A stretch of DNA of 64,000 nt from assembly GCF_964355755.1 (NCBI RefSeq), contig NC_092673.1, positions 14,947,001 through 15,011,000 on the forward strand. The letters are read 5' to 3'. The notes below the pieces were generated by a model. That model had not been told where the DNA came from. It was given only the letters and a program-made list of their open reading frames with translations, and searched no databases. Both the position numbers and the translations under genes were made by a program. Source of the DNA: Antedon mediterranea. Lineage: Eukaryota; Echinodermata; Crinoidea; Comatulida; Antedonidae. The stretch's first letter is position 1; each line of letters opens with the position of its first letter. Below, piece by piece: positions 1 through 64,000 of the stretch.

Positions 1-924
1 TGTACGGGAATTGGGCGGCACGTGGTGGTGGTGATGGAACCGCAGTAATAAAGTTGATTGTATTTATATATTATAAGAACCAAACTAAATAAATAGACCT
101 AGACATTCTGCGAAATGGAAATCGGAAATTCAAGCTCCTATTCAGTGAAAAATTAAACTGTAGTCTACCTAAATATTTAGGGCAAATCATCGGTTGTGGT
201 GTTGAACTTCCTGTAAACATTTGTGTGAACCAAACTGGGTCGAATTTCTGTCATGAGTACTGATTTGTTGGCCTGTGATTTATGACGCCTAAGGGATCTA
301 TCTAGACTTATTTTTTAGAATAATGTACGTACCTGTCAGATACAATTGTCTTGTGTCGTATAATAAATAAGTACTGTAATATTTACTGAAGTTACTATTA
401 CAATCTCGTCAATGAAAACACGAAAATGTATATGCACTTACTTATGAAAACGTATACAGTATTATACTCAGTTATTGAAACAGTAGGTTTAAAAAAGTTT
501 CGTTTGTCTGTAAAATGATGTAATCAAGCTGTTTACATGAGTCTTAATTTATAAGCACATCAATAATAAAATAGTTTATCTATCCTGTAATTGGCGAGAT
601 TATGGTCGCTGTTGAATGAAATAAAGCCAATCGGTATCATATTTGTACAGAAACGTTTTCGCGGCCGAAGGGTGTAACCTAAATTCGTTGTATTATCAAG
701 AACTAACTGTAACTAAACTTACATAGAAAGTAGGGTATCATAAATTTGGCCTTAGCACTCGGGGGAGTGGCTAAGATGAAGTCCGTGGGACTACTAAATA
801 TAAATTGTAATGAACCTCGAGGGACATAAATAGGAATATTTCATGTTTCATTATCAATGTATAATAAATGGAAACTGTTTACCGATTCAAATAATAGAAA
901 TTGGTTTTTAACATTTTCCGAACC

Positions 925-1299
925 TATTGCAAGTTTATTCTCAAAGGGCCCATATTTTTACCTACCGTATGTGTTAAACCAAGGGCTCATAAATTTACCT
1001 ACAGTACTTGTGTTAAACCAAACTCTGGCAGACTGAGAGATTGGGATGTTCCATTCATCGCAAATCAATACATTTGTATAATCGTATATTAAATCTATCA
1101 AAATAGTATTTTTTAAAGAAAATCGGCCTGTCTTCAACATTATGATGGTGTACTCTAGCAATCTATCAAAATAGTATTTTTTAAAGAAAATCGGCCTGTC
1201 TTCAACATTATGATGGTGTACTCTAGCTGTTCAACCGGTTTTCAGCTATTAAAAACAATTATCGTAGGAGGAGATAGGAAAATGCGAAGCCTCCTCGCT
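925..1299. repeat. Direct repeat copy A (partner 1755-2060)
   Basis: This segment, from TATTGCAAGTTTATT to GCCTCCTCGC, recurs 830 bp downstream with only a few substitutions. It is about 69 bp longer than copy B because it holds an internal 68-bp tandem duplication. The 3' end could form a GGAGG/CCTCC hairpin; copy B has one mismatch in it. It could be two copies of an unrecognised dispersed element. Confidence 0.85.
1092..1227. repeat. 68-bp tandem duplication
   Basis: Two adjacent copies, 1092-1159 and 1160-1227, appear identical by eye. Each runs from AATCTATCAAAATAG to GTGTACTCTAGC. The partner repeat at 1755-2060 has one copy, so the duplication arose after the 830-bp repeat did. Confidence 0.9.
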
Positions 1300-1754
1300 A
1301 TGTAACATTAGGGTTGAGGGATGGGAAAGCGGATAGGTACAAAGAGGAACAATTTTTAAATATATTCTTTATCCACTGAGTAACGAAATATTTTGTTCAT
1401 GTTTTATAGGCCTATAAATAATATACCTCTAAATACAGTAGGCCTAAAACATTTGCGATTTAATACTTTGTTAAAACTGTCACTGTCATAATCGATTGAA
1501 ATATTAAAGTACATGTCACGATACACCACTACGACGTTTATATTTTTGGTAATTATTAATTAATACAAACGTTGAGAAGGAAATGTCAGTATAAAGTTTA
1601 TTTGTATATCTAACAGTAGAGCCTATCCACAGTCTCAGTAATAACGTTTATTTGAATATATTTTTATATTACATCTAACAGTACGAACATTCACAGTAAG
1701 AAATGTTCGATTCAAATGAAAAATAGTTAATAGGTATTTACAGTATTGTCAAAG

Positions 1755-2060
1755 TATTGCAAGTTTATTCTCAAAGGGCCCATATATTTACCTACCGTAT
1801 GTGTTAAACCAAGGGCTCATAAATTTACCTACAGTACTTGTGTTAAACCAAACTCTGGCAGACTGAGAGATTGGGATGTTCCATTCATCGCAAATCAATA
1901 CATTTGTATAATCGTATATTAAATCTATCAAAATAGTATTTTTTAAAGAAAATCGGCCTGTCTTCAACATTATGATAGTGTACTCTAGCTGTTCAACCGG
2001 TTTTCAGCTATTAAAAACAATTATCGTAGGAGGAGATAGAAAAATGCGAAGCCGCCTCGC
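1755..2060. repeat. Direct repeat copy B (partner 925-1299)
   Basis: Single-copy version of the repeat at 925-1299. Near its 3' end GTGATGG has become GTGATAG-like, and CCTCC has become CCGCC, so the terminal hairpin is weakened. Confidence 0.85.
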
Positions 2061-2335
2061 ATTTTTTTGGCGGGTATTTTTCAAGATGGACATCCATTAG
2101 ACAGTGTATTCCACGATCGGAAAACACCCCTATTTGGGGCAAATCGTTGAACCTAAATTCGTTTTAATCGTCAATAACTAATTATCTAACTCAATTTAAT
2201 TAGTAAACAGGGTTACATCAGGCGGTTAAAATCAGTACCGAAAGTACGAACCAACTTTATATACCATCGAGTGAAAATTCTAGAAGTAAGGCGCGATTTA
2301 CCGAATTTTGCCCTTACGTAAATTTATATATAGAT

Positions 2336-2408
2336 GGGGAACTAGCTCAGATGGTAGAGCGCTCGCTTTGCATGTGAGAGGTACCGGGATCAATGCCCGG
2401 GTTCTCCA
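2336..2408 (+). tRNA. tRNA-Ala (TGC), first gene of array 1
   Basis: 73 nt, every stem paired, G3:U70 present. It is the only gene of the array with unique 5' flanking sequence: array similarity begins at the gene itself, not in a spacer. This marks the array boundary and makes it a candidate for the founding gene. Confidence 0.93.
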
Positions 2409-2445
2409 ATAATGTTGGTTAAAGTTTATTTCCGGTACTGTAAAA

Positions 2446-2451
2446 TTTTTT
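2446..2451 (+). terminator. Pol III T-run terminator (representative)
   Basis: The first run of at least four T after gene 2336-2408 is this T6, 38 nt past the gene end. Every complete unit has an equivalent run, within CATTTTTTGAG, AAATTTTTTGAG or CATTTTTGCCT. Primary transcripts would therefore carry a 3' trailer of about 40 nt, long for a tRNA. The conserved position supports a role as terminator; function is inferred. Confidence 0.6.
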
Positions 2452-2548
2452 GAGATTTTAAACTACTGTATATATTTTATCGCGTCAATACTGGTGACAA
2501 TAATCAAGATTAATAAAATATCTACTGGTTTCGTGCAATTGTATATAT

Positions 2549-2621
2549 TGGGAAGTAGCTCAGATGGTAGAGCGCTCGCTTCGCATTTGAGAGGTACCGG
2601 GATAAATGCCCTGGTTCTCCA
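2549..2621 (+). pseudogene. CGC C56A class of tRNA-Ala (representative)
   Basis: Anticodon CGC, but the anticodon stem 3' strand is TTGAG (C-T mismatch at its base) and the T loop is ATAAATG, changing invariant C56 to A. This would break the G19-C56 tertiary pair and weaken the B box. Most begin TGGG, so T1 cannot pair with C72. Many have CTCAC opposite TTGAG, restoring one A-T pair. Usual leader is type B. Others start at 3404, 4048, 4893, 5748, 6392, 7024, 8357, 9644, 10288, 10920, 12452, 14192, 26196, 27060, 30033, 31510, 32572, 33850, 35772, 38553, 41321, 43258, 46671, 50511, 52225, 53516, 55221, 57156, 58229, 59089, 60600, 61459, 61888 and 62959. Forms that keep C56 start at 4464, 6808, 10704, 22755, 24043, 25553 and 31294. 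Confidence 0.82.
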
Positions 2622-2764
2622 GTAATGTTGGTTAAAGTTTATTATCGTTACCGTTACATTTTTTTGATGAGATTTTTAACTAATGTATTTATTTCATCGT
2701 AATAATACTGGTGACAATATGAACAGTAACAAAATAGCTACTGGATTCGTGTAATTGTATAGAT

Positions 2765-2837
2765 GGGGAACTAGCTCAGAAGGTAGAGCGCTCGCTTTGC
2801 ATGTGAGAGGTACCGGGATCAATGCCCGGGTTCTCCA
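2765..2837 (+). tRNA. tRNA-Ala (TGC)
   Basis: All stems pair. The D loop reads AGAAGG instead of AGATGG, which should be tolerated. Type A leader. Confidence 0.88.
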
Positions 2838-2977
2838 ATAATGTTGGTTAAAGTTTATTTTCGGTAATGTTACATTTTTGCCTGAGATTTTTAACTACTA
2901 TATATATTTTATCGCTACAATACTGGTGAAAATATGAACAGTAATAATAGTTACTGGTTTCTTGTAATTCTACATAC

Positions 2978-3053
2978 GGGGAACTAGCTCAGACGGTAGA
3001 GCGTTCGCTTAGCATATGAGAGGTACCGTGATCATGAATGCCCGGGTTCCCCA
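2978..3053 (+). pseudogene. 76-nt AGC class of tRNA-Ala (representative)
   Basis: Differs from consensus by GACGG in the D loop, GTTCGC TTAGCAT ATGAG in the anticodon arm (one mismatch), CCGTG in the T stem, and a 3-nt T-arm insertion (ATCATGAATG for ATCAATG). This member also has CCCC in the 3' acceptor strand, so G3:U70 becomes G3:C70. It always follows a type C leader. Other members start at 5321, 8138, 9217, 12233, 13765, 30879, 36204, 36632, 38987, 40048, 41753, 42181, 43904, 45181, 47102, 47947, 49008, 49436, 51157, 52658, 53086, 53947, 55653, 56081, 57587, 58445, 59528, 59958, 60816 and 62317. Relatives without the 3-nt insertion start at 23186, 24474 and 29174. Confidence 0.85.
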
Positions 3054-3191
3054 ATAACGTTGGTTAAAGTTTATTTCCGTTACTGTTACATTTTTTGAGA
3101 TTTTTAACTACTGTATATATTTCATCGCAACAATACTGGTGACAATATGAACAGTAACAAATAGCTACTGGATTCGTGTAATTGTATAGAT

Positions 3192-3264
3192 GGGGAACTA
3201 GCTCAGATGGTAGAGCGCTCGCTTAGCATGTGAGAGGTACCGGGATCAATGCCCGGGTTCTCCA
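3192..3264 (+). tRNA. tRNA-Ala (AGC)
   Basis: Clean 73-nt copy; A34 would be edited to inosine and read GCU and GCC. Type A leader; followed by a CGC pseudogene-like unit at 3404. Confidence 0.92.
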
Positions 3265-3619
3265 ATAATGTTGGTTAAAGTTTATTTTCGGTACTTTCAA
3301 ATTTTTTGAGATTTTAAACTACTGTATATATTTTATCGCATCAATACTGGTGACAATATGAAGATTAATAAAATATCTACTGGTTTCGTGCAATTGTATA
3401 TATTGGGAACTAGCTCAGATGGTAGAGCGCTCACTTCGCATTTGAGAGGTACCGGGATAAATGCCCGGGTTCTCCAATAATGTTGGTTAAAGTTTATTAT
3501 CGTTACCGTTACATTTTTTTGATGAGATTTTTAACTAATGTATATATTTCATCGTAATAATACTGGTGACAATATGAACAGTAACAAAATAGCTACAGTA
3601 TTCGTGTAATTGTATAGAT

Positions 3620-3692
3620 GGGGAACTAGCTCAGATGGTAGAGCGCTCGCTTTGCATGTGAGAGGTACCGGGATCAATGCCCGGGTTCTCCA
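3620..3692 (+). tRNA. tRNA-Ala (TGC)
   Basis: Clean consensus copy. Its leader has CTACAGTATTC where most have CTACTGGATTC. Confidence 0.92.
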
Positions 3693-3835
3693 ATAATGTT
3701 GGTTAAAATTTATTACCGGTACTGTTACATTTTTTTGATGAGATTTTTAAATAATGTATATATTTCATCGTAATAATACTGGTGACAATATGAACAGTAA
3801 CAAAATAGCTACTGGATTCGTGTAATTGTATAGAT

Positions 3836-3908
3836 GGGGAACTAGCTCAGATGGTAGAGCGCTCGCTTAGCATGTTAGAGGTACCGGGATCAATGCCCGC
3901 GTTCTTCA
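3836..3908 (+). pseudogene. AGC unit with GTTAG anticodon stem (representative)
   Basis: The anticodon stem 3' strand is GTTAG (C-T mismatch) and the T stem ends CCCGC, breaking the outer pair. This copy also has TTCTTCA at the acceptor end. Relatives start at 6180 and 10076. Confidence 0.75.
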
Positions 3909-4263
3909 ATAATGTTGGTAAAAGTTTATTTTCGGTACTGTCAAATTTTTTGAGATTTTAAACTACTGTATATATTTTATCGCATCAATACTGGTGACAA
4001 TATGAAGATTAATAAAATATCTACTGGTTTCGTGCAATTGTATATATTGGGAACTAGCTCAGATGGTAGAGCGCTCACTTCGCATTTGAGAGGTACCGGG
4101 ATAAATGCCCGGGTTCTCCAATAATGTTGGTTAAAGTTTATTATCGTTACCGTTACATTTTTTTGATGAGATTTTTAACTAATGTATATATTTCATCGTA
4201 ATAATACTGGTGACAATATGAACAGTAACAAAATAGCTACAGGATTCGTGTAATTGTATAGAT

Positions 4264-4323
4264 GGGGAACTAGCTCAGATGGTAGAGCGCTCGCTTAGCA
4301 TGTGAGATGTACCGGGTTCTCCA
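4264..4323 (+). pseudogene. 60-nt AGC class lacking the T loop (representative)
   Basis: Identical to an AGC gene through the anticodon arm, then reads GATGTACCGGGTTCTCCA. Thirteen bases are missing between the two CCGGG motifs of the T arm, removing the T loop and one stem strand, hence the B box. Such units should be neither transcribed nor functional as tRNA. Others start at 6608, 10504, 11352, 12884, 27493, 30465, 31941, 33006, 34929, 37494, 39418, 40478, 44766, 45612, 47317, 48378, 54378 and 52019; the last has a further 6-bp insertion. Confidence 0.9.
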
Positions 4324-4679
4324 ATAATGTTGGTTAAAGTTTATTTCCGGTACTGTAAAATTTTTTGAGATTTTAAACTACCGTATATATTTTATCGCAT
4401 CAATACTGGTGACAATAATGAAGATTAATAAAATATCTACTGGTTTCGTGCAATTGTATATATTGGGAAGTAGCTCAGATGGTGGAGCGCTCGCTTCGCA
4501 TTTGAGAGGTACCGGGATCAATGCCCGGGTTCTCCAGTAATGTTGGTTAAAGTTTATTATCGTTACCGTTACATTTTTTTGATGAGATTTTTAACTAATG
4601 TATTTATTTCATCGTAATAATACTGGTGACAATATGAACAGTAACAAAATAGCTACTGGATTCGTGTAATTGTATAGAT

Positions 4680-4752
4680 GGGGAACTAGCTCAGATGGTA
4701 GAGCGCTCGCTTTGCATGTGAGAGGTACCGGGATCAATGCCCGGGTTCTCCA
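4680..4752 (+). tRNA. tRNA-Ala (TGC)
   Basis: Clean consensus copy, type A leader; the flanking units 4464 and 4893 are mismatch-bearing CGC forms. Confidence 0.92.
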
Positions 4753-5108
4753 ATAATGTTGGTTAAAGTTTATTTCCGGTACTGTAAAATTTTTTGAGAT
4801 TTTAAACTACTGTATATATTTTATCGCATCAATACTGGTGACAATAATCAAGATTAATAAAATATCTACTGGTTTCGTGCAATTGTATATATTGGGTAGT
4901 AGCTCAGATGGTAGAGCGCTCGCTTCGCATTTGAGAGGTACCGGGATAAATGCCCTGGTTCTCCAGTAATGTTGGTTAAAGTTTATTATCGTTACCGTTA
5001 CATTTTTTTGATGAGATTTTTAACTAATGTATTTATTTCATCGTAATAATACTGGTGACAATATTAACAGTAACAAAATAGCTACTGGATTCGTGTAATT
5101 GTATAGAT

Positions 5109-5180
5109 GGGGAACTAGCTCAGAAGGTAGAGCGCTCGCTTTGCATGTGAGAGGTACGGGATCAATGCCCGGGTTCTCCA
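5109..5180 (+). pseudogene. 72-nt TGC unit with T-stem deletion
   Basis: GTACGGG replaces GTACCGGG, losing one base of the T-arm 5' strand, and the D loop is AGAAGG. The identical change at 9005-9076 is its duplicate. Confidence 0.75.
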
Positions 5181-5535
5181 ATAATGTTGGTTAAAGTTTA
5201 TTTTCGGTAATGTTACATTTTTGCCTGAGATTTTTAACTACTATATATATTTTATCGCTACAATACTGGTGAAAATATGAACAGTAATAATAGTTACTGG
5301 TTTCTTGTAATTCTACATACGGGGAACTAGCTCAGACGGTAGAGCGTTCGCTTAGCATATGAGAGGTACCGTGATCATGAATGCCCGGGTTCTCCAATAA
5401 CGTTGGTTAAAGTTTATTTCCGTTACTGTTACATTTTTTGAGATTTTTAACTACTGTATATATTTCATCGCAACAATACTGGTGACAATATGAACAGTAA
5501 CAAAATAGCTACTGGATTCGTGTAATTGTATAGAT

Positions 5536-5608
5536 GGGGAACTAGCTCAGATGGTAGAGCGCTCGCTTAGCATGTGAGAGGTACCGGGATCAATGCCCGG
5601 GTTCTCCA
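5536..5608 (+). tRNA. tRNA-Ala (AGC)
   Basis: Clean copy inside the ~3.9-kb duplicated block; its duplicate is 9432-9504. Confidence 0.92.
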
Positions 5609-5963
5609 ATAATGTTGGTTAAAGTTTATTTTCGGTACTGTCAAATTTTTTGAGATTTTAAACTACTGTATATATTTTATCACATCAATACTGGTGACAA
5701 TATGAAGATTAATAAAATATCTACTGGTTTCGTGCAATTGTATATATTGGGAACTAGCTCAGATGGTAGAGCGCTCACTTCGCATTTGAGAGGTACCGGG
5801 ATAAATGCCCGGGTTCTCCAATAATGTTGGTTAAAGTTTATTATCGTTACCGTTACATTTTTTTGATGAGATTTTTAACTAATGTATATATTTCATCGTA
5901 TTAATACTGGTGACAATATGAACAGTAACAAAATAGCTACAGTATTCGTGTAATTGTATAGAT

Positions 5964-6036
5964 GGGGAACTAGCTCAGATGGTAGAGCGCTCACTTTGCA
6001 TGTGAGAGGTACCAGGATCAATACCCGGGTTCTCCA
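5964..6036 (+). tRNA. tRNA-Ala (TGC), CCAGG T-stem variant
   Basis: Anticodon stem CTCAC/GTGAG is fully paired, but T stem CCAGG/CCCGG has an A-C mismatch and the loop is ATCAATA. Duplicate at 9860-9932. Confidence 0.65.
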
Positions 6037-7239
6037 ATAATGTTGGTTAAAGTTTATTACCGGTACTGTTACATTTTTTTGATGAGATTTTTAAATAATG
6101 TATATATTTCATCGTAATAATACTGGTGACAATATGAACAGTAACAAAATAGCTACTGGATTCGTGTAATTGTATAGATGGGGAACTAGCTCAGATGGTA
6201 GAGCGCTCGCTTAGCATGTTAGAGGTACCGGGATCAATGCCCGCGTTCTCCAATAATGTTGGTTAAAGTTTATTTTCGGTACTGTCAAATTTTTTGAGAT
6301 TTTAAACTACTGTATATATTTTATCGCATCAATACTGGTGACAATATGAAGATTAATAAAATATCTACTGGTTTCGTGCAATTGTATATATTGGGAACTA
6401 GCTCAGATGGTAGAGCGCTCACTTCGCATTTCAGACGTACCGTGATAAATGCCCGGGTTCTCCAATAATGTTGGTTAAAGTTTATTATCGTTACCGTTAC
6501 ATTTTTTTGATGAGATTTTTAACTAATGTATATATTTCATCGTAATAATACTGGTGACAATATGAACAGTAACAAAATAGCTACAGGATTCGTGTAATTG
6601 TATAGATGGGGAACTAGCTCAGATGGTAGAGCGCTCGCTTAGCATGTGAGATGTACCGGGTTCTCCAATAATGTTGGTTAAAGTTTATTTCCGGTACTGT
6701 AAAATTTTTTGAGATTTTAAACTACCGTATATATTTTATCGCATCAATACTGGTGACAATAATGAAGATTAATAAAATATCTACTGGTTTCGTGCAATTG
6801 TATATATTGGGAAGTAGCTCAGATGGTAGATCGCTCGCTTCGCATTTGAGAGGTACCGGGATCAATGCCCGGGTTCTCCAGTAATGTTGGTTAAAGTTTA
6901 TTATCGTTACCGTTACATTTTTTTGATGAGATTTTTAACTAATGTATTTATTTCATCGTAATAATACTGGTGACAATATGAACAGTAACAAAATAGCTAC
7001 TGGATTCGTGTAATTGTATAGATGGGGAACTAGCTCAGATTGTAGAGCGCTCACTTCGCATTTGAGAGGTACCGGGATAAATGCCCGGGTTCTCCAATAA
7101 TGTTGGTTAAAGTTTATTATCGTTACCGTTACATTTTTTTGATGAGATTTTTAACTAATGTATATATTTCATCGTCATAATACTGGTGACAATATGAACA
7201 GTAACAAAATAGCTACAGGATTCGTGTAATTGTATAGAT

Positions 7240-7312
7240 GGGGAACTAGCTCAGATGGTAGAGCGCTCGCTTTGCATGTGAGAGGTACCGGGATCAATGC
7301 CCGGGTTCTCCA
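7240..7312 (+). tRNA. tRNA-Ala (TGC)
   Basis: Clean copy; leader has ACAGGATTC. Its duplicate is 11136-11208. Confidence 0.92.
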
Positions 7313-7459
7313 ATAATGTTGGTTAAAGTTTATTACCGGTACTGTTACATTTTTTTTATGAGATTTTAAACTACTGTATATATTTTATCGCATCAATACT
7401 GGTGACAATATGAAGATTAATAAAATATCTACTGGTTTCGTGCCATTGTATACATATAT

Positions 7460-7532
7460 GGGGAACTAGCTCAGATGGTAGAGCGCTCGCTTTGCATGTG
7501 AGAGGTACCGTGATCAATGCCCGGGTTCTCCA
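7460..7532 (+). tRNA. tRNA-Ala (TGC), CCGTG class (representative)
   Basis: The 5' T-stem strand is CCGTG, giving a T-C mismatch with CCCGG. The leader is an unusual ATACATATAT. Two more copies start at 11555 and 13087. Confidence 0.7.
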
Positions 7533-7675
7533 ATAATGTTGGTTAAAGTTTATTACCGGTATTGTTACATTTTTTTGCTGAGATTTTTAACTAATGTATA
7601 TATTTCATTGTAATAATACTGGTTACAATATGAACAGTAACAAAATAGCTACTGGATTCGTGTAATTGTATAGAT

Positions 7676-7748
7676 GGGGAACTAGCTCAGATGGTAGAGC
7701 GCTCGCTTTGCATGTGAGAGGTACCGGGATCAATGCCGGGGTTCTCCA
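7676..7748 (+). tRNA. tRNA-Ala (TGC), T-stem G-G class (representative)
   Basis: The 3' T-stem strand is CCGGG instead of CCCGG, giving one G-G mismatch at 51-63. Everything else is consensus, so function is uncertain but possible. Other members start at 11771, 13303, 33421, 34713, 35344, 37278, 38124, 39202, 39833, 40263, 40893, 42827, 44550, 45396, 46242, 47732, 48162, 50082, 51803, 54162, 54793 and 56727. Units 38124 and 46242 read CCGAGG instead. Confidence 0.75.
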
Positions 7749-7924
7749 ATAATGTTGGTTAAAGTTTATTACCGGTACTGTTACATTTTTTTGATGAGAT
7801 TTTTAACTACTAAATATATTTTATCGTAATAATTTTTAACTAATGTATTTATTTCATCGTAATAATATTGGTGACAATATGAACAGTAACAAAATAGCTA
7901 CTGGATTCGTGTAATTGTATAGAT

Positions 7925-7997
7925 GGGGAACTAGCTCAGATGGTAGAGCGCTCGCTTTGCATGTGAGAGGTACCGGGATCAATGCCCGGGTTCTCCA
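7925..7997 (+). tRNA. tRNA-Ala (TGC)
   Basis: Clean copy. The spacer before it has a ~46-bp internal partial duplication (about 7797-7860). Duplicate: 12020-12092. Confidence 0.92.
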
Positions 7998-8572
7998 ATA
8001 ATGTTGGTTAAAGTTTATTTTCGGTAATGTTACATTTTTGCCTGAGATTTGTAACTACTATATATATTTTATCGCAACAATACTGGTGAAAATATGAACA
8101 GTAATAATAGTTACTGGTTTCTTGTAATTCTACATACGGGGAACTAGCTCAGACGGTAGAGCGTTCGCTTAGCATATGAGAGGTACCGTGATCATGAATG
8201 CCCGGGTTCTCCAATAACGTTGGTTAAAGTTTATTTCCGTTACTGTTACATTTTTTTGCTGAGATTTTTAACTAATGTATATATTTCATCGTAATAATAC
8301 TGGTGACAATATGAACAGTAACAAAATAGCTACTGGATTCGTGTAATTGTATAGATGGTGAACTAGCTCAGATTGTAGAGCGCTCACTTCGCATTTGAGA
8401 GGTACCGGGATAAATGCCCGGGTTCTCCAATAATGTTGGTTAAAGTTTATTATCGTTACCGTTACATTTTTTTGATGAGATTTTTAACTAATGTATATAT
8501 TTCATCGTCATAATACTGGTGACAATATGAACAGTAACAAAATAGCTACAGGATTCGTGTAATTGTATAGAT

Positions 8573-8645
8573 GGGGAACTAGCTCAGATGGTAGAGCGCT
8601 CGCTTTGCATGTGAGAGGTACCGGGATCAATGCCCGGGTTCTCCA
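8573..8645 (+). tRNA. tRNA-Ala (TGC)
   Basis: Clean copy just before the hybrid unit at 8789. Duplicate: 12668-12740. Confidence 0.92.
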
Positions 8646-8788
8646 ATAATGTTGGTTAAAGTTTATTACCGGTACTGTTACATTTTTTTTATGAGATTTT
8701 TAACTACTATATATATTTTATCGCAACAATACTGGTGACAATATGAAAAATAACAAAATAGCTACTGGATTCGTGTAATTGTATAGAT

Positions 8789-8861
8789 GGGGAACTAGCT
8801 CAGATGGTAGAGCGCTCGCTTAGCATGTGAGATGTACCGGGATAAATGCCCTGGTTCTCCA
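8789..8861 (+). pseudogene. Recombinant tRNA-Ala unit (AGC 5' half, CGC-class 3' half)
   Basis: The 5' part, through GTGAGATGTACCGGG, matches the 60-nt AGC deletion class. From ATAAATGCCCTGG onward it matches the unit at 4893, including the rare CCCTGG and the following GTTCTCCAGTAATG. The switch lies in the shared CCGGG. This is the breakpoint of the large duplication. The C56A change and T-stem mismatch suggest it is non-functional. Confidence 0.85.
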
Positions 8862-9431
8862 GTAATGTTGGTTAAAGTTTATTATCGTTACCGTTACATT
8901 TTTTTGATGAGATTTTTAACTAATGTATTTATTTCATCGTAATAATACTGGTGACAATATTAACAGTAACAAAATAGCTACTGGATTCGTGTAATTGTAT
9001 AGATGGGGAACTAGCTCAGAAGGTAGAGCGCTCGCTTTGCATGTGAGAGGTACGGGATCAATGCCCGGGTTCTCCAATAATGTTGGTTAAAGTTTATTTT
9101 CGGTAATGTTACATTTTTGCCTGAGATTTTTAACTACTATATATATTTTATCGCTACAATACTGGTGAAAATATGAACAGTAATAATAGTTACTGGTTTC
9201 TTGTAATTCTACATACGGGGAACTAGCTCAGACGGTAGAGCGTTCGCTTAGCATATGAGAGGTACCGTGATCATGAATGCCCGGGTTCTCCAATAACGTT
9301 GGTTAAAGTTTATTTCCGTTACTGTTACATTTTTTGAGATTTTTAACTACTGTATATATTTCATCGCAACAATACTGGTGACAATATGAACAGTAACAAA
9401 ATAGCTACTGGATTCGTGTAATTGTATAGAT

Positions 9432-9504
9432 GGGGAACTAGCTCAGATGGTAGAGCGCTCGCTTAGCATGTGAGAGGTACCGGGATCAATGCCCGGGTTC
9501 TCCA
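9432..9504 (+). tRNA. tRNA-Ala (AGC)
   Basis: Clean copy; duplicate partner of 5536-5608. Confidence 0.92.
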
Positions 9505-11135
9505 ATAATGTTGGTTAAAGTTTATTTTCGGTACTGTCAAATTTTTTGAGATTTTAAACTACTGTATATATTTTATCACATCAATACTGGTGACAATATG
9601 AAGATTAATAAAATATCTACTGGTTTCGTGCAATTGTATATATTGGGAACTAGCTCAGATGGTAGAGCGCTCACTTCGCATTTGAGAGGTACCGGGATAA
9701 ATGCCCGGGTTCTCCAATAATGTTGGTTAAAGTTTATTATCGTTACCGTTACATTTTTTTGATGAGATTTTTAACTAATGTATATATTTCATCGTATTAA
9801 TACTGGTGACAATATGAACAGTAACAAAATAGCTACAGTATTCGTGTAATTGTATAGATGGGGAACTAGCTCAGATGGTAGAGCGCTCACTTTGCATGTG
9901 AGAGGTACCAGGATCAATACCCGGGTTCTCCAATAATGTTGGTTAAAGTTTATTACCGGTACTGTTACATTTTTTTGATGAGATTTTTAAATAATGTATA
10001 TATTTCATCGTAATAATACTGGTGACAATATGAACAGTAACAAAATAGCTACTGGATTCGTGTAATTGTATAGATGGGGAACTAGCTCAGATGGTAGAGC
10101 GCTCGCTTAGCATGTTAGAGGTACCGGGATCAATGCCCGCGTTCTCCAATAATGTTGGTTAAAGTTTATTTTCGGTACTGTCAAATTTTTTGAGATTTTA
10201 AACTACTGTATATATTTTATCGCATCAATACTGGTGACAATATGAAGATTAATAAAATATCTACTGGTTTCGTGCAATTGTATATATTGGGAACTAGCTC
10301 AGATGGTAGAGCGCTCACTTCGCATTTCAGACGTACCGTGATAAATGCCCGGGTTCTCCAATAATGTTGGTTAAAGTTTATTATCGTTACCGTTACATTT
10401 TTTTGATGAGATTTTTAACTAATGTATATATTTCATCGTAATAATACTGGTGACAATATGAACAGTAACAAAATAGCTACAGGATTCGTGTAATTGTATA
10501 GATGGGGAACTAGCTCAGATGGTAGAGCGCTCGCTTAGCATGTGAGATGTACCGGGTTCTCCAATAATGTTGGTTAAAGTTTATTTCCGGTACTGTAAAA
10601 TTTTTTGAGATTTTAAACTACCGTATATATTTTATCGCATCAATACTGGTGACAATAATGAAGATTAATAAAATATCTACTGGTTTCGTGCAATTGTATA
10701 TATTGGGAAGTAGCTCAGATGGTAGATCGCTCGCTTCGCATTTGAGAGGTACCGGGATCAATGCCCGGGTTCTCCAGTAATGTTGGTTAAAGTTTATTAT
10801 CGTTACCGTTACATTTTTTTGATGAGATTTTTAACTAATGTATTTATTTCATCGTAATAATACTGGTGACAATATGAACAGTAACAAAATAGCTACTGGA
10901 TTCGTGTAATTGTATAGATGGGGAACTAGCTCAGATTGTAGAGCGCTCACTTCGCATTTGAGAGGTACCGGGATAAATGCCCGGGTTCTCCAATAATGTT
11001 GGTTAAAGTTTATTATCGTTACCGTTACATTTTTTTGATGAGATTTTTAACTAATGTATATATTTCATCGTCATAATACTGGTGACAATATGAACAGTAA
11101 CAAAATAGCTACAGGATTCGTGTAATTGTATAGAT

Positions 11136-11208
11136 GGGGAACTAGCTCAGATGGTAGAGCGCTCGCTTTGCATGTGAGAGGTACCGGGATCAATGCCCGG
11201 GTTCTCCA
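11136..11208 (+). tRNA. tRNA-Ala (TGC)
   Basis: Clean copy; duplicate partner of 7240-7312. It is followed by a 60-nt-class unit (11352) that the earlier block lacks. Confidence 0.92.
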
Positions 11209-12019
11209 ATAATGTTGGTTAAAGTTTATTACCGGTACTGTTACATTTTTTTTATGAGATTTTTAACTACTATATATATTTTATCGCAACAATACTGGTG
11301 ACAATATGAAAAATAACAAAATAGCTACTGGATTCGTGTAATTGTATAGATGGGGAACTAGCTCAGATGGTAGAGCGCTCGCTTAGCATGTGAGATGTAC
11401 CGGGTTCTCCAATAATGTTGATTAAAGTTTATTTCCGGTACTGTCAAATTTTTTGAGATTTTAAACTACTGTATATATTTTATCGCATCAATACTGGTGA
11501 CAATATGAAGATTAATAAAATATCTACTGGTTTCGTGCCATTGTATACATATATGGGGAACTAGCTCAGATGGTAGAGCGCTCGCTTTGCATGTGAGAGG
11601 TACCGTGATCAATGCCCGGGTTCTCCAATAATGTTGGTTAAAGTTTATTACCGGTATTGTTACATTTTTTTGCTGAGATTTTTAACTAATGTATATATTT
11701 CATTGTAATAATACTGGTTACAATATGAACAGTAACAAAATAGCTACTGGATTCGTGTAATTGTATAGATGGGGAACTAGCTCAGATGGTAGAGCGCTCG
11801 CTTTGCATGTGAGAGGTACCGGGATCAATGCCGGGGTTCTCCAATAATGTTGGTTAAAGTTTATTACCGGTACTGTTACATTTTTTTGATGAGATTTTTA
11901 ACTACTAAATATATTTTATCGTAATAATTTTTAACTAATGTATTTATTTCATCGTAATAATATTGGTGACAATATGAACAGTAACAAAATAGCTACTGGA
12001 TTCGTGTAATTGTATAGAT

Positions 12020-12092
12020 GGGGAACTAGCTCAGATGGTAGAGCGCTCGCTTTGCATGTGAGAGGTACCGGGATCAATGCCCGGGTTCTCCA
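12020..12092 (+). tRNA. tRNA-Ala (TGC)
   Basis: Clean copy; duplicate partner of 7925-7997, preceded by the same internally duplicated spacer. Confidence 0.92.
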
Positions 12093-12667
12093 ATAATGTT
12101 GGTTAAAGTTTATTTTCGGTAATGTTACATTTTTGCCTGAGATTTGTAACTACTATATATATTTTATCGCAACAATACTGGTGAAAATATGAACAGTAAT
12201 AATAGTTACTGGTTTCTTGTAATTCTACATACGGGGAACTAGCTCAGACGGTAGAGCGTTCGCTTAGCATATGAGAGGTACCGTGATCATGAATGCCCGG
12301 GTTCTCCAATAACGTTGGTTAAAGTTTATTTCCGTTACTGTTACATTTTTTTGCTGAGATTTTTAACTAATGTATATATTTCATCGTAATAATACTGGTG
12401 ACAATATGAACAGTAACAAAATAGCTACTGGATTCGTGTAATTGTATAGATGGTGAACTAGCTCAGATTGTAGAGCGCTCACTTCGCATTTGAGAGGTAC
12501 CGGGATAAATGCCCGGGTTCTCCAATAATGTTGGTTAAAGTTTATTATCGTTACCGTTACATTTTTTTGATGAGATTTTTAACTAATGTATATATTTCAT
12601 CGTCATAATACTGGTGACAATATGAACAGTAACAAAATAGCTACAGGATTCGTGTAATTGTATAGAT

Positions 12668-12740
12668 GGGGAACTAGCTCAGATGGTAGAGCGCTCGCTT
12701 TGCATGTGAGAGGTACCGGGATCAATGCCCGGGTTCTCCA
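12668..12740 (+). tRNA. tRNA-Ala (TGC)
   Basis: Clean copy; duplicate partner of 8573-8645. Confidence 0.92.
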
Positions 12741-13551
12741 ATAATGTTGGTTAAAGTTTATTACCGGTACTGTTACATTTTTTTTATGAGATTTTTAACT
12801 ACTATATATATTTTATCGCAACAATACTGGTGACAATATGAAAAATAACAAAATAGCTACTGGATTCGTGTAATTGTATAGATGGGGAACTAGCTCAGAT
12901 GGTAGAGCGCTCGCTTAGCATGTGAGATGTACCGGGTTCTCCAATAATGTTGGTTAAAGTTTATTTCCGGTACTGTCAAATTTTTTGAGATTTTAAACTA
13001 CTGTATATATTTTATCGCATCAATACTGGTGACAATATGAAGATTAATAAAATATCTACTGGTTTCGTGCAATTGTATACATATATGGGGAACTAGCTCA
13101 GATGGTAGAGCGCTCGCTTTGCATGTGAGAGGTACCGTGATCAATGCCCGGGTTCTCCAATAATGTTGGTTAAAGTTTATTACCGGTATTGTTACATTTT
13201 TTTGCTGAGATTTTTAACTAATGTATATATTTCATTGTAATAATACTGGTTACAATATGAACAGTAACAAAATAGCTACTGGATTCGTGTAATTGTATAG
13301 ATGGGGAACTAGCTCAGATGGTAGAGCGCTCGCTTTGCATGTTAGAGGTACCGGGATCAATGCCGGGGTTCTCCAATAATGTTGGTTAAAGTTTATTACC
13401 GGTACTGTTACATTTTTTTGATGAGATTTTTAACTACTAAATATATTTCATCGTAATAATTTTTAACTAATGTATTTATTTCATCGTAATAATACTGGTG
13501 ACAATATGAACAGTAACAAAATAGCTACTGGATTCGTGTAATTGTATAGAT

Positions 13552-13624
13552 GGGGAACTAGCTCAGATGGTAGAGCGCTCGCTTTGCATGTGAGAGGTAC
13601 CGGGATCAATGCCCGGGTTCTCCA
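13552..13624 (+). tRNA. tRNA-Ala (TGC)
   Basis: Clean copy, type A leader; the next unit (13765) is the 76-nt AGC class. Confidence 0.92.
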
Positions 13625-13979
13625 ATAATGTTGGTTAAAGTTTATTTTCGGTAATGTTACATTTTTGCCTGAGATTTTTAACTACTATATATATTTTATC
13701 GCAACAATACTGGTGAAAATATGAACAGTAATAATAGTTACTGGTTTCTTGTAATTCTACATACGGGGAACTAGCTCAGACGGTAGAGCGTTCGCTTAGC
13801 ATATGAGAGGTACCGTGATCATGAATGCCCGGGTTCTCCAATAACGTTGGTTAAAGTTTATTTCCGTTACTGTTACATTTTTTGAGATTTTTAACTACTG
13901 TATATATTTCATCGCAACAATACTGGTGACAATATGAACAGTAACAAAATAGCTACTGGATTCGTGTAATTGTATAGAT

Positions 13980-14052
13980 GGGGAACTAGCTCAGATGGTA
14001 GAGCGCTCGCTTAGCATGTGAGAGGTACCGGGATCAATGCCCGGGTTCTCCA
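13980..14052 (+). tRNA. tRNA-Ala (AGC)
   Basis: Clean copy near the array 1 end; followed by the CGC C56A unit at 14192. Confidence 0.92.
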
Positions 14053-14407
14053 ATAATGTTGGTTAAAGTTTATTTTCGGTACTGTCAAATTTTTTGAGAT
14101 TTTAAACTACTGTATATATTTTATCGCATCAATACTGGTGACAATATGAAGATTAATAAAATATCTACTGGTTTCGTGCAATTGTATATATTGGGAACTA
14201 GCTCAGATGGTAGAGCGCTCACTTCGCATTTGAGAGGTACCGGGATAAATGCCCGGGTTCTCCAATAATGTTGGTTAAAGTTTATTATCGTTACCGTTAC
14301 ATTTTTTTGATGAGATTTTTAACTAATGTATATATTTCATCGTAATAATACTGGTGACAATATGAACAGTAACAAAATAGCTACAGTATTCGTGTAATTG
14401 TATAGAT

Positions 14408-14480
14408 GGGGAACTAGCTCAGATGGTAGAGCGCTCGCTTTGCATGTGAGAGGTACCGGGATCAATGCCCGGGTTCTCCA
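14408..14480 (+). tRNA. tRNA-Ala (TGC), last gene before LINE copy 1
   Basis: Clean copy. Its downstream spacer runs to AACAAAATAGC and then meets the LINE T-run at 14598. Confidence 0.92.
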
Positions 14481-14607
14481 ATAATGTTGGTTAAAGTTTA
14501 TTACCGGTACTGTTACATTTTTTTGATGAGATTTTTAACTACTATATATATTTTATCGCAACAATACTGGTGACAATATGAAAAATAACAAAATAGCTTT
14601 TTTTTTT

Positions 14608-14873
14608 CTCTTTTGTGGCGCAAACACCACTTTTATTCACATTCATATTATCTCATATTACATAAAATCGTATTATTTAACTTGTAAATGTCGTTACAGT
14701 TCATAAGTAACATTTTTACATATATGAATTCTGTATTACTCCTTTTTTCATTAATTTTCTTATATTTTGTTTTACACTTGACAGGATCATCATTATCATC
14801 TATCCCGTTTTAAAATAGTTCACACATTTTCATTTGTTTGTTTTCATTTTACAACCCGGATTATACAATATAT
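14608..14873 (-). other. LINE copy 1 3' UTR
   Basis: Non-coding, nearly identical to 63161-63440, and adjoining the terminal A-run. It contains a T-rich stretch and the phrase GTGGCGCAAACACC beside the A10. No polyadenylation signal stands out. Confidence 0.8.
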
Positions 14874-16177
14874 TTATATACATGATAAAAAAAACCAATA
14901 ATAGCTCAGTACTACCAGTTTCCTCCAATATTTTTGAATAAATCTATAACTAAAAAACAAATGATTTTCATTTTCAATTTCTCCACATTTGTCACACGTT
15001 TGTGTTACCTTAACTTTCCACTGATACAGCCGTTTGTTGGTAGGCAGTATTCTATGTAACATCTTATAATTGAATTATGCTAGTTTCTTATCTTTCATTT
15101 TACATACTTTCCGTAACCAAGAAGTTTTCAAATCAATGTTGTTATCATTGAAGTACTCTTCCCATTTTAGTTGTGACATTGGAATAATGAAATATTCTTT
15201 CACAAACCATGAGTATATTAGTTTAGTAGTATTAATCTCATACTTGGTCCCAACTAATTCATCATTATCATCACAATTGAAAATATCTACCTCCTTAATA
15301 ATACGTTTCCATTGAATTGGTATTGCCTTAATAATGCACAAATACTCATTTAACCAGTTTGTTTTACATTGTAGTTTCACCAGTATTTCGTTTGATGTTA
15401 AAAAAGTGTTCTTATTAACAATGTCTTTAATACTGATAATGCCACTGTCAATCCAATGCTTGTAGAAAAGCGATTTTTTTTTTAGTTTAACGTAGTGGTT
15501 TCCCCACAGTTGGTCATTCATTATATCGTTATAAGTTTCAGGTTTTTTTTTAGAGATTCTGTTATAATTTATGTAGGCTTTTATCATATTTTTGTAAAAC
15601 AGTGGAATTTTATCAGAATTAACATCAATAATGTTATAACATGACATATTAAGTAAAACATTAACATCACATATTTTTTTAATATAATACATTGGAATAT
15701 TTTTCCATTTAGCACCATCATCATTCATAATTCTTTTTAACCAGCCACACATGAGTGCGTTAACATGAAGAGTAAAATCAGGCATTTTAATGCCTCCCAT
15801 CTCAACATCACCAATTAGAGTTTTTCTTTTTATCTTTTCCATTTTTTTGTTCCAAATAAAATTATATATTAGATTTGTAACTTGTGTATATACATATTTT
15901 GGAACATCAGTGATATTTGCAGCATATGTTAATTTAGATAGTGCAAGACTTTTTAGGATTATTATTCTACCAAAAATTGAGAGATTTCTAGCATTCCATT
16001 GTTTTAAAGTCTTTTCTAGCTCTATTAATTTAACATCCCAGTTTTTTTCTGGTACATTCTTCTGTATTATACCCTACATATATGCCTAAAATTTTGATCA
16101 GGTGTTTTACCCAATTTAATTCTAAAGGTCTATCTATTCTGTTCTTCCATTTACCAATCCAAAAAGCATTGGTTTTT
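14874..16177 (-). pseudogene. LINE ORF2 fragment: C-terminal region with zf-RVT knuckle
   Basis: Resumes exactly where the RT fragment stops: KTNAFWIGKWKNR, then LNWVKHLIKILGIY, both typical of L1/Tx1 ORF2. Lesions: a one-base shift in the A7 run at about 16041-16047, after which NWDVKLIELEKTLKQWNARN continues in another frame; an in-frame TAA at 15075-15077 between KDKKLA and FNYKMLHRIL; and Cys to Tyr in the zinc knuckle (CDKC...HLFFSYRF, where copy 2 has HLFFSCRF). Compared with copy 2, about 330 bp of coding end and 3' UTR are deleted at about 14917. Clearly non-functional. Confidence 0.88.
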
Positions 16178-16445
16178 ACTCGAGGTACCCGAGTCTAGGA
16201 CTTACTCATTTTCTCCTCTTCTTCCTCCATCTGGACACTATTGAGTAAAAAGTGCGATTTTTAAAGTACTACTCCTCCCTTATTCGTTGTAGTATTGAGC
16301 TGGGATTTGGCATGAACATACTACAGGGACATGTCCTCAAAGCTATAGAGCCGGATTTTTAATTTTTTGTTAATTAATTTGTTTAATTAAGAATCCACAA
16401 TGTGTGACACACACCACAGCGTTATGTAGTTATATGGTTATATGC

Positions 16446-16518
16446 GGATTCTTGGCGTAGTGGTTATCACGTTTGCTTAACACGCAGAAGGTACCTGGTT
16501 CGAGCCCGGACGAAACCT
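16446..16518 (+). pseudogene. tRNA-Val-like (AAC), unit A gene 1
   Basis: Anticodon arm TTTGC TTAACAC GCAGA pairs and reads AAC. D arm GCGTAGTGGTTATCAC and T loop TTCGAGC are Val-like. The acceptor GGATTCT against CGAAACC has two or three mismatches and the T stem one, so it is probably inactive. A T8 run follows immediately. Confidence 0.6.
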
Positions 16519-16731
16519 TTTTTTTAAACGTTATGGTGAAAAGTACTCTATACGCAATATGATAATTATACACAGTATATCTTATTTTTATTATTTTTTT
16601 AAATACTTATTTTGTGTAATCGGTAATTATCACTTTTACACATGTTTATTTTTCTTTGTGCTTATTACCATATTTATTTGTAATTTAAATGGATTAAAAA
16701 ACTTTCTGTAACCCACATTTTTAGTGTAAGT

Positions 16732-16804
16732 GGTTTTCGTAGTGTAGTGGTTGTCAAGTCTGCTTAACACGCAGAAGGTCCCGGTTCGAGCCTTGGCGAA
16801 ACCT
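16732..16804 (+). tRNA. tRNA-Val-like (AAC), unit A gene 2
   Basis: Anticodon arm TCTGC TTAACAC GCAGA is perfect. Acceptor GGTTTTCG has one extra T relative to the gene at 17248 but can pair with CGAAACC apart from a bulge. The T stem has two weak pairs (CCTTGG). Possibly degenerate. Confidence 0.6.
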
Positions 16805-16965
16805 CGGGTTTCTTTTACTTTATGGTGAAATAACTGTATACGTCTGTATACAGCTTCTTTCGCTGTACCCCGAGTATTGCACATTCGTGCTTTTTTGTTA
16901 ATTAATTTGTTTAATTAAGAAGCCACAATGTGTGACACACACCACAGCGTTATGTAGTTATATGC

Positions 16966-17038
16966 GGCTTCTTGGCGTAGTGGTTATCACGTTTGCTCAA
17001 TACGCAGAAGGTACCTGGTTCGAGCCCGGGCTAAACCT
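16966..17038 (+). pseudogene. tRNA-Val-like with altered anticodon (AAT), unit B gene 1
   Basis: Counterpart of 16446. The anticodon loop is TCAATAC: U33 is lost to C and the anticodon becomes AAT. The acceptor 3' strand is CTAAACC. Very likely a pseudogene. Confidence 0.65.
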
Positions 17039-17247
17039 TTTTTTTAAAACTTTATGGTGAAAAGTACTGTATACGCAATATGATAATTATACACAGTATA
17101 TCTTATTATTATTTTTTAAAATACTTATTTTGTGTAATCGGTAATTATCACTTTTACACATGTTTATTTTGCTTTGTGCTTATTACCATTTATTTGTAAT
17201 TTAAATGGATTAAAAAACTTTCTGTAACCCACAATTTTAATGTAAGA

Positions 17248-17320
17248 GGTTTCGTAGTGTAGTCGTTGTCAAGTCTGCTTAACACGCAGAAGGTCCCGGT
17301 TCGAGCCCTGGCGAAACCTA
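17248..17320 (+). tRNA. tRNA-Val (AAC), unit B gene 2
   Basis: Best-preserved of the four. Acceptor GGTTTCG/CGAAACC pairs over all 7 bp and the anticodon arm TCTGC/GCAGA is perfect. D arm is GTGTAGTCGTTGTCAAG. T arm CCCGG TTCGAGC CCTGG has one mismatch. A T5 run follows within three bases. It could be transcribed. Confidence 0.72.
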
Positions 17321-17399
17321 TTTTTCTTTAACTTTCTAACTGTATACGTCTGTATACAGCTTCTTTCGCTGTACCCCGAGTATTGCACATTCGTGCTTG

Positions 17400-18364
17400 T
17401 TTTTTTTATTTAGTGTCATTCCAGATACTTCACAAAAACGTTCAATTACACTGACTGCTGACTTAATACTTTTGTCATTACCAACATACAAAACAGTATC
17501 ATCGGCTAATTGGCTTATTCTAGCTTCTATGTTATTTTCATTATTTGGAAGTTTAATACCCTTATAGTCATCTTTGTTTCTTATTCTAAATGCCATTACT
17601 TCAACCACTAAAATGAATAACAGACCAGATAGAGGACAACCTTGTCTAATACCTCTTTCCATTTTAAAATTGTTTGAAACCCAACCATTGTTAACTGTGA
17701 CACATTCAACGTTATTGTATAATACTTTTACCCAGTTACAAAAGAACATTCCAAAGTTAAACTTTTCTAGAACATTGAATATAAAATCTCTACTAATAGA
17801 GTCAAAAGCCTTCTTAAAATCTACGGTAATTATTGCCCCTTCGATATCATTACACTCTGTATAATAAAGCAGGTCTTCTATTAACCGAATGTTTTCACCA
17901 GCGAAACGGCCTTTTATATAACCTTTTTGGTCTGAACTTACTATTGATTTAATAACCATTTTAAGTCTGTTACTTAATACATGTGCAAGAATTTTGTAAT
18001 CGGTGTTTAAGAGGGTAATGGGACGCCAATTATTCAAATTTTCTCTTTCTCCATCCTTGAACAAAATGGTGATTACACGTCGTTTTTGCGAAAAGGATAA
18101 TTCTTGAGAATTATAACTTTCATTTAACGCATCGCAAATCAAATGTTTAATATTATTCCAAAAGAACACATAAAATTCAACACTTAGACCATCCGATCCA
18201 GGTGTTTTATTTTTTTCCATCATTGAAATGGCCTTTTTACATTCATCAATAGTGACGTAACCTTCACAATTTTCTTTTTCTATTTCTGAAAGCTTGTTTA
18301 TAATAGAATTACAAGGGTATTTATTAATTTTTCCAGGGTTTATAACATTTTTTGCGTATAAACC
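17400..18364 (-). pseudogene. LINE ORF2 fragment: reverse transcriptase core
   Basis: Open frame, of which 17336-18223 is the longest Met-initiated part (295 aa). The frame has no stop upstream to 18364, so that Met is not the real start. Motifs in that ORF: TPGSDGLSVEFY (residues 7-18), NWRPITLLNTDYKILAHVLSNRL (about 65-87), catalytic Asp in VDFKKAFDSISRDF (D135), GIRQGCPLSGLLF (191-203), and the catalytic LADD box (239-242). GMTLNKK at 268-274 is the expected thumb motif. Residues after about 275 come from the inserted element. All catalytic residues are present, so this part decayed little; the gene was destroyed by truncation and insertion. Confidence 0.9.
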
Positions 18365-18465
18365 TTTTGAAGATTTTAAACTACTGTATATATTTTATCT
18401 CAAAAATACTGGTGACAATATGAAGATTAATAAAATAGTTACTGGTTTCGTGCAATTGTATATAT

Positions 18466-18538
18466 GGGGGAATAGCTCAGATGTTAGAGCGCTCGCTTAG
18501 CATGTGAGAGGTACCGGGATCAATGCCCGTGTTCTCCA
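18466..18538 (+). tRNA. tRNA-Ala (AGC), variant
   Basis: Acceptor GGGGGAA loses the pair at position 7, D loop is ATGTTAG, and T stem ends CCCGT (outer mismatch). Borderline gene or pseudogene. Confidence 0.6.
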
Positions 18539-18689
18539 ATAATGTTGGTTAAAGTTTATTTCCGGTATTGTTACATTCTTGGCTTAGATTTTTAACTACT
18601 AGGCCTATATATAATTTTATCGCAAATATACTGGTGACAATATGAAGATTAATCAAATATCTACTGGTTTTGTGCAGTATTGTATATAT

Positions 18690-18762
18690 GGGGAACTAGC
18701 TCAGATGGTAGAGCGCTCGCTTAGCATGTGAGAGGTACCGGGATCAATGCTCAGGTTCTCCA
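18690..18762 (+). tRNA. tRNA-Ala (AGC)
   Basis: Acceptor, D and anticodon arms are consensus. The T-arm 3' strand is CTCAG instead of CCCGG, giving a T-stem mismatch. Type B leader. Confidence 0.7.
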
Positions 18763-18804
18763 ATAATGTTGGTTAAAGTTTATTTCCGGTACTGTTACAT
18801 TTTT

Positions 18805-19693
18805 CGCGCCGCGGCTCTAGCCAGCTATGTCCCAGGAGGACACATTCATTAATAAGCTGTTTCATAGCGGTAGCTTTAGTATCTAAGGCTGACAGTTTTG
18901 TGAATTTGGAAACTCGACTATGATTTATAGGTAGCTGCTGGACCCAAAAAACGTCTGGGAGAAGAGAGTCTATATGAAAGCCTTGCTGATAATACAGTAT
19001 TATTGAGATGTAGACGGAAATCTGTGAAATCTTGTTCAATAAATAATAACTTCGTTTTTGCTGTCAACCAGGCCGGTATATAATAAGTCACTGTCAAACA
19101 ATCATTCGATAATGGTCAAAACTTTATTTTGGCTCTGTCAACATAAAGGGATGTATTTACAATGACTTTCTTTTGACTGTCAATCTAGGCCAATGTTATA
19201 ATAATACGCCGTCAGATATTAAATCATTGAAACAGTCCTGGTAAATTTTTTTTTGGTTATCAGATGCCGTGGGGGGCTCAATCAATTATCGTCAGAAGGT
19301 GAAAAATCAGTCTAGGTAGCAGCAGCAGATTATTAGTATAGGAACGCCTGCTCCATTAATTAATCCAGAAAAAGGTTTGTACATTATTTATTTGTTTATT
19401 AGCCTTCTCCTAACACAATTATATTTTCTTTAAAAAAAGGTTTTATAAGTGGTTTCAACATTTATGATAGTAATGTCACAGTTCTGTGTCTGGACGCAAG
19501 TTCATAGACCTACTAGTTATATTATTCATATTAACTGATACTTACTCTTCATTTACCGTAAAGTTCAGTTTTAATGAAATATATAATATAAATTGGCTTC
19601 GTAACAATTAATTAGTGTTGAAAAGGTTAGTTTTTTTGTGATAGGTGAAAATGACATGTAACTTCGTAATTAATTTATTTTTTTTTGTATAAA
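18805..19693. other. Unassigned AT-rich sequence
   Basis: No recognised gene. A minus-strand frame at 18773-19039 encodes ...LPINHSRVSKFTKLSALDTKATAMKQL..., which looks protein-like but matches no family I can name and overlaps array spacer at its 3' end; it could be a decayed transposon fragment. Two loosely related copies of a CTGTCAA...AGGCC...TATAATAA segment lie near 19060 and 19178, suggesting an old ~120-bp duplication. Confidence 0.5.
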
Positions 19694-20054
19694 AAGGCCC
19701 AATTACACTATGACGATAACGACGGACTATAAATATATAGCATGCATTTTTTTTACATAAACCAAAAGAAAATAGAAAGGTTTTCGTTCTAGACCTATAG
19801 GATAATCATTTATGCTGTCTTTGATAAAAATAATGTTTTTCAAATTCCAATCAAATGACGTCATGATAAATAAAAACAATAAAATCGCTGTATTGTCACG
19901 ATATTATTGGTGAAATGACATGACGTCATTTGATTGGACGTGTGAAAATATAATTTTCATCAAAGGAATTGTTTATATTTCTTTTGGTTTATGTATTAAA
20001 AATGCACATTTGTCTATTTATCGTCGATCGTTATCGTCCTAGTGTATGGGCCTT
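19694..20054. mobile_element. Foldback / MITE-like element, ~361 bp
   Basis: Almost the whole element is an inverted repeat. Ends are AAGGCCCAATTACACTA and, reversed, AAGGCCCATACACTAGG. Arms of about 140-170 bp continue through CATAAACCAAAAGAAA and CCAATCAAATGACGTCATG, leaving a ~53-nt centre (19866-19918). The internal TGACGTCA octamer occurs once in each arm. No ORF; a non-autonomous DNA element is the simplest reading. I could not identify a clear target-site duplication, so the superfamily is open. Confidence 0.85.
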
Positions 20055-20288
20055 ATGCTGTAAATGTTCAATTAATTGATCATTCCGATTTTATTAGTTG
20101 GACTCTTGCACAGTTGCAGTCTAATCGTTGTTGTGTAATATCATTTCGAACCATATTAAAATCATAAAGAGATTCATATTCCTTAACATGTGGCTGTGCA
20201 TGGAAGTCCGGTCTACAAAAACTCGGGGCCGGGATCATTGTTATTGGGCTTGAAAGTGTTGGTGAATTCATAATTATACTTAATATTA

Positions 20289-20294
<6 letters not shown>

Positions 20295-20372
<78 letters not shown>
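20295..20372. repeat. (TA)n microsatellite
   Basis: About 39 uninterrupted TA repeats. Together with the AT tract at 20533-20555 it brackets the Penelope-like relic. Confidence 0.97.
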
Positions 20373-20375
<3 letters not shown>

Positions 20376-20532
20376 CCAAAGGCAAATTACTGAGAAAAAT
20401 GACAATGCTGTGGGTATCAGTGGCTGGATCTCAATGGAGATACAAAAATAAAAAGCGAAAAGCTAAATCAAAACGATAAAGTAAACAGCCAGAAATGTTA
20501 GCAGAGCTTTCGGGCAACACTAGCCCTTCATC
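20373..20532 (-). mobile_element. Possible Penelope-like element relic with hammerhead-like core
   Basis: The segment between two AT microsatellites reads, on the minus strand, TGATGAAGGGC, loop, GCCCGAAAGC, then non-coding sequence. UGAUGA, a 4-bp stem and GAAA are the conserved pieces of a hammerhead ribozyme, which occurs in Penelope-like element ends. The C normally preceding UGAUGA is A here, so it would be a decayed copy. Assignment rests on this motif only. Confidence 0.4.
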
Positions 20533-20555
20533 ATATATATATATATATATATATA
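20533..20555. repeat. (AT)n microsatellite
   Basis: About 11 AT repeats directly abutting the UGAUGA motif of the preceding relic. Confidence 0.95.
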
Positions 20556-20599
20556 ATTATATTATTATACAATTGAAAGCAAAACCCGTTGAATCTCAA

Positions 20600-21716
20600 A
20601 TCATTAGGACTAGAAATTTGGCTTATCAATCAAATAAATACTTTCGTTCAAAATGAAACTCCAACCTCTCTAATCAAAAGATTGAACTCGAAAACGGACC
20701 GTTTTTTTTAATTGGGTATGTTGAAACATTTCAATATTCATTTAAAAAAGTACATTAATTGTGGTATTGATCAGTGGCTATAGAGGCGTAAAAACCCTCA
20801 GTCAATATCATGTAAAATGCACTGTGGAAAGGTCATTATTAAGACTGCAAAATTGGGCTTATCAACAAATAAATACTTTCGTTCAAAATATAAAATCAAG
20901 GCTGAAAAATTGGGCTTATCAACAACAAAATATTTTATTATTAGACGCGATAACATCAAGGATAATCAGTATAATAATTATTAATATAGCCACTGTTACT
21001 AGTTTTATTCTACATGCTAAAGTAAATAAAAATCCACTAGAAAACAAACAAGTCTGAATGTTATGCTTATTAGCCATGTTATGTTTGTTACTGTAGGCCT
21101 ATGATTGTTTGCAATGTCCACATATTATTTCCATGGGCATATCCATAGTGTATCACTCACAAAAAAAGACGTGTGAGGTTCTTTCTTTAGATTTTGAAAA
21201 ATGATTTGTGTTACAGGTTGACATGAGTCAAATGCTCCAGATATCGGCTAACGCCATGGGACCCTTGGCTTATCAATGAATAATAAATACAGTACTACTT
21301 TCGTTCAATTGAAATCGGAATCTGACCGTTTCATTAAATTGGGTGTGATTAGGCCTAAACATATAATAATCTATTAAAAAGGTACAATAAAAACAAATGC
21401 ATCAGAGGCGTAAAGAACCCACGGTCAATATCATGTAAAATTTATATGGTATAAGCACTGTGGAAGGGGTCATTATTATTAAACTGGAAATTCGGCTTAT
21501 CAACAAATATATCTTTCGTTTAAAATGTAAAATAAGACTGCAAAATTGGGCTTATCAACAAATAAATACTTTCGTTCAAAATGTAAATAAGACTGCACAA
21601 TTGGGCTTATCAACAAATAAAATACTTTTTTTTTCAAAATGTAAAATTAAGACTGGAAAATTGGGCTTATAAACAAATAAATACTTTTTTTCAAAATGTA
21701 AGAAAACATTTTTTAA
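20600..21716 (+). repeat. 53-bp minirepeats within a ~640-bp diverged tandem repeat
   Basis: The minirepeat core is TTGGGCTTATCAACAAATAA followed by ATACTTTCGTTCAAAATGTAA. Copies lie near 20606, 20838, 20889, 21264, 21477, 21533, 21589 and 21645. The intervening sequence (ACCGTTT...AATTGGGT...GAGGCGTAAA...ACCC...GTCAATATCATGTAAAA) occurs after about 20680 and again after about 21315. A third, more decayed copy begins near 21885. Minirepeat number therefore varies between copies of the larger unit. Frames here (20761-21057, 21460-21672) are repeat translations. Confidence 0.8.
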
Positions 21717-21730
21717 ATATAATCCTTAAG

Positions 21731-21874
21731 CTCTGTCTATACTATCAAACTAAATATGATGTGCCCATATTATATAGACATGACGATGTCCACTACGATA
21801 TTCGGGCATATCACTACCATATTTGGGCACATCATACTTTTTTTGTTAAACTAGTTGGGACAGTGTAGACAGAG
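21731..21874. mobile_element. Small foldback / MITE-like element, ~144 bp
   Basis: Terminal inverted repeats CTCTGTCTATACTATCAAAC and, reversed, CTCTGTCTACACTGTCCCAAC. Subterminal TATGATGTGCCCATAT is matched in inverse by ATATTTGGGCACATCATA, so the element is nearly palindromic. No coding capacity. Confidence 0.8.
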
Positions 21875-22444
21875 AACTATGTGATCGAAACATAAGTCGG
21901 AATTGGACTGACGCGATTGATTTAATTGGGTATTTTTATTAATGTAATGATTCATTAAAAACTATAATACCGATAAGCGTTTGGTATTGATCAATGGTGC
22001 AAAAAACCCTGAGAAATAATGGTATAACGCGATTTGGTGATAGCTTAGCAATAATAAAACCCATATACTATTATTATAAATACCTATTACAAATCCATTC
22101 ATATAACTTTTCATCGCGAACCGAAAAAATGTATAAATGTTATTCTACAGACAGTAATTATACTGTATATTCAAAAGCCATATTATTATTATTATCAATA
22201 CCTAAATGCGATAGTAATAACCACATAAACATAAATTATTCCCAATACAAGTTTGTGCGTTTAATTCTAGAAAGAAACGACTGTGCTGACAGGCCAATGA
22301 CATAAATCACAAGTAAAGTCCCAATTGTTCACTTGCGTTTTGATTGGCCGACCTATTATATTATATTAAATTAATGAAGACTGTTCTTACAACTGTCCAG
22401 TCAAAAAGTTACGCGGCGTTTTTTGTAAGAAATATTTCTTGTTT
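21875..22444. other. AT-rich stretch between MITE and array 2
   Basis: The first part (about 21885-22020) is the third diverged copy of the ~640-bp repeat (ATTTAATTGGGTATTTTT, then GGTATTGATCAATGG, then AAAAACCCTGAG). The frame at 21994-22305 has a biased, low-complexity translation without a recognisable domain. I see no gene. Confidence 0.5.
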
Positions 22445-22539
22445 AGATTTTAAACTACTGTATGTATTTGATCGTAACAATACTGGTGACAATATGAAGA
22501 TTAATAAAATATCTACTGGTTTCGTGCAATTGTATAGAA

Positions 22540-22612
22540 GGGGAAATAGCTCAGATGGTAGAGCGCTCGCTTTGCATGTGAGAGGTACCGGGAACAATGC
22601 CCGGGTTCTCTA
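22540..22612 (+). tRNA. tRNA-Ala (TGC) variant, first unit of array 2
   Basis: Acceptor GGGGAAA/GTTCTCT has mismatches at pairs 7 and 1, and the T loop is AACAATG. Its duplicate is 23828-23900. Likely a pseudogene. Confidence 0.65.
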
Positions 22613-23397
22613 ATAATGTTGGTTAAAGGTTATTTCCGGTTTTGTTACATTTCTTGCTGAGATTTTTAACTACTATATATATTGTATCGCAAAAAAACTG
22701 GTGACAATATGAAGATTAATAAAATATCTACTGGTTTCGTGCAATTGTATATATTGGGAGCTAGCTCAGATGGTAGAGCGCGCGCTTCGCATTTGAGAGG
22801 TACCGGGATCAATGCCCGGGTTCTCCAATAATGTTGGTTAAAGTTTATTATCGGTACCGTTACATTTTTTTGATGAGATTTTTAACTAATGTATATATTT
22901 CATCGTAATAATACTGGTGACAATAAGAACAGTAACAAAATAGCTACTGGATTCGTGTAAGTGTATAGATTGGGAACTAGCTCAGATGGGAGAGCGCTCG
23001 CTTTGCATGTGAGAGGTACCAGGATCAATGCCCGGGTTCGCCAATAATGTTGGTTAAAGTTTATTTCCGGTAATGTTACATTTTTGCCTCAGATTTTTAA
23101 CTACTATATATATTTTATCGCAACAATACTGGTGAAAATATGAACAGTAATAAAATAGTTACTGGTTTCTTGTAATTCTACATACGGGGAACTAGCTCAG
23201 ACGGTAGAGCGTTCGCTTAGCATATGAGAGGTACCGTGATGAATGCCCGGGTTCTCCAATAACGTTGGTTAAACTTTATTTCCGGTACTGTTACATTTTT
23301 TGAGATTTTAAACTACTGTATATATTTTATCTCAAAAATACTGGTGACAATATGAAGATTAATAAAATATCTACTGGTTTCGTGCAATTGTATATAT

Positions 23398-23470
23398 GGG
23401 GAACTAGCTCAGATGGTAGAGCGCTCGCTTCGCATGTGAGAGGTACCGGGATCAATGCCCGGGTTCTCCA
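23398..23470 (+). tRNA. tRNA-Ala (CGC)
   Basis: Clean copy with GTGAG anticodon stem and normal T loop; reads GCG. Type B leader, unusual for clean CGC genes. Confidence 0.9.
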
Positions 23471-24686
23471 ATAATATATTGGTTAAAGTTTATTATCGGT
23501 ACCGTTACATTTTTTTGATGAGATTTTTAACTAATGTATATATTTCATCGTAATAATACTGGTGACAATATGAACAGTAATAAAATAGTTACTGGTTTCT
23601 TGTAATTCTACATACGTGGAACTAGCTCACACGGTAGAGCGCTCGCTTAGCATGTGAGAGGTACCGGGATCAATGCTCAGGTTCTCCAATAATGTTGGTT
23701 AAAGTTTATTTCCGGTACTGTTACATTTTTTTAGATTTTAAACTACTGTATGTATTTGATCGTAACAATACTGGTGACAATATGAAGATTAATAAAATAT
23801 CTACTGGTTTCGTGCAATTGTATAGAAGGGGAAATAGCTCAGATGGTAGAGTGCTCACTTTGCATGTGAGAGGTACCGGGATCAATGCCCGGGTTCTCTA
23901 ATAATGTTGGTTAAAGGTTATTTCCGGTTTTGTTACATTTCTTGCTGAGATTTTTAACTACTATATATATTGTATCGCAAAAAAACTGGTGACAATATGA
24001 AGATTAATAAAATATCTACTGGTTTCGTGCAATTGTATATATTGGGAGCTAGCTCAGATGGTAGAGCGCGCGCTTCGCATTTGAGAGGTACCGGGATCAA
24101 TGCACGGGTTCTCCAATAATGTTGGTTAAAGTTTATTACCGGTACTGTTACATTTTTTTTATGAGATTTTTAACTAATGTATATATTTCATCGCAACAAA
24201 ACTGGTGACAATATGAACAGTAACAAAATAGCTACTGGATTCGTGTAAGTGTATAGATGGGGAACTAGCTCAGATGGGAGAGCGCTCGCTTTGCATGTGA
24301 GAGGTACCAGGATCAATGCCCGGGTTCACCAATAATGTTGATTAAAGTTTATTTCCGGTAATGTTACATTTTTGCCTCAGATTTTTAACTACTATATATA
24401 TTTTATCGCAACAATACTGGTGGAAATATGAACAGTAATAAAATAGTTACTGGTTTCTTGTAATTCTACATACGGGGAACTAGCTCAGACTGTAGAGCGT
24501 TCGCTTAGCATGTGAGAGGTACCGTGATCAATGCCCGGGTTCTCCAATAACGTTGGTTAAAGTTTATTTCCCGGTACCGTTACATTTTTTGAGATTTTAA
24601 ACTACTGTATATATTTTATCTCAAAAATACTGGTGACAATATGAAGATTAATAAAATAGTTACTGGTTTCGTGCAATTGTATATAT

Positions 24687-24759
24687 GGGGAAATAGCTCA
24701 GATGTTAGAGCGCTCGCTTCGCATGTGAGAGGTACCGGGATCAATGCCCGGGTTCTCCA
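24687..24759 (+). tRNA. tRNA-Ala (CGC), variant
   Basis: Duplicate partner of 23398, with acceptor GGGGAAA (pair 7 lost) and D loop ATGTTAG. Confidence 0.7.
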
Positions 24760-25121
24760 ATAATATATTGGTTAAAGTTTATTATCGGTACCGTTACATT
24801 TTTTTGATGAGATTTTTAACTAATGTATATATTTCATCGTAATAATACTGGTGACAATATGAACAGTAATAAAATAGTTACTGGTTTCTTGTAATTCTAC
24901 ATACGTGGAACTAGCTCACACGGTAGAGCGCTCGCTTAGCATGTGAGAGGTACGGGGAACAATGCCCGTGTTCTCCAATAATGTTGGTTAAAGTTTATTT
25001 CCGGTATTGTTACATTCTTGGCTTAGATTTTTAACTACTATATATATTTTATCACAACAATACTGGTGACAATATGAAGATTAATCAAATATCTTCTGGT
25101 TTTGTGCAGTATTGTATATAT

Positions 25122-25198
25122 GGGAAACTAGCTCAGATGGTAGAGCGCTCGCTTAGCATGCATGTGAGAGGTACCGGGATCAATGCTCAGGTTCTCCA
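25122..25198 (+). pseudogene. 77-nt AGC unit with CATG duplication
   Basis: The anticodon region reads TTAGCATGCATGTGAG: a 4-nt duplication of CATG enlarges the loop. T stem ends CTCAG. Acceptor GGGAAAC. Confidence 0.75.
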
Positions 25199-25337
25199 AT
25201 AATGTTGGTTAAAGTTTATTTCCGGTACTGTTACATTTTTTTAGATGTTAAACTACTGTATGTATTTGATCGTAACAATACTGGTGACAATATGAAGATT
25301 AATAAAATATCTACTGGTTTCGTGCAATTGTATATAT

Positions 25338-25410
25338 GGGGAAGTAGCTCAGATGGTAGAGCGCTCGCTTTGCATGTGAGAGGTACCGGGATCAATGCCC
25401 GGGTTCTCCA
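25338..25410 (+). tRNA. tRNA-Ala (TGC), variant
   Basis: Acceptor GGGGAAG gives a G-G at the innermost acceptor pair; the rest is consensus. Type B leader. Confidence 0.72.
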
Positions 25411-25768
25411 ATAATGTTGGTTAAAGTTTATTTCCGGTATTGTTACATTTCTTGCTGAGATTTCTAACTACTATATATATTTTATCGCAAAAAAACTGGT
25501 GACAATATGAACAGTAACAAAATAGCTACTGGATTCGTGTAATTGTATAGATGTGGAACTAGCTCAGATGGTAGAGCACTCGCTTCGCATTTGAGAGGTA
25601 CCGGGATCAATGCCCGAGTTCTCCAATAATGTTGGTTAAAGTTTATTATCGGTACCGTTACATTTTTTTGTTGAGATTTTTAACTAATGTATATATCTCA
25701 TCGTAATAATACTGGTGACAATATGAACAGTAAGAAAATAGCTACTGGATTCGTGTGATTGTATAGAT

Positions 25769-25841
25769 GGGGAACTAGCTCAGATGGTAGAGCGCTCGCT
25801 TAGCATGTGAGAGGTACCGGGATCAATGCCCGGGTTCTCCA
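25769..25841 (+). tRNA. tRNA-Ala (AGC)
   Basis: Clean copy; leader differs by GTGTGATTG for GTGTAATTG. Confidence 0.92.
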
Positions 25842-25980
25842 ATAATGTTGGTTAAAGTTTATTTCCGGTACTGTCACATTTTTGGACATTTTAAGCTACT
25901 GTATATATTTTATCGCGACAATACTGGTGACAATATGAAGATTAATAAAATATCTACTGGTTTCGTGCAATTGTAACTAT

Positions 25981-26053
25981 GGGGAACTAGCTCAGATGGT
26001 AGAGCGGTCGTTTCGCATGTGAGAGGTACCGGGATAAATGCCCGAGTTCGCCA
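25981..26053 (+). pseudogene. CGC unit with G3-G70 (representative of 3)
   Basis: The acceptor end is TTCGCCA, so U70 becomes G and the alanine identity pair is lost; T loop is ATAAATG. Related units at 27694-27767 and 28125-28198 are 74 nt, carry TGC and have an extra G in the T stem. Confidence 0.75.
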
Positions 26054-26411
26054 ATAATGTTGGTAAAAGTTTATTATCGGTCCGTTACATTTTTTTGATG
26101 AGATTTTTAACTAATGTATATATTTCATCGTAATAATACTTGTGACAATATGAACAGTAACAAAATAGCTACTGGATTCGTGTAATTGTATAGATGGGGA
26201 ACTAGCTCAGGTGGTAGAGCGCTCACTTCGCATTTGAGAGGTACCGGGATAAATGCCCGGGTTCTCCAATAATATTGGTTAAAGTTTATTATCGTTACCG
26301 TTACATTTTTTTGATGAGATTTTTAACTAATGTATATATTTCATCGTCATAATACTGGTGACAATATGAACAGTAACAAAATAGCTACAGGATTCGTGTA
26401 ATTGTATAGAT

Positions 26412-26484
26412 GGGGAACTAGCTCAGATGGTAGAGCGCTCGCTTTGCATGTGAGAGGTACCGGGATCAATGCCCGGGTTCTCCA
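26412..26484 (+). tRNA. tRNA-Ala (TGC)
   Basis: Clean copy; leader has ACAGGATTC, as at 7240. Confidence 0.92.
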
Positions 26485-26627
26485 ATAATGTTGGTTAAAG
26501 TTTATTACCGGTACTGTTATATTTATTTTATGAGATTTTTAACTACTATATATATTTTATCGCATCAATACTGGTGACAATATGAAGATTAATAAAATAT
26601 CTACTGGTTTCGTGCAATTGTATATAT

Positions 26628-26700
26628 GGGGAACTAGCTCAGATGGTAGAGCGCTCGCCTTGCATGTGAGAGGTACCGGGATCAATGCCCGGGTTCTCCA
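26628..26700 (+). tRNA. tRNA-Ala (TGC)
   Basis: Loop reads CTTGCAT (C32), otherwise consensus. Type B leader. Confidence 0.88.
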
Positions 26701-26843
26701 ATAATGTTGGTTAAAGTTTATTACCGGTACTGTTACATTTTTTTGGTGAGATTTTTAACTAATGTATATATTTCATTGTAATAATACTGGTTACAATATA
26801 AACAGTAACAAAAAAGCTACTGGATTCGTGTAATTGTATAGAT

Positions 26844-26916
26844 GGGGAACTAGCTCAGATGGTAGAGCGCTCGCTTTGCATGTGAGAGGTACCGGGATCA
26901 ATGCCCGGGTTCTCCA
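26844..26916 (+). tRNA. tRNA-Ala (TGC)
   Basis: Clean copy; followed by CAGTAATG, the 3' flank usually seen after CGC C56A units. Confidence 0.92.
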
Positions 26917-27275
26917 GTAATGTTGGTTAAAGTTTATTATCGTTACCGTTACATTTTTTTGATGAGATTTTTAACTATTGTATTTATTTCATCGTAATAA
27001 TACTGGTGACAATATGAACAGTAACAAAATAGCTACTGGATTCGTGTAATTGTATAGATGGGGAACTAGCTCAGATGGTAGAGCGCTCACTTCGCATTTG
27101 AGAGGTACCGGGATAAATGCCCGGGTTCTCCAATAATATTGGTTAAAGTTTATTATCGTTACCGTTACATTTTTTTGATGAGATTTTTAACTAATGTATA
27201 TATTTCATCGTCATAATACTGGTGAAAATATGAACAGTAACAAAATAGCTACAGGATTCGTGTAATTGTATAGAT

Positions 27276-27348
27276 GGGGAACTAGCTCAGATGGTAGAGC
27301 GCTCGCTTTGCATGTGAGAGGTACCGGGATCAATGCCCGGGTTCTCCA
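27276..27348 (+). tRNA. tRNA-Ala (TGC)
   Basis: Clean copy, followed by a 60-nt deletion-class unit. Confidence 0.92.
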
Positions 27349-27909
27349 ATAATGTTGGTTAAAGTTTATTACCGGTACTGTTACATTTTTTTTTATGAGA
27401 TTTTTAACTACTATATATATTTTATCGCAACAATACTGGTGACAATATGAAAAATAACAAAAAAGCTACTGGATTCGTGTAATTGTTTAGATGGGGAACT
27501 AGCTCAGATGGTAGAGCGCTCGCTTAGCATGTGAGATGTACCGGGTTCTCCAATAATGTTGGTTAAAGTTTATTTCCGGTACTGTCAAATTTTTTGAGAT
27601 TTTAAACTATACTGTATATATTTTATCGCATCAATACTGGTGACAATATGAAGATTAATAAAATATCTACTGGTTTCGTGCAATTGTAACTATGGGGAAC
27701 TAGCTCAGATGGTAGAGCGGTCGTTTTGCATGTGAGAGGTACCGGGGATAAATGCCCGAGTTCGCCAATAATGTTGGTAAAAGTTTATTATCGGTCCGTT
27801 ACATTTTTTTGATGAGATTTTTAACTAATGTATATATTTCATCGTAATAATACTGGTGACAATATGAACAGTAACAAAATAGCTACTGGATTTGTGTAAT
27901 TGTATAGAT

Positions 27910-27982
27910 GGGGAACTAGCTCCGATGGTAGAGCGCTCGCTTTGCATGTGGGAGGTACCTGGATCAATGCCCGGGTTCTCCA
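27910..27982 (+). tRNA. tRNA-Ala (TGC), variant
   Basis: D arm CTCCGATGG and GGGAGGTACC in the anticodon-variable region. Its near-copy at 28341-28413 lies exactly 431 bp on; that copy also has TTTTCCA at the acceptor end. Confidence 0.65.
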
Positions 27983-28465
27983 ATAATGTTGGTTAAAGTT
28001 TATTTCCGGTATTGTTACATTTCTTGCTGAGATTTTTAACTACTATATATATTTTATCGCATCAATACTGGTGACAATATGAAGATTAATAAAATATCTA
28101 CTGGTTTCGTGCAATTGTAACTATGGGGAACTAGCTCAGATGGTAGAGCGGTCGTTTTGCATGTGAGAGGTACCGGGGATAAATGCCCGAGTTCGCCAAT
28201 AATGTTGGTAAAAGTTTATTATCGGTCCGTTACATTTTTTTGATGAGATTTTTAACTAATGTATATATTTCATCGTAATAATACTGGTGACAATATGAAC
28301 AGTAACAAAATAGCTACTGGATTTGTGTAATTGTATAGATGGGGAACTAGCTCCGATGGTAGAGCGCTCGCTTTGCATGTGGGAGGTACCGGGATCAATG
28401 CCCGGGTTTTCCAATAATGTTGGTTAAAGTTTATTTCCGGTACTGGAAAATTGTTTGAGATTTTC

Positions 28466-28526
28466 CAGATGGTAGAGCGCTCGCTTTGCATGTGAGAGGT
28501 ACCGCGATCAATGCCCGGGTTCTCCA
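28466..28526 (+). pseudogene. 5'-truncated tRNA-Ala (TGC)
   Basis: Begins at CAGATGG in the D arm, fused directly to spacer sequence ending GAGATTTTC. The acceptor 5' strand and start of the A box are missing. The next ~100 bp is a spacer-spacer fusion lacking a gene. Confidence 0.85.
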
Positions 28527-28743
28527 ATAATGTTGGTTAAAGTTTATTTATATTGTTACATTTCTTGCTGAGGTTTTTAACTACTATATATATTTTATCT
28601 CAAAAATACTGGTGACAATATGAACTGTCACATTTTTTGGATGAGATTTTTAACTACTATATATATTTTATCGCAACAATACTGGTGACAATATGAACAG
28701 TAACAAAATAGCTACTGGATTCGTGTACAGTAATTGTATAGAT

Positions 28744-28816
28744 GGGGAACTAGCTCAGATGGTAGAGCACTCGCTTAGCATGTGAGAGGTACCGGGATCA
28801 ATGCCCGGGTTCTCCA
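28744..28816 (+). tRNA. tRNA-Ala (AGC)
   Basis: Consensus except A at position 26 (GAGCACTCGC). Its leader carries the 5-bp TACAGTA insertion at 28726-28732. Confidence 0.85.
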
Positions 28817-29385
28817 GTTATGTTGGTTAAAGTTTATTATCGTTACCGTTACATTTTTTTGATGAGATTTTTAACTAATGTATATATTTCATCGTAATAA
28901 TACTGGTGACAATATGAACAGTAACAAAATAGCTACTGGATTCGTGTAATTGTATAGATGGGAAACTAGCTCATATGGTAGAGCGCTCGCTTTGCATGTG
29001 AGAGGTACCGGGATCAATGACCGGGTTCTCCAATAATGTTGGTTAAAGTTTATTTCCGGTAATGTTACATTTTTGCCTGAGATTTTTAACTACTATATAT
29101 ATTTTATCGCAACAATACTGGTGAAAATATGAAAAGTAATAAATAGTTACTGGTTTCTTGTAATTGTACATACGGGGAACTAGCTCAGACGGTAGGGCGT
29201 TCGCTTAGCATATGAGAGGTACCGTGATCAATGCCCGGGTTCTCCAATAACGTTGGTTAAAGTTTATTTCCGGTACTGTTACATTTTTTGAGATTTTAAA
29301 CTACTGTATATATTTCATTGCAACAATACTGGTGACAATATGAACAGCAAAAAAATAGCTCCTGGATTCGTGTAATTGTATAGAT

Positions 29386-29458
29386 GGGGAACTAGCTCAG
29401 ATGGTAGAGCGCTCGCTTCGCATGTGAGAGGTACCGGGATCAATGCCCGGGTTCTCCA
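29386..29458 (+). tRNA. tRNA-Ala (CGC)
   Basis: Clean copy; 3' flank is AATATG, without the usual AAT repeat. That short flank marks this CGC family through the rest of the array. Confidence 0.92.
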
Positions 29459-30663
29459 ATATGTTGGTTAAAGTTTATTATCGGTACCGTTACATTTTTT
29501 TGATGAGATTTTTAAATAATGTATATATTTCATCGTAATAATACTGGTGACAATATGAACAGTAATAAAATAGTTACTGGTTTCTTGTAATTCTACATAC
29601 GGGGAACTAGCTCAGATGGTAGAGCGCTCGCTTAGCATATGTGAGAGGTACCGGGATCAATGCCCGTGTTCTCCAATAATGTTGGTTAAAGTTTATTTCC
29701 GGTATTGTTACATTTTTTTGATGAGATTTAACTACTAAATATATTTTATCGCAAAAATACTGGTGACAATATGAACAGTAACAAAATAGCTACTGGATTC
29801 GTGTAATTGTATAGATGTGGAACTAGCTCAGATGGTAGAGCGCTCGCTTAGCACGTGAGAGGTACCGGGATCAATGCCCGGGTTCTCCAATAATGTTGGT
29901 AAAAGTTTATTATCGGTACCGTTACATTTTTTTGATGAGATTTTTAACTAATGTATATATTTTATCGCATCAATGCTGGTGACAATATGAAGATTAATAA
30001 AATATCTACTGGATTCGTGTAATTGTATAGATGGGGAACTAGCTCAGATGGTAGAGCGCTAACTTCGCATTTGAGAGGTACCGGGATAAATGCCCGGGTT
30101 CTCCAATAATGTTGGTTAAAGTTTATTTTCGTTATCGTTACATTTTTTTGATGAGATTTTTAACTAATGTATATATTTCATCGTAATAATACTGGTGACA
30201 ATATGAACAGTAACAAAATAGCTACAGGATTCGTGTAATTGTATAGATAGGGAACTAGCTCAGATGGTAGAGCGCTCGCTTTGCATGTGAGAGGTACCGA
30301 GATAAATGCCCGGGTTCTCCAATAATGTTGGTTAAAGTTTATTATCGTTACCGTTACATTTTTTTGATGAGATTTTTAACTAATGTATATATTTTATCGC
30401 ATCAATACTGGTGACAATATGAAGATTAATAAAATATCTACTGGATTCGTGTAATTGTATAGATGGGGAACTAGCTCAGATGGTAGAGCGCTCGCTTAGC
30501 ATGTGAGATAAACCGGGTTCTCCAATAATGTTGGTTAAAGTTTATTTCCGGTACTGTCAAATTTTTTGAGATTTTAAACTACTGTATATATTTTATCGCA
30601 TCAATACTGGTGACAATATGAAGATTAATAAAATATCTACTGGTTTCGTGCATTTGTATATAT

Positions 30664-30736
30664 GGGGAACTAGCTCAGATGGTAGAGCGCTCGCTTTGCA
30701 TGTGAGAGGTACCGGGATCAATGCCCGGGTTCTCCA
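30664..30736 (+). tRNA. tRNA-Ala (TGC)
   Basis: Clean copy with type B leader (GTGCATTTG). Confidence 0.92.
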
Positions 30737-31725
30737 ATAATGTTGGTTAAAGTTTATTACCGGTATTGTTACATTTTTGCCTGAGATTTTTAACTACTAT
30801 ATATATTTTATCGCAACAATACTGGTGAAAATATGAACAGTAATAAAATAGTTACTGGTTTTTTGTAATTCTACATACGGGGAACTAGCTCAGACGGTAG
30901 AGCGTTCGCTTAGCATATGAGAGGTACCGTGATCATGAATGCCCGGGTTCTCCAATAACGTTGGTTAAAGTTTATTTCCGTTACTGTTACATTTTTTGAG
31001 ATTTTTAACTACTGTATATATATTTCATCGCAACAATACTGGTGACAATATGAACAGTAACAAAATAGCTACTGGATTCGTGTAATTGTATAGATGGTGA
31101 ACTAGCTCAGATGGTAGAGCGCTCGCTTCGCATGTGAGAGGTACCGGGATCAATGCCCGGGTTCTCCAATAATGTGTTCGGTACTGTCAAATTTTTTGAG
31201 ATTTTAAACTACTGTATATATTTTATCGCATCAATACTGGTGACAATATGAACAGTAACAAAATAGCTACTGGATTCGTGTAATTGTATAGATGGGGAAC
31301 TAGCTCAGATGGTAGAGCGCTCGCTTCGCATTTGAGAGGTACCGGGATCAATGCCCGGGTTCTCCAGTAATGTTGGTTAAAGTTTATTATCGTTACCGTT
31401 ACATTTTTTTGATGAGATTTTTAACTAATGTATTTATTTCATCGTAATAATACTGGTGACAATATGAACAGTAACAAAATAGCTACTGGATTCGTGTAAT
31501 TGTATAGATGGGGAACTAGCTCAGATGGTAGAGCGCTCACTTCGCATTTGAGAGGTACCGGGATAAATGCCCGGGTTCTCCAATAATATTGGTTAAAGTT
31601 TATTATCGTTACCGTTACATTTTTTTGATGAGATTTTTAACTAATGTATATATTTCATCGTCATAATACTGGTGACAATATGAACAGTAACAAAATAGCT
31701 ACAGGATTCGTGTAATTGTATAGAT

Positions 31726-31798
31726 GGGGAACTAGCTCAGATGGTAGAGCGCTCGCTTTGCATGTGAGAGGTACCGGGATCAATGCCCGGGTTCTCCA
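31726..31798 (+). tRNA. tRNA-Ala (TGC)
   Basis: Clean copy between a CGC C56A unit and a 60-nt unit, the same order as at 27060-27552. Confidence 0.92.
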
Positions 31799-32139
31799 AT
31801 AATGTTGGTTAAAGTTTATTACCGGTACTGTTACATTTTTTTATGAGATTTTTAACTACTATATATATTTTATCGCAACAATACTGGTGACAATATGAAA
31901 AATAACAAAATAGCTACTGGATTCGTGTAATTGTATAGATGGGGAACTAGCTCAGATGGTAGAGCGCTCGCTTAGCATGTGAGATGTACCGGGTTCTCCA
32001 ATAATGTTGGTTAAAGTTTATTTCCGGTACTGTCAATTTTTTTGAGATTTTAAACTACTGTATATATTTTATCGCATCAATACTGGTGACAATATGAAGA
32101 TTAATAAAATGTCTACTGGTTTCGTGCAATTGTATATAT

Positions 32140-32212
32140 GGGGAACTAGCTCAGATGGTAGAGCGCTCGCTTTGCATGTGAGAGGTACCGGGATCAATGC
32201 CCGGGTTCTCCA
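32140..32212 (+). tRNA. tRNA-Ala (TGC)
   Basis: Clean copy, type B leader; 3' flank ATAGTG. Confidence 0.92.
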
Positions 32213-32355
32213 ATAGTGTTGGTTAAAGTTTATTACCGGTACTGTTACATTTTTTTGCTGAGATTTTTAACTAAGGTATATATTTCATTGTAATAATACT
32301 GGTTACAATATGAACAGTAACAAAATAGCTACTGGATTCGTGTAATTGTATAGGT

Positions 32356-32428
32356 GGGGAACTAGCTCAGATGGTAGAGCGCTCGCTTTGCATGTGAGAG
32401 GTACCGGGATCAATGCCCGGGTTCTCCA
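32356..32428 (+). tRNA. tRNA-Ala (TGC)
   Basis: Clean copy; leader ends TATAGGT. Confidence 0.92.
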
Positions 32429-32787
32429 GTAATGTTGGTTAAAGTTTATTATCGTTACCGTTACATTTTTTTGATGAGATTTTTAACTAATGTATTTATT
32501 TCATCGTAATAATACTGGTGACAATATGAACAGTAACAAAATAGCTACTGGATTCGTGTAATTGTATAGATGGGGAACTAGCTCAGATGGTAGAGCGCTC
32601 ACTTCGCATTTGAGAGGTACCGGGATAAATGCCCGGGTTCTCCAATAATATTGGTTAAAGTTTATTATCGTTACCGTTACATTTTTTTGATGAGATTTTT
32701 AACTAATGTATATATTTCATCGTCATAATACTGGTGACAATATGAACAGTAACAAAATAGCTACAGCATTCGTGTAATTGTATAGAT

Positions 32788-32860
32788 GGGGAACTAGCTC
32801 AGATGGTAGAGCGCTCGCTTTGCATGTGAGAGGTACCGGGATCAATGCCCGGGTTCTCCA
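32788..32860 (+). tRNA. tRNA-Ala (TGC)
   Basis: Clean copy; 3' flank ATAACG is that of the 76-nt class, suggesting a spacer exchange just after the gene. Confidence 0.92.
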
Positions 32861-33204
32861 ATAACGTTGGTTAAAGTTTATTTCCGTTACCGTTACATTT
32901 TTTTTATGAGATTTTTAACTACTATATATATATTTTATCGCAACAATACTGGTGACAATATGAAAAATAACAAAATAGCTACTGGATTCGTGTAATTGTA
33001 TAGATGGGGAACTAGCTCAGATGGTAGAGTGCTCGCTTAGCATGTGAGATGTACCGGGTTCTCCAATAATGTTGGTTAAAGTTTATTTCCGGTACTGTCA
33101 AATTTTTTGAGATTTTAAACTACTGTATATATTTTATCGCATCAATACTGGTGACAATATGAAGATTAATAAAATATCTACTGGTTTCGTGATATTGTAT
33201 ATAT

Positions 33205-33277
33205 GGGGAACTAGCTCAGATGGTAGAGCGCTCGCTTTGCATGTGAGAGGTACCGGGATCAATGCCCGGGTTCTCCA
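33205..33277 (+). tRNA. tRNA-Ala (TGC)
   Basis: Clean copy, type B leader. Confidence 0.92.
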
Positions 33278-33636
33278 ATAATGTTGGTTAAAGTTTATTA
33301 CCGGTACTGTTACATTTTTTTGCTGAGATTTTTAACTAATGTATATATTTCATTGTAATAATACTGGTTACAATATGAACAGTAAAAAAATAGCTACTGG
33401 ATTCGTGTAATTGTATAGATGGGGAACTAGCTCAGATGGTAGAGCGCTCGCTTTGCATGTGAGAGGTACCGGGATCAATGCCGGGGTTCTCCAATAATGT
33501 TGGTTAAAGTTTATTACCGGTACTGTTACATTTTTTTGATGAGATTTTTAACTACTAAATATATTTTATCGCAACAATACTGGTGACAATATGAACAGTA
33601 AAAAAATAGCTACTGGATTCGTGTAAGTGTATAGAT

Positions 33637-33709
33637 GGGGAACTAGCTCAGATGGTAGAGCGCTCGCTTAGCATGTGAGAGGTACCGGGATCAACGCCCG
33701 GGTTCTCCA
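33637..33709 (+). tRNA. tRNA-Ala (AGC)
   Basis: T loop ATCAACG, otherwise consensus. Confidence 0.86.
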
Positions 33710-34065
33710 ATAATGTTGGCTAAAGTTTATTTCCGGTACTGTAAAATTTTTTGAGATTTTAAACTACTGTATATATTTTATCGCATCAATACTGGTGACA
33801 ATAATGAAGATTAATAAAATATCTACTGGTTTCGTGCAATTGTATATATTGGGAAGTAGCTCAGATGGTAGAGCGCTCGCTTCGCATTTGAGAGGTACCG
33901 GGATAAATGCCCGGGTTCTCCAATAATGTTGGTTAAAGTTTATTACCGGTACTGTTACATTTTTTTGATGAGATTTTTAACTACTATATATATTTTATCG
34001 CAACAATACTGGTGACAATATGAAGATTAATAAAATATCTACTGGTTTCGTGCAAATGTAACTAT

Positions 34066-34138
34066 GGGGAACTAGCTCAGATGGTAGAGCGCTCGTTTCG
34101 CATGTGAGAGGTACCGGGATCAATGCCCGGGTTCTCCA
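34066..34138 (+). tRNA. tRNA-Ala (CGC)
   Basis: Anticodon stem CTCGT/GTGAG uses a T-G wobble at its base; otherwise consensus. Confidence 0.86.
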
Positions 34139-34281
34139 ATAATGTTGGTTAAAGTTTATTACCGGTACTGTTACATTTTTTTGATGAGATTTTTAACTAA
34201 TGTATTTATTTCATCGTAATAATACTGGTGACAATATGAACAGTAACAAAATAGCTACAGGATTCGTGTAATTGTATAGAT

Positions 34282-34354
34282 GGGGAACTAGCTCAGATGG
34301 TAGAGCGCTCGCTTCGCATGTGAGAGGTACCGGGATCAACGCCCGGGTTCTCCA
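34282..34354 (+). tRNA. tRNA-Ala (CGC)
   Basis: T loop ATCAACG; otherwise consensus. Confidence 0.86.
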
Positions 34355-34496
34355 ATATGTTGGTTAAAGTTGATTATCGGTACCGTTACATTTTTTTGAT
34401 GAGATTTTTAAATAATGTATATATTTCATCGTAATAATACTGGTGACAATATGAACAGTAACAAAATAGCTACTGGATTCGTGTAATTGTATAGAT

Positions 34497-34569
34497 GGGG
34501 AACTAGCTCAGATGGTAGAGCGCTCGCTTAGCATGTGAGAGGTACCGGGATCAATGCCCGGGTTCTCCA
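34497..34569 (+). tRNA. tRNA-Ala (AGC)
   Basis: Clean copy, type A leader. Confidence 0.92.
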
Positions 34570-35127
34570 ATAATGTTGGTTATAGTTTATTACAGGTATT
34601 GTTACATTTTTTTGCTGAGATTTTTAACTAATGTATATATTTCATTGTAATAATACTAGTTACAATATGAACAGTAACAAAATAGCTACTGGATTCGTGT
34701 AATTGTATAGATGGGGAACTAGCTCAGATGGTAGAGCGCTCGCTTTGCATGTGAGAGGTACCGGGATCAATGCCGGGGTTCTCCAATAATGTTGGTTAAA
34801 GTTTATTACCGGTACTGTTACATTTTTTTGATGAGATTTTTAACTACTAAATATATTTTATCGCAACAATACTGGTGACAATATGAACAGTAACAAAATA
34901 GCTACTGGATTCGTGTAATTGTATAGATGGGGAACTAGCTCAGATGGTAGAGCGCTCGCTTAGCATGTGAGATGTACCGGGTTCTCCAATAATGTTGGTT
35001 AAAGTTTATTTCCGGTACTGTCAAATTTTTTGAGATTTTAAACTACTGTATATATTTTATCGCATCAATACTGGTGACAATATGAAGATTAATAAAATAT
35101 CTACTGGTTTCGTGCAATTGTATATAT

Positions 35128-35200
35128 GGGGAACTAGCTCAGATGGTAGAGCGCTCGCTTTGCATGTGAGAGGTACCGGGATCAATGCCCGGATTCTCCA
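35128..35200 (+). tRNA. tRNA-Ala (TGC), variant
   Basis: Acceptor 3' strand ATTCTCC gives a C-A mismatch at the innermost pair. Confidence 0.75.
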
Positions 35201-35558
35201 ATAATGTTGGTTAAAGTTTATTACCGGTATTGTTACATTTTTTTGCTGAGATTTTTAACTAATGTATATATTTCATTGTAATAATACTGGTTACAATATG
35301 AACAGTAACAAAATAGCTACTGGATTCGTGTAATTGTATAGATGGGGAACTAGCTCAGATGGTAGAGCGCTCGCTTTGCATGTGAGAGGTACCGGGATCA
35401 ATGCCGGGGTTCTCCAATAATGTTGGTTAAAGTTTATTACCGGTACTGTTACATTTTTTGATGTGATTTTTAACTACTAAATATATTTTATCGCAACAAT
35501 ACTGGTGACAATATGAACAGTAACAAAATAGCTACTGGATTCGTGTAATAGTATAGAT

Positions 35559-35631
35559 GGGGAACTAGCTCAGATGGTAGAGCGCTCGCTTAGCATGTGA
35601 GAGGTACCGGGATCAATGCCCGGGTTCTCCA
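35559..35631 (+). tRNA. tRNA-Ala (AGC)
   Basis: Clean copy; leader GTGTAATAGTATAGAT is shared with 41108 and 55008, marking a duplicated block. Confidence 0.92.
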
Positions 35632-35988
35632 ATAATGTTGGTTAAAGTTTATTTCCGGTACTGTAAAATTTTTTGAGATTTTAAACTACTGTATATATTT
35701 TATCGCATCAATACTGGTGACAATAATCAAGATTAATAAAATATCTACTGGTTTCGTGCAATTGTATATATTGGGAAGTAGCTCAGATGGTAGAGCACTC
35801 GCTTCGCATTTGAGAGGTGCCGGAATAAATGCCAGGGTTCTCCAGTAATGTTGGTTAAAGTTTATTATCGTTACCGTTACATTTTTTTTGATGAGATTTT
35901 TAACTAATGTATTTATTTCATCGTAATAATACTGGTGACAATATGAACAGTAACAAAATAGCTACTGGATTCGTGTAATTGTATAGAT

Positions 35989-36061
35989 GGGGAACTAGCT
36001 CAGATGGTAGAGCGCTCGCTTTGCATGTGAGAGGTACCGGGATCAATGCCCGGGTTCTCCA
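35989..36061 (+). tRNA. tRNA-Ala (TGC)
   Basis: Clean copy; precedes a 76-nt AGC unit, the commonest TGC context in this array. Confidence 0.92.
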
Positions 36062-36418
36062 ATAATGTTGGTTAAAGTTTATTTTCGGTAATGTTACATT
36101 TTTGCCTGAGATGTTTAACTACTATATATATTTTATCGCAACAATACTGGTGAAAATATGAACAGTAATAAAATAGTTACTGGTTTCTTGTAATTCTACA
36201 TACGGGGAACTAGCTCAGACGGTAGAGCGTTCGCTTAGCATATGAGAGGTACCGTGATCATGAATGCCCGGGTTCTCCAATAACGTTGGTTAAAGTTTAT
36301 TTCCGTTACTGTTACATTTTTTGAGATTTTTAACTACTGTATATATTTCATCGCAACAATACTGGTGACAATATGAACAATAACAAAATAGCTACTGGAT
36401 TCGTGTAATTGTATAGAC

Positions 36419-36491
36419 GGGGAACTAGCTCAGATGGTAGAGCGCTCGCTTTGCATGTGAGAGGTACCGGGATCAATGCCCGGGTTCTCCA
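36419..36491 (+). tRNA. tRNA-Ala (TGC)
   Basis: Clean copy; leader ends TATAGAC, shared with 41968, 49223, 52873, 55868 and 59743. Confidence 0.92.
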
Positions 36492-36846
36492 ATAATGTTG
36501 GTTAGAGTTTATTTTCGGTAATGTTACATTTTTGCCTGAGATTTTTAACTACTATATATATTTTATCGCAACAATACTGGTGAAAATATGAACAGTAATA
36601 ATAGTTACTGGTTTCTTGTAATTCTACATACGGGGAACTAGCTCAGACGGTAGAGCGTTCGCTTAGCATATGAGAGGTACCGTGATCATGAATGCCCGGG
36701 TTCTCCAATAACGTTGGTTAAAGTTTATTTCCGTTACTGTTACATTTTTTGAGATTTTTAACTACTGTATATATTTCATCGCAACAATACTGGTGACAAT
36801 ATGAACAGTAACAAAATAGCTACTGGATTCGTGTAATTGTATAGAT

Positions 36847-36919
36847 GGGGAACTAGCTCAGATGGTAGAGCGCTCGCTTCGCATGTGAGAGGTACCGGGA
36901 TCAATGCCCGGGTTCTCCA
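36847..36919 (+). tRNA. tRNA-Ala (CGC)
   Basis: Clean copy with AATATG 3' flank; starts the 846-bp duplicated block. Confidence 0.92.
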
Positions 36920-37061
36920 ATATGTTGGTTAAAGTTTATTATCGGTACCGTTACATTTTTTTGATGAGATTTTTAAATAATGTATATATTTCATCGTAAT
37001 AATACTGGTGACAATATGAACAGTAACAAAATAGCTACTGGATTCGTGTAATTGTATAGAT

Positions 37062-37134
37062 GGGGAACTAGCTCAGATGGTAGAGCGCTCGCTTAGCATT
37101 TGAGAGGTACCGGGATCAATGCCCGGGTTCTCCA
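37062..37134 (+). tRNA. tRNA-Ala (AGC), TTGAG class (representative)
   Basis: Anticodon stem CTCGC/TTGAG has a C-T mismatch at its base; the T arm is normal. Others start at 37908, 46026, 49866 and 56511. Unit 42611 reads TAGAG. Confidence 0.7.
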
Positions 37135-37692
37135 ATAATGTTGGTTAAAGTTTATTACTGGTATTGTTTCATTTTTTTGCTGAGATTTTTAACTAATGTA
37201 TATATTTCATTGTAATAATACTAGTTATAATATGAACAGTAACAAAATAGCTACTGGATTCGTGTAATTGTATAGATGGGGAACTAGCTCAGATGGTAGA
37301 GCGCTCGCTTTGCATGTGAGAGGTACCGGGATCAATGCCGGGGTTCTCCAATAATGTTGGTTAAAGTTTATTACCGGTACTGTTACATTTTTTTGATGAG
37401 ATTTTTAACTACTAAATATATTTTATCGCAACAATACTGGTGACAATATGAACAGTAACAAAATAGCTACTGGATTCGTGTAATTGTATAGATGGGGAAC
37501 TAGCTCAGATGGTAGAGCGCTCGCTTAGCATGTGAGATGTACCGGGTTCTCCAATAATGTTGGTTAAAGTTTATTTCCGGTACTGTCAAATTTTTTGAGA
37601 TTTTTAACTACTGTATATATTTCATCGCAACAATACTGGTGACAATATGAACAGTAACAAAATAGCTACTGGATTCGTGTAATTGTATAGAT

Positions 37693-37765
37693 GGGGAACT
37701 AGCTCAGATGGTAGAGCGCTCGCTTCGCATGTGAGAGGTACCGGGATCAATGCCCGGGTTCTCCA
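37693..37765 (+). tRNA. tRNA-Ala (CGC)
   Basis: Clean copy, 846 bp after its duplicate 36847; 3' flank shortened to ATAAG. Confidence 0.92.
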
Positions 37766-38339
37766 ATAAGTTGGTTAAAGTTTATTATCGGTACCGTTAC
37801 ATTTTTTTGATGAGATTTTTAAATAATGTATATATTTCATCGTAATAATACTGGTGACAATATGAACAGTAACAAAATAGCTACTGGATTCGTGTAATTG
37901 TATAGATGGGGAACTAGCTCAGATGGTAGAGCGCTCGCTTAGCATTTGAGAGGTACCGGGATCAATGCCCGGGTTCTCCAATAATGTTGGTTAAAGTTTA
38001 TTACTGGTATTGTTTCATTTTTTTGCTGAGATTTTTAACTAATGTATATATTTCATTGTAATAATACTAGTTATAATATGAACAGTAACAAAATAGCTAC
38101 TGGATTCGTGTAATTGTATAGATGGGGAACTAGCTCAGATGGTAGAGCGCTCGCTTTGCATGTGAGAGGTACCGGGATCAATGCCGAGGTTCTCCAATAA
38201 TGTTGGTTAAAGTTTATTACCGGTACTGTTACATTTTTTTGATGAGATTTTTAACTACTAAATATATTTTATCGCAACAATACTGGTGACAATATGAACA
38301 GTAACAAAATAGCTACTGGATTCGTGTAATTGTATAGAT

Positions 38340-38412
38340 GGGGAACTAGCTCAGATGGTAGAGCGCTCGCTTAGCATGTGAGAGGTACCGGGAACAATGC
38401 CCGGGTTCTCCA
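38340..38412 (+). tRNA. tRNA-Ala (AGC), AACAATG T-loop class (representative)
   Basis: T loop AACAATG alters position 55, which is normally pseudouridine. Followed by a CTTTTGAGATTTTAAAATACTG spacer variant. Others start at 43043 (75 nt), 46458, 50298 and 56943. Confidence 0.7.
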
Positions 38413-38768
38413 ATAATGTTGGTTAAAGTTTATTTCCGGTACTGTAAAATCTTTTGAGATTTTAAAATACTGTATATATTTTATCGCATCAATACTGGTG
38501 ACAATAATGAAGATTAATAAAATATCTACTGGTTTCGTGCAATTGTATATATTGGGAAGTAGCTCAGATGGTAGAGCGCTCCCTTCGCATTTGAGAGGTA
38601 CCGGGATAAATGCCCGGGTTCTCCAGTAATGTTTGTTAAAGTTTATTATCGTTACCGTTACATTTTTTTGATGAGATTTTTAACTAATGTATTTATTTCA
38701 TCGTAATAATACTGGTGACAATATGAACAGTAACAAAATAGCTACTGGATTCGTGTAATTGTATAGAT

Positions 38769-38841
38769 GGGGAACTAGCTCAGATGGTAGTGCGCTCGCT
38801 TTGCATGTGAGAGGTACCGGGATCAATGCCCGGGTTCTCCA
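38769..38841 (+). tRNA. tRNA-Ala (TGC), variant
   Basis: D-stem GTAGTGC instead of GTAGAGC breaks one pair. Confidence 0.72.
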
Positions 38842-39616
38842 ATAATGTTGGTTAAAGTTTATTTTCGGTAATGTTACATTTTTGCCTGAGATTTTTAACT
38901 ACTATATATATTTTATCGCAACAATACTGGTGAAAATATGAACAGTAATAAAATAGTTACTGGTTTCTTGTAATTCTACATACCCCGGGGAACTAGCTCA
39001 GACGGTAGAGCGTTCGCTTAGCATATGAGAGGTACCGTGATCATGAATGCCCGGGTTCTCCAATAACGTTGGTTAAAGTTTATTTCCGTTACTGTTACAT
39101 TTTTTCAGATTTTTAACTACTGTATATATTTCATCGCAACAATACTGGTGACAATATGAACAGTAACAAAATAGCTACTGGATTCGTGTAATTGTATAGA
39201 TGGGGAACTAGCTCAGATGGTAGAGCGCTCGCTTTGCATGTGAGAGGTACCGGGATCAATGCCGGGGTTCTCCAATAATGTTGGTTAAAGTTTATTACCG
39301 GTACTGTTACATTTTTTTGATGAGATTTTTAACTACTAAATATATTTTATCGCAACAATACTGGTGACAATATGAACAGTAACAAAATAGCTACTGGATT
39401 CGTGTAATTGTATAGATGGGGAACTAGCTCAGATGGTAGAGCGCTCGCTTAGCATGTGAGATGTACCGGGTTCTCCAATAATGTTGGTTAAAGTTTATTT
39501 CCGGTACTGTCAAATTTTTTGAGATTTTAAACTACTGTATATATTTTATCGCATCAATACTGGTGACAATATGAAGATTAATAAAATATCTACTGGTTTC
39601 GTGCAATTGTATATAT

Positions 39617-39689
39617 TGGGAACTAGCTCAGATGGTAGAGCGCTCGCTTTGCATGTGAGAGGTACCGGGATCAATGCCCGGGTTCTCCA
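39617..39689 (+). tRNA. tRNA-Ala (TGC), variant
   Basis: Begins TGGG, so pair 1-72 is lost; otherwise consensus. Confidence 0.72.
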
Positions 39690-40676
39690 ATAATGTTGGT
39701 TAAAGTTTCTTACCGGTATTGTTACATTTTTTTGCTGAGATTTTTAACTAATGTATATATTTCATTGTAATAATACTGGTTACAATATGAACAGTAACAA
39801 AATAGCTACTGGATTCGTGTAATTGTATAGATGGGGAACTAGCTCAGATGGTAGAGCGCTCGCTTTGCATGTGAGAGGTACTGGGATCAATGCCGGGGTT
39901 CTCCAATAATGTTGGTTAAAGTTTATTACCGGTACTGTTACATTTTTTGATGTGATTTTTAACTACTAAATATATTTTATCGCAACAATACTGGTGAAAA
40001 TATGAACATTAATAAAATAGTTACTGGTTTCTTGTAATTCTACATACGGGGAACTAGCTCAGACGGTAGAGCGTTCGCTTAGCATATGAGAGGTACCGTG
40101 ATCATGAATGCCCGGGTTCTCCAATAACGTTGGTTAAAGTTTATTTCCGTTACTGTTACATTTTTTCAGATTTTTAACTACTGTATATATTTCATCGCAA
40201 CAATACTGGTGACAATATGAACAGTAACAAAATAGCTACTGGATTCGTGTAATTGTATAGATGGGGAACTAGCTCAGATGGTAGAGCGCTCGCTTTGCAT
40301 GTGAGAGGTACCGGGATCAATGCCGGGGTTCTCCAATAATGTTGGTTAAAGTTTATTACCGGTACTGTTACATTTTTTGATGAGATTTTTAACTACTAAA
40401 TATATTTTATCGCAACAATACTGGTGACAATATGAACAGTAACAAAATAGCTACTGGATTCGTGTAATTGTATAGATGGGGAACTAGCTCAGATGGTAGA
40501 GCGCTCGCTTAGCATGTGAGATGTACCGGGTTCTCCAATAATGTTGGTTAAAGTTTATTTCCGGTACTGTCAAATTTTTTGAGATTTTAAACTACTGTAT
40601 ATATTTTATCGCATCAATACTGGTGACAATATGAAGATTAATAAAATATCTACTGGTTTCGTGCAATTGTATATAT

Positions 40677-40749
40677 GGGGAACTAGCTCAGATGGTAGAG
40701 CGCTCGCTTTGCATGTGAGAGGTACCGGGATCAATGCCCGGGTTCTCCA
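40677..40749 (+). tRNA. tRNA-Ala (TGC)
   Basis: Clean copy, type B leader. Confidence 0.92.
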
Positions 40750-41107
40750 ATAATGTTGGTTAAAGTTTATTACCGGTATTGTTACATTTTTTTGCTGAGA
40801 TTTTTAACTAATGTATATATTTCATTGTAATAATACTGGTTACAATATGAACAGTAACAAAATAGCTACTGGATTCGTGTAATTGTATAGATGGGGAACT
40901 AGCTCAGATGGTAGAGCACTCGCTTTGCATGTGAGAGGTACCGCGATCAATGCCGGGGTTCTCCAATAATGGTGGTTAAAGTTTATTACCGGTACTGTTA
41001 CATTTTTTGATGTGATTTTTAACTACTAAATATATTTTATCGCAACAATACTGGTGACAATATGAAGAGTAACAAAATAGCTACTGGATTCGTGTAATAG
41101 TATAGAT

Positions 41108-41180
41108 GGGGAACTAGCTCAGATGGTAGAGCGCTCGCTTAGCATGTGAGAGGTACCGGGATCAATGCCCGGGTTCTCCA
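41108..41180 (+). tRNA. tRNA-Ala (AGC)
   Basis: Clean copy with the AATAGTATAGAT leader. Confidence 0.92.
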
Positions 41181-41537
41181 ATAATGTTGGTTAAAGTTTA
41201 TTTCCGGTACTGTAAAATTTTTTGAGATTTTAAACTACTGTATATATTTTATCGCATCAATACTGGTGACAATAATCAAGATTAATAAAATATCTACTGG
41301 TTTCGTGCAATTGTATATATTGGGAAGTAGCTCAGATGGTAGAGCGCTCGCTTCGCATTTGAGAGGTGCCGGGATAAATGCCAGGGTTCTCCAGTAATGT
41401 TGGTTAAAGTTTATTATCGTTACCGTTACATTTTTTTTGATGAGATTTTTAACTAATGTATTTATTTCATCGTAATAATACTGGTGACAATATGAACAGT
41501 AACAAAATAGCTACTGGATTCGTGTAATTGTATAGAT

Positions 41538-41610
41538 GGGGAACTAGCTCAGATGGTAGAGCGCTCGCTTTGCATGTGAGAGGTACCGGGATCAATGCCC
41601 GGGTTCTCCA
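41538..41610 (+). tRNA. tRNA-Ala (TGC)
   Basis: Clean copy; left end of the ~3.3-kb block that recurs 7256 bp downstream. Confidence 0.92.
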
Positions 41611-41967
41611 ATAATGTTGGTTAAAGTTTATTTTCGGTAATGTTACATTTTTGCCTGAGATTTTTAACTACTATATATATTTTATCGCAACAATACTGGT
41701 GAAAATATGAACAGTAATAAAATAGTTACTGGTTTCTTGTAATTCTACATACGGGGAACTAGCTCAGACGGTAGAGCGTTCGCTTAGCATATGAGAGGTA
41801 CCGTGATCATGAATGCCCGGGTTCTCCAATAACGTTGGTTAAAGTTTATTTCCGTTACTGTTACATTTTTTGAGATTTTTAACTACTGTATATATTTCAT
41901 CGCAACAATACTGGTGACAATATGAACAATAACAAAATAGCTACTGGATTCGTGTAATTGTATAGAC

Positions 41968-42040
41968 GGGGAACTAGCTCAGAAGGTAGAGCGCTCGCTT
42001 TGCATGTGAGAGGCACCGGGATCAATGCCCGGGTTCTCCA
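41968..42040 (+). tRNA. tRNA-Ala (TGC), variant
   Basis: D loop AGAAGG and variable loop AGGCA. Duplicate 49223-49295 has AGAAGG with a normal variable loop. Confidence 0.8.
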
Positions 42041-42395
42041 ATAATGTTGGTTAGAGTTTATTTTCGGTAATGTTACATTTTTGCCTGAGATTTTTAACTA
42101 CTATATATATTTTATCGCAACAATACTGGTGAAAATATGAACAGTAATAATAGTTACTGGTTTCTTGTAATTCTAAATACGGGGAACTAGCTCAGACGGT
42201 AGAGCGTTCGCTTAGCATATGAGAGGTACCGTGATCATGAATGCCCGGGTTCTCCAATAACGTTGGTTAAAGTTTATTTCCGTTACTGTTACATTTTTTG
42301 AGATTTTTAACTACTGTATATATTTCATCGCAACAATACTGGTGACAATATGAACAGTAACAAAATAGCTACTGGATTCGTGTAATTGTATAGAT

Positions 42396-42468
42396 GGGGA
42401 ACTAGCTCAGATGGTAGAGCGCTCGCTTCGCATGTGAGAGGTACCGGGATCAATGCCCGGGTCCTCCA
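42396..42468 (+). tRNA. tRNA-Ala (CGC), variant
   Basis: Acceptor GTCCTCC introduces one A-C mismatch; otherwise consensus. Confidence 0.75.
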
Positions 42469-43473
42469 ATATGTTGGTTAAAGTTTATTATCGGTACCGT
42501 TACATTTTTTTGATGAGATTTTTAAATAATGTATATATTTCATCGTAATAATACTGGTGACAATATGAACAGTAACAAAATAGCTACTGGATTCATGTAA
42601 TTGTATAGATGGGGAACTAGCTCAGATGGTAGAGCGCTCGCTTAGCATTAGAGAGGTACCGGGATCAATGCCCGGGTTCTCCAATAATGTTGGTTAAAGT
42701 TTATTACTGGTATTGTTTCATTTTTTTGCTGAGATTTTTAACTAATGTATATATTTCATTGTAATAATACTAGTTATAATATAAACAGTAACAAAATAGC
42801 TACTGGATTCGTGTAATTGTATAGATGGGGAACTAGCTCAGATGGTAGAGCGCTCGCTTTGCATGTGAGAGGTACCGGGATCAATGCCGGGGTTCTCCAA
42901 TAATGTTGGTTAAAGTTTATTACCGGTACTGTTACATTTTTTTGATGAGATTTTTAACTACTAAATATATTTTATCGCAACAATACTGGTGACAATATGA
43001 ACAGTAACAAAATAGCTACTGGATTCGTGTAATTGTATAGATGGGGAACTAGCTCAGATGGTAGAGCGCTCGGTTAGCTTGTGTGAGAGGTACCGGGAAC
43101 AATGCCCGGGTTCTCCAATAATGTTGGTTAAAGTTTATTTCCGGTACTGTAAAATCTTTTGAGATTTTAAAATACTGTATATATTTTATCGCATCAATAC
43201 TGGTGACAATAATGAAGATTAATAAAATATCTACTGGTTTCGTGCAATTGTATATATTGGGAAGTAGCTCAGATGGTAGAGCGCTCCCTTCGCATTTGAG
43301 AGGTACCGGGATAAATGCCCGGGTTCTCCAGTAATGTTTGTTAAAGTTTATTATCGTTACCATTACATTTTTTTGATGAGATGTTTAACTAATGTATATA
43401 TTTCATCGCAAAAATACTGGTGACAATATGAACAGTAACAAAATAGCTACTGGATTCGTGTAATTGTATAGAT

Positions 43474-43546
43474 GGGGAACTAGCTCAGATGGTAGAGCAC
43501 TCGCTTCGCATGTGAGAGGTACCGGGATCAATGCTCGGGTTCTCCA
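43474..43546 (+). tRNA. tRNA-Ala (CGC), variant
   Basis: A at position 26 and T stem GCTCGG (one G-T pair). Duplicate at 50727-50799, which also has GAGCGG. Confidence 0.78.
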
Positions 43547-43688
43547 ATAGGTTGGTTAAAGTTTATTATCGGTACCGTTACATTTTTTTGATGAGATTTT
43601 TAAATAATGTATATATTTCATCGCAACAATACTGGTGACAATATGTACAGTAACAAAATAGCTACTGGATTCGTGTAATTGTATAGAT

Positions 43689-43761
43689 GGGGAACTAGCT
43701 CAGATGGTAGAGCGCTCGCTTTGCATGTGAGAGGTACCGGGATCAATGCCCGGGTTCTCCA
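43689..43761 (+). tRNA. tRNA-Ala (TGC)
   Basis: Clean copy; its spacer carries ATATGTACAG, shared only with 50942. Confidence 0.92.
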
Positions 43762-44118
43762 ATAATGTTGGTTAGAGTTTATTTTCGGTAATGTTACATT
43801 TTTGCCATAGATTTTTAACTACTATATATATTTTATCGCAACAATACTGGTGAAAATATGAATAGTAATAAAATAGTTACTGGTTTCTTGTAATTCTACA
43901 TACGGGGAACTAGCTCAGACGGTAGAGCGTTCGCTTAGCATATGAGTGGTACCGTGATCATGAATGCCCGGGTTCTCCAATAACGTTGGTTAAAGTTTAT
44001 TTCCGTTACTGTTACATTTTTTGAGATTTTTAACTACTGTATATATTTCATCGCAACAATACTGGTGACAATATGAACAATAACAAAATAGCTACTGGAT
44101 TCGTGTAATTGTATAGAT

Positions 44119-44191
44119 GGGGAACTAGCTCAGATGGTAGAGCGCTCGCTTCGCATGTGAGAGGTACCGGGATCAATGCCCGGGTTCTCCA
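44119..44191 (+). tRNA. tRNA-Ala (CGC)
   Basis: Clean copy with AATATG 3' flank and AAAGTTGATTATC spacer. Confidence 0.92.
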
Positions 44192-44333
44192 ATATGTTGG
44201 TTAAAGTTGATTATCGGTACCGTTACATTTTTTTGATGAGATTTTTAAATAATGTATATATTTCATCGTAATAATACTGGTGACAATATGAACAGTAACA
44301 AAATAGCTACTGGATTCGTGTAATTGTATAGAT

Positions 44334-44406
44334 GGGGAACTAGCTCAGATGGTAGAGCGCTCGCTTAGCATGTGAGAGGTACCGGGATCAATGCCCGGGT
44401 TCTCCA
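44334..44406 (+). tRNA. tRNA-Ala (AGC)
   Basis: Clean copy, type A leader. Confidence 0.92.
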
Positions 44407-44964
44407 ATAATGTTGGTTAAAGTTTATTACCGGTATTGTTACATTTTTTTGCTGAGATTTTTAACTAATGTATATATTTCATTGTAATAATACTAGTTAC
44501 AATATGAACAGTAACAAAATAGCTACTGGATTCGTGTAATTGTATAGATGGGGAACTAGCTCAGATGGTAGATCGCTCGCTTTGCATGTGAGAGGTACCG
44601 GGATCAATGCCGGGGTTCTCCAATAATGTTGGTTAAAGTTTATTACCGGTACTGTTACATTTTTTTGATGAGATTTTTAACTAATAAATATATTTTATCG
44701 CAACAATACTGGTGACAATATGAACAGTAACAAAAAAGCTACTGGATTCGTGTAATTGTATAGATGGGAAACTAGCTCAGATGGTAGAGCGCTCGCTTAG
44801 CATGTGAGATGTACCGGGTTCTCCAATAATGTTGGTTAAAGTTTATTTCCGGAACTGTCAAATTTTTTGAGATTTTAAACTACTGTATATATTTTATCGC
44901 ATCAATACTGGTGACAATATGAAGATTAATAAAATATCTACTGGTTTCGTGCAATTGTATATAT

Positions 44965-45037
44965 GGGGAACTAGCTCAGATGGTAGAGCGCTCGCTTTGC
45001 ATGTGAGAGGTACCGGGATCAATGCCCGGGTTCTCCA
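44965..45037 (+). tRNA. tRNA-Ala (TGC)
   Basis: Clean copy, type B leader. Confidence 0.92.
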
Positions 45038-45810
45038 ATAATGTTGGTTAAAGTTTATTACCGGTATTGTTACATTTTTTTTCTGAGATTTTTAACTAAT
45101 GTATATATTTCATTGTAATAATACTGGTTACAATATGAACAGTAACAAAATAGCTACTGGATTCTTGTAATTCTACATACGGGGAACTAGCTCAGACGGT
45201 AGAGCGTTCGCTTAGCATATGAGAGGTACCGTGATCATGAATGCCCGGGTTCTCCAATAACGTTGGTTAAAGTTTATTTCCGTTACTGTTACATTTTTTC
45301 AGATTTTTAACTACTGTATATATTTCATCGCAACAATACTGGTGACAATATGAACAGTAACAAAATAGTTACTGGATTCGTGTAATTGTATAGATGGGGA
45401 ACTAGCTCAGATGGTAGAGCGCTCGCTTTGCATGTGAGAGGTACCGGGATCAATGCCGGGGTTCTCCAATAATGTTGGTTAAAGTTTATTACCGGTACTG
45501 TTACATTTTTTTGATGAGATTTTTAACTACTAAATATATTTTATCGCAACAATACTGGTGACAATATGAACAGTAACAAAATAGCTACTGGATTCGTGTA
45601 ATTGTATAGATGGGGAACTAGCTCAGATGGTAGAGCGCTCGCTTAGCATGTGAGATGTACCGGGTTCTCCAATAATGTTGGTTAAAGTTTATTTCCGGTA
45701 CTGTCAAATTTTTTGAGATTTTTAACTACTGTATATATTTCATCGCAACAATACTGGTGACAATATGAACAGTAACAAAATAGCTACTGGATTCGTGTAA
45801 TTGTATAGAT

Positions 45811-45883
45811 GGGGAACTAGCTCAGATGGTAGAGCGCTCGCTTCGCATGTGAGAGGTACCGGGATCAATGCCCGGGTTCTCCA
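45811..45883 (+). tRNA. tRNA-Ala (CGC)
   Basis: Clean copy; 8118 bp after 37693 and sharing its ATAAG flank. Confidence 0.92.
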
Positions 45884-46886
45884 ATAAGTTGGTTAAAGTT
45901 TATTATCGGTACCGTTACATTTTTTTGATGAGATTTTTAAATAATGTATATATTTCATCGTAATAATACTGGTGACAATATGAACAGTAACAAAATAGCT
46001 ACTGGATTCGTGTAATTGTATAGATGGGGAACTAGCTCAGATGGTAGAGCGCTCGCTTAGCATTTGAGAGGTACCGGGATCAATGCCCGGGTTCTCCAAT
46101 AATGTTGGTTAAAGTTTATTACTGGTATTGTTTCATTTTTTTGCTGAGATTTTTAACTAATGTATATATTTCATTGTAATAATACTAGTTATAATATGAA
46201 CAGTAACAAAATAGCTACTGGATTCGTGTAATTGTATAGATGGGGAACTAGCTCAGATGGTAGAGCGCTCGCTTTGCATGTGAGAGGTACCGGGATCAAT
46301 GCCGAGGTTCTCCAATAATGTTGGTTAAAGTTTATTACCGGTACTGTTACATTTTTTTGATGAGATTTTTAACTACTAAATATATTTTATCGCAACAATA
46401 CTGGTGACAATATGAACAGTAACAAAATAGCTACTGGATTCGTGTAATTGTATAGATGGGGAACTAGCTCAGATGGTAGAGCGCTCGCTTAGCATGTGAG
46501 AGGTACCGGGAACAATGCCCGGGTTCTCCAATAATGTTGGTTAAAGTTTATTTCCGGTACTGTAAAATCTTTTGAGATTTTAAAATACTGTATATATTTT
46601 ATCGCATCAATACTGGTGACAAGAATGAAGATTAATAAAATATCTACTGGTTTCGTGCAATTGTATATATTGGGAAGTAGCTCAGATGGTAGAGCGCTCC
46701 CTTCGCATTTGAGAGGTACCGGGATAAATGCCCGGGTTCTCCAGTAATGTTTGTTAAAGTTTATTATCGTTACCGTTAAATTTTTTTGATGAGATTTTTA
46801 ACTAATGTATTTATTTCATCGTAATAATACTGGTGACAATATGAACAGTAACAAAATAGCTACTGGATTCGTGTAATTGTATAGAT

Positions 46887-46959
46887 GGGGAACTAGCTCA
46901 GATGGTAGAGCGCTCGCTTTGCATGTGAGAGGTACCGGGATCAATGCCCGGGTTCTCCA
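46887..46959 (+). tRNA. tRNA-Ala (TGC)
   Basis: Clean copy, type A leader. Confidence 0.92.
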
Positions 46960-47515
46960 ATAATGTTGGTTAAAGTTTATTTTCGGTAATGTTACATTTT
47001 TGCCTGAGATTTTTAACTACTATATATATTTTATCGCAACAATACTGGTGAAAATATGAACAGTAATAACATAGTTATTGGTTTCTTGTAATTCTACATA
47101 CGGGGAACTAGCTCAGACGGTAGAGCGTTCGCTTAGCATATGAGAGGTACCGTGATCATGAATGCCCGGGTTCTCCAATAACGTTGGTTAAAGTTTATTT
47201 CCGTTACTGTTACATTTTTTCAGATTTTTAACTACTGTATATATTTCATCGCAACAATACTGGTGACAATATGAACAGTAACAAAATAGCTACTGGATTC
47301 GTGTAATTGTATAGATGGGGAACTAGCTCAGATGGTAGAGCGCTCGCTTAGCATGTGAGATGTACCGGGTTCTCCAATAATGTTGGTTAAAGTTTATTTC
47401 CGGTACTGTCAAATTTTTTGAGATTTTAAACTACTGTATATATTTTATCGCATCAATACTGGTGACAATATGAAGATTAATAAAATATCTACTGGTTTCG
47501 TGCAATTGTATATAT

Positions 47516-47588
47516 GGGGAACTAGCTCAGATGGTAGAGCGCTCGCTTTGCATGTGAGAGGTACCGGGATCAATGCCCGGGTTCTCCA
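47516..47588 (+). tRNA. tRNA-Ala (TGC)
   Basis: Clean copy, type B leader, after a 60-nt unit. Confidence 0.92.
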
Positions 47589-48576
47589 ATAATGTTGGTT
47601 AAAGTTTATTACCGGTATTGTTACATTTTTTTGCTGAGATTTTTAACTAATGTATATATTTCATTGTAATAATACTGGTTACAATATGAACAGTAACAAA
47701 ATAGCTACTGGATTCGTGTAATTGTATAGATGGGGAACTAGCTCAGATGGTAGAGCGCTCGCTTTGCATGTGAGAGGTACCGGGATCAATGCCGGGGTTC
47801 TCCAATAATGTTGGTTAAAGTTTATTACCGGTACTGTTACATTTTTCGATGTGATTTTTAACAACTAAATATATTTTATCGCAACAATACTGGTGAAAAT
47901 ATGAACAGTAATAAAATAGTTACTGGTTTCTTGTAATTCTACATACGGGGAACTAGCTCAGACGGTAGAGCGTTCGCTTAGCATATGAGAGGTACCGTGA
48001 TCATGAATGCCCGGGTTCTCCAATAACGTTGGTTAAAGTTTATTTCCGTTACTGTTACATTTTTTCAGATTTTTAACTACTGTATATATTTCATCGCAAC
48101 AATACTGGTGACAATATGAACAGTAACAAAATAGCTACTGGATTCGTGTAATTGTATAGATGGGGAACTAGCTCAGATGGTAGAGCGCTCGCTTTGCATG
48201 TGAGAGGTACCGGGATCAATGCCGGGGTTCTCCAATAATGTTGGTTAAAGTTTATTACCGGTACTGTTACATTTTTTTGATGAGATTTTTAACTACTAAA
48301 TATATTTTATCGCAACAATACTGGTGACAATATGAACAGTAACAAAATAGCTACTGGATTCGTGTAATTGTATAGATGGGGAACTAGCTCAGATGGTAGA
48401 GCGCTCGCTTAGTATGTGAGATGTACCGGGTTCTCCAATAATGTTGGTTAAAGTTTATTTCCGGTACTGTCAAATTTTTTGAGATTTTAAACTACTGTAT
48501 ATATTTTATCGCATCAATACTGGTGACAATATGAAGATTAATAAAATATCTACTGGTTTCGTGCAATTGTATATAT

Positions 48577-48649
48577 GGGGAACTAGCTCAGATGGTAGAG
48601 CGCTCGCTTTGCATGTGAGAGGTACCGGGATCAATGCCCGGGTTCTCCA
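48577..48649 (+). tRNA. tRNA-Ala (TGC)
   Basis: Clean copy, type B leader; follows the 60-nt unit with altered anticodon AGT (48378). Confidence 0.92.
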
Positions 48650-48792
48650 ATAATGTTGGTTAAAGTTTATTACCGGTATTGTTACATTTTTTTGCTGAGA
48701 TTTTTAACTAATGTATATATTTCATTGTAATAATACTGGTTACAATATGAACAGTAACAAAATAGCTACTGGATTCGTGTAATTGTATAGAT

Positions 48793-48865
48793 GGGGAACT
48801 AGCTCAGATGGTAGAGCGCTCGCTTTGCATGTGAGAGGTACCGGGATCAATGCCCGGGTTCTCCA
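48793..48865 (+). tRNA. tRNA-Ala (TGC)
   Basis: Clean copy; 7256-bp-offset partner near 41538. Confidence 0.92.
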
Positions 48866-49650
48866 ATAATGTTGGTTAAAGTTTATTTTCGGTAATGTTA
48901 CATTTTTGCCTGAGATTTTTAACTACTATATATATTTTATCGCAACAATACTGGTGAAAATATGAACAGTAATAAAATAGTTACTGGTTTCTTGTAATTC
49001 TACATACGGGGAACTAGCTCAGACGGTAGAGCGTTCGCTTAGCATATGAGAGGTACCGTGATCATGAATGCCCGGGTTCTCCAATAACGTTGGTTAAAGT
49101 TTATTTCCGTTACTGTTACATTTTTTGAGATTTTTAACTACTGTATATATTTCATCGCAACAATACTGGTGACAATATGAACAATAACAAAATAGCTACT
49201 GGATTCGTGTAATTGTATAGACGGGGAACTAGCTCAGAAGGTAGAGCGCTCGCTTTGCATGTGAGAGGTACCGGGATCAATGCCCGGGTTCTCCAATAAT
49301 GTTGGTTAGAGTTTATTTTCGGTAATGTTACATTTTTGCCTGAGATTTTTAACTACTATATATATTTTATCGCAACAATACTGGTGAAAATATGAACAGT
49401 AATAATAGTTACTGGTTTCTTGTAATTCTACATACAGGGAACTAGCTCAGACGGTAGAGCGTTCGCTTAGCATGTGAGAGGTACCGTGATCATGAATGCC
49501 CGGGTTCTCCAATAACGTTGGTTAAAGTTTATTTCCGTTACTGTTACATTTTTTGAGATTTTTAACTACTGTATATATTTCATCGCAACAATACTGGTGA
49601 CAATATGAACAGTAACAAAATAGCTACTGGATTCGTGTAATTGTATAGAT

Positions 49651-49723
49651 GGGGAACTAGCTCAGATGGTAGAGCGCTCGCTTCGCATGTGAGAGGTACC
49701 GGGATCAATGCCCGGGTTCTCCA
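49651..49723 (+). tRNA. tRNA-Ala (CGC)
   Basis: Clean copy with AATATG 3' flank. Confidence 0.92.
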
Positions 49724-50941
49724 ATATGTTGGTTAAAGTTTATTATCGGTACCGTTACATTTTTTTGATGAGATTTTTAAATAATGTATATATTTCATCG
49801 TAATAATACTGGTGACAATATGAACAGTAACAAAATAGCTACTGGATTCGTGTAATTGTATAGATGGGGAACTAGCTCAGATGGTAGAGCGCTCGCTTAG
49901 CATTTGAGAGGTACCGGGATCAATGCCCGGGTTCTCCAATAATGTTGGTTAAAGTTTATTACTGGTATTGTTTCATTTTTTTGCTGAGATTTTTAACTAA
50001 TGTATATATTTCATTGTAATAATACTAGTTATAATATAAACAGTAACAAAATAGCTACTGGATTCGTGTAATTGTATAGATGGGGAACTAGCTCAGATGG
50101 TAGAGCGCTCGCTTTGCATGTGAGAGGTACCGGGATCAATGCCGGGGTTCTCCAATAATGTTGGTTAAAGTTTATTACCGGTACTGTTACATTTTTTTGA
50201 TGAGATTTTTAACTACTAAATATATTTTATCGCAACAATACTGGTGACAATATGAACAGTAACAAAATAGCTACTGGATTCGTGTAATTGTATAGATGGG
50301 GAACTAGCTCAGATGGTAGAGCGCTCGCTTAGCATGTGAGAGGTACCGGGAACAATGCCCGGGTTCTCCAATAATGTTGGTTAAAGTTTATTTCCGGTAC
50401 TGTAAAATCTTTTGAGATTTTAAAATACTGTATATATTTTATCGCATCAATACTGGTGACAATAATGAAGATTAATAAAATATCTACTGGTTTCGTGCAA
50501 TTGTATATGTTGGGAAGTAGCTCAGATGGTAGAGCGCTCCCTTCGCATTTGAGAGGTACCGGGATAAATGCCCGGGTTCTCCAGTAATGTTTGTTAAAGT
50601 TTATTATCGTTACCGTTACATTTTTTTGATGAGATTTTTAACTAATGTATATATTTCATCGCAAAAATACTGGTGACAATATGAACAGTAACAAAATAGC
50701 TACTGGATTCGTGTAATTGTATAGATGGGGAACTAGCTCAGATGGTAGAGCACTCGCTTCGCATGTGAGCGGTACCGGGATCAATGCTCGGGTTCTCCAA
50801 TATGTTGGTTAAAGTTTATTATCGGTACCGTTACATTTTTTTGATGAGATTTTTAAATAATGTATATATTTCATCGCAACAATACTGGTGACAATATGTA
50901 CAGTAACAAAATAGCTACTGGATTCGTGTAATTGTATAGAT

Positions 50942-51014
50942 GGGGAACTAGCTCAGATGGTAGAGCGCTCGCTTTGCATGTGAGAGGTACCGGGATCAAT
51001 GCCCGGGTTCTCCA
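50942..51014 (+). tRNA. tRNA-Ala (TGC)
   Basis: Clean copy; duplicate partner of 43689. Confidence 0.92.
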
Positions 51015-51371
51015 ATAATGTTGGTTAGAGTTTATTTTCGGTAATGTTACATTTTTGCCATAGATTTTTAACTACTATATATATTTTATCGCAACAATAC
51101 TGGTGAAAATATGAATAGTAATAAAATAGTTACTGGTTTCTTGTAATTCTACATACGGGGAACTAGCTCAGACGGTAGAGCGTTCGCTTAGCATATGAGA
51201 GGTACCGTGATCATGAATGCCCGGGTTCTCCAATAACGTTGGTTAAAGTTTATTTCCGTTACTGTTACATTTTTTGAGATTTTTAACTACTGTATATATT
51301 TCATCGCAACAATACTGGTGACAATATGAACAGTAACAAAATAGCTACTGGATTCGTGTAATTGTATAGAT

Positions 51372-51444
51372 GGGGAACTAGCTCAGATGGTAGAGCGCTC
51401 GCTTCGCATGTGAGAGGTACCGGGATCAATGCCCGGGTTCTCCA
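51372..51444 (+). tRNA. tRNA-Ala (CGC)
   Basis: Clean copy; duplicate partner of 44119. Confidence 0.92.
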
Positions 51445-51586
51445 ATATGTTGGTTAAAGTTGATTATCGGTACCGTTACATTTTTTTGATGAGATTTTTA
51501 AATAATGTATATATTTCATCGTAATAATACTGGTGACAATATGAACAGTAACAAAATAGCTACTGGATTCGTGTAATTGTATAGAT

Positions 51587-51659
51587 GGGGAACTAGCTCA
51601 GATGGTAGAGCACTCGCTTAGCATGTGAGAGGTACCGGGATCAATGCCCGGGTTCTCCA
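51587..51659 (+). tRNA. tRNA-Ala (AGC)
   Basis: A at position 26, otherwise consensus; partner of 44334. Confidence 0.85.
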
Positions 51660-52018
51660 ATAATGTTGGTTAAAGTTTATTACCGGTATTGTTACATTTT
51701 TTTGCTGAGATTTTTAACTAATGTATATATTTCATTGTAATAATACTAGTTACAATATGAACAGTAACAAAATAGCTACTGGATTCGTGTAATTGTATAG
51801 ATGGGGAACTAGCTCAGATGGTAGAGCGCTCGCTTTGCATGTGAGAGGTACCGGGATCAATGCCGGGGTTCTCCAATAATGTTGGTTAAAGTTTATTACC
51901 GGTACTGTTACATTTTTTTGATGAGATTTTTAACTACTAAATATATTTTATCGCAACAATACTGGTGACAATATGAACAGTAACAAAAAAGCTACTGGAT
52001 TCGTGTAATTGTATAGAT

Positions 52019-52084
52019 GGGAAACTAGCTCAGATGGTAGAGCGCTCGCTTAGCATGTGAGATGTAGGCCTACCGGGTTCTCCA
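52019..52084 (+). pseudogene. 60-nt-class AGC unit with GGCCTA insertion
   Basis: Same as 44766-44825 except that GATGTACCGGG has become GATGTAGGCCTACCGGG. Six bases were gained at a TA, making TAGGCCTA at 52065-52072. Confidence 0.9.
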
Positions 52085-52442
52085 ATAATGTTGGTTAAAG
52101 TTTATTTCCGGTACTGTCAAATTTTTTGAGATTTTAAACTACTGTATATATTTTATCGCATCAATACTGGTGACAATAATCAAGATTAATAAAATATCTA
52201 CTGGTTTCGTGCAATTGTATATATTGGGAAGTAGCTCAGATGGTAGAGCGCTCGCTTCGCATTTGAGAGGTGCCGGGATAAATGCCAGGGTTCTCCAGTA
52301 ATGTTGGTTAAAGTTTATTATCGTTTACCGTTACATTTTTTTTGATGAGATTTTTAACTAATGTATTTATTTCATCGTAATAATACTGGTGACAATATGA
52401 ACAGTAACAAAATAGCTACTGGATTCGTGTAATTGTATAGAT

Positions 52443-52515
52443 GGGGAACTAGCTCAGATGGTAGAGCGCTCGCTTTGCATGTGAGAGGTACCGGGATCAA
52501 TACCCGGGTTCTCCA
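52443..52515 (+). tRNA. tRNA-Ala (TGC), variant
   Basis: T loop ATCAATA (position 60 changed); stems intact. Confidence 0.82.
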
Positions 52516-52872
52516 ATAATGTTGGTTAAAGTTTATTTTCGGTAATGTTACATTTTTGCCTGAGATTTTTAACTACTATATATATTTTATCGCAACAATA
52601 CTGGTGAAAATATGAACAGTAATAAAATAGTTACTGGTTTCTTGTAATTCTACATACGGGGAACTAGCTCAGACGGTAGAGCGTTCGCTTAGCATATGAG
52701 AGGTACCGTGATCATGAATGCCCGGGTTCTCCAATAACGTTGGTTAAAGTTTATTTCCGTTACTGTTACATTTTTTGAGATTTTTAACTACTGTATATAT
52801 TTCATCGCAACAATACTGGTGACAATATGAACAATAACAAAATAGCTACTGGATTCGTGTAATTGTATAGAC

Positions 52873-52945
52873 GGGGAACTAGCTCAGATGGTAGAGCGCT
52901 CGCTTTGCATGTGAGAGGTACCGGGATCAATGCCCGGGTTCTCCA
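52873..52945 (+). tRNA. tRNA-Ala (TGC)
   Basis: Clean copy; TATAGAC leader. Confidence 0.92.
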
Positions 52946-53300
52946 ATAATGTTTGTTAGAGTTTATTTTCGGTAATGTTACATTTTTGCCTGAGATTTTT
53001 AACTACTATATATATTTTATCGCAACAATACTGGTGAAAATATGAACAGTAATAATAGTTACTGGTTTCTTGTAATTCTACATACGGGGAACTAGCTCAG
53101 ACGGTAGAGCGTTCGCTTAGCATATGAGAGGTACCGTGATCATGAATGCCCGGGTTCTCCAATAACGTTGGTTAAAGTTTATTTCCGTTACTGTTACATT
53201 TTTTGAGATTTTTAACTACTGTATATATTTCATCGCAACAATACTGGTGACAATATGAACAGTAACAAAATAGCTACTGGATTCGTGTAATTGTATAGAT

Positions 53301-53373
53301 GGGGAACTAGCTCAGATGGTAGAGCGCTCGCTTCGCATGTGAGAGGTACCGGGATCAATGCCCGGGTTCTCCA
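53301..53373 (+). tRNA. tRNA-Ala (CGC)
   Basis: Clean copy with AATATG 3' flank. Confidence 0.92.
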
Positions 53374-53731
53374 ATATGTTGGTTAAAGTTTATTATCGGT
53401 ACTGTTACATTTTTGCCTGAGATTTTAAAATACTGTATATATTTTATCGCATCAATACTGGTGACAATAATGAAGATTAATAAAATATCTACTGGTTTCG
53501 TGCAATTGTATATATTGGGAAGTAGCTCAGATGGTAGAGCGCTCCCTTCGCATTTGAGAGGTACCGGGATAAATGCCCGGGTTCTCCAGTAATGTTTTTT
53601 AAAGTTTATTATCGTTACCGTTACATTTTTTTGATGAGATTTTTAACTAATGTATTTATTTCATCGTAATAATACTGGTGACAATATGAACAGTAACAAA
53701 ATAGCTACTGGATTCGTGTAATTGTAAAGAT

Positions 53732-53804
53732 GGGGAACTAGCTCAGATGGTAGAGTGCTCGCTTTGCATGTGAGAGGTACCGGGATCAATGCCCGGGTTC
53801 TCCA
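53732..53804 (+). tRNA. tRNA-Ala (TGC), variant
   Basis: GAGTGCTC changes the last D-stem base; leader TGTAAAGAT. Confidence 0.78.
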
Positions 53805-54576
53805 ATAATGTTGGTTAAAGTTTATTTTCGGTAATGTTACATTTTTGCCTGAGATTTTTAACTACTATATATATTTTATCGCAACAATACTGGTGAAAAT
53901 ATGAACAGTAATAAAATAGTTACTGGTTTCTTGTAATTCTACATTCGGGGAACTAGCTCAGACGGTAGAGCGTTCGCTTAGCATATGAGAGGTACCGTGA
54001 TCATGAATGCCCGGGTTCTCCAATAACGTTGGTTAAAGTTTATTTCCGTTACTGTTACATTTTTTCAGATTTTTAACTACTGTATATATTTCATCGCAAC
54101 AATACTGGTGACAATATGAACAGTAACAAAATAGCTACTGGATTCGTGTAATTGTATAGATGGGGAACTAGCTCAGATGGTAGAGCGCTCGCTTTGCATG
54201 TGAGAGGTACCGGGATCAATGCCGGGGTTCTCCAATAATGTTGGTTAAAGTTTATTACCGCTACTGTTACATTTTTTTGATGAGATTTTTAACTACTAAA
54301 TATATTTTATCGCAACAATACTGGTGACAATATGAACAGTAACAAAATAGCTACTGGATTCGTGTAATTGTATAGATGGGGAACTAGCTCAGATGGTAGA
54401 GCGCTCGCTTAGCATGTGAGATGTACCGGGTTCTCCAATAATGTTGGTTAAAGTTTATTTCCGGTACTGTCAAATTTTTTGAGATTTTAAACTACTGTAT
54501 ATATTTTATCGCATCAATACTGGTGACAATATGAAGATTAATAAAATATCTACTGGTTTCGTGCAATTGTATATAT

Positions 54577-54649
54577 GGGGAACTAGCTCAGATGGTAGAG
54601 CGCTCGCTTTGCATGTGAGAGGTACCGGGACCAATGCCCGGGTTCTCCA
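54577..54649 (+). tRNA. tRNA-Ala (TGC), variant
   Basis: T loop ACCAATG alters position 55; stems intact. Confidence 0.75.
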
Positions 54650-55007
54650 ATAATGTTGGTTAAAGTTTATTACCGGTATTGTTACATTTTTTTGCTGAGA
54701 TTTTTAACTAATGTATATATTTCATTGTAATAATACTGGTTACAATATGAACAGTAACAAAATAGCTACTGGATTCGTGTAATTGTATAGATGGGGAACT
54801 AGCTCAGATGGTAGAGCGCTCGCTTTGCATGTGAGAGGTACCGGGATCAATGCCGGGGTTCTCCAATAATGTTGGTTAAAGTTTATTACCGGTACTGTTA
54901 CATTTTTTGATGTGATTTTTAACTACTAAATATATTTTATCGCAACAATACTGGTGACAATATGAACAGTAACAAAATAGCTACTGGATTCGTGTAATAG
55001 TATAGAT

Positions 55008-55080
55008 GGGGAACTAGCTCAGATGGTAGAGCGCTCGCTTAGCATGTGAGAGGTACCGGGATCAATGCCCGGGTTCTCCA
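55008..55080 (+). tRNA. tRNA-Ala (AGC)
   Basis: Clean copy with AATAGTATAGAT leader. Confidence 0.92.
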
Positions 55081-55437
55081 ATAATGTTGGTTAAAGTTTA
55101 TTTCCGGTACTGTAAAATTTTTTGAGATTTTAAACTACTGTATATATTTTATCGCATCAATACTGGTGACAATAATCAAGATTAATAAAATATCTACTGG
55201 TTTCGTGCATTTGTATATATTGGGAAGTAGCTCAGATGGTAGAGCGCTCGCTTCGCATTTGAGAGGTGCCGGGATAAATGCCCGGGTTCTCCAGTAATGT
55301 TGGTTAAAGTTTATTATCGTTACCGTTACATTTTTTTTGATGAGATTTTTAACTAATGTATTTATTTCATCGTAATAATACTGGTGACAATATGAACAGT
55401 AACAAAATAGCTACTGGATTCGTGTAATTGTATAGAT

Positions 55438-55510
55438 GGGGAACTAGCTCAGATGGTAGAGCGCTCGCTTTGCATGTGAGAGGTACCGGGATCAATGCCC
55501 GGGTTCTCCA
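55438..55510 (+). tRNA. tRNA-Ala (TGC)
   Basis: Clean copy; 6645 bp after 48793. Confidence 0.92.
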
Positions 55511-55867
55511 ATAATGTTGGTTAAAGTTTATTTTCGGTAATGTTACATTTTTGCCTGAGATTTTTAACTACTATATATATTTTATCGCAACAATACTGGT
55601 GAAAATATGAACAGTAATAAAATAGTTACTGGTTTCTTGTAATTCTACATACGGGGAACTAGCTCAGACGGTAGAGCGTTCGCTTAGCATATGAGAGGTA
55701 CCGTGATCATGAATGCCCGGGTTCTCCAATGACGTTGGTTAAAGTTTATTTCCGTTACTGTTACATTTTTTGAGATTTTTAACTACTGTATATATTTCAT
55801 CGCAACAATACTGGTGACAATATGAACAATAACAAAATAGCTACTGGATTCGTGTAATTGTATAGAC

Positions 55868-55940
55868 GGGGAACTAGCTCAGATGGTAGAGCGCTCGCTT
55901 TGCATGTGAGAGGTTCCGGGATCAATGCCCGGGTTCTCCA
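55868..55940 (+). tRNA. tRNA-Ala (TGC), variant
   Basis: Variable loop AGGTT; stems intact. Confidence 0.85.
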
Positions 55941-56295
55941 ATAATGTTGGTTAGAGTTTATTTTCGGTAATGTTACATTTTTGCCTGAGATTTTTAACTA
56001 CTATATATATTTTATCGCAACAATACTGGTGAAAATATGAACAGTAATAATAGTTACTGGTTTCTTGTAATTCTACATACGGGGAACTAGCTCAGACGGT
56101 AGAGCGTTCGCTTAGCATATTAGAAGTACCGTGATCATGAATGCCCGGGTTCTCCAATAACGTTGGTTAAAGTTTATTTCCGTTACTGTTACATTTTTTG
56201 AGATTTTTAACTACTGTATATATTTCATCGCAACAATACTGGTGACAATATGAACAGTAACAAAATAGCTACTGGATTCGTGTAATTGTATAGAT

Positions 56296-56368
56296 GGGGG
56301 ACTAGCTCAGATGGTAGAGCGCTCGCTTCGCATGTGAGAGGTACCGGGATCAATGCCCGGGTTCTCCA
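56296..56368 (+). tRNA. tRNA-Ala (CGC), variant
   Basis: Acceptor GGGGGAC: G5-T68 wobble replaces an A-T pair. Confidence 0.8.
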
Positions 56369-57371
56369 ATATGTTGGTTAAAGTTTATTATCGGTACCGT
56401 TACATTTTTTTGATGAGATTTTTAAATAATGTATATATTTCATCGTAATAATACTGGTGACAATATGAACAGTAACAAAATAGCTACTGGATTCGTGTAA
56501 TTGTATAGATGGGGAACTAGCTCAGATGGTAGAGCGCTCGCTTAGCATTTGAGAGGTACCGGGATCAATGCCCGGGTTCTCCAATAATGTTGGTTAAAGT
56601 TTATTACTGGTATTGTTTCATTTTTTTGCTGAGATTTTTAACTAATGTATATATTTCATTGTAATAATACTAGTTATAATATGAACAGTAACAAAATAGC
56701 TACTGGATTCGTGTAATTGTATAGATGGGGAACTAGCTCAGATGGTAGAGCGCTCGCTTTGCATGTGAGAGGTACCGGGATCAATGCCGGGGTTCTCCAA
56801 TAATGTTGGTTAAAGTTTATTACCGGTACTGTTACATTTTTTTGATGAGATTTTTAACTACTAAATATATTTTATCGCAACAATACTGGTGACAATATGA
56901 ACAGTAACAAAATAGCTACTGGATTCGTGTAATTGTATAGATGGGAAACTAGCTCAGATGGTAGAGCGCTCACTTAGCATGTGAGAGGTACCGGGAACAA
57001 TGCCCGGGTTCTCCAATAATGTTGGTTAAAGTTTATTTCCGGTACTGTAAAATCTTTTGAGATTTTAAAATACTGTATATATTTTATCGCATCAATACTG
57101 GTGACAATAATGAAGATTAATAAAATATCTACTGGTTTCGTGCAATTGTATATATTGGGAAGTAGCTCAGATGGTAGAGCGCTCCCTTCGCATTTGAGAG
57201 GTACCGGGATAAATGCCCGGGTTCTCCAGTAATGTTTGTTAAAGTTTATTATCGTTACCGTTACATTTTTTTGATGAGATTTTTAACTAATGTATTTTTG
57301 TCATCGTAATAATACTGGTGACAATATGAACAGTAACAAAATAGCTACTGGATTCGTGTAATTGTATAGAT

Positions 57372-57444
57372 GGGGAACTAGCTCAGATGGTAGAGCGCTC
57401 GCTTTGCATGTGAGAGGTACCGGGATCAATGCCCGGGTTCTCCA
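57372..57444 (+). tRNA. tRNA-Ala (TGC)
   Basis: Clean copy, type A leader. Confidence 0.92.
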
Positions 57445-57801
57445 ATAATGTTGGTTAAAGTTTATTTTCGGTAATGTTACATTTTTGCCTGAGATTTTTA
57501 ACTACTATATATATTTTATCGCAACAATACTGGTGAAAATATGAACAGTAATAAAATAGTTACTGGTTTCTTGTAATTCTACATACGGGGAACTAGCTCA
57601 GACGGTAGAGCGTTCGCTTAGCATATGAGAGGTACCGTGATCATGAATGCCCGGGTTCTCCAATAACGTTGGTTAAAGTTTATTTCCGTTACTGTTACAT
57701 TTTTTCAGATTTTTAACTACTGTATATATTTCATCGCAACAATACTGGTGACAATATGAAGAGTAACAAAATAGCTACTGGATTCGTGTAATTGTATAGA
57801 T

Positions 57802-57874
57802 GGGGAACTAGCTCAGATGCTAGAGCGCTCGCTTCGCATGTGAGAGGTACCGGGATCGATGCCCGGGTTCTCCA
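57802..57874 (+). tRNA. tRNA-Ala (CGC)
   Basis: T loop ATCGATG, the form usual in animal tRNA-Ala; one change in the D loop (GATGCTAGAGC). Confidence 0.85.
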
Positions 57875-58016
57875 ATATGTTGGTTAAAGTTTATTATCGG
57901 TACCGTTACATTTTTTTGATGAGATTTTTAAATAATGTATATATTTCATCGTAATAATACTGGTGACAATATGAATAGTAACAAAATAGCTACTGGATTC
58001 GAGTAATTGTATAGAT

Positions 58017-58089
58017 GGGGAACTAGCTCAGATGGTAGAGCGCTCGCTGAGCATGTGAGAGGTACCGGGATCAATGCCCGGGTTCTCCA
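58017..58089 (+). pseudogene. AGC unit lacking U33
   Basis: Anticodon loop TGAGCAT changes invariant U33 to G; everything else is consensus. Confidence 0.75.
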
Positions 58090-58659
58090 ATAATGTTGGT
58101 TAAAGTTTATTTTCGGTACTGTCAAATTTTTTTAGATTTTAAACTACTGTATATATTTTATCGCATCAATACTGGTGACAATATGAAGATTAATAAAATA
58201 TCTACTGGTTTCGTGCAATTGTATATATTGGGAACTAGCTCAGATGGTAGAGCGCTCACTTCGCATTTGAGAGGTACCGGGATAAATGCCCGGCTTCTCC
58301 AATAATGTTGGTTAAAGTTTATTATCGTTACCGTTACATTTTTTTGATGAGATTTTTAACTAATGTGTATATTTCATCGTAATAATACTGGTGACAATAT
58401 GAACAGTAATAAAATAGTTACTGGTTTCTTGTAATTCTACATACGGAGAACTAGCTCAGACGGTAGAGCGTTCGCTTAGCATATGAGAGGTACCGTGATC
58501 ATGAATGCCCGGGTTCTCCAATAACGTTAGTTAAAGTTTATTTCCGTTACTGTTACATTTTTTCAGATTTTTAACTACTGTATATATTTCATCGCAACAA
58601 TACTGGTGACAATATGAACAGTAACAAAATAGCTACTGGATTCGTGTAATTGTATAGAT

Positions 58660-58732
58660 GGGGAACTAGCTCAGATGGTAGAGCGCTCGCTTCGCATGTG
58701 AGAGGTACCGGGATCAATGCCCGGGTTCTCCA
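58660..58732 (+). tRNA. tRNA-Ala (CGC)
   Basis: Clean copy with AATATG 3' flank. Confidence 0.92.
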
Positions 58733-58874
58733 ATATGTTGGTTAAAGTTTATTATCGGTACCGTTACATTTTTTTGATGAGATTTTTAAATAATGTATAT
58801 ATTTCATCGTAATAATACTGGTGACAATATGAACAGTAACAAAATAGCTACTGGATTCGTGAAATTGTATAGAT

Positions 58875-58947
58875 TGGGAACTAGCTCAGATGGTAGAGCG
58901 CTCGCTTAGCATGTGAGAGGTACCGGGATCAATGCCCGGGTTCTCCA
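58875..58947 (+). tRNA. tRNA-Ala (AGC), variant
   Basis: Begins TGGG, losing pair 1-72; otherwise consensus. Confidence 0.72.
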
Positions 58948-59305
58948 ATAATGTTGGTTCAAGTTTATTTTCCGGTACTGTAAAATTTTTTGAGATTTTA
59001 ACCTACTGTATATATTTTATCGCATCAATACTGGTGACAATAATCAAGATTAATAAAATATCTACTGGTTTCGTGCAATTGTATATATTGGGAAGTAGCT
59101 CAGATGGTAGAGCGCTCGTTTCGCATTTGAGAGGTACCGGGATAAATGCCAGGGTTCTCCAGTAATGTTGGTTAAAGTTTATTATCGTTACCGTTACATT
59201 TTTTTTGATGAGATTTTTAACTAATGTATTTATTTCATCGTAATAATACTGGTGACAATATGAACAGTAACAAAATAGCTACTGGATTCGTGTAATTGTA
59301 TAGAT

Positions 59306-59385
59306 GGGGAACTAGCTCAGATGATAGAGCGCTCGCTTTGCATGTGAGAGGTGAGAGGTACCGGGATCAATGCCCGGGTTCTCCA
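59306..59385 (+). pseudogene. 80-nt TGC unit with GTGAGAG duplication
   Basis: A 7-nt tandem duplication (GTGAGAGGTGAGAGG) follows the anticodon loop and enlarges the variable region. Confidence 0.8.
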
Positions 59386-59742
59386 ATAATGTTGGTTAAA
59401 GTTTATTTTCGGTAATGTTACATTTTTGCCTGAGATTTTTAACTACTATATATATTTTATCGCAACAATACTGGTGAAAATATGAACAGTAATAAAATAG
59501 TTACTGGTTTCTTGTAATTCTACATACGGGGAACTAGCTCAGACGGTAGAGCGTTCGCTTAGCATATGAGAGGTACCGTGATCATGAATGCCCGGGTTCT
59601 CCAATAACGTTGGTTAAAGTTTATTTCCGTTACTGTTACATTTTTTGAGATTTTTAACTACTGTATATATTTCATCGCAACAATACTGGTGACAATATGA
59701 ACAATAACAAAATAGCTACTGGATTCGTGTAATTGTATAGAC

Positions 59743-59815
59743 GGGGAACTAGCTCAGATGGTAGAGCGCTCGCTTTGCATGTGAGAGGTACCGGGATCAA
59801 TGCCCGGGTTCTCCA
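59743..59815 (+). tRNA. tRNA-Ala (TGC)
   Basis: Clean copy; TATAGAC leader. Confidence 0.92.
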
Positions 59816-60172
59816 ATAATGTTGGTTAAAGTTTATTTTCGGTAATGTTACATTTTTGCCTGAGATTTTTAACTACTATATATATTTTATCGCAACAATA
59901 CTGGTGAAAATATGAACAGTAATAAAATAGTTACTGGTTTCTTGTAATTCTACATACGGGGAACTAGCTCAGACGGTAGAGCGTTCGCTTAGCATATGAG
60001 AGGTACCGTGATCATGAATGCCCGGGTTCTCCAATAACGTTGGTTAAAGTTTATTTCCGTTACTGTTACATTTTTTGAGATTTTTAACTACTGTATATAT
60101 TTCATCGCAACAATACTGGGGACAATATGAACAGTAACAAAATAGCTACTGGATTCGTGTAATTGTATAGAT

Positions 60173-60245
60173 GGGGAACTAGCTCAGATGGTAGAGCGCT
60201 CGCTTCGCATGTGAGAGGTACCGGGATCAATGCCCGGGTTCTCCA
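60173..60245 (+). tRNA. tRNA-Ala (CGC)
   Basis: Clean copy; preceding spacer has ACTGGGGAC for ACTGGTGAC. Confidence 0.92.
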
Positions 60246-60387
60246 ATATGTTGGTTAAAGTTTATTATCGGTACCGTTACATTTTTTTGATGAGATTTTT
60301 AAATAATGTATATATTTCATCGTATTAATACTGGTGACAATATGAACAGTAACAAAATAGCTACTGGATTCGTGTAATTGTATAGAT

Positions 60388-60460
60388 GGGGAACTAGCTC
60401 AGATGGTAGAGCGCTCGCTTAGCATGTGAGAGGTACCGGGATCAATGCCCGGGTTCTCCA
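60388..60460 (+). tRNA. tRNA-Ala (AGC)
   Basis: Clean copy; 2371 bp after the U33-less unit 58017, so that mutation is recent. Confidence 0.92.
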
Positions 60461-61246
60461 ATAATGTTGGTTAAAGTTTATTTTCGGTACTGTCAAATTT
60501 TTTTAAATTTTAAACTACTGTATATATTTTATCGCATCAATACTGGTGACAATATGAAGATTAATAAAATATCTACTGGTTTCGTGCAATTGTATATATT
60601 GGGAACTAGCTCAGATGGTAGAGCGCTCACTTCGCATTTGAGAGGTACCGGGATAAATGCCCGGCTTCTCCAATAATGTTGGTTAAAGTTTATTATCGTT
60701 ACCGTTACATTTTTTTGATGAGATTTTTAACTAATGTATATATTTCATCGTAATAATACTGGTGACAATATGAACAGTAATAAAATAGTTACTGGTTTCT
60801 TGTAATTCTACATACGGGGAACTAGCTCAGACGGTAGAGCGTTCGCTTAGCATATGAGAGGTACCGTGATCATGAATGCCCGGATTCTCCAATAACGTTG
60901 GTTAAAGTTTATTTCCGTTACTGTTACATTTTTTTCAGATTTTTAACTACTGTATATATTTCATCGCAACAATACTGGTGACAATATGAACAGTAACAAA
61001 ATAGCTACTGGATTCGTGTAATTGTATAGATGTGGAACTAGCTCAGATGGTAGAGCGCTCGCTTCGCATGTGAGAGGTACCGGGATCAATGCCCGGGTTC
61101 TCCAATATGTTGGTTAAAGTTTATTATCGGTACCGTTACATTTTTTTGATGAGATTTTTAAATAATGTATATATTTCATCGTAATAATACTGGTGACAAT
61201 ATGAACAGTAACGAAATAGCTACTGGATTTATGTAATTGTATAGAT

Positions 61247-61319
61247 GGGGAACTAGCTCAGATGGTAGAGCGCTCGCTTAGCATGTGAGAGGTACCGGGA
61301 TCAATGCCCGGGTTCTCCA
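61247..61319 (+). tRNA. tRNA-Ala (AGC)
   Basis: Clean copy; leader GATTTATGTAATTG. Confidence 0.92.
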
Positions 61320-61674
61320 ATAATGTTGGTTAAAGTTTATTTTCCGTACTGTCAAATTTTTTGAGATTTTAAACTACTGTATATATTTTATCGCATCAAT
61401 ACTGGTGACAATATGAAGATTAATAAAATATCTACTGGTTTCGTGCAATTGTATATATTGGGAACTAGCTCAGATGGTAGAGCGCTCACTTCGCATTTGA
61501 GAGGTACCGGGATAAATGCCCGGGTTCTCCAATAATGTTGGTTAAAGTTTATTATCGTTTCCGTTACATTTTTTTGATGAGATTTTTAACTAATGTATAT
61601 ATTTCATCGTAATAATACTGGTGACAATATGAACAGTAACAAAATAGCTACAGGATTCGTGTAATTGTATAGAT

Positions 61675-61747
61675 GGGGAACTAGCTCAGATGGTAGAGCG
61701 CTCGCTTTGCATGTGAGAGGTACCGGGATCAATGCCCGGGTTCTCCA
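61675..61747 (+). tRNA. tRNA-Ala (TGC)
   Basis: Clean copy; ACAGGATTC leader, as at 7240 and 26412. Confidence 0.92.
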
Positions 61748-62103
61748 ATAATGTTGGTTAAAGTTTATTTCCGGTACTGTAAAATTTTTTGAGATTTTAA
61801 ACTACTGTATATATTTTATCGCATCAATACTGGTGACAATAATCAAGATTAATAAAATATCTACTGGTTTCGTGCAATTGTATATTTTGGGAAGTAGATC
61901 AGATGGTAGAGCGCTCGCTTCGCATTTGAGAGGTACCGGGATAAATGCCCGGGTTCTCCAGTAATGTTGGTTAAAGTTTATCATCGTTACCGTTACATTT
62001 TTTTGATGAGATTTTTAACTAATGTATTTATTTCATCGTAATAATACTGGTGACAATATGAACAGTAACAAAATAGCTACTGGATTTGTGTAATTGTATA
62101 GAT

Positions 62104-62176
62104 GGGGAACTAGCTCAGATGGTAGAGCGCTCGCTTTGCATGTGAGAGGTACCGGGATCATTGCCCGGGTTCTCCA
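62104..62176 (+). tRNA. tRNA-Ala (TGC), variant
   Basis: T loop ATCATTG changes position 58, normally an invariant A needed for T-loop folding. Confidence 0.7.
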
Positions 62177-62531
62177 ATAATGTTGGTTAAAGTTTATTTT
62201 CGGTAATGTTACATTTTTGCCTGAGATTTTTAACTACTATATATATTTTATCGCAACAATACTGGTGAAAATATGAACAGTAATAATAGTTACTGGTTTC
62301 TTGTAATTCTACATACGGGGAACTAGCTCAGACGGTAGAGCGTTCGCTTAGCATATGAGAGGTACCGTGATCATGAATGCCCGGGTTCTCCAATAACGTT
62401 GGTTAAAGTTTATTTCCGTTACTGTTACATTTTTTGATATTTTTAACTACTGTATATATTTCATCGCAACAATACTGGTGACAATATGAACAGTAACAAA
62501 ATAGCTACTGGATTCGTGTAATTGTATAGAT

Positions 62532-62604
62532 GGGGAACTAGCTCAGATGGTAGAGCGCTCGCTTCGCATGTGAGAGGTACTGGGATCAATGCCCGGGTTC
62601 TCCA
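62532..62604 (+). tRNA. tRNA-Ala (CGC), variant
   Basis: T stem CTGGG uses a T-G wobble; otherwise consensus. Confidence 0.82.
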
Positions 62605-62746
62605 ATATGTTGGTTAAAGTTTATTATCGGTACCGTTACATTTTTTTGATGAGATTTTTAAATAATGTATATATTTCATCGTAATAATACTGGTGACAAT
62701 ATGAACAGTAACAAAATAGCTACTGGATTCGTGTAATTGTATAGAT

Positions 62747-62819
62747 GGGGAACTAGCTCTGATGGTAGAGCGCTCGCTTAGCATGTGAGAGGTACCGGGA
62801 TCAATGCCCGGGTTCTCCA
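62747..62819 (+). tRNA. tRNA-Ala (AGC)
   Basis: D loop CTCTGATGG for CTCAGATGG; otherwise consensus. Confidence 0.85.
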
Positions 62820-63150
62820 ATAATGTTGGTTAAAGTTTATTTTCGGTACTGTCAAATTTTTTGAGATTTTAAACTACTGTATATATTTTATCGCATCAAT
62901 ACTGGTGACAATATGAAGATTAATAAAATATCTACTGGTTTCGTGCAATTGTATATATTGGGAACTAGCTCAGATGGTAGAGCGCTCACTTCGCATTTGA
63001 GAGAGGTACCGGGATAAATGCCCGTGTTCTCCAATAATGTTGGTTAGAGTTTATTATCGTTACCGTTACATTTTTTTGATGAGATTTTTAACTACTATAT
63101 ATATTTTATCGCAACAATACTGGTGACAATATGAAAAATAACAAAATAGC

Positions 63151-64000
63151 TTTTTTTTTTCTCTTTTGTGGCGCAAACACCACTTTTATTCACATTCATA
63201 TTATCTCATATTACATAAAATCGTATTATTTAACTTGTAAATGTCGTTACAGTTCATAAGTAACATTTTTACATATATGAATTCTGTATTACTCCTTTTT
63301 TCATTAATTTTCTTATATTTTGTTATACACTTGACAGGATCATCATTATCATCTATCCCGTTTTAAAATAGTTCACAAATTTTCATTTGTTTGTTTTCAT
63401 TTTACAACTCGGATTATAAAATTTATTTATATACATGATAAAAAAAACCAATAATAGCTCAGTACCACCAGTAACCCGTATCACTGTAATTCTTTTTCGG
63501 TTAATCGTATCAAATTAGAAATTATATTATCATAATCTTATTTCTTAAAGCTACCCATTTTTCTATACTTGTTTCTTTATTGTTATATGTTTCACATTCA
63601 ATGTTATATAACATATTGCTTTTAAATGAATTCCATAAAGATTTACCCACTGGCTTATTTAGTGCAGATAACATTTTTATTCTATAAATAGTAAATGCTG
63701 CAAAAGTGTAAATATAATCTATTAGCTTATCTCCCGTTCCTAGTATTAATTGTTTAAATGATATATTATTGTGATTTAAACTTACAAAGATACTAAGCAT
63801 TTTCCTCCAATATTTCTGAATAAATCTACAACTAAAAAACAAATGATTTTCATTTTCAATTTCTCCACATTTGTCACACGTTTGTGTTACCTTAACTTTC
63901 CACTGATACAGCCGTTTGTTGGTAGGCAGTATTCTATGTAACATCTTATAATTGAATTATGCTAGTTTCTTATTTTTCATTTTACATACTTTCCGTAACC
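63151..64000 (-). mobile_element. LINE copy 2 (same family as 14598-18364), cut by window end
   Basis: Terminal A10 (T10 at 63151-63160), 3' UTR and ORF2 C-terminus. The junction with array spacer is the same base as in copy 1. Differences from copy 1 in the shared UTR are few by eye. This copy keeps the ~330 bp that copy 1 lost and the intact zinc-knuckle Cys. The rest lies beyond the window. Confidence 0.92.
63522..64000 (-). pseudogene. LINE ORF2 C-terminus (partial)
   Basis: The 140-aa frame at 63522-63944 holds the zf-RVT knuckle CDKCGEIENENHLFFSCRF (CxxC...H...C) and ends LRNKIMII. No RNase H follows. Directly upstream in frame lies TAA (63957-63959), then codons for ...KKLA, exactly as in copy 1. 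The shared stop means both copies come from an already broken sequence or one locus was duplicated. Confidence 0.88.

Follow-up and report, generated by a model that had tools for sequence, protein, structure and literature searches.

Transposons that target the dinucleotide TA duplicate it on insertion, and their excision leaves a few bases of the element ends between two TAs. Such excision scars are usually regarded as local curiosities.

Several described systems resemble the motif analyzed here, in which the four bases GGCC stand between two TAs (TAGGCCTA). Footprints of Tc1/mariner elements are described as 2–4 bp left behind (PMC7913693). For Sleeping Beauty the excision footprint is given as TAC(A/T)GTA, i.e. 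TACAGTA or TACTGTA (PMC3432063), and the likeness to the present case is twofold: the TA is duplicated on either side of what would be a few element-end bases, and the Sleeping Beauty word itself was gained in our window (at 28726) and is in excess in the sampled genome. Unlike the three-base CAG/CTG described for Sleeping Beauty, the spacer here is GGCC, which is four bases long, self-complementary and gives one product. Stowaway elements of Triticeae are reported to leave 1–4 bp remnants of their inverted-repeat ends inside the TA duplication, as inferred from empty sites (PMC1925063). The evidence presented below is of the same kind, empty sites pointing to an end remnant within a TA duplication; the Stowaway remnants described there are, however, of several different types and come from a few gene loci, whereas here one invariant scar is found in more than 100,000 places.

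Two further groups were considered and rejected. The ends of the ATon elements of Aedes aegypti, which were once classed as TA-duplicating MITEs and are described as lacking a known autonomous partner, share ATAGGCC (PMC3422177). Like these ends, the present motif has GGCC after TA; the described ATon empty sites are AT, whereas here they are TA without an A/T rule outside, the outer bases being G/C (at 52065), C/T (18600), G/A (1439) and T/C (L031:9386). ISL2EU and other PHIS groups likewise cut and paste into short targets, but the target duplications listed for them are AT, TWA, ANT, CWG, TNA or, for Spy, none (PMC4482050); with TA as the empty site and TA duplicated, the motif does not show the AT or TWA duplication described for ISL2EU and PIF-Harbinger. 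In the literature searched, which was judged mostly by titles and abstract openings, TAGGCCTA was not found described as a scar, a footprint or an over-represented word.

The tRNA-Ala array and its TA-bounded gains

The window, i.e. the whole 64,000-nucleotide stretch that was analyzed, corresponds to C4:14947001-15011000 of a 354-Mb assembly of 18 contigs, 11 of which are 22–41 Mb long. It contains an array of 250 tandem units of ~215 bp apiece, each with one tRNA-Ala or tRNA-Ala-like gene; ARAGORN called 137 tRNAs in the window, including three tRNA-Val. Non-array DNA interrupts the array twice, at 14599-18378 and at 18806-22452. The features discussed below are the following:

1407..1414, no strand: TAGGCCTA, inherited with the repeat family of the 1439 site (similar flanks at L031:9463 and L040:5481)
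1439..1446, no strand: TAGGCCTA, gain within a high-copy repeat, many near-identical copies of which carry it
2327..14598, plus strand: tRNA-Ala array, first block (its share of the 250 units of ~215 bp)
7451..7456, no strand: TACATA, 4-bp gain in units 7369, 11464 and 12996; ambiguous, inside a TA run
18379..18805, plus strand: two isolated array units, with the focal gain in the second
18600..18607, no strand: TAGGCCTA, focal gain; unit starting at 18594, GGCC enclosed by the duplicated TA
21094..21101, no strand: TAGGCCTA, without a paralogue in the window, not polarised
21350..21357, no strand: TAGGCCTA, gain relative to the diverged internal repeat at 20723
22453..63151, plus strand: tRNA-Ala array, main block
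25039..25040, no strand: TA of the empty site in the closest paralogue (unit 25033)
28726..28732, no strand: TACAGTA, 5-bp gain at a TA, matching the published Sleeping Beauty footprint
52065..52072, no strand: TAGGCCTA, sister gain in a shortened tRNA-like unit (51932) that ARAGORN did not call

The array ends at an identical unit position at 14537-15118 and at 63090-64000, and the non-array DNA beyond both ends is 98% alike, save for 329 bp present in the second copy alone. At 16363-17410 the interrupting DNA carries tRNA-Val genes in a short tandem run (three by ARAGORN), which adjoins a reverse transcriptase frame (RVT_1) on the minus strand. This reverse transcriptase found no match among viral contigs; used as an alignment it found 16 loci in genome contigs of other collections. 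Among 120 listed of its 769 relatives, the few source names that are informative point to an invertebrate metagenome and a coral. TAGGCCTA occurs in 2 of 19 reverse transcriptase loci from other collections, one apiece, which is too few to speak about other species. The second interruption holds an inverted-repeat element at 19694-20054, whose arms start near AGGCCCA and finish near TGGGCCT.

At the place of the focal TAGGCCTA, the closest paralogous unit reads AACTACTATATATA, and alignment of unit 18594 to it gives +6 (GGCCTA at the TA), followed by a separate +1 A a few bases on. When all 250 units were compared by their first 14 bases, TAGGCCTA was present at this position once and exact AACTACTATATATA 46 times; the remaining units carry other empty forms, many of them with TG there. 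The original prediction, which had read the site as a gain of TAGGCCTA at a TA, is thus borne out by the closest paralogue and by the 249 of 250 units without the motif. It had also claimed that two such events occurred independently, and the other one was recovered at 52065, where exactly GGCCTA is added at a TA in a unit of a shortened, tRNA-like subfamily; different hosts and flanks support the independence of the two gains. The 52065 site is the cleaner event, with one filled and 17 exact empty copies in the window and one filled and 18 empty copies in a whole-genome search with its flanks.

The insertion at 1439 is missing from two other sampled copies of its repeat. Its flanking pattern has 542 matches in the genome; 73 of the first 100 listed are empty and 27 carry TAGGCCTA, and when 0–8 bases were allowed between the flanks no other insert length appeared among the 100 of 542 matches listed. 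Furthermore, a search with the 291-bp piece of the repeat (1330-1620) yielded 2174 genome candidates, and the 40 that were scored comprise the window's own copy and 39 others of ~100% identity. The amplification of this repeat thus appears to be very recent, and since these 39 other copies are ~100% identical, the gain at 1439 was probably made once and then copied along with a young subfamily. The motif at 1407 was assigned to inheritance because other copies of the family share TAGGCCTA there. At 21350 the gap relative to 20723 is exactly 6; the two copies are ~73% alike, and 20723 has GA where TA is expected. That the change is a gain and not a deletion, as had been proposed, agrees with the predominance of empty copies at 18600 (249/250), 52065 (18/19) and 1439 (73/100 listed).

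A listing of the insertions in the array, which had been suggested at the outset, returned the two TAGGCCTA gains, TACAGTA at 28726 (one copy against 138 with the empty form CGTGTAATTG) and other indels: two sites (25155 and 59344) show small tandem duplications, 38983 carries three inserted bases, and further differences are shared by subfamilies. The TACATA of three related array units may be a change within the TA run; as a genome-wide class it was rejected, with 268 TACATA/TATGTA against 310 expected in the sampled stretches.

Abundance and age of the motif in the genome

All six AGGCCT of the window lie within TAGGCCTA. Six TAGGCCTA compare with 0.78 expected, and 0 of 100 dinucleotide shuffles reached this number, in line with the earlier argument against chance. 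In the whole genome (354 Mb), 128,596 copies of TAGGCCTA were counted, compared with 1,587 of the reversed word; TTGGCCAA, which has the same composition, occurs 6,554 times. The motif is palindromic, and forward and reverse counts therefore describe the same sites. Its density is ~1 per 2.8 kb, ~36-fold above the second-order Markov expectation (scaled up from 200 kb); within the 200 kb of sampled stretches the excess is 33-fold. One scar type is thus ~36 times commoner across a whole animal genome than composition predicts, and each scar means 6 added base pairs, a new palindrome and a new TA.

The excess is bound to the flanking TAs. In 16 sampled 10-kb stretches (160 kb) TA-GGCC-TA was found 54 times, where a second-order Markov chain predicts 1.7; in the seven other two-base frames GGCC was found 13 times versus ~14 expected. 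A further 40 kb, sampled after the hypothesis had been fixed, gave 12 versus 0.35 for TA-GGCC-TA and 7 versus 3.6 for the other frames, four of the seven in one frame. CAG/CTG between TAs behaved similarly, with 164 versus 42.9 in the 160 kb (other frames near 1; the tandem repeat of L036 contributes to this count) and 25 versus 9 in the later 40 kb. From the genome count together with the TA-bounded enrichment it follows that the focal gain is one case of a very large genome-wide class.

Spacer classes were compared in 19 stretches (190 kb), excluding L036, which carries a TACAGTA tandem repeat. GGCC ranked first among the 133 four-base spacers observed between TAs (66 vs 1.9). Among 32 three-base classes the first was CAG (TACAGTA/TACTGTA, 158 vs 49.3, 3.2-fold), followed by GCC (TAGGCTA/TAGCCTA, 44 vs 16.8 expected) and then CCG (TACCGTA/TACGGTA, 42 vs 16.2 expected, 2.6-fold). 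The CAG and CCG excesses are similar in kind to that of GGCC, weaker and modest; CAG versus CTG and CCG versus CGG are reverse complements, and orientation within each pair provides no test. The GCC class may be decayed or nibbled GGCC, and no GCC gain was seen between the repeat copies that were compared.

The 54 sites of the 160 kb have for the most part different flanks, a few repeats excepted, and G is favoured immediately outside the TA (40/108 flanks). Within 300 bp, 24 sites had a GGCC neighbour versus 11 expected, more than in any of 300 random placements; at 30 and 100 bp the clustering stayed within the maximum of the random placements, and GGCC-CAG proximity was within chance. Some clustered TAGGCCTA copies overlap in steps of 6 bp. 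Furthermore, TAGGCCTAGGCCTA occurs 3,596 times in the genome versus 2 for its reversed word, an excess that is compatible with elements having re-inserted at a TA left by an earlier scar. A large inverted repeat at L020:1350-2750 is dense in TAGGCCTA, TAGCTA and TAGTAG-like words, as though scars had been set on scars.

Tandem arrays and repeats act as traps in which scar events can be counted. Comparison of repeat copies over 240 kb yielded 144 distinct indels of 3–12 bp, 121 of them non-tandem. Six of the 20 non-tandem 5-bp indels are TA-bounded. Each of these six is CAG or CCG, and five come from L044, L046 and L049, in two locus pairs that stem from the transposase search and are not a random choice. 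Among 12 non-tandem 6-bp indels, three are TA-bounded, including two GGCC gains (window 1439 and L031:9386). Two further GGCC gains, in L020 and L052, stand in tandem context, and five other TA-bounded indels of 6, 7 or 9 bp occurred once each.

Judged by such comparisons, the scar-making process looks recent. The two copies of one element differ by 14 substitutions in 839 bp and by one GGCC gain (tandem context). Four CAG/CCG differences accompany 92 substitutions between L046 and L049, and one difference accompanies 86 between L044 and L048, the substitution counts of these two pairs being lowered by the gap scoring; in all three comparisons gain and loss are indistinguishable copy by copy. 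From the exact copies in 160 kb and their one-mismatch neighbours (73 vs 40.8 expected), a rough mean scar divergence of ~8% is obtained.

A probable excision footprint and the resident elements

We consider it fairly probable that a TA-targeting cut-and-paste DNA transposon, whose existence we infer from the scar, left TAGGCCTA at 18600 as its excision footprint. The mechanism would be that of the Tc1/mariner/pogo group. An element with the ends TA-GGCC...GGCC-TA would insert at a TA and thereby duplicate it; the transposase would then cut four nucleotides inside each end, leaving 3' overhangs of GGCC, and these self-complementary ends would anneal without mismatch and be ligated, so that TA-GGCC-TA would invariably result. 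A single invariant scar would be expected because GGCC pairs fully with itself; in CAG and CCG overhangs the outer bases would pair around a mismatch. The GGCC scar would thus predict how the ends of a still unseen transposon read.

The gains have the length of such footprints, with 4 bp for GGCC and 3 bp for CAG and CCG, and the empty sites read TA where the filled ones read TA...TA, the GA at 20723 being the exception. Overhang annealing is preferred over blunt joining because the latter would make TACAGCTGTA a class of its own, and this word was found 0 times versus 0.3 expected by composition. The product of a two-nucleotide cut, TAGGTA/TACCTA, was found 106 times versus 111 expected (TAGGTA by itself 48 versus 59).

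Elements with fitting ends are resident for the two weaker spacers. A CCG...CGG element of 846–856 bp is present in two copies (L035:2940-3785 and L052:5880-6735), which begin TA-CCG and end CGG-TA; its inverted repeat covers 35 positions including the TA, with three mismatches, and the flanks outside the TA differ between the copies. It is probably non-autonomous, because the longest frame (in the one copy examined) has 127 codons. For the CAG type, two pogo-type copies, L056 (C1:22456000-22459500) and L057 (C11:22015400-22018900), are 99.7% identical over 3.1 kb. The right end, which is the one that the stretch covers, reads CTG-TA, and the match runs two bases beyond it. Each copy has a DDE_1 frame of 331 codons uninterrupted by stops, a sign of recent activity, and in both of them two double TAGGCCTA scars face each other 140 bp apart. 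The spacer is therefore identical to the end of a resident element for CCG (both ends) and for CAG (one pogo-type end, CTG-TA).

For GGCC, despite a far stronger scar signal than for the other two spacers, no clear element with TA-GGCC ends was present in the 247 kb scanned (0.07% of the genome), and TA-flanked inverted-repeat scans of the window and the sampled stretches gave no clear TA-GG element. Three TAGGCC...GGCCTA pairs with matching interiors in the 247 kb were rejected as a source; all lie inside one large inverted repeat, L020. Looser TAGG...CCTA pairs were discarded as well: among the best 8 of 12, five lie in L020, one in L042 is of low complexity, and one common to L056 and L057 consists of the facing double scars.

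Several points speak against the footprint reading. The scar count implies at least as many excisions. Known-transposase matches are few (DDE_1 47 and DDE_3 8, both lower bounds); the 0 matches to mariner Transposase_1 carry no weight, since the control was silent as well. Excision should also leave imprecise variants, and these are scarce (TAGGCTA/TAGCCTA, 44 vs 17) and could be decay. Furthermore, as the L020 and L052 gains suggest, the motif can apparently also grow by tandem duplication in TAGGCC-rich DNA. Where a population is large and outbred, selection may remove the insertions, and the 6-bp scars may nonetheless become fixed by drift. A bolder version, which we regard as rather doubtful, assigns the commonest scar of this genome to a group of transposons whose ends are self-complementary GGCC and which would leave almost only scars. 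Their insertions would hardly ever stay, either because the elements hit and run or because they are removed before the body forms; the octamer would then have been seeded at ~1 per 2.8 kb by an element that is invisible to sequence surveys.

Alternative readings

The most serious competitor, although an unlikely one, is a repair signature: a nuclease or a domesticated transposase would make a staggered break specifically at TA, filling-in would duplicate the TA, and the same GGCC would be added with no transposon resident at any stage. The missing clear GGCC-ended element in 247 kb would suit this reading, as would a scar far commoner than the counted transposase genes. An invariant four-base spacer should, however, need a template, and for the similarly built CAG and CCG scars there are resident TA elements whose ends fit (one end and both ends, respectively).

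Alternatively, one or more repeat families could carry TAGGCCTA and have spread it by amplification. This holds for part of the copies, since 1407 and 1439 lie inside a repeat with many near-identical copies and a few other sampled sites share flanks (L038, L035/L052). As a general account it is improbable and was ruled out by the flanks, which are mostly different among the 54 sites of the 160 kb; moreover, the gains occur in unrelated hosts, and at the two array sites 1/19 and 1/250 copies are filled.

Telomerase-like seeding, in which each 3' end of a broken TA would receive telomeric GG and the two would be joined head to head as TAGG-CCTA, would account for the palindromic form and for the GG after TA. 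It should produce a graded series, yet in 200 kb TAGGGCCCTA was found 0 times, TAGGTA 48 versus 59 and TAGGGTTA 2 versus 3, and only TAGGCCCTA exceeds its expectation (4 vs 0.4). With CAG and CCG unexplained in addition, we regard it as very improbable.

Programmed elimination has still less to recommend it. Germ-line elements would be cut from body cells and the assembly would show the somatic scars, which would agree with the ubiquity of the scars and with the lack of a clear source element in the sampled part of the assembly; elements of the CAG and CCG types nevertheless exist in that same assembly. Finally, chance, replication slippage or an assembly artefact, to which the copies overlapping in 6-bp steps might point, is hardly credible and is ruled out by the ~36-fold excess in the genome count, along with the 0 of 100 shuffles and the exact +6 in differing flanks.
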